64,000 nucleotides of DNA from Chondrosia reniformis (taxonomy: Eukaryota; Porifera; Demospongiae; Chondrillida; Chondrillidae). The DNA lies in contig OX359191.1 in assembly GCA_947172415.1 (NCBI GenBank), forward strand, positions 6,386,001 to 6,450,000. Direction: 5' to 3'. The notes beneath the pieces were generated by a model, which made no database searches, had not been told where the DNA came from, and worked only from the letters and a program-made list of their open reading frames with translations. Position 1 is the stretch's first letter; each line of letters begins with the position of its first letter. The translations under genes and the position numbers were made by a program. Below are positions 1 to 64,000 of this stretch, piece after piece.

Positions 1-122
1 CTCTGTTCAGAAATTAGTGGTAAATATCTATTATTAAGTACTTTATATGTACGTACGTATATACGTATAAATATTCTACATTCTCTATACATATATACAT
101 ACGTACCATTTCACAAATGCAG

Positions 123-3100
123 TAATCAAAACAAGTTCATCAACAGTAAGCAAAGTGTTTACAAGCTCTTCTATCCAAGCTTATCCAAGCTCTACTGGTA
201 TGTAATATAATATATAATAAGGACAATCTGTACTTGAAATGAACTATTGAATACATAATACAGCACACTATGATGAATACAAAGTGTTCTATGTATATTG
301 TTCCCCTCTATTGTGAAACTGCATAGTCAGTTTAATAGACTACATATACAACTTATCACTGGTTAATACTATTCTGCAAGCAAGTAAAGTATAATAATAA
401 ATAATATAGAAGAAATCTATATTAACTGGAGTCCATATTTGTCAATTTAGACAAATATTCACTAATTATGACTGCTTGTCTGGTATAGCATGTGCTCTTG
501 TTTATATTTATAGAAGCTGGCACAGAAGTTTCAACCTCTGCAAAATCTACTGGTACTGTAGTGAGAACACGTACAGCTTCATCTCCTACAGAAGCGGGTA
601 TGTAAATATACATATATAATATACTGTATATCTTATTGTATTCTATTACTAAGAAAGTACTACTCAATATATGTAAAGCTGGTAGTACATGCAGAGCTTT
701 TATACGTATATACGTCTAACTGAACCAAATAAGTCTATATTGAGGCTAAAAATTGGCATGAAAAATCTGAGATACCATTTTCCTATACACTATTCTGTAA
801 AAGAGCCTATAGGGGAACTAAACCTAAAGAGAGCTTTGGATGAAGATACAGGAATTTTTTCTTCCTTCTTTTCCCTTCTTTCATCTTCTGGGTCAGACAG
901 CCGTTTCTGAGAATTCCACCCTTCATCAGTGATCCTGGGAGTCTTTGTCTTTTTCTTTATCTTGATCTTCTGTGACTCCTTGGCATGTAAGGTATTTTTG
1001 TTGTGGTTAGCAAGTGGTTTGTCTATATTCAGACTATATACCATTTACTTTTGTACATACTGTAGAATCTTCAAGACAAGTCACAACCTCTAGGGTGTCT
1101 ACAGCTACTGCAGTGAGAACAGCCAAGGATTCATCAATCCCTATGGCTACTGGTAAAATACTTTCTATTATTTGTATACCTATGAGCTACATACGTATAC
1201 GTATAAACGGTATACTAAATACTATAAACTATACGTATACTGTATATTACACATTTAAGCAATGTGATGTAAATATCTCTCTATAATGCAATACATTTAT
1301 ATAGTGACAGGTGACAGTAAAGTCATGTCATGATAGGTGATTTTAGTAATATTTGATATTTGGCAGCTGCACATGCCTTACTAATATGCTAAAGTATGCA
1401 ATGTATATCCATACGTATGTAGGTTTTGTTTCAATCACCATGACTATGAACTGCACCTAGTTATAAAATAAACCCTAGTTTATAGTCTTAGAAAGAAAAT
1501 GTATCTCTGTAGCTATATTAATAATTTACTTCTTTTTCAAAATTGTTAGTAGTAAATGTAACCAAAGTTGTTTGATATTTAATGACAGTTACTATTATGA
1601 AAATATTTCATGTATGCAAATTTTATACTGTAAGTAGCCTAAAGTATGCATGCTTGAATTGCATGCTTTTCCCAAGGTGATCTTTTTAAAACTGTCGCTA
1701 TCAGAAGAATATTATCGTCTATGCTATGTTTTATTTAGAATCTCTGACACAAGTCACAACTAATGGAGCTACACAAACTACAGAAACGTCTGCTACAGAA
1801 ACTGCTGAAACGTCTGCTACAGAAACTGCAGATAAGACTGCTACAGAAACTGCAGATATGTCTGCTACAGAAACTGCAGATACGTCTGCTATACAACCTT
1901 CCCCTACTCCACCTGGTAGGTTGATTGATATGACTGCTAAGCTTTCAAAGTAAAATCTTTCACACTGTGTACTTCATGCAGTGATCAAATGCGCATCCTT
2001 TAATGAGAACATTGACAATCAAAGATTAAAGACAATCTTCAGCTGGCCAGCAACTCAAGCTGGAGTAGAAGCTCGTCTTCACTGTGATTGCCAAACATAC
2101 CCTCAGTTCAGCAATGGATTGTTTGCCTTTAAGAACTGCAGCAACAGTGGGTTATGGAAGCAGACATACTTGGAACCTTGTGTGGTATCAGACTTCTTTA
2201 AAAGCTTTTGTAGTGGAGTAAGCTACTGAATATGCTTTATAATTAGAGCAAAGGCATAATTTTATATGTATATACGTACGTATGTATATATTGTTGATAA
2301 TTATTCTGAGCATCAGCAACACTTATTGAACAGGTTTGAATTTAGGTCTTCATTAGCATTATTACCAAAATGATATTGCAACAGGTACCCTTAGGATTGC
2401 AACAGGTACCCTTATTATTGCAAGGTGCCTTATTGTTGCAACAGGTACCCTTATTATTGCAACAGGTACCTTATTTCATATGTACGTATATCTGTATGTA
2501 GGTTAATGTAAATGTTTTGGATAATTTGGGGAATCTAGCAAAATCAGCAACCAAAGCAGGCGACATTGGATTGGTGATGAATGTCATTAAAGAATTATTG
2601 TCAGTTGCGAGCAATGTACTCAATCCTCAGGTACAGACCTGCAGACAGTCTTCTAAGCAAACACACTAAACTGTATCATGTGAACAATCTGGAATACCAT
2701 GTTTCGATTAACATGTCTATGTTGTCAAGGAAGTATAAAGAGGATAGATTTTAAAAAAATATTCCTAGACTGGTTACTTGGGGCAAGCCTAAGTGCCTTG
2801 GATGAGGATATCATTGGGCTTTTTCTTTCTTCCACCATTGAGCTAGATAGCTGTATCTAGATATTCCACCGTTCCTCAGTGACCCTGGTAGTCTGTGGCT
2901 TCTTGTTGGCTGACTGTCAGTGACTGTATCATGTGTTCCTTGCTACTAAAATACTATATATATATATAATTACATTATTTATTTATTTATATTATATTAT
3001 TTATATTAGATTACCTTAGTATATTGTAACTTGCACTGTATATATATATAATGTATGATGTATGGTATAACCTTTTTATGCATATATATTACTACAGGTC

Positions 3101-6100
3101 AGAAGCAATATTTTAGATGCACTGGATATAGTCTTATTTGAATCAAAGGACGAAGCATTGGCTGATGCTAGTGTTTTGACACAAGCACCACAGATGTAAG
3201 TAATTATTTTGTAGTTTAGTTCACCTTACTAAACTGACTGTTTATTGTTAACCTTAGCTACAATAAACAAGTGTGGGTGAGAAAACTAATCACAGAATAT
3301 ATAACACAGTATTTAAATTGAGTGAAAAATATACTTATATAATAAGGAATAAAACATGTTCAAAAATTGAGTCTGGGTCAGTTATGGCTGAGCTCTCCAT
3401 TGTCCCAAAGACTGAGGCTGCATTAGCCCACCACATTTCCAAAACCACTGGAGAAGGTAGGGCTTCTTCTTACCTTAGCAGATCTCTGTGACAGTCCAGA
3501 GAGAAAAGTCCTTGGGGAACAAAAGGAAGCAGGGCCAATTACACAACTGGTTTCTACTGCTATATACAGGACTGAAATGGTGGGTGTCCTGTAAAAAGGT
3601 CGTATTTGGCCCTCTTCCTCTCTTCTGCCTGGGTTTCTACAATTCCTGCTTTCCTAGCTGCCTCTACCAGATTAGTTAGGGTGAAAGTGTCAGTGCATGT
3701 TGCGTCCCAACCAGGAGCTTCCCTCTTTACCATGGGACCAAGGTGATTCCATCCAGTTTTTTGTTATTGGACTAATGGTTCTAGATGTGAGGGGATTTGC
3801 AGATGTCAGAGCTCGATGAATGATATCATTCAGAGTGGCATGTCAGTAATGGCATCCAGCACTCCAATGGCAAGATAGACCAAGGGTGGCAAGGCTGTCG
3901 ACTCTTGCTTCACAATGGTGGCAATTGTGAGGTCTATATAATGTAGCACCTAATCAAAGGCCAGCCGCTACATGAACAGTGTTGTCATCCATACGCAGGT
4001 CCAGTGAAGGGACAGGCCATGCTTACAGCCATGCTCCTGATTCTTTGGAAAATGCAGCGAGAGGGCTCTTCTGCCTGAGGCTGCCTCCAAAAGTCCTCTG
4101 CTGTTACTTTGGTAGCATACAAGATCCCAGGACTTCTGTATCTTCATTGACCATTGACCTTCTGGAGGGAGGGAATTGTGCCAATTCTAGGCAGGCAACA
4201 GTAGAGGATACCAGCTGCACCGCTCTTCTGCATGATGACAAGCCCACCAAATTTTACTGAAAGTGTGGCTTGTGTCCAAGCAGGATCTAAAGTTTCTGTA
4301 TCACTGACAATTGCTTTAAGGGCCTGATCATACTCTCTTAGCTTAGAGGAAGAAGCAGGGGGAGGTCTGCAAGCTGTACAATAACTTACTAAGCTTATAT
4401 ATGAGTTATTGTTTCAAGGTCCTTTAATTATTGATAACGAAGCATGGTCTCTTATTAATAAACTATTGTTTTATGGTCTCTTATTAATAAACTATTGTTT
4501 CAATATGGTCTCTTATTGATAGCTTATTCTCCTGTTGATAGATTATTGTTTTATGATCTCTCTTATTGATAGATTTTTGGCTGCCCTCTCATCAGTAGCA
4601 AACCATATACAGTTGTTTGATGACATACTTATTGTTGAGAAAAGGGCATACACGTTTTCAGTTGATGAAATCCAAGTTTCCAAAGTGCCTCCCTCTGGTT
4701 ACAAGCCAAACTTGGGTAATAAGGTTGGTGTGAGTGTCACTATTCCACAAGCAGCGTTCCTAAGCTTGGGGACAAGCAGTGTTCGTATGATCAGTTCTGT
4801 TCTTCATAAACCCACCCTCTTTGATGGAAGCAATGAAGCAGTTTCTGCATTCAGTGATATAATATCGGTCAGGCTCATAGGTGGTAATACAATGGACAAT
4901 CTTGATGATCCTGTAGTTATTGTTGCGCAGAAGTTACAGGTTAGCTATATCAAAATTGTGTACTCAGTAGATGCATGATTATGTACTATTTGTATTCTTT
5001 AAAATTTAGAATTACCTGACTAAAGGAGGCAAAAGTGGTTGTCAGTCATGGAAAACTGAAGATATAAAAGGTACATATATAAGAATCCATGTACAGTATT
5101 ATGATTATATGCCATATTCTAGTAAGGCTCTTGAAATATCAGAGAGTACAGTAGTACTCTCTAAGTAAGGATTACTGGAATATACATGGCTTCCCTATTC
5201 AATATATTATTCACAGCTGTATAATGTATATGTACTTATATAGACACTTAATTGCTGTGATAGGTAGCTAGGTAGTAGTCATACCACATTTGAGTGTGGT
5301 ATGACTGTGGTACTAATTAATATATATCACCTATGACTTGAATCAATTGTAAAGGTGATGATAAGTAAACACAAGTAGGCCTACTGGTGATATAACATTT
5401 ATCACTTGTTCAAGTGTAAAATATAAGGTTTGTAACACCTCAGATATCACCCGGTTGCCCTGGTAACATGATATATTTACGTATTTCGCTAGTTTTAACT
5501 CAATATGTACCTATCTCTAAGAATGACATTCCTAAATTCATAGGTACGGGGTAATTTAACTTCTATTACAGATATATGTATATACATACTTCAATTCATT
5601 CTAAACTAGACATTAACAGAATTATATATTTACAATGCTTCCACCTTTCTTAATTTGTTAAGGTATCTATGGAACATGGAGTGTGGATGGATGTAAACTA
5701 CTAAATGAGAACTTTACTCACATCACCTGTTATTGTGATCACTTTGGAGACTATGCTGCCATCCAGGTTAGCTGGCTTATTTGACTGGGCTGTTTCAAAT
5801 ACGTAATTTGTTACAACGTCTCTTCATGCCAGTTAGCTGATTTATTTGAACGAAGAGTTCTGTAAAATTCTGTAGCTTCTCTTTGTGCAGGTTGTTGACA
5901 CAATGATGTCTGTGAATAACGGTGGTACAGAGCCATCTTCCAGTACAATCATAATAGCAGTAGTCTGTGTTATAGTAGGTCTGATCCTCTTGGCCGCTAT
6001 CATAATTGGAATAAGCTGTTGTGTGCTGAGGTACGTACCTAAGTGACTACAATATACCTACGTACATATGCATATTTTAAATACTATTGTAATAATGATC

Positions 6101-6601
6101 TTAATAAAATTATGAGAATTATTCTAACATGCCAAACTGAGACAGAAAGTAGTAAGGATGGCCCAACCAGTTTTGGGGTTCCCAATCATATAATAATTGC
6201 ATTGAAAGCCTATCTTTCTCCTCTTGGATAGTTAGGGTGGGTGTATTCTCTACAAAGATCTTATTAGCTAATGGGATTTTATGCCTACGATACATGTCAT
6301 AAATACATAGGGTTGGAAATTTATTTACTAGGATATACGTAGAGTAATGCATATGTATAATATATACTGTCTTGTTTAATTGAAATTGAAGGTTACTGGC
6401 TATATTTAAAGGAAAGTACATATATTGATGTGAATACTTGCTTTACTTTTGTAAAATTTTAGAAGAAAGAACAAAAAGAAGGAATCAGATATTGATATTT
6501 TTACTTATGGTGAGTTTAATGAAGATGCTGATACAATGATTACCAATGAAAAGGTTCACTCAGAGTTGGATAAGCAGGTATTTGCTGACACAGAGGCTTA
6601 A
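123..6601 (+). CDS. HormR-GAIN-GPS single-pass membrane protein (copy 1, 5' end outside window)
   Basis: Exons read from GT/AG sites and kept frame: 123-197, 514-597, 1066-1152, 1739-1915, 1982-2217, 2502-2630, 3098-3195, 4573-4939, 5010-5070, 5663-5766, 5891-6030, 6463-6601 (TAA). They total 565 codons with no stop, and all junctions match the paralogue at 25639-31655. The first four exons are phase 1-1 and encode a Ser/Thr-rich stalk; the fourth holds a short TETAxxSA-type repeat. Exon 1982-2217 is a hormone-receptor (HormR) domain with a WPxTxxGxxA core, paired Cys and GLW. Exons 2502-4939 fit a GAIN domain. Exons 5010-5766 give the GPS, with Trp and Cys spacing ending CYCDHFGDY. Exon 5891-6030 encodes one hydrophobic helix followed by RRKNKKK and a tail of about 45 residues. 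Adhesion GPCRs share HormR-GAIN-GPS but continue into seven helices; this gene stops after one. The 5' exons, including any signal peptide, lie before the window. Confidence 0.85.
758..987. repeat. Dispersed repeat family A, copy in intron
   Basis: This stretch of about 230 bp recurs at 53064-53309 with only scattered differences, including the same pyrimidine-rich core and the same end around TGTGA(C/A)TCCTTGG. Weaker relatives lie at about 2760-2905 and 44690-44830, and part of it at about 11230-11290. No coding potential or clear terminal inverted repeats were seen, so the class is unknown. It lies in the intron between the second and third exons of the first GAIN gene. Confidence 0.75.
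2373..2473. repeat. Intronic minisatellite, about 22-bp unit
   Basis: About five tandem copies of a unit like TTGCAACAGGTACCCTTATTA lie just upstream of the acceptor at 2500-2501. Each unit contains CAG|GT, which resembles a splice site, but none is needed for the deduced exons. Confidence 0.8.
3370..4375 (-). mobile_element. Relic of a reverse-transcriptase element (minus strand)
   Basis: Reading the minus strand gives broken coding similarity to the C-terminal part of a family of reverse-transcriptase proteins. The recognisable pieces are a PAW...KFGGL block near the 5' side and a downstream block ending AEERKRAKYDLF. A second relic with the same downstream block, in the form PW...VWDATCPNT, lies at 32440-32650. 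The element is clearly broken with several interruptions and lies in the intron before the large GAIN exon of copy 1. The family assignment (non-LTR more likely than LTR) is from memory of the motif only. Confidence 0.5.
4440..4571 (+). repeat. Tandem repeat abutting a splice acceptor
   Basis: Units of roughly 30 bp starting GGTCTCTTATT and containing TATTGTTT are repeated three to four times and run into the acceptor of the GAIN exon at 4573. The same type of repeat (GGTCTCTTAATGAT) precedes the matching exon at 30039 in the paralogue, so the array predates the gene duplication or has been exchanged between copies. Confidence 0.7.
5135..5211 (+). repeat. Short dispersed element, AGAGAGTAC family
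   Basis: Starts ATATCAGAGAGTAC, has an inverted match AGTACTCTCT soon after, then AAGTAAGGATTACTGG. Related copies lie at 33958-34009 (reverse), 34607-34667 and 41606-41690. The short inverted repeat and repeated occurrence suggest a small MITE. Confidence 0.55.
5277..5306. repeat. Perfect 12-bp inverted repeat with 6-base loop
   Basis: AGTCATACCACA at 5277-5288 is exactly complementary to 5295-5306, separated by TTTGAG. It lies in the intron between the exons ending 5070 and starting 5663. Confidence 0.8.
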
Positions 6602-7701
6602 TGTATTTATTAACATGGATTCAAAAGAACTGAAGATATAAGTTATTTTTTCTAACTTCGAATTTTATCAATGTAATTTGTAAGACATGTACATATGTAT
6701 ATGCCAAATACTTTTGACACTATATAAGCTTAAGTTTACATATGATTTCAACTTTTAATTTGATTTCTATGTTTAATTGTTATATGGACAACCACACTCT
6801 TTATTAATGTATTTCTATATAGATTTTGTTAATAATGTGAGGGTCTGCTGATCAATTTCATTCGTAACCTAAACATTTATTCATCTATTTAAATTATTTA
6901 GGACATTTATAAGAGAACCAACATAATTTTATGTCAATAAATAGAGTCATTGTCAAATAGTTCAGAGAGGCTGCATTGGGCTGCATGATCCCATGATTGC
7001 AGCAGTGTTGCCTCTTTGAATAGCAATAGATAGTTGTTATATCAGGAACATATAAGAATTGTTTTCTTGGTTTCTGGATCGTATTCTTCTGGCTAAGTCG
7101 GAGCAAAATAGAAGAGACTCTTGTCCAAAGGCTCCAGATGTCTGTTTAAATGTTTTCTGATTACTAGGAAATTTTAAGGTCTAAGGCAGATTTTAATTCT
7201 TGAATGTCAATGCAGTAGACACTGGATTTATATCCTGACCTGAGGAGCACAAATGAGCTACATATATACGTACTTTAGCCAAGATCAGACTTCAGGCACT
7301 TGGTTGGTCAGGTGTAATATCTCCCAGTGATTACTTCTGTGACATATTTTAAGTGTATTTATGTAGCAAATACAATGCAATTAGTATATAGGCCCCTCTA
7401 GCTACAGAACATTCTACATAGCCTCAAGCTCTTTTATTTATTACTGATATATATCCTGGACGACTAAAAATAATTATATATGTTTGAACTTCTTGGGCTA
7501 TAAACATGTAAACATGTACGCTATATATTGGTAGGGATATATTTGGTGTTGTGTTCCTGGTAATATGCAATCTTTGATATACATGTTAATATGCTATTGT
7601 AGGAGTAATAAATCTATAAATATGTACATCTGATAATCACTGGAATTATAACACCTACCATCCCTAATTGATACATTCCATGTATGCAAACAGTATATTT
7701 A

Positions 7702-7774
7702 TTGTGTACTTATTTAGTTGTTTGGGGGTGGAATAGTGACGAGGTACACATGTTGACCTTCGCCTGGCGGAAAC
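7702..7774 (+). repeat. 73-bp direct repeat, copy 1
   Basis: Nearly identical to 9217-9289, from TTGTGTACTTATTTAG through the end TGGCGGAAAC. Differences are a handful of single bases. Function is unknown. Confidence 0.8.
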
Positions 7775-9216
7775 TGGAAACTGTGCTGGGACGCACCCCA
7801 TAACACAGTTTTCATAGTTGGCTATATTTTAATGATATGATCATAATAATAGTGTATAAAATATGTTTAGCTATATACACAGGAGAGTCATTTTATTGTA
7901 TTGCATTTACGTATGTTACATGTGTTATACATATATAGTATATAGTATGTTACGTATATGCAAGGTTTACGTACTATTATACTTCAATTGCCAATTAAAA
8001 CACACTCAAGTTGTCTTGAGAATTTTGTTTAAAGGATCAATATGTGTGTATATCTCTGTATGTACACTTTTACGAACATTACATTGTAGCTTCATAGGAC
8101 TTACCTTATAACTTTTGAAATATGTTTTAGATAGCCCATTAATACAAATAAATATGAATTATGAGAGGTGATTACACTGAACCTGTGCAAGCTATGGCTG
8201 TGATGGAGAAATGAAATGGTCCCTTGGCTACTATTTTCCAGTAATTATGTCATTTCTCCGCACAAATAATGTATGCGTGTAGGTACGTAGATATAGTCCT
8301 AAAGAATATACATTGTTATTACAATTATTTTGAGTGCAAGTCTATATACTATAAAATATGCAGTAGAAATGCACCTGAATTTACATGTGTTGGCATTTTA
8401 TCTTTAAACAAGTTCATTTACAGGCCTATTATAGGTGCAGCTATATGTACATACGAAGGCCTACCCTTCTATTATTATTGATATTATCAATGAGTTCTAA
8501 TTATTACTCATTGATCTATATACTTAGTTATGAGCTATGGAGTAGTATCTACATATGTAAAACCTAGAAGGTAGTAGCAGCCCATTTTGTAAATCCTATA
8601 TTCCGGCACAGCTCTATAATCAAGAATCAAGTTCCCAGTTATCACTGTGATTACAGATCTAATCTTTCGAATTTGTTTATTCTGTAACTTCCAATAGGTT
8701 ATCTTTATTGTTTGGTATCTGAACCTTTTAGCTGGTCCTTGGAACCAAACAGGTGAATCTTTGCAGTTGTAACACGTGAGTTTGCGGTCATCTTTCTCAT
8801 TCCAAATATGGTAGACATTGCAGTTTGATGGTACACATGATGACCTTTGTACTATCACCATTTTTGGATCCTCAATTTCCTAGGTTATTGTATCACTCCT
8901 CTTCTTGGAATGTGCAACTTTTCTTTGGATTATGGCCATGACGGTGTTTCCTATATGTTAAGCTCCAGGCCATATATACATATACAGTCTCAGTTAGCTT
9001 AAATGTTCACAATGAAGGCGGGCATTAAATCCAAATTATCTGTGTATGATATCAATGTAATATGGATGATCGCTGGAATCTTTTACGTTCTTTATATATA
9101 CTAAAGTCAATCTTACATATTTAGTATCACAATTTGATTTTTTATAATATTTCCTACCTACATCATAGCCGTACATTGCCATTTATGACATTTAATTCTC
9201 ACTTTTAGTATTCCTG

Positions 9217-9289
9217 TTGTGTACTTATTTAGTTGTTTGGGAGTGGAATAGGGACGAGGTACACATGTTGACCTTCGTCTGGCGGAAAC
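9217..9289 (+). repeat. 73-bp direct repeat, copy 2
   Basis: Second copy of the repeat at 7702-7774, in the same orientation. Confidence 0.8.
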
Positions 9290-11643
9290 CACACTCCTAG
9301 AAGTCCCAAAGGTAGTTTTCATTACTTAAATACCACTTCAATGATAATATATATGGTTCTGATGCTATAGTATATAGAACATATGTAATACAGTAGTATA
9401 ACATGAATGGTTCTGCTGTTTAAGATCATATAATATAAAATGTTTGTTTAGTACTCTATTATATGTATATTGACAGTATTCTTATTATTAATTTATATTG
9501 TAAAAGTAAATGATGTATATAGTTAATGTACATGCAAATATCCAAAAAGATATACATTCTAAATACTAAAGGTTTGAAATTTAATATACATATATTATAT
9601 AATTAAGCACAAGACAGCTTCATAATTTAGATGGGTCGGACATATGTACCTTTCAAGTCATCACAACTGTTTTTTAAGATGTATATATTTTGTGTATTAA
9701 TTGCATGCTATACTGTTTCACATTGTTAGATCTGTTAGATTTGATGGAATAAACTACGTGTTCAAGCTGCAGAGCCAACTCCTGCAACTCCAGCTGCAGC
9801 TGGTCCTCTAAGCCATTTAAATTTGTGGTTAAAATTATTAATTCCTATCATTCCAAGAATGTCTGGGTAGGCTTGGCACATAGCCTGATGTACACATGGT
9901 GACCTTTGTGCTATCAATGTGTTTGTATAAATATGTATATACAGGTATTATATGAAATATTAATTCTGGTCTGGTATTACTATATACAGCTGGTAGATTT
10001 TATACTATGTCCCTCCTATATGTATGAATAATATTCATGGAATGTGGATCTAATACTGTAGATGTATGTAATCATGTGCTGATTTTATGTATGTGCGTCC
10101 TCATGTACTTATTTGTGTAACTGCATACCTGTTGTACCTGTGCAAATCAAACATAGAAACACGAGCTCAAATTGACGTATGGAGTTAGTATATGTATATA
10201 TAATATGTATAAATGTATGTGAGTGGAGATGTTAGCGGAGATATACTGTAATATATGAAAAGGTAGTAATATAATTGTATAAAGCCTGTGCAAAGGCTGA
10301 TGAAAAATATCAAAAAATTGGTTGTATTATGCCGAGATCAGGGGATCAAAGTCTATCTTGGCTGGGGACAGAATTCCTATTAAATGCCAGCTAATGACTA
10401 TCTCCCAGATTGCAAAATTTTCAAAGAACCACAAAGAGCTGTTTTAACCTCCTTTGGGGTTCATCAGTGTAAATTTGATGAACCACTAAAATGTACCATC
10501 TGCTATGGCCTGGCAGTATTCACTGGTTGCATGCAGCGGATTCAAGGGGGTGCTATGAGAGGGATTTAGCAATATTTTAACAAAATATTACCTAAACCAC
10601 CTCATATATATACTCTTTCTCTGTTACACTGATATAACTTAACAGTCAGAGTGGCATCTTCAGGGTCAGTGTATTTGATGAACAGTCAGGGTATTTCCCC
10701 TCTTCATGCCACTATAGCTCTCCCCCCCCCCCCCCCCCAAGAAATCAAAATTTCAAAAAAATCATTGAAAACCTTTTATACATGTCTGTGAATACTGACA
10801 CAAGTTGCAGCTTCATATCTGTGAATGTATATGTACATTTTTGGTACAAGACTATTACGTATGCCGTTAGCATCTGTAATATATACGTATGTGTGTGTCT
10901 GTGTGGATATATATATATAGAGAGGATTGCGATTTATGTTAATTAGATGCAGTTAGGTTTATGAGTCAAGTAAGGGTTGGGAGGGTGGATGAACTATACA
11001 CATGATGACCTCTGTATCTGGTCACAACATGACAGTGAATATGCAAATCAATGAATAAAGCAGGCTAGAATTGGAACACATCCCACACATTCCTTTGTAA
11101 CCTGATGGGTAAGTGTCCAAACACCATGGGATCCGCACACTACCTGAATTATATAGGAATACATATATCTCCATAATGCTATTTTCAAATTCAAGTTCTA
11201 CTTTGATAGGCTTGCACGAAAACTAATACCCCATTTTCCTACATGCCTTGCCTACTTAGCATAAAGGCCAATAGGGAACTAAACCTGGAATAACAAGTTG
11301 CATAGTATTACAGGCGTCTATAGTCTGTTAGGGATGGTGTGTGGCGGAAATAATGTAGTGTATTGTTGCTAAGCAGTTTGAAAATATAAAGATCAAAAGC
11401 AATTATTTCTGTAACATGATGGATAAATATTTCAAAAGGATCATGACGCACGTGTACATAACAATATTATATAGTTTCCTTCCCATGGCCAGCGATTATA
11501 TAGAGCTAATACAGCTACTGCTGGGATAGTTGTGAAGATTATTATGCAACCGCATTTCATACTTCCGCACTTCCGATAATTGACCTATTAATCCGAAGCA
11601 GTAGAATACTGCAACAGTATACGTACACCCGATTTGGAGCAAG

Positions 11644-14600
11644 ATGGGATGCTTGCGATCAATCGAGGCGTTCCCTTTGCAGTTTGTAGCGGGAATCATT
11701 CTAACAGGTAGTCAGAGATATAATTATTTGAGTAACCGAACAGGGACGACGTTTTCTAAATCTTTCCAGGTTGCATTACGACTGTAATTTCAAGTCTTGA
11801 AAACGGCAACGGTGAGTGCTAAATACATTTTGAGGAAGGCATACTTCTGCTATAAGATAAATGTTCTTGTAGTACATGGTGTCTTTTGTTTTCCTGATTA
11901 TACTAAAAATGTCTATAGTACGTCTTGCTGATGGCAATGGCTTTTCCAGCGGTCGTTTAGAAGTTTATTACAACGGAGACTGGGGCACAGTGTGTGATGA
12001 TGGGTGGGACTTCAATGATGGTAATGTCGTGTGCAGACAACTTGGATTTAGAGATGCCATTGCAGTATATACTAACTCTCATTTTGGTGGTGGATCTGGA
12101 AATATATTGTTGGATGAAGTAAATTGCACAGGAAGTGAAAGTAGAATATCTGATTGTTCTCATGATGGATGGGGAGTAGAGGATTGTTTTAATGAATTTG
12201 AAGCTGCTGGAGTAGAATGTGGAGGTAAGTAAACAGCAATGTACACTCCTTTCAATATTGTTATGCATTAACCGTTGATACTTCAGATCTTGGAGCATGT
12301 AGAAATGTGAACTGTGCTAACGGAGGAACTTGCTCAGCTGGAAACTGTACATGTGTGGAAGGATATAGAGGAGATCGGTGCACTGAACTAGACAGTGAGT
12401 TGTTGTGTATATAGCATCAATATTGTGGTTAGTTTAAGATTATTATTTTACACCTCAGTTAAGGTACGTCTGGTTGATGGAGATGCTAGCAGTGGTCGAG
12501 TTGAGATTCTATATGATGGAGACTGGGGCACAGTGTGTGATGATGGGTGGGACCTCGATGATGGTATTGTCGTGTGCAGACAACTTGGATTTAGAGATGC
12601 CATTGCAGTATATACTAACTCTCATTTTGGTGGTGGATCTGGAAATATATTGTTGGATGAAGTAAATTGCACAGGAAGTGAAAGTAGAATATCTGATTGT
12701 TTTCATGATGGATGGGGAGTAGAGGATTGTATAGATGAATTTGAAGCTGCTGGAGTAGAATGTGGAGGTTAGTAAACAGAAACGTACACTCCTTACGATA
12801 TTGTTATGCATTAACCGTTGATACTTTAGATCTTGGAGCATGTAGAAATGTGAACTGTGCTAACGGAGGAACTTGCTCGGCTGGAAACTGTACATGTGTG
12901 GAAGGATATAAAGGAGATCGGTGCACTGAACTAGACAGTGAGTTGCTGTGTATACAGCATCAATATTGTGGTTAGTTGAAGATTATTATTTTACACCTCA
13001 GTCAAGGTACGTCTGGTTGATGGAGATGCTAGCAGTGGTCGAGTTGAGGTCCTGTATGATGGAGACTGGGGCACAGTGTGTGATGATGAGTGGGACCTGG
13101 ATGATGGTAATGTCGTGTGCAGACAACTTGGGTTTAGAGATGCCATTGCAGTATATACTAACTCTCATTTTGGTGGTGGATCTGGAAATATATTGTTGGA
13201 TGAAGTAAATTGCACAGGAAGTGAAAGTAGAATATCTGATTGTTCTCATGATGGATGGGGAGTAGAGGATTGTATAGATGAATTTGAAGCTGCTGGAGTA
13301 GAATGTGGAGGTAAGTAAACAGCAATGTACACTCCTTACGATTTTGTTATGCCTTAATCGTTGATACTTCAGATCTTGGAGCATGTAGAAATGTGAACTG
13401 TGCTAATGGAGGAACTTGCTCGGCTGGAAACTGTACATGTGTGGAAGGATATAGAGGAGATCGGTGCACTGAACTAGACAGTGAGTTGCTGTGTATACAG
13501 CATCATTATTGTGGTTAGTTGAAGATTATTATTTTACACCTCAGTCAAGGTACGTCTGGTTGATGGAGATGCTAGCAGTGGTCGAGTTGAGATTCTATAT
13601 GATGGAGACTGGGGCACAGTGTGTGATGATGGGTGGGACCTCGATGATGGTAATGTCGTGTGCAGACAACTTGGATTTAGAGATGCCATTGCAGTATATA
13701 CTAACTCTCATTTTGGTGGTGGATCTGGAAATATATTGTTAGATGAAGTAAATTGCACAGGAAGTGAAAGTAGAATATCTGATTGTTCTCATGATGGATG
13801 GGGAGTAGAGGATTGTATAGATGAATTTGAAGCTGCTGGAGTAGAATGTGGAGGTAAGTAAACAGTAATGTACACTCCTTACAATATTGTTATGCATTAA
13901 CCGTTGATACTTCAGATCTTGGAGCATGTAGAAATGTGAACTGTGCTAACGGAGGAACTTGCTCGGCTGGAAACTGTACATGTGTGGAAGGATATAAAGG
14001 AGATCGGTGCACTGAACTAGACAGTGAGTTGCTGTGTATACAGCATCAATATTGTGGTTATTTTAAGATTATTATTTTACACCTCAGTTAAGGTACGTCT
14101 GGTTGATGGAGATGCTAGCAGTGGTCGAGTTGAGATTCTATATGATGGAGACTGGGGCACAGTGTGTGATGATGAGTGGGACCTCGATGATGGTAATGTC
14201 GTGTGCAGACAACTTGGATTTAGAGATGCCATTGCAGTATATACTAACTCTCATTTTGGTGGTGGATCTGGAAATATATTGTTGGATGAAGTAAATTGCA
14301 CAGGAAGTGAAAGTAGAATATCTGATTGTTCTCATGATGGATGGGGAGTAGAGGATTGTTTTAATGAATTTGAAGCTGCTGGAGTAGAATGTGGAGGTAA
14401 GTAAACAGCAATGTACACTCCTTACGATTTTGTTATGCCTTAATCGTTGATACTTCAGATCTTGGAGCATGTAGAAATGTGAACTGTGCTAATGGAGGAA
14501 CTTGCTCGGCTGGAAACTGTACATGTGTGGAAGGATATAGAGGAGATCGGTGCACTGAACTAGACAGTGAGTTGCTGTGTATACAGCATCATTATTGTGG

Positions 14601-17600
14601 TTAGTTGAAGATTATTATTTTACACCTCAGTTAAGGTACGTCTGGTTGATGGAGATGCTAGCAGTGGTCGAGTTGAGGTCCTGTATGATGGAGACTGGGG
14701 CACAGTGTGTGATGATGGGTGGGACCTCGATGATGGTATTGTCGTGTGCAGACAACTTGGATTTAGAGATGCCATTGCAGTATATACTAACTCTCATTTT
14801 GGTGGTGGATCTGGAAATATATTGTTGGATGAAGTAAATTGCACAGGAAGTGAAAGTAGAATATCTGATTGTTCTCATGATGGATGGGGAGTAGAGGATT
14901 GTATAGATGAATTTGAAGCTGCTGGAGTAGAATGTGGAGGTTAGTAAACAGAAACGTACACTCCTTACGATATTGTTATGCATTAACCGTTGATACTTTA
15001 GATCTTGGAGCATGTAGAAATGTGAACTGTGCTAACGGAGGAACTTGCTCGGCTGGAAACTGTACATGTGTGGAAGGATATAAAGGAGATCGGTGCACTG
15101 AACTAGACAGTGAGTTGCTGTGTATACAGCATCATTATTGTGGTTAGTTGAAGATTATTTTTATATACCTCAGTCAAGGTACGTCTGGTTGATGGAGATG
15201 CTAGCAGTGGTCGAGTTGAGGTCCTGTATGATGGAGACTGGGGCACAGTGTGTGATGATGAGTGGGACCTCGATGATGGTAATGTCGTGTGCAGACAACT
15301 TGGATTTAGAGATGCCATTGCAGTATATACTAACTCTCATTTTGGTGGTGGATCTGGAAATATATTGTTGGATGAAGTAAATTGCACAGGAAGTGAAAGT
15401 AGAATATCTGATTGTTCTCATGATGGATGGGGAGTAGAGGATTGTATAGATGAATTTGAAGCTGCTGGAGTAGAATGTGGAGGTTAGTAAACAGAAACGT
15501 ACACTCCTTACGATATTGTTATGCATTAACCGTTGATACTTTAGATCTTGGAGCATGTAGAAATGTGAACTGTGCTAACGGAGGAACTTGCTCGGCTGGA
15601 AACTGTACATGTGTGGAAGGATATAGAGGAGATCGGTGCACTGAACTAGACAGTGAGTTGCTGTGTATATAGCATCATTATTGTGGTTAGTTGAAGATTA
15701 TTTTTATATACCTCAGTCAAGGTACGTCTGGTTGATGGAGATGCTAGCAGTGGTCGAGTTGAGGTCCTGTATGATGGAGACTGGGGCACAGTGTGTGATG
15801 ATGAGTGGGACCTCGATGATGGTAATGTCGTGTGCAGACAACTTGGATTTAGAGATGCCATTGCAGTATATACTAACTCTCATTTTGGTGGTGGATCTGG
15901 AAATATATTGTTGGATGAAGTAAATTGCACAGGAAGTGAAAGTAGAATATCTGATTGTTCTCATGATGGATGGGGAGTAGAGGATTGTATAGATGAATTT
16001 GAAGCTGCTGGAGTAGAATGTGGAGGTTAGTAAACAGAAACGTACACTCCTTACGATATTGTTATGCATTAACCGTTGATACTTTAGATCTTGGAGCATG
16101 TAGAAATGTGAACTGTGCTAACGGAGGAACTTGCTCGGCTGGAAACTGTACATGTGTGGAAGGATATAAAGGAGATCGGTGCACTGAACTAGACAGTGAG
16201 TTGCTGTGTATACAGCATCATTATTGTGGTTAGTTGAAGATTATTTTTATATACCTCAGTCAAGGTACGTCTGGTTGATGGAGATACTAGCAGTGGTCGA
16301 GTTGAGGTCCTGTATGATGGAGACTGGGGCACAGTGTGTGATGATGAGTGGGACCTCGATGATGGTAATGTCGTGTGCAGACAACTTGGATTTAGAGATG
16401 CCATTGCAGTATATACTAACTCTCATTTTGGTGGTGGATCTGGAAATATATTGTTGGATGAAGTAAATTGCACAGGAAGTGAAAGTAGAATATCTGATTG
16501 TTCTCATGATGGATGGGGAGTAGAGGATTGTATAGATGAATTTGAAGCTGCTGGAGTAGAATGTGGAGGTTAGTAAACAGAAACGTACACTCCTTACGAT
16601 ATTGTTATGCATTAACCGTTGATACTTTAGATCTTGGAGCATGTAGAAATGTGAACTGTGCTAACGGAGGAACTTGCTCGGCTGGAAACTGTACATGTGT
16701 GGAAGGATATAGAGGAGATCGGTGCACTGAACTAGACAGTGAGTTGCTGTGTATACAGCATCATTATTGTGGTTAGTTGAAGATTATTTTTATATACCTC
16801 AGTCAAGGTACGTCTGGTTGATGGAGATGCTAGCAGTGGTCGAGTTGAGGTCCTGTATGATGGAGACTGGGGCACAGTGTGTGATGATGAGTGGGACCTC
16901 GATGATGGTAATGTCGTGTGCAGACAACTTGGATTTAGAGATGCCATTGCAGTATATACTAACTCTCATTTTGGTGGTGGATCTGGAAATATATTGTTGG
17001 ATGAAGTAAATTGCACAGGAAGTGAAAGTAGAATATCTGATTGTTCTCATGATGGATGGGGAGTAGAGGATTGTTTTAATGAATTTGAAGCTGCTGGAGT
17101 AGAATGTGGAGGTAAGTAAACAGCAATGTACACTCCTTACGATTTTGTTATGCCTTAATCGTTGATACTTCAGATCTTGGAGCATGTAGAAATGTGAACT
17201 GTGCTAATGGAGGAACTTGCTCGGCTGGAAACTGTACATGTGTGGAAGGATATAGAGGAGATCGGTGCACTGAACTAGACAGTGAGTTGCTGTGTATACA
17301 GCATCATTATTGTGGTTAGTTGAAGATTATTTTTATATACCTCAGTCAAGGTACGTCTGGTTGATGGAGATGCTAGCAGTGGTCGAGTTGAGGTCCTGTA
17401 TGATGGAGACTGGGGCACAGTGTGTGATGATGGGTGGGACCTCGATGATGGTATTGTCGTGTGCAGACAACTTGGATTTAGAGATGCCATTGCAGTATAT
17501 ACTAACTCTCATTTTGGTGGTGGATCTGGAAATATATTGTTGGATGAAGTAAATTGCACAGGAAGTGAAAGTAGAATATCTGATTGTTCTCATGATGGAT

Positions 17601-20600
17601 GGGGAGTAGAGGATTGTATAGATGAATTTGAAGCTGCTGGAGTAGAATGTGGAGGTTAGTAAACAGAAACGTACACTCCTTACGATATTGTTATGCATTA
17701 ACCGTTGATACTTTAGATCTTGGAGCATGTAGAAATGTGAACTGTGCTAACGGAGGAACTTGCTCGGCTGGAAACTGTACATGTGTGGAAGGATATAGAG
17801 GAGATCGGTGCACTGAACTAGACAGTGAGTTGCTGTGTATACAGCATCATTATTGTGGTTAGTTGAAGATTATTATTTTACACCTCAGTCAAGGTACGTC
17901 TGGTTGATGGAGATGCTAGCAGTGGTCGAGTTGAGGTCCTGTATGATGGAGACTGGGGCACAGTGTGTGATGATGGGTGGGACCTCGATGATGGTATTGT
18001 CGTGTGCAGACAACTTGGATTTAGAGATGCCATTGCAGTATATACTAACTCTCATTTTGGTGGTGGATCTGGAAATATATTGTTGGATGAAGTAAATTGC
18101 ACAGGAAGTGAAAGTAGAATATCTGATTGTTCTCATGATGGATGGGGAGTAGAGGATTGTATAGATGAATTTGAAGCTGCTGGAGTAGAATGTGGAGGTT
18201 AGTAAACAGAAACGTACACTCCTTACGATATTGTTATGCATTAACCGTTGATACTTTAGATCTTGGAGCATGTAGAAATGTGAACTGTGCTAACGGAGGA
18301 ACTTGCTCGGCTGGAAACTGTACATGTGTGGAAGGATATAAAGGAGATCGGTGCACTGAACTAGACAGTGAGTTGCTGTGTATATATACAGCATCATTAT
18401 TGTGGTTAGTTAAAGATTATTTTTATATACCTCAGTTAAGGTACGTCTGGTTGATGGAGATGCTAGCAGTGGTCGAGTTGAGGTCCTGTATGATGGAGAC
18501 TGGGGCACAGTGTGTGATGATGAGTGGGACCTGGATGATGGTAATGTCGTGTGCAGACAACTTGGATTTAGAGATGCCATTGCAGTATATACTAACTCTC
18601 ATTTTGGTGGTGGATCTGGAAATATATTGTTGGATGAAGTAAATTGCACAGGAAGTGAAAGTAGAATATCTGATTGTTCTCATGATGGATGGGGAGTAGA
18701 GGATTGTATAGATGAATTTGAAGCTGCTGGAGTAGAATGTGGAGGTTAGTAAACAGAAACGTACACTCCTTACAATATTGTTATGCATTAACCGTTGATA
18801 CTTCAGATCTTGGAGCATGTAGAAATGTGAACTGTGCTAACGGAGGAACTTGCTCGGCTGGAAACTGTACATGTGTGGAAGGATATAAAGGAGATCGGTG
18901 CACTGAACTAGACAGTGAGTTGCTGTGTATATAGCATCAATATTGTGGTTAGTTTAAGATTATTATTTTACACCTCAGTTAAGGTACGTCTGGTTGATGG
19001 AGATGCTAGCAGTGGTCGAGTTGAGATTCTTTATGATGGAGACTGGGGCACAGTGTGTGATGATGAGTGGGACCTCGATGATGGTAATGTCGTGTGCAGA
19101 CAACTTGGGTTTAGAGATGCCATTGCAGTATATACTAACTCTCATTTTGGTGGTGGATCTGGAAATATATTGTTGGATGAAGTAAATTGCACAGGAAGTG
19201 AAAGTAGAATATCTGATTGTTCTCATGATGGATGGGGAGTAGAGGATTGTATAGATGAATTTGAAGCTGCTGGAGTAGAATGTGGAGGTTAGTAAACAGA
19301 AACGTACACTCCTTACAATATTGTTATGCATTAACCGTTGATACTTCAGATCTTGGAGCATGTAGAAATGTGAACTGTGCTAACGGAGGAACTTGCTCGG
19401 CTGGAAACTGTACATGTGTGGAAGGATATAAAGGAGATCGGTGCACTGAAATAGACAGTGAGTTGTGCATGGATATTGTAAATTCTTTGATATAGAAATC
19501 CAATTCTCTTTCATGTCTCAGTTAAAGTACGCCTTGCTGATGGCAATTCAAGTAGTGGTCGAGTTGAGGTTCTGTACAGCGGAGAATGGGGCACAGTGTG
19601 TGACGATGGGTGGGACATCAATGATGGTAACGTAGTCTGCAGAGAACTTGGCTATGACACTGCCAGTGGTGTGTTTGGGAATGCTCATTTTGGAGTAGGC
19701 ACTGGAACCATATGGCTGGATGATGTGGCTTGCACTGGCAGTGAAGATAAGCTATCTAACTGTTCACATAACGGTTGGGGTATTCAAAACTGTCAGCATT
19801 CAGAAGATGCTGGAGTGACTTGTGGAAGTTAGTCCATCAAGCCTTTCTCAGTTAACTGTAAATTGAAGTTTTCTGTACTTTACACTTTAGCTAATGCATG
19901 TAGTGGTGTGAACTGTGCTAACGGAGGAACCTGTGTAAATGGAAACTGCACATGTGTGGAAGGATATAAAGGAGATCGATGCACTGAACTAGACAGTGAG
20001 TTGTGCATGGATATTGTAAATTCTTTGATATAGAAATCCAATTCTCTTTCATGTCTCAGTTAAAGTACGCCTTGCTGATGGCAATTCAAGTAGTGGTCGA
20101 GTTGAGGTACTGTACAACGGAGAATGGGGCACAGTGTGTGATGATGGGTGGGACATCAATGATGGCAGAGTAGTCTGCAGAGAACTTGGCTATGACACTG
20201 CCAGTGGTGTGTTTGCAAATGCTCATTTTGGAGAAGGCACTGGAACCATTTGGTTGGATGATGTGGCTTGCACTGGCAGTGAAGATAAGCTATCTAACTG
20301 TTCACATAACGGTTGGGGTATTCAAAACTGTAACCATTTCGAAGATGCTGGAGTGACTTGTGGAAGTTAGTCCATCAAGCCTTTCTCAGTTACCTGTAAA
20401 TTAAAGTTTTCTGTACTTTACACTTTAGGTAATGCATGTAGTGGTGTGAACTGTGCTAACGGAGGAACCTGTGTAAATGGAAACTGCACATGTGTGGAAG
20501 GATATAAAGGAGATCGATGCACTGAACTAGACAGTGAGTTGTGCATGGATATATTGTGAATTCTTTGATATAGAAATCCAATTCTCTTTCATGTCTCAGT

Positions 20601-23600
20601 TAAAGTACGCCTTGCTGATGGCAATTCAAGTAGTGGTCGAGTTGAGGTACTGTACAACGGAGAATGGGGCACAGTGTGTGACGATGGGTGGGACATCAAT
20701 GATGGTAACGTAGTCTGCAGAGAACTTGGCTATGACACTGCCAGTGGTGTGTTTGGGAATGCTCATTTTGGAGTAGGCACTGGAACCATATGGCTGGATG
20801 ATGTGGCTTGCACTGGCAGTGAAGATAAGCTATCTAACTGTTCACATAACGGTTGGGGTATTCAAAACTGTCAGCATTCAGAAGATGCTGGAGTGACTTG
20901 TGGAAGTTAGTCCATCAAGCCTTTCTCAGTTAACTGTAAATTGAAGTTTTCTGTACTTTACACTTTAGCTAATGCATGTAGTGGTGTGAACTGTGCTAAC
21001 GGAGGAACCTGTGTAAATGGAAACTGCACATGTGTGGAAGGATATAAAGGAGATCGATGCACTGAACTAGACAGTGAGTTGTGCATGGATATTGTAAATT
21101 CTTTGATATAGAAATCCAATTCTCTTTCATGTCTCAGTTAAAGTACGCCTTGCTGATGGCAATTCAAGTAGTGGTCGAGTTGAGGTTCTGTACAATGGAG
21201 AATGGGGCACAGTGTGTGACGATGGGTGGGACATCAATGATGGTAACGTAGTCTGCAGAGAACTTGGCTATGACACTGCCAGTGGTGTGTTTGCGAATGC
21301 TCATTTTGGAGAAGGCACTGGAACCATATGGCTGGATGATGTGGCTTGCACTGGCAGTGAAGATAAGCTATCTAACTGTTCACATAACGGTTGGGGTATT
21401 CAAAACTGTAACCATTTCGAAGATGCTGGAGTGACTTGTGGAAGTTAGTCCATCAAGCCTTTTCTCAGTTAACTGTAAATTAAAGTTTTCTGTACTTTAC
21501 ACTTTAGGTAATGCATGTAGTGGTGTGAACTGTGCTAATGGAGGAACTTGCTCGGCTGGAAACTGCACATGTGTGGAAGGATATAAAGGAGATCGATGCA
21601 CTGAACTAGACAGTGAGTTGTGCATGGATATTGTGAATTCTTTGATATAGAAATCCAATTCTCTTTCATGTCTCAGTTAAAGTACGCCTCTCTGATGGCA
21701 ATTCAAGTAGTGGTCGAGTTGAGGTTCTGTACAACGGAGAATGGGGCACAGTGTGTGACGATGGGTGGGACATCAATGATGGTAACGTAGTCTGCAGAGA
21801 ACTTGGCTATGACACTGCCAGTGGTGTGTTTGGGAATGCTCATTTTGGAGAAGGCACTGGAACCATATGGCTGGATGATGTGGCTTGCACTGGCAGTGAA
21901 GATAAGCTATCTAACTGTTCACATAACGGTTGGGGTATTCAAAACTGTAACCATTTCAAAGATGCTGGAGTGACTTGTGGAAGTTAGTCCATCAAGCCTT
22001 TTCTCAGTTAACTGTAAATTAAAGTTTTCTGTACTTTACACTTTAGGTAATGCATGTAGTGGTGTGAACTGTGCTAATGGAGGAACTTGCTCGCCTGGAA
22101 ACTGCACATGTGTGGAAGGATATAAAGGAGATCGATGCACTGAACTAGACAGTGAGTTGTGCATGGATATTGTGAATTCTTTGATATAGAAATCCAATTC
22201 TCTTTCATGTCTCAGTTAAAGTACGCCTCTCTGATGGCAATTCAAGTAGTGGTCGAGTTGAGGTTCTGTACAACGGAGAATGGGGCACAGTGTGTGACGA
22301 TGGGTGGGACATCAATGATGGTAACGTAGTCTGCAGAGAACTTGGCTATGACACTGCCAGTGGTGTGTTTGCGAATGCTCATTTTGGAGAAGGCACTGGA
22401 ACCATATGGCTGGATGATGTGGCTTGCACTGGCAGTGAAGATAAGCTATCTAACTGTTCACATAACGGTTGGGGTATTCAAAACTGTCAGCATTCTGAAG
22501 ATGCTGGAGTGACTTGTGGAAGTTAGTCCATCAAGCCTTCTCAGTTAACTGTAAATTAAAGTTTTCTGTACTTTACACTTTAGGTAATACAAGTTGTAGT
22601 GATGTGAACTGTGCTAACGGAGGAACTTGCTCGGCTGGAAACTGCACATGTGTGGAAGGATATAAAGGAGATCGATGCACTGAACTAGACAGTAAGTTGT
22701 GCATGGATATTGTGAATTCTTTGATATAGAAATCCAATTCTCTTTCATGTCTCAGTTAAAGTACGCCTCTCTGATGGCAATTCAAGTAGTGGTCGAGTTG
22801 AGGTTCTGTACAACGGAGAATGGGGCACAGTGTGTGACGATGGGTGGGACATCAATGATGGTAACGTAGTCTGCAGAGAACTTGGCTATGACACTGCCAG
22901 TGGTGTGTTTGGGAATGCTCATTTTGGAGAAGGCACTGGAACCATATGGCTGGATGATGTGGCTTGCACTGGCAGTGAAGATAATCTATCTAATTGTTCA
23001 CATAACGGTTGGGGTATTCAAAACTGTAACCATTTCGAAGATGCTGGAGTGACTTGTGGAAGTTAGTCCATCAAGCCTTTTCTCAGTTAACTGTAAATTA
23101 AAGTTTTCTGTACTTTACACTTTAGGTAATGCATGTAGTGGTGTGAACTGTGCTAACGGAGGAACCTGTGTAGATGGAAACTGCACATGTGTGGAAGGAT
23201 ATAAAGGAGATCGGTGCACTGAACTAGACAGTGAGTTGTGCATGGATATTGTGAATTCTTTGATATAGAAATCCAATTCTCTTTCATGTCTCAGTTAAAG
23301 TACGCCTCTCTGATGGCAATTCAAGTAGTGGTCGAGTTGAGGTTCTGTACAACGGAGAATGGGGCACAGTGTGTGACGATGGGTGGGACATCAATGATGG
23401 CAGAGTAGTCTGCAGAGAACTTGGCTATGACACTGCCAGTGGTGTGTTTGCGAATGCTCATTTTGGAGAAGGCACTGGAACCATTTGGTTGGATGATGTG
23501 GCATGTACTGGCAGTGAAGATAAGCTATCTAATTGTTCACATAACGGTTGGGGTATTCAAAACTGTAACCATTTCGAAGATGCTGGAGTGACTTGTGGAA

Positions 23601-24588
23601 GTTAGTCCATCAAGCCTTTTCTCAGTTACCTGTAAATTAATGTTTGCTGTACTTTTCACTTTAGGTAATACAAGTTGTAGTGATGTGAACTGTGCTAATG
23701 GAGGAACCTGTGTAGACGGAAACTGCACATGTGTGGAAGGATATAAAGGAGATCGTTGTACTGAACTAGACAGTGCGTTGTGGAATAAGCATAGTGTTTT
23801 ATTCAATAGAAACATCACAATTTTTAATTATTTTTAATTCATTAATGGATGTATTTTTTGTTTTCTATTCAGTCAAATTGAGACTAGCTGGTGGATCTAC
23901 TGCTTCTGAAGGTAGAGTAGAAATACTCTACAACGGTCAGTGGGGAACAGTGTGTGATGACCATTGGGACTATAATGATGCAAAAGTTGTATGTCAACAA
24001 CTTGGATGGCCTGATGCTGTTTCAGCTGTACAGGGTTCATCTCGTTTTGGACAAGGTAGTGGCACTATATGGCTTGATGATGTAGCCTGCAGTGGTGAGG
24101 AATCTTTATTGAGTGACTGTCGTCATCTTGGTTGGAGTGTTCACAATTGTGGTCACACAGAAGATGCTGGAGTTGTGTGTGCTGGTGAGATTTATAACTA
24201 CTTATATACTTTATGTCCATATTAGCAGAAGTAATTTTACTGTATACCTGTGGTTCTTTCACATACAGTTCCTGTCCGCCTAGTAAATGGAAATGGTAAT
24301 TCTTCTGGTAGAGTTGAAGTATATTTTAACTCTGAATGGGGCACAGTATGTGATGATGGTTGGGATTTAAATGATGCTACAGTTGTTTGTAAACAGCTTG
24401 GTTTTGAAGGTGCAGTCAGTGCTACAGTTGAAGCCCATTTTGGTGTTGGATCTGGTACAATTGGGCTTGATAATGTTAATTGCATTGGGAATGAGTCTAG
24501 CATTTTAGATTGTAGCCGTAATATTTGGGGTAGTCATGATTGTCAACACAAAGAGGATGCTGGAGTGGAGTGCAGAAATCAAGGCTAG
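11644..24588 (+). CDS. Secreted SRCR-EGF tandem-repeat protein (24 SRCR, 22 EGF)
   Basis: ATG at 11644 in a good context (CAAGATGG) opens a signal peptide split over 11644-11707 and 11770-11811, with a hydrophobic core [13 protein letters not shown] and EGF exons then alternate, all phase 1-1. SRCR1 is 11919-12224 and EGF1 12287-12394. SRCR2-14 are 309 bp each, from 12459-12767 to 18979-19287. EGF2-14 are 108 bp each, ending 19457. SRCR15-22 are 306 bp each (19522-19827 to 23295-23600). EGF15-22 are 105 or 108 bp each (19891-19995 to 23665-23772). SRCR23 is 23873-24184. SRCR24 is 24269-24588, ending TAG. Summed exons are 9867 bp, exactly 3289 codons. Each SRCR has six Cys (group A pattern) and the acidic DD..WD motif; each EGF has six Cys. 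No membrane helix follows, so a secreted product is expected. SRCR proteins act in ligand and pathogen recognition and adhesion; the ligand here is unknown. Copy number could be affected by assembly. Confidence 0.88.
12459..19457 (+). repeat. Tandem array type I: 13 SRCR-EGF units, period about 543 bp
   Basis: Each unit is a 309-bp SRCR exon, a short intron, a 108-bp EGF exon and a second short intron. From 14631 to 17889 successive SRCR starts are exactly 543 bp apart. Introns are as similar as exons: units starting at 15174 and 15717 differ at only a few positions. Variants recur in combinations (WDLDDGN or WDLDDGI; EDCID or EDCFN), showing exchange among units. The unit at 18436 starts 4 bp late because of an extra TATA in the preceding intron. 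Confidence 0.92.
19522..23772 (+). repeat. Tandem array type II: 8 SRCR-EGF units, period about 539 bp
   Basis: Units start at 19522, 20060, 20600, 21138, 21677, 22216, 22756 and 23295. The SRCR carries the canonical ending (QHSEDAG or NHFEDAG), unlike the EFEAAG of type I, and its WGIQNC segment is constant. QHSE and NHFE forms alternate in the first four units, suggesting an older two-unit duplication of about 1078 bp. EGF exons share a near-identical [12 protein letters not shown] segment with type I although the SRCR exons and introns differ. Confidence 0.92.
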
Positions 24589-25325
24589 TTGATTGACAGT
24601 GATATTGTATACATTTGGAAATATGTATATTACTTTTTTCGGGATCTTAGAAAATATTATAAAAATGGAACAAAATGATAGTTTAACTTTCAACTATCAA
24701 TCTAAATGTACAGTTTAGTTTGGATCTTTTGGTTCATCTGTGACTGATGGATTGGATCTTCAGTAACCTTCTATATATAGATTCCCTTGTTACATCCAAA
24801 AGATGTGCTCGATGTTTGTGTCCTACTAAATGTCTGCCCATCAAACCTGTCATTTACAGTATGTATAAAAATTGTTAGCCTTGACTGATTTTGACGTGAT
24901 AGTTGCTTTTTGGATAAATTTTAAAAATTGAAACAGGTGTGTTGAAGTGCTTTATGGCAAATTTCAAGCTTTTAATCTAGACTGTATAGGGCAAATATAC
25001 CCGATAACCACTGATCCGCTATCTGCCACCGTGTTTTGGACCAATCCATCTTAACAAAATACTTACGTATTAGTATGCACTTTGTAATCCATTGAATGTG
25101 TAGGAGTGAAACTTCAATATCAACTTTAATAGACAGGTTTAATGAATTCAACAAAAAAGAAGAAAACAAAATTCTTCCTTTGCATAGATAGAATCATTTA
25201 TGTAAATAATATACATACTCTGTCAGATTAAGTGTAACATACGTACATTTAAGTGCAGTTTTACCAACAAGTAAATTATTATACCTGTTCCTAACTTGAA
25301 AACAAACACATGAAATCACTAAGTA
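24589..25325. other. Gap between SRCR gene and second GAIN gene
   Basis: No ATG-led signal-peptide exon with a phase-1 donor was found here, although the downstream GAIN gene needs a 5' end. No AATAAA was found for the SRCR gene. The sequence is AT-rich without recognised repeats until the MITE at 25326. Confidence 0.5.
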
Positions 25326-25571
25326 CTGTAAATCCCTTATTATTAGCGTGCTTTTAAATTTAGCTATATTAGTGATTTGACATTTACCGCTAAAATTAGA
25401 GTTCGCTAAATATAGTATTACTACTAAATAGAGTACTACTGTAATTATTTATTACTGTAATTAACTAACAAAACTTCTATGCATTTTATGTCGCTAATAT
25501 TAAATTCCACTATATAGGGGTAAAATCCAGTTTCGCTAACTTTTGGTTCCGCTTAAATAAAGGGATTACAG
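25326..25571. mobile_element. TA-flanked MITE next to the mucin exon
   Basis: The ends CTGTAAATCCCTTATTATTAGCG and its inverted partner CCGCTTAAATAAAGGGATTACAG form imperfect terminal inverted repeats. TA dinucleotides lie outside each end (25324-25325, 25572-25573). Length is 246 bp and non-coding. TA duplication and small size fit a Tc1/mariner-type MITE. It ends about 67 bp before the deduced acceptor of the mucin exon. Confidence 0.75.
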
Positions 25572-25638
25572 TATTTGAATTGTGGGGACTCCTACATACG
25601 TATATATAATCAAAAATTACAACTTACTGCTAATCTAG

Positions 25639-28209
25639 GATTATCCACATATATTGGAAGTGGAACAAGTAGACAGCCTTCTGCTACTCCAGGATTATCC
25701 ACATATATCAGAAGTGGAACAAGTGAACAGCTTTCTGCTACTCCAGGATTATCCACATATATTGGAAGTGGAACAAGTAGACAGCCTTCTGCTACTCCAG
25801 GATTATCCACATATATTGGAAGTGGAACAAGTAGACAGCCTTCTGCTACTCCAGGATTATCCACATATATTAGAAGTGGAACAAGTGAACTGCCTTCTGC
25901 TACTCCAGGATTATCCACATATATTAGAAGTGGAACAAGTGAACAGCCTTCTGCTACTCCAAGATTATCCACATATATTGGAAGTGGAACAAGTAGACAG
26001 CCTTCTGCTACTCTAGGATTATCCACATATATTGGAAGTGGAACAAGTGAACAGCCTTCTGCTACTCCAGGATTATCCACATATATTGGAAGTGGAACAA
26101 GTGAACAGCCTTCTGCTACTCCAGGATTATCTACATATATTGGAAGTGGAACAAGTAGACAGCCTTCTGCTACTCTAGGATTATCCACATATATTAGAAG
26201 TGGAACAAGTGAACAGCCTTCTGCTACTCCAAGATTATCCACATATATTGGAAGTGGAACAAGTAGACAGCCTTCTGCTACTCTAGGATTATCCACATAT
26301 ATTAGAAGTGGAACAAGTGAACAGCCTTCTGATACTCCAAGATTATCCACATATATTGGAAGTGGAACAAGTAGACAGCCTTCTGCTACTCTAGGATTAT
26401 CCACATATATTAGAAGTGGAACAAGTGAACAGCCTTCTGCTACTCCAAGATTATCCACATATATTGGAAGTGGAACAAGTAGACAGCCTTCTGCTACTCC
26501 AGGATTATCCACATATATTGGAAGTGGAACAAGTGAACAGCCTTCTGATACTCCAAGATTATCCACATATATTAGAAGTGGAATAAGTGAACTTCCTTCT
26601 GCTACTCCAGAAACATCTACAAATACTGAAACTGGAACAAGTGAAATTCCTTCTGCTACTCCAGAAAAATCTGCAAATACTGGAATTGGAACAAGTGAAC
26701 AGCCTTCTGCTACTCCAGAAAAATCTGCAAATACTGAAACTGGAACAAGTGAACAGCCTTCTGCTACTCCAGAAACATCTACGAATACTGAAACTCGAAC
26801 AAGTGAACTTCCTTCTGCTACTCCAGAAACATCTATGAATACTGGAACTGGAACAAGTGAAATTCCTTCTGCTACTCCAGAAACATCTATGAATACTGGA
26901 ACTGGAACAAGTGAAATTCCTTCTGCTACTCCAGAAACATCTGCAAATACTGGAAGTGGAACTAGTGAACAGCCTTCTGCTACTCCAGAAACATCTACGA
27001 ATACTGGAAGTGGAACAAGTGAACTTCCTTCTGCTACTCCAGAAACATCTACGAATACTGGAACAAGTGAACTGCCTTCTGCTACTCCAGAAACATCTAC
27101 GAATACTGGAAGTGGAACAATTGAACAGCCTTCTGCTACTCTAGAAACATCTACGAATACTGGAACTGGAACAAGTAAACTTCCTTCTGCTACTCCAGAA
27201 ACATCTACGAATACTGGAACTGGAACAAGTGAACTTCCTTCTGCTACTCCAGAAACATCTACGAATACTGGAACAAGTAAACTGCCTTCTGCTACTCTAG
27301 AAACATCTACAAATACTGGAACTCAAACAAGTGAACAGCCTTCTGCTACTCCAGAAACATCTACGAATACTGGAACAAGTGAACTGCCTTCTGCTACTCC
27401 AGAAACATCTACGAATACTGGAACTGGAACAAGTGAACAGCCTTCTGCTACTCTAGAAACATCTACGAATACTGGAAGTGGAACTAGTGAACAGCCTTCT
27501 GCTACTCTAGAAACATCTACGAATACTGGAAGTGGAACTAGTGAACAGCCTTCTGCTACTCGAGAAACATCTACGAATACTGGAAGTGGAACTAGTAAAC
27601 TGCCTTCTGCTACTCTAGAAACATCTACAAATACTGGAACTCAAACAAGTGAACAGCCTTCTGCTACTCCAGAAACATCTACGAATACTGGAACAAGTGA
27701 ACAGCCTTCTGCTACTCTAGAAACATCTACGAATACTGGAAGTGAAACAAGTGAACAGCCTTCTGCTACTCCAGAAACATCTAAGAATACTGGAAGTGGA
27801 ACAAGTGAACAGCCTTCTGCTACTCCAGAAACATCTACGAATACTGGAACTCGAACAAGTGAACTTCCTTCTGCTACTCTAGAAACATCTACAAATACTG
27901 GAAGTGAAACAAGTGAACAGCCTTCTGCTACTCGAGAAACATCTACGAATACTGGAACTCGAACAAGTGAACTTCCTTCTGCTACTCTAGAAACATCTAC
28001 AAATACTGGAAGTGAAACAAGTGAACAGCCTTCTGCTACTCCAGAAACATCTAAGAATACTGGAAGTGGAACAAGTGAACAGCCTTCTGCTACTCCAGAA
28101 ACATCTACAAATACTGGAAATGGAACAAGTGAACTTCCTTCTGCTACTCCAGAAACATCTACAAATACTGGAAGTGGAACAAGTGAACTTCCTTCTGCTA
28201 CTTCAACTG
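25639..28209 (+). repeat. Mucin-like VNTR, 48 units of 54 (some 48) bp
   Basis: Eighteen type-A units (LSTYI(G/R)SGTS(R/E)QPSATP-like) run from 25639 to about 26602. They are followed by thirty type-B units (TSTNTGSGTSEQPSATPE-like); four of these are two codons shorter. Most units are 18 residues and rich in Thr, Ser and Pro, as in O-glycosylated stalks. The shared GTS-x-x-PSAT core shows A and B have one origin. Larger blocks repeat too: the RTSELPSATLETS / SETSEQPSAT pair occurs twice near 27850-28030. Confidence 0.93.
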
Positions 28210-31200
28210 GTAAGATGAATATTTGTTTGTTAAAGAATTAAATTGTACACATGTACGCTTTTGCACAGAATCTGATATTAAAATCTCAACAGTAGATGTA
28301 TCTACAGAGACTGAAGCTACAGCAACAAAACAGCCACTTCCCACTTCTACAGGTATTGTTATTTGTTTTGAATTATATCATAATGTGACCACATGGAGTG
28401 TATTTCATTGTTTCTAGTTTCTATCTGCCCAAATGTGAATGAGAACATTGACAATCAAAGATTAAAGACAATCTTCCACTGGCCAGCAACTCAAGCTGGA
28501 GTAGAAGCTCGTCTTCACTGTGATTGCCAAACATACCCTCAGTTCAGCAATGGATTGTTTGCCTTTAAGAACTGCAGCAACAGTGGATTATGGGAGAATA
28601 CGTATTTGGAACCTTGTGTGGTATCAGACATCTTTAGGAGTCTTTGTAGTGGAGTAAGCTAAGTATATGGGTCATAATGGATTTACTGTGTTTTATTTTA
28701 TTTCTGCTGGCCCAACAGACATTTCCCTGTATTAGCTTATACCTTATCGCCTTAGGAAATGGACCTTATGGTCTTTTTGGTTGTGTTAATTAATCAATCA
28801 AAGTGAAAGTATATGTGTTCAAGAGGGAAAGATACAATTAGCTTTACTATGGAAGTTGTACACGTGAGTGGCAGAACACTCCAGGCTAAATCCAGAGACC
28901 TTGAGTTCAATTTTCCAGTAAACTGGTACTTTCACTTTGCCCTACTGCATGATTGCTGAAGTTTTAATTTAACTAGGTAGAAGGTAGTTGTGGTATGATT
29001 ATTCAGTTAAGAAGGCACTTTAAATTTCTTTATTTATTTAGGTTATTGTAAATGTTTTGGATAATTTGGAGAATCTAACCAAGTCAGCAGCCAAAGCAAG
29101 TGATATTGGATTGGTGATGAATGTTATCAGGGAGTTGTTATCTATTTCAGACATTGCACTTGATGCTAAGGTATACTTATAATACATAAGTAATGTCTGG
29201 AAAACTTTGCAGCAATAAGTCATGTGATTCTGCTCCCAGTGAAATAATTTTTCTAATGTTGCATAGTGTTTTAAGCACACATAATTGTACTGTAATTAAT
29301 AAATTTAAGGATTTCATCTAACTGTGTCTAACTTATATCTTTTAGATGGAGCATCTTTAAACTTGTTGAACATCTAACAAATCTTAAGACACTCAACAAA
29401 TACAGAAGATACTCCATCTAAAGATGTACTGTATTTGTTCAAATAGAGATCCAGGCCTGCATTTAATTCCCGTCATTTTTGGCCCAGCCTCTATTTGAGC
29501 CTGGCTTCAATTAAACATTCTCTTGGCATCTACACCTATCTCCCTAGCAGCTGCTTCCTTAGTCTTCTTTGCAGAGCACTTCACAGCCTTTAGCTTGAAG
29601 GAAACATCATAGGATGTACTCTCTGACTTTATTACTTGACTTGAGAGATCCGATTCTACCTCTATATACGTAGTTGGGACTTGGTCTCTATACAGACAAA
29701 TATGGTACATTAATGTATGTAAATCTGCCTAATTAGTTGTTTTAACCCCACCTAAACAAACCATTCAAAAGGTTCCAATAAACAATATTTAATAAATTGT
29801 TCTTTTACAGACTAGAGGAAATATTTTAGATGCACTGGATATACTCTTATTTGAAGCAAACGATGCAACATTGGTTGATGCTAGTATTTTGACACAAGCA
29901 CCACAGATGTAAGCAAAATGCAATGTATTCTTTTGAGGCTGATAAATTAATTATTATTATTACATGGTATCTTATTGATAGATTCTTGTTTCAAGGTCTC
30001 TTAATGATAAATGATTTCTTGTGGTCTCTTAATGATAGATTTTTGGCCGCACTCTCATCAGTGGCACACTATATAGATTTGCATGATGAGTTGCTTGTTG
30101 AGAAAAGGGCATACACCTTTTCAGTTGATGAAATCCAAGTTTCCAAAGTGCCTCCCTCTGGTTACAAGCCAAACTTGGGTAATAAGGTTGGTGTGAGTGT
30201 CACTATTCCACAAGAAGCCTTCCAAAGCTTGGGGACAAGCAGTGTTCGTGTGATCAGTTCTGTTCTTCATAAACCCACTCTCTTTGATGGAAGCAATGAA
30301 ACAGTTTCTACATTCAGTGATATAATATCAGTTAGGTTCTTGGGAAGTATTTTGAATGACCTGGATACTCCTATAATCTTTGCTGTGCAGAAGTTACAGG
30401 TAGCTTATATTTGTATGTATAGTACAATGTCATATATATATACCTTATTAGATACTGATACATGAACAATGTATATTATTCATGTGTGCATAATCTACAA
30501 TTAACACTAGAATCATCTTGTAAAAGGAGGAAAGGCCGCATGTCAGTCATGGAAGAATGAAAACATTAAAGGTCAGATATATAGGCAACATGGAGGGAGC
30601 ATTGCTGTGACAATTGTAACTCAGTGACAGATCACTGGTTGTCATAACCAGCTATATCCTTGGTTTAATTCCCAGCAATTGCTTCTTATTTCTTGCTACT
30701 TTTTATTGTTTTCAGAAATTAGGTTTAAGTATGCCTTCCTGTTCTGTCAACAAAATGGCGGACGCTTTTCGGCTGTCTTTCGTTTTCAAGCCTTTAAATT
30801 AGCTTTCTCTTCCTTTGCATCGAACATTGAACCAATGAAAACAATTTAGAAACCACTTTTTACTAATACTATGTAACCAAAAGCTTGTGTAAAACGTTTT
30901 CTACGAGATTCGGCATTCAAGCGACAAGAGGAATCGGTTAACTGAACCAGCAAGTAATTGGGCGCCAGGTGCCCCACAAGTTTTTTAAACTCAAAATACT
31001 TGTTTCCTCTTCTTGATGTTAAATATTAATATGATTTTCACTTTGATTATTCATACATGTGTATTGGTATACTTACACAATGACTCCGTATTTTTTACGT
31101 TAAGGTATCTATGGAACATGGAGTGAGGGTGGATGTAAACTGCAACATGAGAACTTTACTCATATCACCTGTTATTGTGATCATTTTGGAGATTATGCTG

Positions 31201-31655
31201 CCATCCAGGTTAGCTGGCTTATTTGACTGGGATGTTTCAAATAATCTGTTACAACTTCTCTTCATGCAGATTAAAGACACTATGGCTTTTGTGGGCACTG
31301 ATGTAGGAGAAGAATTTCCTTCTACAATTGTAGCTATTGTTTGTGTTGTAGCTGTTCTTATAATAATAGCTGCTGTTGTAGCAGGAATAATTTGTCTTGT
31401 TTTGAGGTAAATATATTTCATTTTAACACATTTAGTGAAGGCAGGCACTACACCATATATTAACATATGTATACAGTGCATAATGGCTAGCTATTTCCCT
31501 TTTAAAAATTTAGAAGGAAAAGCCATCGAAAGAAGGCTCAACCAGTTACTGATCATGAAGAATGTGAATTCAAGGCGAATCCAGATGTGATGTTTACTAA
31601 TGAAAAAGCTACTATAGAACTAGATCAGCATGGAATTGCTGATTCAGAGGCATAA
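25639..31655 (+). CDS. HormR-GAIN-GPS single-pass membrane protein with mucin stalk (copy 2)
   Basis: Exons: 25639-28209, 28269-28352, 28418-28653, 29042-29170, 29811-29908, 30039-30399, 30511-30571, 31105-31208, 31270-31406, 31514-31655 (TAA). From the phase-1 start they give 1307 codons including the stop, with no internal stop. Exon lengths 236, 129, 98, 61 and 104 are identical to copy 1. The first exon is a 48-unit mucin-like stalk; then come a short Thr-rich exon, HormR, GAIN, a GPS ending CYCDHFGDY, one hydrophobic helix (IVAIVCVVAVLIIIAAVVAG) and a basic-start tail. The GPS lacks the Ser/Thr that follows the cut in self-cleaving family members. The start is uncertain. The acceptor at 25637-25638 keeps frame, but reading is also open further 5' to a TTG at 25575. 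No signal-peptide exon was found, so the 5' end may lie in the gap or come from the SRCR-EGF gene. Confidence 0.85.
29342..29422. repeat. Imperfect hairpin of about 80 bp
   Basis: TTAGATGGAG at the left pairs with CTCCATCTAA at the right, and pairing continues inward with mismatches for about 28 bp. It lies in the intron between exons 29042-29170 and 29811-29908. Could be a tiny MITE. Confidence 0.55.
29435..29712 (-). mobile_element. DNA transposon remnant with HTH-like N-terminus
   Basis: On the minus strand a short reading frame contains SYDVSFKLKAVKC followed by AAAREIGVDAKR. This resembles the psq/Brinker-type DNA-binding start of some transposases. The plus-strand edges (AATAGAGATCCAGGCC and CTCTATACAGACAAATATGG) resemble a fragment at about 56738-56792. 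It is only a fragment; no catalytic domain is present. Confidence 0.45.
30754..31008 (-). repeat. Dispersed repeat family B, reverse copy
   Basis: The reverse complement begins AACAAGTATTTTGAGTTTAA and ends in GTCCGCCATTTTG. The copy at 37540-37740 begins ACAAGTATTTCGAGTTTAA and ends GCCGCCATTTGC. Interiors are diverged. Class unknown. It lies in the intron before the GPS exon at 31105. Confidence 0.6.
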
Positions 31656-32439
31656 TGCTTTACTACTGACACCAATTTGTTTTATATATATGTTTATGTA
31701 TGTATAAATGACATTTTAAACAATATATATATCACCACACACTTTACAATATTTGTAATTAATATTCTTGTGTAATTAGTATAAATAGAGTTTCTCATTG
31801 CAAAGTTTTACCATTCTATTTTTAATTTCTTGACACCTAATATAAGTGCAATTTTAATTGTAACTCTGCCAATTGTGGGTGATATATATCTAATTTGCAA
31901 GGAGATTGAAGTTTAGAAATTTGATGTCAAATAATGCTACTACATACAACTACAATCAAGTTGTTTGTCAAAATGAAAGGTGATCACTATATATCATTAT
32001 CATTTATATATAGGACTGCACATTGGGGGTGCTCAAATATATGCACGTGCTAACAGATATAATTAATTTCACTGGTTTCAAGCTTTTAACAGCCCTCTTT
32101 CACTGGTTTCAAGCTTTTAACAGCCCTAGTTATATATATTCTTTCATACCTTTTGAAACCTGGCCATGGCAATTCATAGAGTTTCAAACTTTCTGAAACC
32201 TGCAACCTGCATGTACAGTTGATATGATAAAGGCTCAATGCATGACAATATTAAGCAGTCATGCAGCAGTTAAATAATTGGAAATTCACAACGAAGTGGA
32301 TCAGTTTCTCTTTGTGGATCTTCATCCAGTTACAACAATTGCAACTTAAAGAAATTTGCATGATTGGTCTGTATATACAACACTGTGATGGTATCATATA
32401 TACGTATATAGAAGATACTTGAACCCACTGGCATTTACC

Positions 32440-32650
32440 GTTCTGATGGCAAACGTCCTGATGCATATGCATGGTGCATCGATCATGCCCTGGAGTTGTG
32501 GCCTGGTACTAGTATGGGATGCTACATGCCCCAACACACTGGCCCCCACCCACATTGCATTGGTTTTCAGGGAACCAGGCTTAGTGGCGGAGCAGGCAGA
32601 GCAGAAGAAAAAGTTGAAGTATGCAGACCTGCTGGCCACATGACTGCTAA
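32440..32650 (+). mobile_element. Relic of an RT-element C-terminal domain
   Basis: A short frame reads GASIMPW..GLVLVWDATC, then a REPGLVAEQAEQKKKLKYADL block. This is the PW..GK...WD.T..DT motif that follows reverse transcriptase in one family of retroelement proteins. The same block occurs in the minus-strand relic at 3370-4375. It is a broken fragment and not a host gene. Confidence 0.5.
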
Positions 32651-32860
32651 TTTGTGGTCACCAAGTGTACCTTGATGTCCTCTTTGTCTCACTGACATAG
32701 GTCTTATTAAAGTCCTTACAAGGGCCCTGGTACACTATCCCTGCATGTCCTCTTGTTCTCCAGAATGTGGGACTTGCATGACCCTCACCAATGATTGCAT
32801 GTCTCGTGTCTGAGTGGGTCTGAAAGCTGTCTTAATCTCAATATCAATATATTAAAATAT

Positions 32861-32958
32861 GGTTCATCTATAACCTTTGAGTGTCTAGAGACACAGCAAC
32901 TCTAAAGAAGACAGACTAGTACTGCATCTCTAGACACTCAAGAGACTAAAGATGAACC
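32861..32958. repeat. 98-bp hairpin
   Basis: GGTTCATCT at the left and AGATGAACC at the right start two arms of about 36 bp that also share TTGAGTGTCTAGAGA and its complement. It has pre-miRNA-like dimensions, but sits inside a foldback element, so a transposon origin is more likely. Confidence 0.6.
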
Positions 32959-34351
32959 AGCGAATATATGTCAGTACTTGCACAGGATCAGATGTCAGGT
33001 TTCAGAAACCTATTTGAAACTCTTTGAACAGCCAGGTTTCAAAAGGTATAAAAACGTCTAAAACCGGAAAGGGGGCTGATTTGTGAAATTTGAAACCCGT
33101 GAAATTAATTTAATAATAGCACACACTTGAGCACCCTTTGAAACCTGGCAGTTTCAAGAAGTTTCAAATAGGTTTCATGCAATATGAAACCTGAAATTGG
33201 ATCCTGTGTTGAAAATTTAACATAACTTAAAATAGTTGTTTGAATTGAAGTGGTATTAATTATAATATTAATTGTATAAATTTACAAAACCTAAATCTCC
33301 AGCATGCAAATTAATCAGTAAAGACATTTCTTTCCTCATTTGCACACCACCTGGCTTATAATTATATTTCTCTGTTGGTTCAATCTCTGTCAGACCAGGC
33401 AGTTACACTATAGTTGGGGAAGCAGCAAATCTAGATTCACAATAAAAATGGTCACCCACAATATCGGGAACATTGCTGAAGTCAAAGGAGTGATATCTCT
33501 TGAACAGACTTGTGCACCTTTAAAATCTTCACTCCATGCATCCAATTGCCAATATCCATAGATGTTGATAGCTGGGGCTATATATCATGCACAAGTGATG
33601 GAGAACCATATATATATATGTCCAATCAACAGCTTCACCTGTTACTTCCCCGAAATGCATCAAATATAAGTATCCTCTATAGTAATATCACACACTATAT
33701 ATAAGTATAGTATTTACTGGAAAGGTCACTGAAGAGCATCCATTTACAAGCTATATCAGGCAAAGGTTGGAGCAGGAAGCACTTTTGGAAACAGCAACAA
33801 GAAGTAGAGAGCTTGGAAGCAAAGGTAGAGGATATGGAAGAAGATAAACTGGTGAAGCAAGTGTACGGTGAGGAGGTGATATTGCCCGAAGGCCCAGGGG
33901 AAGACCTTAAAAGCGCTGGAATGAAAATTTTAAATAATAAATTATATATTAGATAAGATGGCCATGTTTTTTTCTGGACATCCCTACTTAGAGAGTACTC
34001 TCTGATATTTATGTTTAACTATTACCACTTCTGTATATATCTGTATGTTGTAAGGGGCTACCTCCAGCATTGGAGATACAGATGTCATAGAAATTCATTC
34101 GATTATTCAAATGGATCGATTATTCATGGATGTATCCAACTACTGTATATAATACATACCCACCTATATTACAATGTCACTTTTCCAATTAAGTGGATTT
34201 GCATGTGTCTTCCTTCTTCCCTCATGTTTCAGCTGGTACAGCTATTCTTATGCAGTTATATGGGTACATAAATTTTTCTAGATTTTGACCTATACAAAAT
34301 AAGAATTTAGTCACCATTAATGTACTACCAATATATAAACTATATATATAT

Positions 34352-34610
34352 TTCATATTAAATGACATACATGCATAGTGGATTGATATACATATATACA
34401 TGGTATATCATCCCTATATCTAAGCTATTTTGAACATAGAAGTGATATGAATGTGAGGTTGAGTTAAGTAAATTTCAGTAAGCCAATTCCGTATATATGG
34501 TTAGCCTTATAATTATGATCAATGTTTTATTTCACTACGTTTTCCAAATATGTTAGCCACTGTTGCAAGTACTTCCTGCTTCAAACTTCATTTTAAGTAA
34601 CTATATATAT
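34352..34610 (+). repeat. Diverged duplicated segment, copy 1
   Basis: TTTCATATTAAATGACA, GTGGATTGATA, TATGGTTAGCCTT and the following 90 bp recur in the same order at 37216-37470, with indels. A partial reverse copy appears at about 41915-41990. Confidence 0.6.
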
Positions 34611-35023
34611 CAGAGAGTAAGGTAGTACTGTATTCTCTAAGAATGGATAACTGAATCACAAAACATCTAGAGCTATTGAAGCTATAGCACATACACACAT
34701 TTCAATTTCCTCCTAGACCAGACAAAGAACGTTTCCTCATTTTACTCTGGATTTTACCCCACCCACTCACGTCTTCTGATGAGCACAATTGAGCAAAAGG
34801 GTGGAACCAAAGTTTACTATTCAATACATTCCTTTCGTAACATAAAATAACATCATGATTCCTAATTTTAATACAGAGAGCTAAGGATTCATAAAAGTAG
34901 CCCAGTGAAGAAGAAGAGAAGTAAAAGGATAAACTATTGTATCCCATTTGAAAAGTACTCACTAGTTTTAATTTACTCTAAGTAGAATCTATTGTATTGA
35001 TTATTCATATTTTCAAATTATAT

Positions 35024-35450
35024 TGTTAGTGTAACAGAGTTACTGACACTGTAATTGTTTAGGTTATCAATTTAGATTAATAATCCAACTTGGAATAGGT
35101 CAGTGTGTGTTACCACTCTTATATGTATTCTGTTTGTTATACCACTTCCTTATGATTTAGCTCACCCCAGTTTATGATCTCTCTGTAATTAGGTTTATTC
35201 ACTTTTACCCCTCAGTTTTATAAGAGACACATTTCTATTCACTTAAGCAGTCACGTTCTTTTCCATGATATTTGTAAAGGTCACTTCACCCTCATCATCT
35301 ATAAATACCCTCACCTAGTTTTACCATGAGGCTTGATTATACACAGAGTGTGTATAGCTCTAATAATCTAATTGGTCATCCAATCTAAGTTCATTGCGAT
35401 CCCTCGAGTCGTAATCTCGACGCGATTACATTAGCATTATTAGGGTAACA
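35024..35450 (+). mobile_element. Possible solo LTR
   Basis: The segment starts TGTTAG and ends GGTAACA, giving short inverted ends TGTTA/TAACA. It carries a TATAAATACC box about 150 bp from its end, followed by plausible R/U5-like sequence. No matching second LTR or internal region was found nearby, and no convincing target-site duplication was seen. Age and family cannot be judged. Confidence 0.3.
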
Positions 35451-35789
35451 TAATTGATATCTATATTATTTACAAAATGATTTGGAATTCATTATAAAAC
35501 ATACATTGAAAGTATATAGTGTATGGATGGTGTCATTAGCTGGTTTTAGATTTATAATATCTATTATATATCATTGTTGGAGTTTCTACATGTCTTCACA
35601 CTTTCTGATATCTAGCATGCAGTTAAAAAAATTTCAATTTTCAGTATGAACCTTGAGTCTTAGTCTTGTGTTACAGTATATATGCACTCTGAAGTTCTAT
35701 CAAAGCCTTTATCAACATCCTCATAGTACAATATATACAATGACAATGAAACCAAATTCTTTGAATTCTCTGTTGTGATGCTATATATA

Positions 35790-35866
35790 GAACTGTAGAA
35801 TGTACGTATGTAGGAATATGGTGTTTTTGATTAGGTACTCATTCCTACATACATACTACAGTTCTG
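35790..35866. repeat. Imperfect 77-bp hairpin
   Basis: AGAACTGTAG at the left and CTACAGTTCT at the right begin two arms that also share TATGTAGGAAT. The loop contains TTTTTGATTAGGTACTCATT, which recurs in altered form near 36306. Confidence 0.6.
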
Positions 35867-35874
35867 TATATAGT

Positions 35875-36480
35875 ATATATATAGTTTCAATACCAGCTAG
35901 TTCCAGTTCACATGCACTGTATAAACCTTGCAAATAATAAACACCACTGGATATTACGCCAACCAACCAAGTGACAATGGTCTACTTGGCTGGGGGACCG
36001 AAGTCCTATTCAGTGGCAACCAGTGATGACCTCCCAGTCATCCAATGATGGCAAAAAATCATCAATGAACCACAGACAGCTGTTTCACCCTCTTTAGGGC
36101 TCATCAGTGTGGTATACATCGGTAGCTGAAAATCGATGACTGTTCTCTGCTTATCAATCCACGTCAAGTGAAACACTTGTGGTTTCATGATAACAGAGAA
36201 TGGAGGCTATAGTCAAGGCGTGACTAGGCACTCAAATGAAAAGGGGAGTTTTTGCACGTAAGCCTGTGCTGGGCTATCATTGCTTCCTTGCATGTTATGA
36301 AGTATTTTTGATAAGGTACTCATTACTCACTCTGTTACAATACATAACTACATGGTTTCATTTTATACTGTAGACATGTAGTCTAGATATGACAGGCTTC
36401 TCACTGCATAACAAGGAAGGGGTTTATATACAGTGCATGTGAACTGGAACTAGCTGGTATTGAAACTATATATATATATA
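35875..36480. mobile_element. Non-autonomous element with about 50-bp inverted ends
   Basis: The left end reads TATAGTTTCAATACCAGCTAG, continuing to 35928. It is inverted at 36421-36475 with about one extra dinucleotide. The interior at 35950-36190 is related to 10330-10562 and to the arms of the foldback element at 44113-44551 (motifs ACAGCTGTTTC and TCATCAGTGT). No transposase frame was seen. Confidence 0.65.
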
Positions 36481-37215
36481 CGTACATATAGACAACATGT
36501 CTACAAGCACTTAAAAAAGTTCATACTTTGTAACAAGTATATACTTGATTCACACTAGAGGCTGACATAATAAGAAACTTTTAAATGTGGATTTAAGGTT
36601 AGTACCCTTAATTGCAATCTTTTTGTCTGAAAACTTTAGGAGTTCACTACAGATTATGGAATGTAGTAGGATGGTATTAGGAATATTAGTTATATCAAAG
36701 CTAAAATCTTTTTGTTTATTGTAATTTGCTTATTTGCTTATTTAGTGATGATTCGGTTTATTAATGTTTGGTCTAGAAAGGTGATTTACTATGGTTGGAT
36801 GCATATATTGTTTTTAGCTATATATATACGTAGAGGTCTGTGAGGTTGACTATATGAAATCGTATGCAGCTGGCAGGATAATAGATAGTTATTCATACAT
36901 AGATATATACACAATGCCATAGTCATTACAACACAACAGTAGGTACATGAATAATCAAACTAATTATCAAACCACAAGTAATCTTATCTAAGGATGAAGA
37001 GGAAAAAACACAAAAAGAAGCTATTACTGGGAATAAAATGTAGGACAGCTAGTTATGAAAACACCAGTACTCTGACACTGATTGTGAACTACGTATATAC
37101 GTATATACAATTGCCTCTCTTATACTAACCATATACAAAATATTTAAATTAGTCACCTCTCACACTAATTAATGTACATTTAAATTGTACCAAATTATAA
37201 TCTTTAAAGAAATTA

Positions 37216-37470
37216 TTTTTCATATTAAATGACAAACATGCATGGTGGATTGATAATATACGTTTGTTTATCAACCCTACCTCAGCTATTTTGATTTACC
37301 CAAACACAGAAGTGGTATCGATGTGTATGCTTAATTTTCCGTATGTACGTACGTATATGCCAATTCTATATGGTTAGCCTTGTATGATCAATGTTTTGTT
37401 TGTTAGTCACTGTACTTTGCAAGTGCTGCCATCCCTGCTTCTAGCTTCATTTATATATAAACATCAAGAG
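37216..37470 (+). repeat. Diverged duplicated segment, copy 2
   Basis: Second copy of 34352-34610, in the same orientation. Neither copy shows coding potential. Confidence 0.6.
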
Positions 37471-37539
37471 TTATTGCATTGATCTTGGTGGAAGAATGCT
37501 ACATACATATATATACTTAAAATAATATACACCTACATA

Positions 37540-37740
37540 AAAACAAGTATTTCGAGTTTAAAAACTCGTGGGGCTGCCGCCCCCCGAATCAACTCGAACT
37601 ACTTGGCCGTATCGTTGGCATTTAATATATATATTCGTAATACTAACGATTGAAGACGCTTAAGTGTCCTGAACACTATAAATAGCGACAGAAAAGCTTC
37701 GTTAACTAAAGCTTCCTGAACGCCGCCATTTGCAAAACGA
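37540..37740 (+). repeat. Dispersed repeat family B, forward copy
   Basis: Partner of 30754-31008. The GGGGCTGCCGCC stretch near its start recurs as GGGGCTGCCGCAGG near 37953, and as GGCAGCCCC near 38830 in reverse, so pieces of this family are scattered here. Confidence 0.55.
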
Positions 37741-38169
37741 TGTATTGATGTATAAATTAAGTATTATAAAGTATTATAATAGTTGCGTATATATGAACCT
37801 GTATTAAATATATATCGACGTATAAATAAAGTGTTATAACAGTTGCGTATGAACCCGTATTATATATATAGATATATAGATATATATATCTATATATATA
37901 TCTTTCCGTAACATGAAGCCGTACAACGTAATCGGCAAATGAAAACAATATAAGGGGCTGCCGCAGGCAGCAGATTACTGATTGCAACATCCGTCCCAAA
38001 AAGTACTGTATATACGCACATATGTAGGACTAAAAATGTCTATTGATATACATACATAGAATACCAAAGTATTTCCCACTAATATACATACATATGTAAC
38101 ACTATAATTATTATTACTCAATGCAATCTAAGATGACTACACTAGTTAAGTTAATCAAAAGAAAATATA

Positions 38170-38170
38170 C

Positions 38171-38210
<40 letters not shown>

Positions 38211-38212
38211 TA
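38170..38212. repeat. (TAA)n microsatellite
   Basis: About 14 uninterrupted AAT/TAA triplets directly before the orphan sulfatase-like exon. Confidence 0.95.
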
Positions 38213-38219
38213 CTATAAG

Positions 38220-38309
38220 TGTGGGAAAGGTACCACTTATGAGGGCGGAGTTAGAGTGCCAGGAATAGCATGGTGGCCTGGGAGAATAAAGCCTGGAAAA
38301 ACGGCAGAG
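38220..38309 (+). pseudogene. Orphan arylsulfatase-like exon
   Basis: A 90-bp open block lies between an AG acceptor (38218-38219) and a GT donor (38310). It encodes [20 protein letters not shown] followed by [10 protein letters not shown]. This matches the segment of arylsulfatases after the active-site half, usually read as KGxxxEGGxRVPxIxxWPGxIxPG. No neighbouring exon with the CxPSRA catalytic motif or the metal-binding residues was found on either side. It is probably a leftover or misplaced exon; a gene with very long introns cannot be excluded. Confidence 0.6.
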
Positions 38310-39015
38310 GTACTGCAGATGTGCTATGTCAATATCAACTGCCATTTTGTAATCCTTATCTCGTTATGTTATGCTTGTGATGTATTTTTGTGTGAGAATC
38401 TTTTCATGGAAGCCCCAAATCTGCAAATTGATCATATAGAAAATTTACATTTTCATTATGGAAATTGTGGAGTATTGTACTGTAGCTCCCCTTGTGTGGT
38501 AAGAATAATTTTACAAATGTCAGACTATCCATGAAATTTATGAAATTGTTCTTTCACAAGTATTTCCATTAAAGCTTGCACTGTATATCGAACTAAGGAA
38601 TATATACATCTTGATACATACGTACCAGTGCATAGATTTATACACATGTCTAGCATGTAGGAAATGGTGTTGCACAATATTGCACAATGTTGCACAATGC
38701 ATATATCAAGGGTGCTTAGCAAATGATCTAACTATATACTCACCTGAATCCATGGGACTTTCCCTGTAACCCATCCCTACAGGCCTCAATAGCGGTAGTC
38801 ATATCTAATGTTCTAATTGGCTTTAATGCGGCAGCCCCTAATAATTGGCATACTGAAAGTACAATTAGGGAAAGCTGGTCATGGTATATACATATATAAC
38901 AGATACCCTACACAAACAACATTTAGAAAAATTTCATTAAGGAATGATATAAAATAAGTACTTGGCATCAATATATATTTCAAACTGTTCTGATATATTT
39001 GAGAATAATTTCAGG

Positions 39016-41289
39016 ATGGTTAGGAGTAGGCTTGAAATAGCAGTTAGCCTTCTGGTTGTTTTGTGGAATATTCATTTTTCTGTGGGATTCAGTTTTGAGG
39101 AATTGCAGCGCAGTTTAAAGTGTCCAGACCCTGATGTAGATTTTAGTACTTGTGAGCTAACTTTGACTGTCTCTCACATGCTTACTCTGACTGCTTATAA
39201 TATCACTATGGATACCGTTTCAGGTTACCCTATGTTTGTAAATGATACAGGAGATCTTGAATTTATGTATGATCCACCAGGTGACATTACTTTGATTCCG
39301 CCAATAGTTGCAGATGGTTTTACTCACAGAAATCTAATTGTAGTCAACAACCAACTTCCAGGACCCACAATAATCGGATACAACAACCAGAAAGTGAGAA
39401 TTAGGGTTATCAACAACTTAATGACAGATGCCATCTCTCTTCACTGGCATGGTCAACATGTCAATGGAAGCGCTTACTCAGATGGTGTTCCTTATGTTAC
39501 ACAGTGTCCCATACAACCAGGCAATGAGTTTGTGTATGAGTTCAACTTCTTTCCAGCTGGAACATATTGGTATCATTCTCATCTTGGAGATCAGAGAAGT
39601 AATGGTTTGTATGGTGGCATGGTTGTATTACCTTGGCCAAAAAGCACTTCAAAAGAATATGAAGACCTCCCAGATCTTCATACTTTGATGTTTTTTGAAT
39701 GGTTTCCTTTAAACTCTGAAATTTGGATAGTTGAAAATGATGTTAATGGGGTTGGTTGGCCTGACCCAGTGAACGCTTCAAAACAGTACAGCTCTATTAA
39801 AATAGCGGATGGTACAACTTCTTCAACAGTTCCCTTTTACGCAGGCCTCATTGGTGGTGCTGGTTGGCTCTACACTCCAGACAGCACCATGTGTGCGAGG
39901 AGGGTTAATGTAAAACTTCCTTTCTACAATATTGAACAAGGCAAGCGATATCGCTTTAGACTAGTTGGGTCACAAGTGACTTATGCCTACAGGTTTTCAA
40001 TTCACCAACACAAGCTCCAATTAGCAGCAACTGATGGAATAGATGCTGGGACACCAAACGATACCCTTGTAGATTACATCATTGTAAATGTTGCTGAACG
40101 TTATGATTTCATCTTAGATGGGAATCAAACAATTGATAACTATCTCATTGTTGTAGAAACCCTTGAAGATCCGGATATAATAAAACAAAGGGACTATTGC
40201 ATCAAGGCTCATCGGGGGTATGCTGTACTACATTACAGTGGAGCAAGTGAACAACTTCCTGCTAATTTTGATGATTCTTACAACCCAAACACACGTTGCA
40301 CAGAAACTACTTGTTATGCTGTGAATTGCCCTTTTAAGGACTATTCAAGTTCATACAATATTAGTTGTATTAATGTTGATGAACTACAGCTTATAGTCAA
40401 AGAAAGTGTACCAAATGATGGACTGAATAATGATGTCTTTTTAAACTTTGGATTCAATAATCTAGGGGCTACCATAAATAGTCGCAAATTTATACTTCCA
40501 GAAAGTCCTATCTTGTCACAAGAAGACGCAACACCACCAAGTAAATTTTGTCATTACTCGCAAGATCCTGATTCCCCTGACTTTGGAAAACAATGCATTC
40601 ATGTCTATACAACTACTACTGATACTGTTGAACTGGTATACACCAATATTCTGGGTGCAATGGTAGCCCACCCCATTCATCTCCATGGTCACCATTTTCG
40701 TGTATTAAAAATTGGCTACCCCTCTTATTTTGAAAATGGAACTGTTGATATGCCTACCAAAGATATAACATGTGGCAGTAAAACAAATTACAACTGTAAT
40801 GCAAATGTTTCTTGGACAAATGATACACCACCTCCAACATCCTTGGAGGACACCCTTCCTCAAAAGGATACAATCACAGTACCATTTGGTGGCTACGTCA
40901 TTATTCGTTTTCCACGTGACAATTGGGGTTGGTGGATAATGCACTGTCACATTGAACCACATCTACTGGACGGAATGGCTATGCTTATCAATGAAACGTC
41001 TGCTCCACCTAATCAACCAGTTCCACCAGAATTTCCACAATGTGGAAATTATGAAGCTACTTCTTCTCTAATTGATCCTTCTGTAGGTCAAATTGATGCA
41101 GTAGATCAGGAGGCAAACTCTTTCAGAATTGCAGCTATTCTTCTTGGAGTAATATGTGGCATTCTGTTACTAACACTTATAATCTTTGTTGCAATCCTAA
41201 TATTTTGGATCAGTAGCAAGAAAGATAAATGCTGCAAAAGATCAAAGCCTGCGGCTGAGGGTGGAGATGTAGAACTAAGCAATATGTAA
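39016..41289 (+). CDS. Membrane-anchored laccase-like multicopper oxidase
   Basis: The frame is uninterrupted for 757 residues. An upstream in-frame ATG at 38962 exists, but the ATG at 39016 follows a good acceptor (TTTCAG at 39009-39014) and opens a typical signal peptide (MVRSRLEIAVSLLVVLWNIH), so it is preferred. All four copper motifs are present: HWHG near residue 143, WYHSH near 185, HPIHLHGHHF near 552, and HCHIEPHLLDGM near 643 with Met as the predicted axial ligand of the type 1 copper. A hydrophobic helix at about 704-732 is followed by a basic 25-residue tail (KKDKCCKR), which indicates a type I ectoenzyme. The family oxidises phenols or metals such as Fe(II) while reducing oxygen to water; the substrate cannot be told. 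It is unusual here for an intronless coding region among intron-rich neighbours. AATAAA at 41486-41491 is a likely poly(A) signal. Confidence 0.92.
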   Translation: MVRSRLEIAVSLLVVLWNIHFSVGFSFEELQRSLKCPDPDVDFSTCELTLTVSHMLTLTAYNITMDTVSGYPMFVNDTGDLEFMYDPPGDITLIPPIVADGFTHRNLIVVNNQLPGPTIIGYNNQKVRIRVINNLMTDAISLHWHGQHVNGSAYSDGVPYVTQCPIQPGNEFVYEFNFFPAGTYWYHSHLGDQRSNGLYGGMVVLPWPKSTSKEYEDLPDLHTLMFFEWFPLNSEIWIVENDVNGVGWPDPVNASKQYSSIKIADGTTSSTVPFYAGLIGGAGWLYTPDSTMCARRVNVKLPFYNIEQGKRYRFRLVGSQVTYAYRFSIHQHKLQLAATDGIDAGTPNDTLVDYIIVNVAERYDFILDGNQTIDNYLIVVETLEDPDIIKQRDYCIKAHRGYAVLHYSGASEQLPANFDDSYNPNTRCTETTCYAVNCPFKDYSSSYNISCINVDELQLIVKESVPNDGLNNDVFLNFGFNNLGATINSRKFILPESPILSQEDATPPSKFCHYSQDPDSPDFGKQCIHVYTTTTDTVELVYTNILGAMVAHPIHLHGHHFRVLKIGYPSYFENGTVDMPTKDITCGSKTNYNCNANVSWTNDTPPPTSLEDTLPQKDTITVPFGGYVIIRFPRDNWGWWIMHCHIEPHLLDGMAMLINETSAPPNQPVPPEFPQCGNYEATSSLIDPSVGQIDAVDQEANSFRIAAILLGVICGILLLTLIIFVAILIFWISSKKDKCCKRSKPAAEGGDVELSNM

Positions 41290-41485
41290 TATCCACTGCC
41301 ATAGCCCTTTGGGGCTATGTATAGGAAGCTGCAATAGGGAAGCATTCACACATATATATCAGCCAAATTTAACAATTACAACTAAACTATTTGATAACAT
41401 TATACTTTAGTAGTGTTTACTTATTTGTAGATTTCATGGAATATATATACATGAGCTTAGTAGTTTTGAATGCTTACTATTGTAT

Positions 41486-41491
41486 AATAAA
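41486..41491 (+). terminator. Likely poly(A) signal of the multicopper oxidase
   Basis: AATAAA lies about 200 bp after the stop codon and is followed by an A-rich stretch. Confidence 0.55.
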
Positions 41492-42626
41492 AATATTGAA
41501 AAAAAAACATTTGTTCATTTTCTATAGCTATCAACTTGCTTGTTATCCTTATGTGCATTCATTACTTAAATGACATTCATTCCAAGCCTGTTTTCGTATA
41601 GGCCTATATCAGAGAGTACAGTACGGTATCTATATAAGTAGGGATAGCTGAAAAAACATGGCCATTCTTTTCAATGTATTATAATTAACACCTCATAAAT
41701 CAACACAGTACAGACTCAAATGGCAAAGGGCAGATTTGGCAGAATATTTGTGGAACTAGTACACATATATTTCAAGTATGCAATTCAATTTGTTCAGTAC
41801 AGATTCATGATCATGTAAGGGATTAATGAATATAGACACTGAAAGCATTATACCGACCAACCTAGAAATCAGAGCATATAAAAATGAAGCTAGTATATAG
41901 GAATGGCAGTGCACGCAATAGTGTCTAAAAATCAGTGAAGCAAGCAGTGATCATGTCGTAAGGCTAACCATACAGATTTGGCATGGCTTAATACATAATA
42001 TTATTATTACTATTATTATTTATATATTTAAGTGCACCATGTGCAAAATACACACTAGGGCTAGCTATATGCGCATGCCCCATGCAGCATGCGCACTAAC
42101 CAAAAAGTGTGAAAATGAAAATAAAACCTTGTTGAATAGATTGTATTTCTCATGTAATACATAATAAGTTCATTGAAATCTTTCTCCCACATCTTCTTCA
42201 GGCACCTTCCAACTGTCCTATTCTTTATAGCTGCATCTAGATTAATGACCACTTTTTCTTTATTCCGATCACTTTCTCTATACATATATATAACCCCCGG
42301 TTAAGTTACTTTTCAATATGCCACTTCTGTACATGTGTTTTTAGCCTTATCACATGATCACCATCTTGTTTTGTTACTTTTTCCAGTCATGGTTACAAGC
42401 ACTGCATGCCCACCCTACTTCTTTTTTACTTTATATATATTTTTTTATTTGTTAAATATTTTAGAAACATTTATTGACGAATATCTTGATGAAATGATGA
42501 AAAGTGCAGGCCAGTTAAAATGAGAAGATCAGATAATTACAATTAGAAGAAGCTGGAGTGCAGTTCTTATCCGTATATCAATTTTGCTGATGCATGATAC
42601 TACTGTAACAATCTATATATATATAT

Positions 42627-43353
42627 ATGGTGGGCTCATCTGTCACCAATATTAGCCAGACACTATCATCAACTCTGAGGAACTGTAGCCAGTGGATGTC
42701 TAAGAACCCACTTCAACTTAATTTACAAAAAACCAAATATATGCTTCTCCATTCAGTCACTATCAATGAACATCTTTCATGGGACAACCACATTGCTTCC
42801 ATTACTGCCAAGGTATCCAGGAACATAAATATACTCAGGTGGATGTCTTGGTGTCTTCCGAGGCATGCCATGCTGTTGTTCTAATAATTGCTACATTCCC
42901 CCCCCCTGTTTGATAATTGTGATGTCATGTGGAATTGTTGTACTGATGTGCAGGCTAGCAAGCTGGAAAGACTCCAGAATTATGCTAGACATATAATTCT
43001 GAAGTAGAGAAAGCCCACTGCTGCCATTGGATCAGGGAACAGCTTGGCTGGCCTACACTAAAAGCACGAAGGAAGGTACATCTGGCAACAACAGTCTTCC
43101 AATGCCTTAACCACTAGCTTTGATCCTGGGTACCTAGTACCACTTCTGACTCCTTCCTCATCCAGTAGTGCACCAGCATGACACTCGTGCCTCAGCAAGT
43201 GGCACCCTTCACCTACCTCGACCATCAACAAACTTTGGTAAAAAGGCTTTTGTATTTCAAGGAACTCAGCCATGGAACTCCCTACCTGAAGGGCTGAAGC
43301 AAATGAAATCTTCATTTACCTCCGGTGTATGCTCTCACTTCTATTCTGTTTAA
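42627..43353 (+). mobile_element. LINE 3' fragment (CR1/Jockey-like reverse transcriptase)
   Basis: The first frame (42627-42884) reads SQWMSKNPLQLNLQKTKYML, then LSWDNHIASITAKVSRNINI, the standard C-terminal part of LINE reverse transcriptases. It continues after frame breaks with a KLERLQNYARHIIL block and ends at 43168-43353 with GKKAFVFQGTQPWNSLPEGL. The 5' part, including the YADD motif and endonuclease, is missing, and several stops and frame changes interrupt the rest. It is an old 5'-truncated insertion. Confidence 0.8.
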
Positions 43354-44112
43354 TATCTCTATAAGCAATCTTTTACGACAATTTTAAAACTTATAACTTA
43401 ATTTAATTAGTGTATTCCTTTTTGTACTTGCTTTCACTGGGTGCCTTAATAGGTAGTAGCCCATTTTGGCTAGTGGCCATCCCCAGTTTAAATAAGATAC
43501 CCATACCCATAAATTCCAAAAGAGCCAGCTTGTATATATAAGGGTCTCAGTTAATATACGTTAATGCACCTTAAGAGGAAGCTACGTAAGACCTTCAGGT
43601 TTCATTACATTCACACACACACACACACATGCATGCATGGCTAGATCATTTTGTGACTTGCACACAAGGAAAGGATATACAGTTGTAGTTGTAAATGTAC
43701 TTTATATACTAGAATTATAGTATTGTGATAAATCTAAAACTCTTTGTACATATGTATATATATACTTATGTACATGAACATACTTGAGAATTTGGGCACT
43801 ATATAAGTACATTAGCTTTTACTGCATTATTCAATGATGGGCATGTAGCAAAAACCTACATATTCAACTCCAAGCAGTATATATTTGCCCTTTACATACA
43901 GGTTTTTTAATTTAAAAATCATCAAAATGGACTATAATTATTATCCATGGTTTCAAAGGACATAGAGGTACCCAATTAAGATTAGTAAATTTTAACAATC
44001 GCTCTAAACTTTATATTACTCATCGATTTAGGCAAAAAAAGTTTCATGTCGGAGTTCAATGATGATGACATCTCTTATAATTGGTTCTTATTATGTCTAG
44101 CATAAATGGTCC

Positions 44113-44551
44113 AATGGATATTACCCCTGCCCACTCATGTCTCCTGAGGAGCACAATGAGCAAATGGGCGGAACCGAAGTTCACTTGATGGGAACCAGAG
44201 TCTCCCCATAGCCACTCAAAAAGATGGTCGAGCCATAGACAGCTGTTTCGTCCTTATTAGGATGGCATATAATGGAAGTTTGAGTGGCTAGTCTGCTAAT
44301 AAGTACTTCCAAAAGCCAAAAAGCTTGTGGTTTCCTTATCAGCAGATAAAGGGTGTAACCAAAAGTGTGGCTGACCACTCCATTGTATGCCATATTGATG
44401 AGTCCTAATAAGGATGAAACAGCTGTTTATGGCTTGACTATCTTTTTGAGTGGCTAGGGGGAGAGATTGGTTCCCATCAAACAAACTTCGGTTCCGCCCA
44501 TTTGCTCATTGTGCTCCTCAGGGGACATGAGTGGGCAGGGGTAATATCCAG
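44113..44551. mobile_element. Foldback element with arms of about 150 bp
   Basis: From TGGATATTACCCCTGCCCACT at the left, about 150 bp is repeated inverted at the right, ending AGTGGGCAGGGGTAATATCCA. Both arms include GCGGAACCGAAGTT and CAGCTGTTT. GAGTTCAATGATGATGA occurs outside both ends (44054 and 44552), close to but not directly flanking the left end. Diverged relatives lie at 34730-34800, 35950-36190 and 10330-10562. Confidence 0.75.
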
Positions 44552-45559
44552 AGTTCAATGATGATGATATCGATGCTTTAAGATCGTCATTAGATCTTAA
44601 AGTTCCTCTATTTTTTTCCATAATAAGAGATGATTGGTAATGATAACCCCAGCTTGCTGCTCATACATTTTACATACTACATCTACTTAAGAGTAGGGGC
44701 TTATATATAGGAAACTAAACCTAACAATAGTTTTCTCTTTCTCCTTCTCCTTCTCTTCTCTTCTTCTCCACTGAGCTGTTTTTGGGAATTCCACTCTACC
44801 TGGGAAACTTTGCTTAATCTTTTGTGAGTCCTTGTAATTCTCTCTTTTTGCCACTCTCATCACTTGTGTCTTCCAATTTACTGTTAGGTCCCATCAGATC
44901 AGTCCCTTAAGCATTACCTCCAATTGTGTTACGTACATTGTCTCTTTCTTTTCTACCACCATTACCATGTCAATCATCAGTGATCATCTGTTTGTTTCAT
45001 TTCGTTGACACACTCTCTCATTGCTTCCTTCAACACACTGTCAATAAATATATTAACCAGTCATAGTGACAGTGCATATCTTTGCATTACTCCTTTAAAG
45101 AACTGGGATTCCATTCCCTAGGCCATAATTCTTGGACTTCCCCTTCATACACAGTGCCTTGACTGATCTGAGCAGATAAATTATTGTTCAAGTCAAGAAA
45201 ATAAAGAAAATGATCTTAAATTTAGCAAGACTACAGAATACATGCTTAATGTATGTGTGCTTGGCCAAGCAATTATACATGCAGATATATGTCACATGTA
45301 CATATTACACAATCAAATATTAATACATTTTAACTGTTGAAATAGAGAGATCATACTTACAGGTAGGTAAAATTATAGCCATGGTCCTTTTGACTTCAAT
45401 AGCTATACAATTTCTTACCTAGCCTGTGGCAGGTCGGGCTACCTTACTGGCAGTTATGCAAACCAACCATGCAACAACTACATAGTCAAGTTTAGCTATT
45501 AAGTAGAAAAGTGCATCTAGACCTTTAATATTAATTTGTGGTGGAATAATTAGGAAGTG

Positions 45560-46138
45560 GATGTGATGTCACATAACAATGGCGGACATCAAATTTTAAC
45601 AAATGGACAAAGTGGTGGTTAATCTACCTTCAGCGTTGACACGAATACTTAGCCAATTAGCATAGACTAATGTTTCTTAGATTATACTTCGTTTTACACC
45701 ATAGACTATATAGTCTATGGATTAACGTACGGGGATTTCAAACGTCACTAATCACGTGACTATTATGGGATACCTACATTGACGACGTGTCACAGAAATA
45801 ATTAGAGAAGCCTTGTTGACCGACATTTCGAGCCAGTTTATTGAACGAGTTTTTACTGAGTTTTCCTTGAGAAATTAGTGAGTTAATATCACCTGTTTAA
45901 ATGGTAACCTTTCTTAGGTACATATACACATTATCTGACTCATTTAACTTTTTTACGACTTAATATTTAGCCGTGACCGAATTGTTAGGTTTTGGTTTAC
46001 GAATGCCTTCTATTTTCCCTTAGGTACCAGTAGTCCGCCCAGCCCTTACCTCAAACCACTCTCTGCCTCTCGAGTATGGGCTATAGCTGAAGTCTTTATT
46101 ATTCGTTTGTTTTGTTTCGTGTCAGAGGGTATAGAAAC
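45560..46138 (+). promoter_or_regulatory. Probable promoter and 5' UTR of the LGR gene
   Basis: Contains TGATGTCAC (45564-45572) and ACGTCAC (45742-45748), both CRE-like; CACGTGAC (45753-45760), a bHLH-zip type E-box; and AATGGCGGAC (45578-45587), YY1-like. No TATA box is obvious. Acceptor-like TTTCGTGTCAG ends at 46125, 13 bases before the ATG, hinting at a 5' UTR intron. Binding is not shown. Confidence 0.4.
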
Positions 46139-49100
46139 ATGATATTTTTCTCGTCTCTTTTAACTGTTTTTGTTGTGGCGGTTACCGTACGCCAGTCGCA
46201 CGGCAACACCAAGGACTGTTCTTACAATGAGTTGGCAAGCATTGGATGTTCGTGCGACCAGAAACCCACAATATTCAGAGTGTCCTGCCCAGGGGGAGCC
46301 AGAATCAACGGATTTCTAGAGTTACCGCCACCAGTAAAATATCTCAAGAAAGAAATGTATGTTTTACTCGAGCTCATATTTTTATTGAGATATTTCATGT
46401 TGAAATAGAATATTGGCTGTTTATAGCCTTCAACAATCTGTGCGTGTCTCGACTGCTTTATACAAAGTAAACAGTTAACCATAGATATACGACTGTGGTT
46501 AAACTTAGAGTGCAATGACTGGCAAGGATTGTTTAATGTGTTACTTTTCTGCTGGGTCTATTTTACAGTGTGGTTGTGTACTTAAGTATTCTATAATTCT
46601 CTAATCAACTAAAGCTATGTATGATGTATGACCATTTGTATAGTCCTATTCACCCAGAATATTCATATTAGTAGTGGTACTAGATTTATGATTTATAGTA
46701 CACTGTGCATCTGGCTTATGAAGGTGTTAGCGTGAATATCTTAAATGTACTTGAGGAGTCTATATATATAGTCATTTCTCATCTATGCTGCAGGGGATAT
46801 TCTTAGTCTAACTTATATATAGGTGTAGTCTGTTTGTATAGTTAGTTGTATGTTATGCAGTATGGCTGTCTAGGGTATGTATAGTTTTCATTCTATGTAT
46901 GTCCTATCTTATTTGATAAGGTCTTGGAATGACACTATTTCAATTGACAGTCAGTGTTTGGTAATTTCATTAGGAGTGACATTTGTTCCCTCTCTTATCA
47001 TGCTATTCTAATGTAATTAAACAGCCTCTATACACAGTTGGTATTTAATGTCAAGGTGTCATGGCCCTGCCCTCCTGAAGGGACCTGGTTAAATTGTGTT
47101 CCTTATAATTTGCTGTCTTAACAAACACTATGAACCATTGTATCCATTTACCCAATTCATGTTATTGATGACCTGTTGTTGTGCCAAGGATGTGCATGTT
47201 TCAATTGTACTCTTAATTAAAAATCACTTGACATGATTAGCCCTAAGTGCATTTGGTTTAGCCTTGTGACTCACTCTTCTCTCTGTTTTCAATGTATCCC
47301 AGAAGTGAAATCTTTGTAGAGGTGCCTCTTTTTAATACAGTAACCTCTTTTAGTACACATTTAGCTGAATAGTGTATTTAGAGTGATGCTTGTATTTAGA
47401 TGCATCCATAGTTTTCTACATATATGCAGTTGTGATAATCTCTTTAAGTAGCACCAAGTGTTTGGTAATGTGAAATGATTATTTTTGTTAAATGGTAATT
47501 GGTTATTATTAATAGATCAAATGTGTTTATTGATTGGAAGGAGTTATTATCTTGACACCAAATCACTTTCTTTCCATGGTGGTAGAAGACTTAGGGTGCT
47601 CAATGTGTCCATTACACCTGTGCTTCTTATAAGTCTACCTGTTAAGATCCTCTCTTCTACTTGTTCAATCTGGGATGCCACTGGTATTCAATTATGTTGC
47701 TCTCTGTAGTGAAAGCTATACATATTCTATCAAAGGCACTCTTAAACATTGTATTAGTTTACTGAAACCTATTAGGGCAAATGAGAGGTATACATTACAT
47801 AAAGTGGCCAATCTAATTAGCTGGTCTGTTTAATTTAGGGGATGAATGGGCTTTTAGTGTGTCTATATTAGCACATTTTAATCATTTCTTAATACAGGAC
47901 GGGCTAATCATTAATATGCTAATATATACACTTCAAATTGTCCAGACCATTCTTGTCTGGTGTTCCATTCCTTACCCAAGCAAGTATATTCCATCTTATT
48001 GCAAATTTGTTTTCACATTAGTCATTCAACAAGTGACTTGCAAACCTCAGGTAGACATTTCTTTCAATTGGTTGATCGATGAAGCTATTCACCCTATTTT
48101 GTGCATTATGCAACATTTACCACACACATACACACTGTGACAGACTCTAAATTAGTTTGCTCATATAAGCAGTATAGGTGACATTTCTATAGATACGTAG
48201 TGTATATACATATATATTGTGGAATGTGTTCTGTGGTTAGGACCTTTTGTGTTGGAATGTGAATCTCATTCAATGCAAACTTTGAAGTTTACATATGCGC
48301 CTGTACTCTGCCAGCAAGACTCCTCTGCTCTGGTTGGATAGTAAGTGAAGTTGAATTACTAAATAGTGTGTGGGTGGTTTATTTGATTGTCTGATGTAAT
48401 ATAATACTTTGTTATCCTTATACATTTTAAACTGTCTTTGACCTACACTTAGTCTAGGAAATACTTGTTATCATTCATCTTCTTTTGTCAGAGGAAGATG
48501 TGACGTAGTCATGTACTTACAGCAGTCTATATAGTCTGGTACCGAATAGTCTTGAAGGAAATCTGCAAATGAAATCTATAGAGTTTCTAACCAAATGTAA
48601 TATGTGCTCCCTAAATTGGCTTTGGTGACCCAACTATTGTGCACAGCAGTATTGTAATGCCATGTGAATATAGTACTATGTAAGTACGTATATATAGGGG
48701 TGTAGCATGGTTGTTGTTGATATGTAGTCAAAAAATTGTAAAATATAAATTTGAAAGTTTTTTCTTAAAAGTTTAAAAGCACTATCAGACTAGTAAGTAA
48801 ATGGGTAAAAATATCTGTTTTTTAAAAAAATGTTCCTTTTCACTACGTACATTGTTGGTCCGGCGGCTGCTGGTCTACCAGACCTTGTCCTACACCTATG
48901 ATATACATGGATTTTTGTTTCAATTACAGGTTATTGCATTGTATGCATGCAAAACATTGTGTATGTACTTATATGTGTGTACATGTTTCCCAATGCGAGT
49001 ACAAATTACATACTGTTATTGAAGCTTAATTTCTAGGAGTTCCAGTTAATTAGTTCACCTAACAATACCATAATACAATCATTTTGCAAGCATTGACACC

Positions 49101-49933
49101 CCTGAATGTTACTTATTAATTACCACAGGTGCAAGCAGAATAGCAGGTGTTAGTGTGCTTGAAATTGCTTACTCCTAAGCGCTGCTGAAAGCTGGCTGTT
49201 GAGTTTAGTAACCAGCAATTTGTAATTGCTGTGTATCATTTGTATGAGAATGGCCTTAAATCAGTAGAAGTTAGTAGATGATTTCCTCTCACTTTAAAAC
49301 TAATTTTGTAAAAAAAAACAATTGGCAGCAGTTAGAAACTTTACTAATAAAATGTACTCTAGCATGGGAAGTAAAAATAGACATTACCTTCAATTACAGT
49401 TCAATTAAATTTCAATAAAAAAGTAGTTTTATTTTTTCAATCATTCTCATACGTAGTTTAGTTTCACTTTGAAAGAGAGAGAGTGGTTATACGTACGTAC
49501 GTATGTGCTTGAGCCTTGTAGGCTGTGTCTAAACAACAACCAGTTATTATTATTGAAACTATGCCTATTGATTGAATACATCATTCCTCCTTTGTGTATT
49601 CATGCTTTATGTCCCAAAACCAGTTTAACAAATTATGATATGTAATTTACCATCCACAGATTGTAGTGTAATTAGGAGGCAAATGCTTATATGCACTAAA
49701 TGAATTGCAATTGTTTATTATTCACATAAGATCTTATCCAGGACTATTTATTATCATAAGTATTAAATTTATGTGTGTGTGTGCCAGAGGGTGTATGTGT
49801 GTGTGTGCCAGAGGGTGTATGTGTGTGTGTGCCAGAGGGTGTGTGTGTGTGTGTGCCAGAGGGTGTATGGGTGTGTGTGTCAGAGGGTGTATGTGTGTGT
49901 GTATCAGAGGGTGTGTGTGTGTGTGTGTGTCAG

Positions 49934-49964
<31 letters not shown>

Positions 49965-52900
49965 CAGAGGGTGTATGTGTGTGTGTGTCAGAGGGTGTAT
50001 GTGTGTGTGTGTGTGTGTGTGTGCCAGAGGGTGTATGTGTGTGTGTGTCAGAGGGTGTATGTGTGTGTGTGTCAGAGGGTGTGTGTGTGTGTGTCAGAGG
50101 GTGTATGGGTGCGTGTGCCAGAGGGTGTATGGGTGTGTCAGAGGGTGTGTCAGAGGGTGTGTGTGCCAGAGGGTGTATGGGTGTGTCAGTCGGGAAGCTG
50201 TCTGTGATATGTAGATGTAGCTCTCACATAAGACTTATTAAGTTAGGTGAAGGTTATCTAGTTAAATATAAGAAAGAGACACTACAATACTCAACGGCTG
50301 TCATGTTTTGATAGTTTATCCTTTGGCCAGTACCTAATGTTATGTACATACGTATGTAGATAGGCTGAAGATTTAGTAAACTACTACCTATAACCTTTTG
50401 TAACCTTTTGTTTGCTAAATTATGTACTCTTTGTGTCTTTGACACTAACAGAATTCTCAACAGTATAAGGATATCCTATTTCATGGCCTAATTGAAATAA
50501 TAATTTGTCCACTTTCTGTATGAGAACTTAAGAATACACAATGAAATACTAGAGATTGCCCATTAGATGAATGTGCATTAGGTGTTACAGGTTCCATGAA
50601 ATTGGCAAGTTCTACAATACTTTAGGCCCCACCTGTCAACGTTAGAGATAATGGGATGCCAGTACCATAGTTAAAGCTTGCTGAATTAGAACAATTAATT
50701 GACCTTTACCTTTCCAAGCCTCTTTCTTGCCCTAAGATTCGAAAGGCTGTGTATTGAAGCACAGAGAGCACATGTACGTAACTACACTTAACATAGCAAT
50801 CAATTTCTATTCTATCATAACTTTACTTACGTATGTGTATATTCATGAATGCTTTGCACCACATACGTACATACATACGTATATACACTATTCACAGACA
50901 ATATGTAAATACATAATATGTATATTATTATATATGTACGTATGTACTGTAGATGTACGTAACTACTGATGATGAGATTGTACAGTGCAGTTAAAGTGTT
51001 TTGCTAAGCTAATTGTACTGATATTCATTGCATAAATTGCAGGAAATGTTTACGTACATGTACGTATGTATATACACTTAGTAATTGTGCATGTTTCTTT
51101 TTCCTATCTTACAGCTCTATTGAAGATCAGTACATTCCCATTCTGAAGAAATCCTTCTTTGCAAACAAATTATATAATATTTCAAAATTGTGAGTTTTAT
51201 TTCATGAGATCACAAGTTGTAAGTGTACGTATGTATATGCAATTCAATTAAATTAGAGTTACAAAAAGGGTTGTAGTCTTCCACGGTCCAACATACGTAG
51301 TTGTACTCTACATACGTATGTATGTATATTGTAGTAATACTGTAATTTGGGAAATTTTCGTGTGCAGAAAAGTTTCGCGTGATAAATTTTTGTGTTGAAA
51401 TATTTTTGTGGTCTAAACCAACCGTACTTCTTGATTAGCACGAACAAATGCAAAAATTTCATGTGAGAAACTTTCATGATTTAGGCCAACCACAAAAATA
51501 TTTTAATAACAGAAATTTCTCGAATTACAGTATTACACAATTGCATATATGTACGTATTTCATTAGTTGGGGTGTGTTTCCATATTAAATTGTACTGGGT
51601 AGTGCTAATGAATAAGATTAATAATCAAAGGAGATGGCTCCTGAGTAGCATATGTATGTACGTAGATAGATGTGGTTTCAATTGCCAATATGTGTGTTTG
51701 TGTGGGTATGTGGTTATTCATGTAGTACGTACGTACGTACGTATGTGTAGTACGTAGATATTGTGTGAGAATTTTTGTGTGTTTAAGATGTGCCACTGTT
51801 AACCTAATAATGGTAATTCAATAGAGATTGTGAATTCTTTGCCATCAATGAAACTAAAAGTTTACATCATGTCTGTCACATTACATCAATTCAACCATCT
51901 CAATGAGGCATACTGGTTTCTCAACTGTCAACTTCTTTTTAAGTAACCTGAATCAAAGATGACAGATTTATAAAGGAATGGTTGGCTTTGTTAGTTACAT
52001 GTATGTACCTTTAAAAGGGGTTTTCATGTCTTACCTGAATAACTAGACTTGAGTTAATGAAGGAACTGAAGGCCGTATAACCTTTTATGTACGTACGTAC
52101 GTATGTCCCGAAGACAACTTTGTGGCTTTAATACCTTGCAACCACAGCAACTTTATACACAAATATTAGTTCAATGATCCAGCATATATTATTATTATTA
52201 CTACTGTGATTGTCATTACAAATATTAATATAATTACCAAGCTAACTTGTGTGTATCTCCTACGTACATATGTACTCTTGATACTGCCTATAGCTTATGA
52301 GTGGGATGGGACAGATTATGTGATCTGTTTTTGTTGGATTCTAATGAACAGCATTCCTTGAATAATAAGAAGCCATTTAGGGCACCATTCTTAGTAAAGA
52401 TCTTTGTGCTGATAGATACAAGTGAAGTACATACGTACGTACATAGCATTTACATTTTTGAAATGAGCATTTTAAGTCACTGATTTAATTTTTGTCTGTT
52501 AATTAGTAATTCATTGCAGTGAATTATTTCAGTAGATCTCTCCAGACAATTCTGTTCAAATTGCAAAGCCCTCACTCACTATCAAGGGTAGCATACTCAA
52601 CACATTGCTTCTTAAGGTTGCTTTGCTTGTTCTGCATGACAAGACATCTCACGTAAATAAAATAAGGATTTCCTCTAACTGCATTTAAATTATTTAACTG
52701 CATTAAACTTACTTTTGGATGGTAAATCCTTTGATTCTTTCAATTCTTATAGTAGATTGTTTTGGTCCTTTAGGGCCTTCATCAGTGACTGATGGGTCTT
52801 CCATAAGTATAGACACTTGTGCTGCCCTTTTTAATTTCTGTCACCTGGTCCTCTGCTCTTGTTCTTGTAAATTGTGAATAATCATGCCAGAAACAATGAA

Positions 52901-55900
52901 GTTCAAAACTAAACTTGGCAAGATAACACCTGTATTATTTGTTACTTACTTACGTACGTACGTACGTATGTCCAGTCATACCCACCTAGAATATTGTGCA
53001 GTCGTTATTAGTAAATTAGAGATTATTAACCAATCACTGGATAATGTCTGACCACTGTGTTATATGAAAAATCTAAGATACCATTTTCCTACATGCTATA
53101 TGCCTATTCTGTAAAAAGAGCCTATAGGGGAACTAAACCTAAAGAGAGCTTTGGATGAAGATACAGGAGTCTTTTCTTCCTTCTTTTCCCTTCTTTCATC
53201 TTCTTCTCCACTGGGTCAGACAGCTGTTTCTGGGAATTCCACCCTTCATCAGTGATTCTGGGAGTCTTTGTCTTTTTCTTTAGCTTGATCTTCTGTGAAT
53301 CCTTGGTACGTGGTATGTACTACTTGTATACGTATCTCCGTATTAAATAAATTGACACTTATTTGTATTGAGAGTTTCAAACAACTTAAAAAGTAAATTG
53401 GCTCCAGTGCAAGTCATTTACGTATGTTAGTCTATATGTACGTGGGTATGTACGTATGTAATGTCTAAAGGTAGTATAGAATCAAGTATGTACGTAGCTG
53501 ACCGTTACTTGCTCTCCCTCCCTGCCTCTCTCTCATGATTCTTTACAATACTGTCTGTTTATTTGTGTATGTATGTAGGTCACTTAATAACTGTCAAATC
53601 AGAGAAATAGAAGACGAATTCCTTAGTGGTACTGTTGTTGCTGAGAAGATAGTTTTGTAAGTTGAATTGATCTTCAGCTCCCGTTCCGTCACTTCACATT
53701 CACATGAGTGCACCCACTGGCATTGATGATGCTAGTATGTACTTGTTTGACTGCTTGATCGGGTGTGAAATAAAGCATGACTCACTTGGGGAGTTCTACG
53801 AATTTGATATCCCCTATTACAGTTATACTCGTAAATCAAGACTACCCACGCACATAGTACATACATACATATGTTTTCATCCATTTAGTTTTTTAGTATC
53901 ATTTAAGTCAATGTCTTTTTGTCTCTTGGATGTAGGAGCTTAAGAGACAATCGGTTGAAAGCTCTTCATCCAAATGTATTTGGTGCTGCATTAGAATTTG
54001 AAGAACTGTAAGAACCCAGTGATTGTATTCTATTAGCCCAATTATTGTGTATCAATGTACATAACTTATTAATAATATGTACGTACGTAAGTGGTACAGT
54101 TGAACTTGCTTAAGATGAAATGAATTTCCTTGCAGCCTTAACTGTGTAATTTTCTGTACTTTTATTAGTGTGAAATATTTTCACAGACATTCCCAGATAG
54201 GGTAAAATTTACCAGTTTACAATGTACGTACGTATGTATCAAGAAAGACTTTAACAAATAAAGCTATTTTCATGAGCTTTGATCACTGCATATTAATTGA
54301 GTTCAACTGTATGTTATAACTGCATTTGTACATGTACATACGAACATATTATCATTATTTCTGTAACCTTAACTGGAGACCAATGGATAGTTCTATGTAC
54401 GTACGTATATGCTTCAGGGATACAATTGCATATTATGTACAATGATTTAAACAAGTACTGCTTTGAAAGTACAGTGGAGAATGTTTTAGCAAACACAGAT
54501 TTAATGAAATTTTGGTTGTATTGAAAACTTTGAGAAAGAATAATACAAACCTTTTATTGTATGTACGTACGTACGTATAACAAACCTTTGGAGGCAAGAC
54601 TTTGTTTATCCTTTTACTCTGAAGTCAGTTATAACAAAGTTTTCTCCAATTTGAAGTTTATTGTACTGTGTTCTCCACTGTATTATACGTATATATACAT
54701 ACATGTATTTGGATGGTGTTTACATATAAGGGAATTGAATAAGACCTCCTAGGGACACTGTAAGGTAACTTGATTTGTTTGTTTATGTCCTAATTTGTAG
54801 TGATCTAAGTGGGAACGAGTTTACTGGAGTACCATCAAAAGCTCTAATAAGGACAAGAGGAATAACAAGTCTGTGAGTGTTCGGGCTAGCTTGGATGTAA
54901 GGACAATATCGTAATCTAAGACTGATTGTCTGGGATTATCTTCCACTTTGTAAACCCTATCATCATAGACATTGTAACAATTGCTTAATTATACTAAAGA
55001 TTTGAAATGTTTTGTCCCTTTTTAGAGATTTGGGTAGAAACCGTATCAAAAATATAACAAAAAATGCCTTTGGAAGTAGTGAAACACAACCAGTGAAGAA
55101 CTTGAAGAGGTTGATTCTTAGTAGAAATGAAATTGACCTTGTTGAAAATTATGCTTTTAATAACACTCGGTTTTTGGAAAGCCTGTAAGTTTCATTAGAT
55201 AAGAATGATTGTGTCACTTATGCACATAGGTATGCATACGTATGTATGGTATTTTGTGGTTGGACTCATTGAGCTACTGATTAAATTATGGCTCTTTGAT
55301 CTTTACTTATTAAGTTACTTATGATACTATATACATATACAATAAAGTGATAAGAGGATTGTTTGTTGCGACCATGATGAAATCCAGAGGTATTATTGAG
55401 CAACAGCAACATAAATTATTGAAAATAGAACGTTTCAACCCGTAGGTCTTCATCAGCAAATATGAAAAATGAGGAATGGTTAGGGTTTGATGGTGAATGA
55501 ATGGTTGAAACGTTCTATTATCAATAATTTATGTTACTGTCGCTCAGTAATACCTCTGGATTTCACGTACGTATACATATGTACATATACAGTAGTACAT
55601 TGTCGGTTAGTAGCTACATATTATTAGTGATCTGCATTTGCTGAAAGTCCTTGGTAATTTGTTAAAATATCATTTATGTGTACTTTTTGTTTTGTGTGTG
55701 TAGTGACTTAAGTCATAACAGGGTTCAGAGGATCACTCGGGATATCTTTTCTGGTACTGTTAATCAATACCGTTTGACTCTCGATCAACTGAATACATAT
55801 TTGATTGACATGTGAGTTATAAGTTTTTATTATACATACGTACTTGTCAATGACCTTGATGCTGTTTTTTGGTGAACTTTGTGAATTAGTTCTGCAATTA

Positions 55901-58900
55901 CTGCATTGAAATGCTAAAAATAATTTGTTATCTGTGCTACATGTATATTTTAGATATTTGCAATACAATGAGATAGCTGAAATAGAACCTGGAGCATTTC
56001 GAATATTAAAGGGCTGGAGAGATATGTAAGAATTAAGTTTACAACCTTTTTCATTCTGTCTAATCATTTATTATATTATCCTCTTTTTAAATAACAGACA
56101 TTTAGATCATAACAAGTTAAGAATTATTAGAAATGGCACTTTTGTGCTGTTTGGGAAAAAGAATCTTAACAGTGAAGTATATGAAAAATACAGAATGGGA
56201 TTAGGTGGTACTTCTATCTCCAAAGTGTAAGGAATTCATAATATACTGCACTCTATTGTGATTTTGATGAGGAAGAGCTACTAGTCAAAATGTTTAAAGT
56301 TACCTGTAGTTGAGTACCTGTCCAATAAACATATTGTAGTTGCTTAATGGTAAAAATGTACATACTTTCCTTCTGATTTGTGACAGTTCACTTTCTCATA
56401 ACGAGATTCAAGATATTGAAGAGGATGCATTTGAAATTGACATTGAACATGAACTGTAAGCCCTTACCTCTTACCTTGTATTGTTTGTGTTGTGTATATA
56501 TGTGATGCTGTTAAAATTTGTTGGAATGAGGTATGTACGTATTCCTACAATTTAACAATCTTTTCATTTGTATTGCTTGCAGAGATTTGTCACACAATAG
56601 ACTAACTAAAGTCGAAGAACACTATTTTGCAAAAGTCAATCTTACCACAAAACATGAAAAGAAAGTTCCATTTCTGTAAGCTCTGTGTATACACATTTGG
56701 TTTTAAAATGAACTGTATTCATATATTCGAGACCAGCTTCTATTTAAAAATAGCCCACCTGACCCCCGGCCTCTATATGGACAAATATGGTATGTACTTA
56801 TGTATACGTGTACATATCTATACTTTTTCCTTCAGTGATTTGTCATACAATCAAATTAATGAGACAGCACCAAATGCCTTAAAGCATCTAGTAAATCTCA
56901 GAAGAATGTAAGCATTTACGTACTATCTCTAAACCTCACCTTAATTCATATACATGTACGTATGTAGTACGTTGGTTTGAAAGCATACATCCTAATTAAG
57001 CAGAATAGCACTGAGGAATGCCTCTTTTGCTCAATGTACTGAGTGAGATTAGCGTAAGATGACCCATTTTACCCCTTCTCCTGTAGCCTGTTGAATAGCA
57101 ACCAGCTAAAGGAATTGCCTGATGACTTCTTCACCATTGCAAATGGTTCTCTCAATGAATTGTGAGTTGATTCATCTGTATTTGTTCTTAAATTGTCTTA
57201 GAATAATTGTTTACTTCTAATGGCCAATTAGTCTATGCCTGTTAGAGGTTAAGCATGCATACTTACATTTGTACATAAATATTAAATCCATAGTATTGAA
57301 ATTTTAATCTGGCTTGTCAGTTTCTTATTGCCAGGCTACATAATTACATACGTACGTACATACTTACAATCTTAATGGAGACATCTCACTAAAAAGTGTA
57401 TAGATTACTCTAATGTGATAAATTTGCATGGCCAGTTTCTTTTGTACATGTTATTCAACTGAAGTTTCTTCATTGTTTCTTTTTAATTGTATTAATTATA
57501 GAATTATTATTATTATTAATTATAGAATTACATACGTATGTACGTATGTATGGGGTAAAGCAGTAATTTACTGTACATTTAGTAATTAGTTAATACAGTT
57601 AGTGTTCCATCACTGAAGCAGCACTGCCTCACTGCAAAGCCACCGAGATTTAATGGAATTGATACAATTAGTTAAAAATGGAGGTATTATGTACGTATGT
57701 GTATGTACGTAGTACCCTAGATACCATTTACAGCCATCTCAGAATTTAACCACTTCAATCTAGCTCAGTAGAGTTTGTCCTAATAATTGAATTGATTGAA
57801 AAATGAAGGCTTTCTTAGTTCAATTACACTGTATGCACTTACGTATGTATGAATTTTAACATGCAGAACCTGACTATGATACCTGTCCAATAGCTTATGT
57901 AGTTGTGAATTATTATTAATCTTATTTGGCTTTGTTTTTACCCAGACACCTTGAATCAAACGCTCTAGAAAGAATACCTAGGGGAATAGACAATCATCCT
58001 TACCAAATTGACACATTGTAAGTAGTTCCATGTACAAACAATTACTTGTTCAATAATTTAATATCTGTAGTGTATAGTACTGAAATTTATTCTGCCTCCT
58101 CTGGGTGGCCGTTTGGATTGTAGGTTAATTGGATACAACAATTTGAGGGAAATTGGGAAAGAAGATTTCAAGAACTTTCCTGAACTAAAGTACCTGTAAG
58201 TGTTTCTAGTATTAATCCAAGAGTGTTCTAAAGTAGTATTCTGGAGTTTGGATAATGGAAATAACTACATAGGGAAGTACTCTATAATATTTATATCTTT
58301 ATGATGAAAAGACAGTATTAAATGGAATTTAAGTTGCAGTCATATGTACATACGTACATACTATTGGTGTATTATTTTCCTTTGGGGTCCAGTTTGCTCT
58401 AGTCTTGTTCATATACGTATATACGTACACAATTCTGCTGTTGTAATGTTTGTTTTTCTTTCTATCTAGACACTTGTCATACAATCGCAATCTCTCCATA
58501 TTTCATAGAGAGGCTTTGACTTATACTCCCAGGCTGAGAGATTTGTAAGTATTCAACTGCATCTACACTGCAGTCTATTCCAATCTCCCTTTAATCCCAT
58601 TTGTATTTCCACTCCACCCACTCATTGCCTACAGAGTGATGGAATTTTGCGATATACCAAGACTACCCGATTTGAAAAATCATAATGAACTAGGGGAAAT
58701 GTAAGTTTTCATACTGCTTATCAAGTTTCCCTATTTGAAATAATATTGTCTGCTTTTAGAAATGTTGAGGGAAATAGGATAAGTGAATTACCAAGAAATT
58801 TCTGCAAAAATCAGAGAAATTTAATTGAGTTGTGAGTAGTTTGTAGCTTTATACATTAATAACTGCAATAATTGCACAGGACTCCACATATGTATACATA

Positions 58901-61900
58901 CGTGTGTACATATATACAGTACATGTTTGTACAGTCATGACTCTTTAATCCGGCCACATTGGTTTTATAGAAATATGCTGGATTAACAAATCTTCAATCA
59001 TTCCTCATGTAGATACATATATATATTATATTCATATGCACACAGCTCACTACAGGAAAACTAGGCACATTTTCACAAGTCTTAGATTAATTGATAAGTG
59101 ATATAAATAGATGTGTACACATATGCATGCTTAAAGATAATATATGATATGATGATATGAGTATGATTACTGTAACTGCACTTATTGTGTATACAGTACA
59201 TGTGAATAAAATGGTTAAAATCAAGTTCTTGAAAAATAAGAAAAAAGGTTGCCTTGTACGGAGGACTTCCTCTGAACATTGGTTACTTGCTTTATCAACG
59301 CACGTACTGAATCAACTTCCTTGTTTCCAAAGCCTTCATTACTTTCAAAACACCTTAAAACACTTTCTAAGGATTTCTTGGCTTCCGATAGTGACACCGG
59401 GGGTAATTCAGGTTCATTGTCACTGTCATCCTCTTCATCAGCATCTTGTGGTTGAACTATTTCAAGAATTTGTTCATCAGACAGGCAATCTCCTGTCTCC
59501 AAGCCACTATCCAGGGAGAGAAAATCAGAAGCTGCTAAGTGCTCTCCAGGGAAAAGTTGCAGTAAACTTTCCAATTCATCCATATCGCTACTCTCACTGT
59601 AAACCTGTGAAGAACAGTTTGGATGTTGTTCCATTGGAAGTATTCTAGTGTGGACAAAGCAGTGTGCAATAGTTTCTGATGTTACCTCCCTCCAGGCATC
59701 ACGAACAAAGTAGATTGCTTGCTTCAAATTTAAACGCTCGAGCTCCTTTCCTTCATCAATTGTTTCAATGTAATGTCTCATGAGCATCTTCTTGTAGTGC
59801 ACCTTAAAATTCTGGATTATCCCAGCATCCATAGGCTGAAGGTGAGACGTTGTGTTAGGTATCAGAAATTCCAGGGTAACATTGGTAAGCTCAAGATCAT
59901 CTTGAGTATGACTGGAAGCATTATCCAACAGCAACACAACCTTCCTGCTTTCCCTTCTCATACGTTGATCAAATTCTTTTAGGAATTCAACAAAGAATTC
60001 TGCTGTCATCCAGGCCTTCTTATTATTCCTGTATCTGACCACTGTCTGAACATAAAAATGCTTAGGGAAACAGCGAGGGCGTAATGACTTGCCAATAACA
60101 AAAGGAATTAATTTATCTGTCCCTGATGCATTTGCACACAATGCCACAGTAATCCTGTCCTTGCACTTCTTTGTGCCACGCACAGGACCTGTTGCTAAGG
60201 TTTTATTAGGTTCTAGGCGATAAAACAAACCAGTTTCGTCCAGGTTATAAATGTCATCTTTGGTATATTCTTTCAATACACGTTGAAGTTGTTCTCTTCC
60301 TGATGTAACCATCTGTACATCAACCCCACCAGCTTCACCATGAATATTTCGTTTCTTGACACCAAAGCGTTTCTTGAAATTTTGCAACCACCCACGGGAA
60401 TAAGCGAAGTCTCCTATATCCAAGTGCTCTCCGAAGAACTTTGCCTTACTCTGCAGTATCTCAGCACTGACTGGCACGTTTCTAGCGCGAACGTCAGAAA
60501 ACCACAAAAACAATGTACGCTCTAGATCTACATGCTTGGCAGGTCTCAGTCGTTTCGCTTCGGGTAGACTCTCGTCTAAGGATAGCCAGTGGTTCTTTTG
60601 CCGCAGTATATCTCCAACAGTTGAACGTCCGATCTTCAGATTAAACCGAGAACCTATCGCAGCGGCTGTTTTCTCGTGAGTAGCCTTCGGATTCTGTTCC
60701 TTAAACAAACACAGTGCTCTCTTAATAGTGGATGTCAGTTCCGTCCTTGGTTGTTTAGATGAACAGTTCATCTTGGCTTAAACAACTTACGTAGTTTCAC
60801 CTTAGCCTTAATTAAACACCTTATTATGGTGGCGGATTCGAGGTGCGGATTAACAAGACAAAAACGCATAATAATGTATACGAAAGTGTGAAAACTGGCG
60901 CTGCCAGATCCGGAAACTGAAGTCCGGATTAGCGTGTTCAAAAATGTACAGAGTACATCGGTTTTACTTAACAATTGTCCGGATATCAAGGGTGCCGGTT
61001 TAACAGAGGCCGGATTAAGGAGTCATGACTGTATATGCTTCAGTGTTGTATACGTATGTACGTATATACAGTACATGTTTGTATATGCTTCAGTGTTGTA
61101 TACGTATGTACATATATACAGTACATACAGAACTACACTATGCTATCTTAACTCATTCACACAAGTAAAACTGTTCATGAACTAAATACTATATAACAGA
61201 GTTGATCTATGTACGTATACCATCTTAACTTGATAGCTGTTTTGTATCTTCTTATGAAATTGGTTTAAGTTATGCTTCATTATACGTACGTATGTATTAA
61301 TTTGCCACTTAGAGTACGTACGTACGTATGTTTCATACATTGCTTACTTGATTAATCCCTTTTAAAGGCTAAAAACCGATTTTACTTTCTTTCAACTATC
61401 CAAAGTGATGGTATACATATACGTACGTATGTACTTATATACATACATACGTACATATATATTTATACATATTATGTAGGGTAATGAATAGTAAACTACG
61501 TACATACTTACTTATCCTAGTGCACCTGTAAGTTTTAATAAATGTCTCTGGTATCGTACTCATAGCTTCTTTGGCTCAAATGAATTCACAGCTTTTCCTG
61601 ATTTGAGTAAATGCAAAGTTTTAGACACTATTGAATTGCACAACAATAAGATCACTGAGATCCCAGAAGATGCTATTCATGAACTAAATTACCTTGATGC
61701 ATTGTAAGCCTGGAGACATTCCTGTATATAATTTTCTGAATTAATGCATCATAAATTCTTCTACTCATGCAGTGTCATTGCAGGGAATCAGTTGACTAGT
61801 TTACCTCCAAAGCTACTACATAAGACTCCAAGACTTAAGGAGTTGTGAGTTATTCACCCATACCAATACTCATTTGTTATATGCATGTATCTTATATTCA

Positions 61901-64000
61901 CCATGAACTCCAGTGATCTACGTATATCACTAAATGTCTCTATATATTTAATCATATACATTTTTCCTTTGCCAGCTCTGCTGCTTTTAATAAACTATCA
62001 GACATTCCAGAAGGTTTTTTTTCAGAAGTTCCTGGTTTGACCGAATTGTAAGGAGAATAAATACTGCTTTTTCTACTAAGCAGATTTTAAATGCATATTA
62101 TTAGTAAACTTTATGTGGTTACACCCCATTTGCATGGCATGTCAATACATATGTACTTTATTCTTATGTGCTGTAGTTGTCTGCCTGATCAGTAGCAATC
62201 TTTGCTTAATTAATGCAATACTTCCATTTAACTTATATAGGTCTCTTGCACACAATCAAATAACAATTATCAGAAAAGGAGTTTTTGCAAATTTGCATTG
62301 CCTTAAAGATCTGTAAGTTTTATTACTTCTTCTTGTTTATAAATAAGTTTACAGTGATGTTGCTTTTCATAGTTTTTTTGTTTATAAATAAGTTTACAGT
62401 GATGTTGCTTTTCATAGGTTTTTGAATGACAACAAAATTCAAACAATTGAAGAGGGGGCCTATGTCAATGGCACTTTTCACTATCTAGAAAAATTGTGAG
62501 TTCACACTGAAGTATGCTTTTCAAAATCCCAGGCTGAGTCTTTTAGAAAACATCACGGATGGGAGGGGGGCAGTATAGGAAAGTTTAAGGGGCTAGACTT
62601 GTTCAGTGTTTATTTGCTATTAAAAATTAAGGACTTTCTTCAAGGGGGGCAAATGTTTATATGCAATAGGAAATCCCCCTTCCTTCCAAAGGGAACCGGC
62701 CAGCAAATACGTATGTCTGTGATTAAGTGATTAAGTTAATGGATGCCCAAATGTTTGTCTAATCTGTGCTATAATGAAAGAGTAGAGAATTGTTTGATCA
62801 TACATAACTACCCTACCTACCTATCTACAGGCACTTATCAAATAATGACTTCAACCATCTACCTACCCCTGGTGAAGGCTTTCCAAACCTGAGAGAACTG
62901 CACCTGGCTAACTGTCCAAATCTTTGGAATGTTCCTCCACCTCAAAAGACTCCTGCTCTTTCAGTGAGTTCCTTTGAAAAGCACAAGTCAATAATAATAA
63001 CAATCCCTCTTGCCTTTGAATTATCCTCTTAGCAGCTCTGTACGTATATTCGTACGTATATTATACTGGATATTGTATCCTCAATTGTAAGATTATATTT
63101 TTATTTCAGCTGAGGGAGGTCTATGTACCGAAATATCAAATTGTTTGTGAACTGTTTCATGCTGCTACAGAAATCCCAAATAGTGAACTTCAGTCATCCG
63201 AACTAGGAGCCTATACTCTATCTCTACCTCTATATTGTACCACATAACCACAACTTGCATATATTGTGCTTCAATTCCAGTTTCTCCTAATACGTAATTG
63301 TACATTATGAAGTGTATTTATGTTCCTGTAGCATTCTCTATACACCTATCCCTACCACTGCTGTCTGTGGAAAGGTCAATTGGAAGAGGATTGGTTTTTA
63401 CGTGACAGCACTCACTATAACAACCCATATGACATCGGAAGACATGAGTCAGTTACTAGGGCAACACCCCAAACTACAGAGCCGCCTACTACACAACTCC
63501 CTACTATCTCTGAAACAACCATATCTCCAGATGAATTTTTTGAATGGCTAAAAAAGTATACTTCTGTTGCACCTGATGCTGTTAATATTACGTTTGTCAA
63601 TGAGACTACTGTTGTTGATGATGTCGACCACGTTGTTTTTAAACGAAAGAAGGAAGCCATCAATGATATCAGCTTTGTAACATGTTACCCTCGATTTCAT
63701 CCTCTCACTCCTTGTGAAGATCTGATGGGTTCATGGGTACTAAGGGTTTTTGTCTGGGCTGTCATCATTTTAGCCTTGAGTGGCAATGCTGCTGTTCTTT
63801 TTGTCATGCTGGCTTCAAGAAAAGGCATAGACCCGCCTCAGTTCTTTATAAGCAATCTTGCATTTGCAGATTTATGCCTCGGCATCTACTTGGCATTCAT
63901 AGGTGTTGTTGATCTGCAGACATATGGTGATCAAAGATTCTTTTTGTCTGCCATCAGTTGGCAGATGGGACCAGGTTGCAAAACAGCTGGCTTCTTTGCT
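46139..64000 (+). CDS. Leucine-rich-repeat G-protein-coupled receptor (LGR, type A-like 7TM), 3' end outside window
   Basis: Exon 1 (46139-46356) encodes a signal peptide ([17 protein letters not shown]) and an LRR N-cap with CSCD...VSC. LRR exons, nearly all phase 2 with the split codon in a Leu/Ile position: 51115-51189, 53579-53656, 53936-54007, 54801-54872, 55026-55184, 55704-55811, 55954-56025, 56098-56226, 56387-56455, 56583-56675, 56836-56907, 57087-57161, 57946-58017, 58124-58195, 58470-58544, 58635-58700, 58760-58831, 61566-61703, 61773-61844, 61976-62047, 62241-62312, 62418-62495, 62831-62963. Exon 63332-64000 holds the hinge with YPYHCC, then [13 protein letters not shown]1 (LALSGN), TM2 ([13 protein letters not shown]) and the start of TM3 (GCKTAGFFA). 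These are LGR hallmarks, closest to glycoprotein-hormone receptors. About 25 LRRs is far more than usual for type A. Splicing between 62963 and 63332 is unsettled. Ligand unknown; coupling to G proteins is expected from the family. Confidence 0.88.
46357..51114 (+). other. LGR intron 1 (4.8 kb)
   Basis: Separates the signal-peptide exon from the first LRR exon. It contains the GT-rich minisatellite 49768-50190 and many ACGTACGT tracts. No other gene or element was recognised. Long first introns often hold regulatory sequence, but none was identified. Confidence 0.65.
49768..50190. repeat. GT-rich minisatellite, unit about 24 bp
   Basis: Units of CCAGAGGGTGTATG or TCAGAGGGTGTATG plus a (GT)n stretch of variable length repeat about 18 times. 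All three plus-strand frames are open through it because the unit lacks stops; the resulting Cys/Val-rich translations are not genes. Confidence 0.95.
51340..51530. mobile_element. TA-flanked MITE in LGR intron 2
   Basis: CTGTAATTTGGGAAATTT at the left matches the complement of AGAAATTTCTCGAATTACAG at the right, with TA at both outer edges (51338-51339, 51531-51532). It is 191 bp long and non-coding. The CTGTAA start resembles the MITE at 25326-25571. Confidence 0.75.
53064..53309. repeat. Dispersed repeat family A, second long copy
   Basis: Closely matches 758-987, with one additional CTTCTCCA-type insertion, in the same orientation. It lies in the LGR intron before the exon at 53579. Confidence 0.75.
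55379..55564. mobile_element. Hairpin MITE with about 62-bp inverted repeats
   Basis: GAAATCCAGAGGTATTA at the left is complementary to TAATACCTCTGGATTTC at the right. Pairing continues inward to GAACGTTTCAACC / GGTTGAAACGTTC with few mismatches. The spacer of about 60 bp includes TCATCAGC. It lies in the LGR intron between exons 55026-55184 and 55704-55811. Confidence 0.8.
58932..61031 (-). mobile_element. Tigger/pogo DNA transposon, apparently intact
   Basis: The left end CAGTCATGACTCTTTAATCC is inverted at GGATTAAGGAGTCATGACTG (61012-61031), one mismatch apart in this stretch. TA target duplications lie at 58930-58931 and 61032-61033. The 2.1-kb element has one full-length transposase frame on the minus strand. 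It sits in the LGR intron between exons 58760-58831 and 61566-61703, antisense to that gene. The right flank is a tandem pair of about 51-bp units (TATGCTTCAGTG...), and the left flank ends like the end of such a unit, so the insertion hit a small tandem repeat. Confidence 0.92.
59221..60771 (-). CDS. Tigger-type transposase (CENP-B-like HTH, DDE_1)
   Basis: The 516-codon frame starts [18 protein letters not shown]. It has a psq-type helix-turn-helix at about residues 10-60 and a CENP-B-type second DNA-binding domain at about 75-140. The catalytic domain carries D178 (YNLDETGLF), D283 (LLLDNASSH) and D315 ([10 protein letters not shown]), giving D-D31-D, typical of the pogo group. The acidic C-terminal third (DEEDDSDNE) is also usual for this family. 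No stop or frame break was seen and length is normal, so it may be active or recently active. The enzyme cuts and pastes the element at TA sites in the nucleus. Confidence 0.93.
   Translation of the reverse strand: MNCSSKQPRTELTSTIKRALCLFKEQNPKATHEKTAAAIGSRFNLKIGRSTVGDILRQKNHWLSLDESLPEAKRLRPAKHVDLERTLFLWFSDVRARNVPVSAEILQSKAKFFGEHLDIGDFAYSRGWLQNFKKRFGVKKRNIHGEAGGVDVQMVTSGREQLQRVLKEYTKDDIYNLDETGLFYRLEPNKTLATGPVRGTKKCKDRITVALCANASGTDKLIPFVIGKSLRPRCFPKHFYVQTVVRYRNNKKAWMTAEFFVEFLKEFDQRMRRESRKVVLLLDNASSHTQDDLELTNVTLEFLIPNTTSHLQPMDAGIIQNFKVHYKKMLMRHYIETIDEGKELERLNLKQAIYFVRDAWREVTSETIAHCFVHTRILPMEQHPNCSSQVYSESSDMDELESLLQLFPGEHLAASDFLSLDSGLETGDCLSDEQILEIVQPQDADEEDDSDNEPELPPVSLSEAKKSLESVLRCFESNEGFGNKEVDSVRALIKQVTNVQRKSSVQGNLFSYFSRT
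61032..61130. repeat. Two-unit tandem repeat at the Tigger insertion site
   Basis: TATGCTTCAGTGTTGTATACG occurs at 61034 and again at about 61085, each followed by a TACGTA-rich stretch and TATACAGTACAT. The same TATACAGTACATGTTTG ending precedes the transposon on its left side at about 58913-58929. Confidence 0.8.
62334..62417 (+). repeat. Tandem duplication of a 3' splice region
   Basis: TGTTTATAAATAAGTTTACA through GCTTTTCATAG is present twice (62334-62372 and 62379-62417). The second copy is the acceptor for the LRR exon at 62418. Using the first AG would add 45 bp, but in that segment the phase-2 frame reads a TAA, so only the second is compatible. Confidence 0.8.
63110..63247 (+). other. 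Possible alternative terminal exon of the LGR gene
   Basis: After acceptor TTATTTCAG (63109) the frame entered from the phase-0 donor at 62963 reads [20 protein letters not shown] and ends at TAA 63245-63247, after 45 codons. Its LREVYVP start looks like an LRR C-terminal edge. Used as a last exon it would yield a soluble ectodomain. Otherwise an internal donor after about 12-15 bp, or skipping it (62963 to 63332 keeps frame), would connect to the 7TM exon. Confidence 0.45.

Follow-up and report, generated by a model that had tools for sequence, protein, structure and literature searches.

Results

Two single-helix receptor genes in the window

The window analyzed here is a 64,000-nucleotide stretch of chromosome 3 of Chondrosia reniformis (contig OX359191.1, positions 6,386,001 to 6,450,000, read on the forward strand); the assembly, GCA_947172415.1, has RNA-seq data and an Ensembl annotation. 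It contains two related genes, A and B, and each of them encodes a HormR-GAIN-GPS module, one very hydrophobic helix and a tail of about 45 residues ending at a stop codon. The features are listed below in window coordinates.

Gene A
Upstream of the window (L011-L012): SRCR/EGF array, assigned to gene A by order and phase
1..19, plus strand: 3' end (19 bases) of an EGF exon, read by eye (phase 1, donor gtaaat)
123-197, 514-597, 1066-1152 and 1739-1915, plus strand: four exons of the Ser/Thr-rich stalk, all phase 1 to 1
1982..2217, plus strand: HormR exon
2502-2630, 3098-3195 and 4573-4939, plus strand: GAIN exons
5010-5070 and 5663-5766, plus strand: pre-GPS exon and GPS exon, site DHFGDY without Ser/Thr
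5891..6030, plus strand: linker and single transmembrane helix
6463..6601, plus strand: cytoplasmic tail, stop TAA

Gene B
11918..24583, plus strand: SRCR/EGF array ahead of the gene (tblastn, 24 SRCR and 22 EGF matches)
25639-28209, plus strand: Ser/Thr-rich stalk exon of 2571 nt with 54-nt tandem units
28269-28352, plus strand: second stalk exon
28418..28653, plus strand: HormR exon
29042-29170, 29811-29908 and 30039-30399, plus strand: GAIN exons
30511-30571 and 31105-31208, plus strand: pre-GPS exon and GPS exon, site DHFGDY
31270..31406, plus strand: linker and single transmembrane helix
31514..31655, plus strand: cytoplasmic tail, stop TAA

Both genes have eight exons from HormR to the stop, and all seven introns in each are of the GT-AG type. 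In gene A the exon chain stays open from stalk exon 123-197 up to the terminal TAA, and in gene B it stays open over the stalk and all eight later exons. A polyadenylation signal (AATAAA/ATTAAA) is present 334 bases past the stop of gene A; neither motif was found within 700 bases past the stop of gene B or past the SRCR stop described next. The last SRCR exon before gene B (from 24269) meets an in-frame TAG at 24586-24588, which is avoided only through a GC donor at 24584 or by exon skipping. The SRCR/EGF array ahead of gene B may be a separate gene, or else one of these two splicing events would be needed. A simple scan did not reveal a signal-peptide start exon between this array and the stalk.

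A conserved design in three copies and two relatives

The lengths of the eight exons in A and B are 236/236, 129/129, 98/98, 367/361, 61/61, 104/104, 140/137 and 139/142, and the intron phases are equal in all eight. A third copy, C (L015), also keeps the phases in 8/8 exons; its chain is open from an EGF exon, which lies behind an SRCR exon, to the stop, and a polyadenylation signal of the same type follows 593 bases after the stop. Two relatives on chromosome 10, D (L013) and E (L014), are 45% and 44% identical to A. Their first seven exons were modelled with nearly the same lengths as those of A and with the same phases, the latter being a condition imposed by the search; the exception is the exon before the GPS in D, which was called, with uncertainty, at 52 nt instead of 61. 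All five genes, A to E, have open reading frames, and the tail and its stop are common to A, B and C.

Next, substitution rates were compared by the NG86 method. Between A and B, dN/dS is 0.37 for the core (dS 0.31), 0.33 for the linker and helix (dS 1.34; 45 codons) and 0.24 for the tail (dS 1.96; 45 codons). These values indicate that, over short alignments, the helix and tail have been under purifying selection between A and B. For the tails of B and C no constraint is visible, this pair (40 codons) being too close to judge. Recent truncation was rejected on these ratios.

The original prediction of a stable gene design, with the HormR-GAIN-GPS order on one helix and a short tail, is therefore upheld by the shared phases, the shared stop and the dN/dS values. 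Its count of two copies was correct for A and B but too low, since C and a wider family exist. It covered the membrane-proximal end, and position 1982 is not where gene A begins: the stalk exons and the SRCR/EGF array that precede it were overlooked, as was the loss of the nucleophile at the GPS. Such arrays and Ser/Thr-rich stalks of highly variable length are present ahead of A, B and C. All three SRCR exons tested scored far above the Pfam cut-off (74.7-105.5 bits; cut-off 26.1), and in the sequence model of D an SRCR exon is spliced directly to the HormR exon through a phase-1 GT-AG intron.

Domain identity

The Pfam GPS profile matched A and B with 29.4 and 31.1 bits, respectively (cut-off 22.5). 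The HRM profile matched all five models (A-E), and in A and B its scores (22.5 bits, E 1.5e-4, and 21.9 bits, E 2.4e-4) are below the cut-off of 26.2. A profile built on the HormR domain retrieved the glucagon receptor from E 6.6e-7, followed by the GIP, PTH and CRF receptors, and the domain carries the signature of a class-B hormone-receptor ectodomain. The Pfam GAIN profile is uninformative here, because it matched neither A nor B nor any other place in the C. reniformis genome, seven-helix genes included.

When a GAIN-B profile was compared with the PDB, all eight sequences matched at E values up to 10 were adhesion GPCRs, with E values of 0.0022 or lower for six. With the whole profile, adhesion GPCRs occupied the first 11 of 29 places among solved structures. 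By these matches and the Pfam GPS scores, A and B have a GAIN domain with a GPS beside the membrane, as adhesion GPCRs do. Within the genome, the GAIN-B profile finds 14/22 single-helix loci with E no higher than 1.2e-5 and misses the other eight; for the eight seven-helix controls E is never below 0.027. No Pfam match to REJ, PLAT or PKD was obtained in the five models from HormR to helix (three with tail), with upstream exons represented by five peptides.

Search for a seven-helix block

The genome contains 92 GPS exons, of which 61 lie no more than 6 kb from a 7tm_2 match and 31 do not. A single-helix exon was found for 23 of these 31, so that the single-helix class makes up about a quarter of the GPS exons. 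Among the 95 7tm_2 matches listed, none is on the plus strand of C3. In a comparison of the regions downstream of the GPS, all eight seven-helix control loci find each other, and the same comparison did not reveal a seven-helix homologue in the 6 kb downstream of A and B, nor anything after C, D or E. Splicing of A or B into a seven-helix block was rejected on these two analyses, and both genes appear to lack the 7tm_2 domain that follows the GPS in adhesion GPCRs.

For the 22 single-helix loci compared in this way, 16 gave no match and six (L021, L026 and L029-L032) matched control loci, with 25 matches in all. The best pair in each of the six is a piece of an apparent dispersed intron repeat, a reading based on that one pair per locus, that is, on 6 of the 25 matches. 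Some seven-helix blocks are missed by Pfam: seven-helix relatives lie downstream of L038, of L040 and, less clearly, of L039, though 7tm_2 is unmatched there. Hydrophobicity by itself fails to separate the two classes. The values overlap (2.93 for the seven-helix control L004 versus 2.78 for the single-helix loci L027-L029), and 7/22 loci (L014, L020, L021, L025, L026, L027 and B) have extra segments less than 1.5 kb away that exceed 2.2 in at least one frame.

L020, L021 and L041 form a further subfamily that has both tail and stop; with A, B and C, this brings the single-helix loci whose tail and stop are backed by comparison to 6/23. The tail motif NE[KS][AV]..E[LIM], a pattern built after the motif had been seen, occurs in both subfamilies, at 5/23 loci. 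Together, the purifying selection and the recurring motif suggest an intracellular function of the tail.

GPS site and probable origin of the single-helix genes

Cleavage at the GPS requires HL before a Ser or Thr, and some known adhesion GPCRs stay uncleaved. The site reads HF-G in A, B and C, and HL-G in D. Because the nucleophile is missing, the products of A, B and C are probably uncleaved, with their two halves covalently joined. Thr or Ser occupies the cleavage position in 19/23 single-helix loci, and these products may be cleaved. Since uncleaved adhesion GPCRs are known, the missing Ser/Thr would not be decisive against membership of this class. For ADGRE2, a one-helix version is described as reaching the cell surface, and a version placed on the PDGFR helix as being efficiently cleaved; of cleavage-competent ADGRE2, the uncleaved fraction is retained in the ER (PMC12488864). 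By analogy, this retention does not favour uncleaved receptors at the surface.

In 18/23 single-helix loci and 6/8 seven-helix controls, a candidate phase-0 donor follows the GPS at an equivalent position. This pattern suggests a swap or a loss at a common intron without giving its direction. Most likely, the 3' ends of a seven-helix and a single-helix gene would have been exchanged at this intron, which would lie just past the tethered-agonist strand. In the GAIN-B plus GPS tree, L019 stands beside the seven-helix rows, and L004 is tagged as single-helix although it is a seven-helix control. As this tree is unrooted, with weakly supported forks and long branches that meet, nothing was drawn from it on whether the class is ancestral or derived; neither the tree nor the shared intron gives support to the proposed ancestral status.

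Discussion

We consider it fairly likely that the A/B-type genes encode dedicated sponge receptors for recognition or adhesion, which cross the membrane once, use GAIN as the base of an SRCR ectodomain and work without G proteins. From outside to inside, such a receptor would consist of an SRCR and EGF array, a mucin-like Ser/Thr-rich stalk, HormR, GAIN with the GPS, the helix and a short tail. Judging from the domain names, the array would bind microbes, matrix or other cells and HormR-GAIN would form the membrane-proximal base, while the receptor would function as an adhesion molecule and via its tail or partners in the membrane, independently of G proteins. A wider proposal, plausible but more tentative, is that, next to the adhesion GPCRs and the PKD1-like proteins, they form a third family dedicated to GAIN. 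Its members would be single-pass receptors for recognition that have expanded in this sponge and whose seven-helix end was swapped for a one-helix end at the shared phase-0 intron, with the similar tail motif of two subfamilies suggesting a cytoplasmic adaptor of their own.

The single-helix proteins might instead be co-receptors that pair through their ectodomains with the seven-helix adhesion GPCRs of the sponge and tune their signalling. The Drosophila Cirl 1TM isoforms are a precedent (PMC13197933), and the 61 GPS exons near 7tm_2 and the possible GPS-end intron in most controls fit this explanation. However, the GAIN-B profile finds single-helix loci much better than controls, so that close homology offers no evident basis for pairing; eight single-helix loci were missed by the profile as well. 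On balance we regard co-receptors as unlikely. We judge equally improbable that they are adhesion or decoy proteins with no signalling of their own, in which the tail would serve for anchoring or sorting and the product would have its effect in trans, on adjacent cells or the matrix. C. elegans LAT-1 is described as functioning without its 7TM domain, GPS cleavage not being strictly needed (PMC11540312), and the long stalk of variable length would suit such a role, as would the B-C tails if the absence of constraint in so close a pair could be taken at face value; the selection on the A-B tail and the post hoc motif shared by two subfamilies argue against it. That the genes are truncated or decayed adhesion GPCRs, with the seven-helix part recently lost or missed, is very improbable: Pfam does overlook some such blocks, but the shared stop exon already disfavours this explanation, as do the open frames of A-E, the A-B dN/dS values, the common tail of A, B and C, and a downstream search that was positive in every control and in none of the five genes.

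The dedicated single-pass receptors favoured here can be compared with several known systems. We did not find literature joining the GAIN domain, a single transmembrane helix and sponges, nor, in the available text of related work, a description of this single-helix HormR-GAIN-GPS family. In the Halichondria panicea survey, 57 GPS receptors are described as counted only together with a 7tm domain, and single-helix GPS genes would escape surveys of this kind (PMC8242945). A single helix under a GPS already has precedents, namely the 1TM Cirl isoforms and the one-helix SpREJ proteins. Cirl 1TM likewise places an adhesion-GPCR ectodomain on a single helix, but is described as isoforms of a seven-helix gene (PMC13197933), whereas the sponge genes are separate and without a seven-helix part. 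Sea urchin SpREJ1, 8 and 9, of the PKD1 family, are dedicated genes with a GPS followed by one predicted helix; their ectodomain is of the REJ type, and neither HormR nor an SRCR array is mentioned in the available account (PMC1934368). The transmembrane HRM proteins of Fonticula alba likewise place HRM outside GPCRs, with GAIN not mentioned in the portion consulted (PMC12716839). In Amphimedon queenslandica, Aq712029 and Aq715659 likewise have SRCR repeats on an adhesion-GPCR-type protein; compared by description, they were classed by 7tm_2 (PMC4302439), which the Chondrosia genes lack.

The closest relationship is with the adhesion GPCRs (class B2), in particular ADGRL/latrophilins and ADGRG. 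Shared features are HormR before GAIN and a GPS of the form W..GC..C.C.H, and the A/B-type profiles match the solved ADGRL1, ADGRL3, ADGRG1, G2 and G6. Unlike them, the sponge genes have one helix and a short tail in place of the seven-helix domain, an SRCR/EGF/mucin-like ectodomain and, in A, B, C and D, a GPS that lacks the Ser/Thr. HormR-GAIN-GPS on one helix offers natural experiments, with GPS sites expected to be uncleavable as well as canonical ones, in which adhesion or mechanical roles of GAIN stand apart from G-protein signalling; this sponge seems to use the receptor module without the part that couples to G proteins.

Results

The genome (117,379,552 bases in 15 contigs, with the window at 6386001-6450000 of chromosome 3) was searched for GPS and 7tm_2 domains; the assembly paper of odChoReni1.1 gives, in the part available, 14 chromosomes plus the mitochondrion and 117.37 Mb for Chondrosia reniformis (PMC12181767). 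At least 95 7tm_2 matches were obtained (150 of 153 candidates scored across the whole genome), and among those listed none lies on the plus strand of chromosome 3. GPS matches numbered 92, with a 7tm_2 match at most 6 kb downstream for 61 and none for 31. The DNA covered for these 31 consisted of genes A (1982-6601, plus strand) and B (28418-31655, plus strand) in the window, 10 kb for each of 20 loci and 2 kb for each of nine. A hydrophobic segment follows GPS in all 22 loci of the first two groups (mean hydropathy 2.78-3.77), and one locus of the 2-kb set, L041, also has such a segment (3.69), giving 23 single-helix loci in total. Additional segments above 2.2, in some frame within 1.5 kb, are present in seven of the 22 (B, L014, L020, L021, L025, L026 and L027). 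Within the remaining eight loci of the 2-kb set, relatives of seven-helix (7TM) receptors are clear downstream in L038 and L040 and weak in L039, and a TM1-like match occurs in L034; L033, L035, L036 and L037 were placed in neither class.

We compared the first 5.4-6 kb past GPS (frames of at least 40 residues) with those of eight control 7TM loci. As a positive control, the downstream reads of the 7TM loci matched one another in all eight cases. No match to these control reads was found for 16 of the 22 single-helix loci, and in the other six the best pair was a dispersed repeat. The translation of a dispersed repeat, located at about 740-980 and in introns of loci L021, L026 and L029-L032, recurs close to several of these genes.

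The original observation that exon phases agree between A and B held, as all eight common phases are equal and each gene has seven GT-AG introns. A third copy, gene C (locus L015, chromosome 3, 6355623-6358588), lies upstream of both with identical phases. Two further copies on chromosome 10, D and E (L013 and L014), share 45% and 44% identity with A. They can be modelled with the phases of A and near-equal exon lengths, except for the uncertain pre-GPS exon of D (52 nt); the search required these phases, so that phase agreement is partly built in, and left lengths free within 0.75-1.35. The tails of D and E were chosen on weak scores (10 and 16) and are left out of the argument.

In Pfam, GPS matched all five of these models and so did HRM, with A and B below the HRM cut-off. 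With E values up to 1, a profile of the five models matched 29 sequences of solved structures, of which places 1-11 are all adhesion GPCRs; designed helical repeats, syntaxin-1A, sodium-channel beta subunits and Vpu rank lower and match at helical or membrane parts. All eight matches of a GAIN-B profile (13 exons) at E up to 10 are adhesion GPCRs. A HormR profile (18 exons) gave 47 matches at E up to 1, with class-B hormone receptors on top and complement C2 (E 0.03-0.05) as an outsider. Within the genome, the HormR profile reaches E <1e-3 in 19 of 22 single-helix loci (exceptions L030-L032). GAIN-B reaches 1.2e-5 or better in 14 of 22, versus none of eight controls (best 0.027), whose sequence covers just 1.5 kb upstream. 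The remaining eight single-helix loci score no better than controls.

The GPS site reads DHFGDY in A, B and C, and DHLGVF in D. GPS cleavage follows an HL-S/T rule. Thr or Ser follows H-x in 19 of the 23 single-helix loci (15 HL[ST], one HFT, three HAT); the L019 site was read by eye, the scan having picked an earlier His. At the ninth codon past this His, 18 of the 23 single-helix loci and six of eight controls have a potential phase-0 donor, in a scan that needed four of six consensus bases and yielded other candidates in several loci. None was found at that codon in L018, L019 or L030-L032, or in two of the controls, L001 and L004, where possible donors occur later.

In a second subfamily (L020, L021 and L041), the tail runs for about 75 residues to a stop, with 52% identity between L020 and L021. 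The tail motif NE[KS][AV]..E[LIM] is present in A, B, L020, L021 and L041 (5/23); it was devised after seeing matching tails, and its looser search form gave one reverse-strand match. C, which reads NEKAIEL, falls outside the pattern.

SRCR and EGF matches are present upstream of each of A-E. Merged counts are 24 SRCR and 22 EGF for B, and 19 SRCR pieces, one cut by a locus border, over the loci on A's side (L011-L012). Five of these exons were run against Pfam: three of three SRCR exons score far above cut-off, and both EGF exons match EGF families near the cut-offs. Open chains with phase-1 GT-AG introns join EGF, the Ser/Thr-rich stalk and HormR in C, SRCR and HormR in D, and stalk and HormR in A and B; the last EGF exon of A, read by eye, ends at position 19 in phase 1. 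Stalk length is highly variable (141 residues in A, 885 in B, 1273 in C), and the B stalk is 20% Ser and 24% Thr. C has a longer stalk exon than B (3735 nt), and A has short stalk exons only. Two features of B are:

24586-24588, in-frame TAG met by the last SRCR exon; use of a GC donor at 24584 or exon skipping would preserve the frame
25643-28202, 54-nt tandem array of 47.9 copies within a coding exon

With a possible GC donor immediately ahead of the TAG, a secreted/membrane switch by exon choice is possible. Between B's last SRCR exon and its stalk, a simple scan turned up no start exon carrying a signal peptide.

Between A and B, dN/dS is 0.37 in the core (dS 0.31), 0.33 in linker and helix (dS 1.34) and 0.24 in the tail (dS 1.96). 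The lower dS of the core (0.31 versus 1.3-2.0 in the helix and tail exons) suggests that HormR-GAIN-GPS was homogenised by gene conversion. Values for A and C are similar (core 0.34, helix 0.34), with tail dS saturated. For B against C the ratio is 0.42 in the core, 0.71 in the helix and 1.29 in the tail, where a single change is synonymous and five are not; these two copies are too close to judge.

Other frames in the window are:

38953-41289, plus strand, single-exon frame of 778 codons, presumably multicopper oxidase-like with a C-terminal helix
59221-60777, minus strand, frame of 518 codons, which we take to be pogo/Tigger-type transposase-like
63332-64000, plus strand, frame resembling the start of a seven-helix receptor, continuing beyond the window edge

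Discussion

Because the 7TM domain is missing, the products of this family would be single-pass recognition or adhesion receptors. No earlier description of the family was found in the parts of open-licence papers available. For ADGRE2, the sections available of one study state that one helix can be enough for surface transport and cleavage, that the cleavage extent of the 1TM form was not measurable, and that the uncleaved fraction of cleavage-competent receptors is retained in the ER (PMC12488864). According to an excerpted report, a subset of SRCR genes in sponges responds to molecules from microbes (PMC6208332). In Amphimedon, SRCR repeats are borne by two adhesion GPCRs, as described in the portion available of Krishnan 2014.
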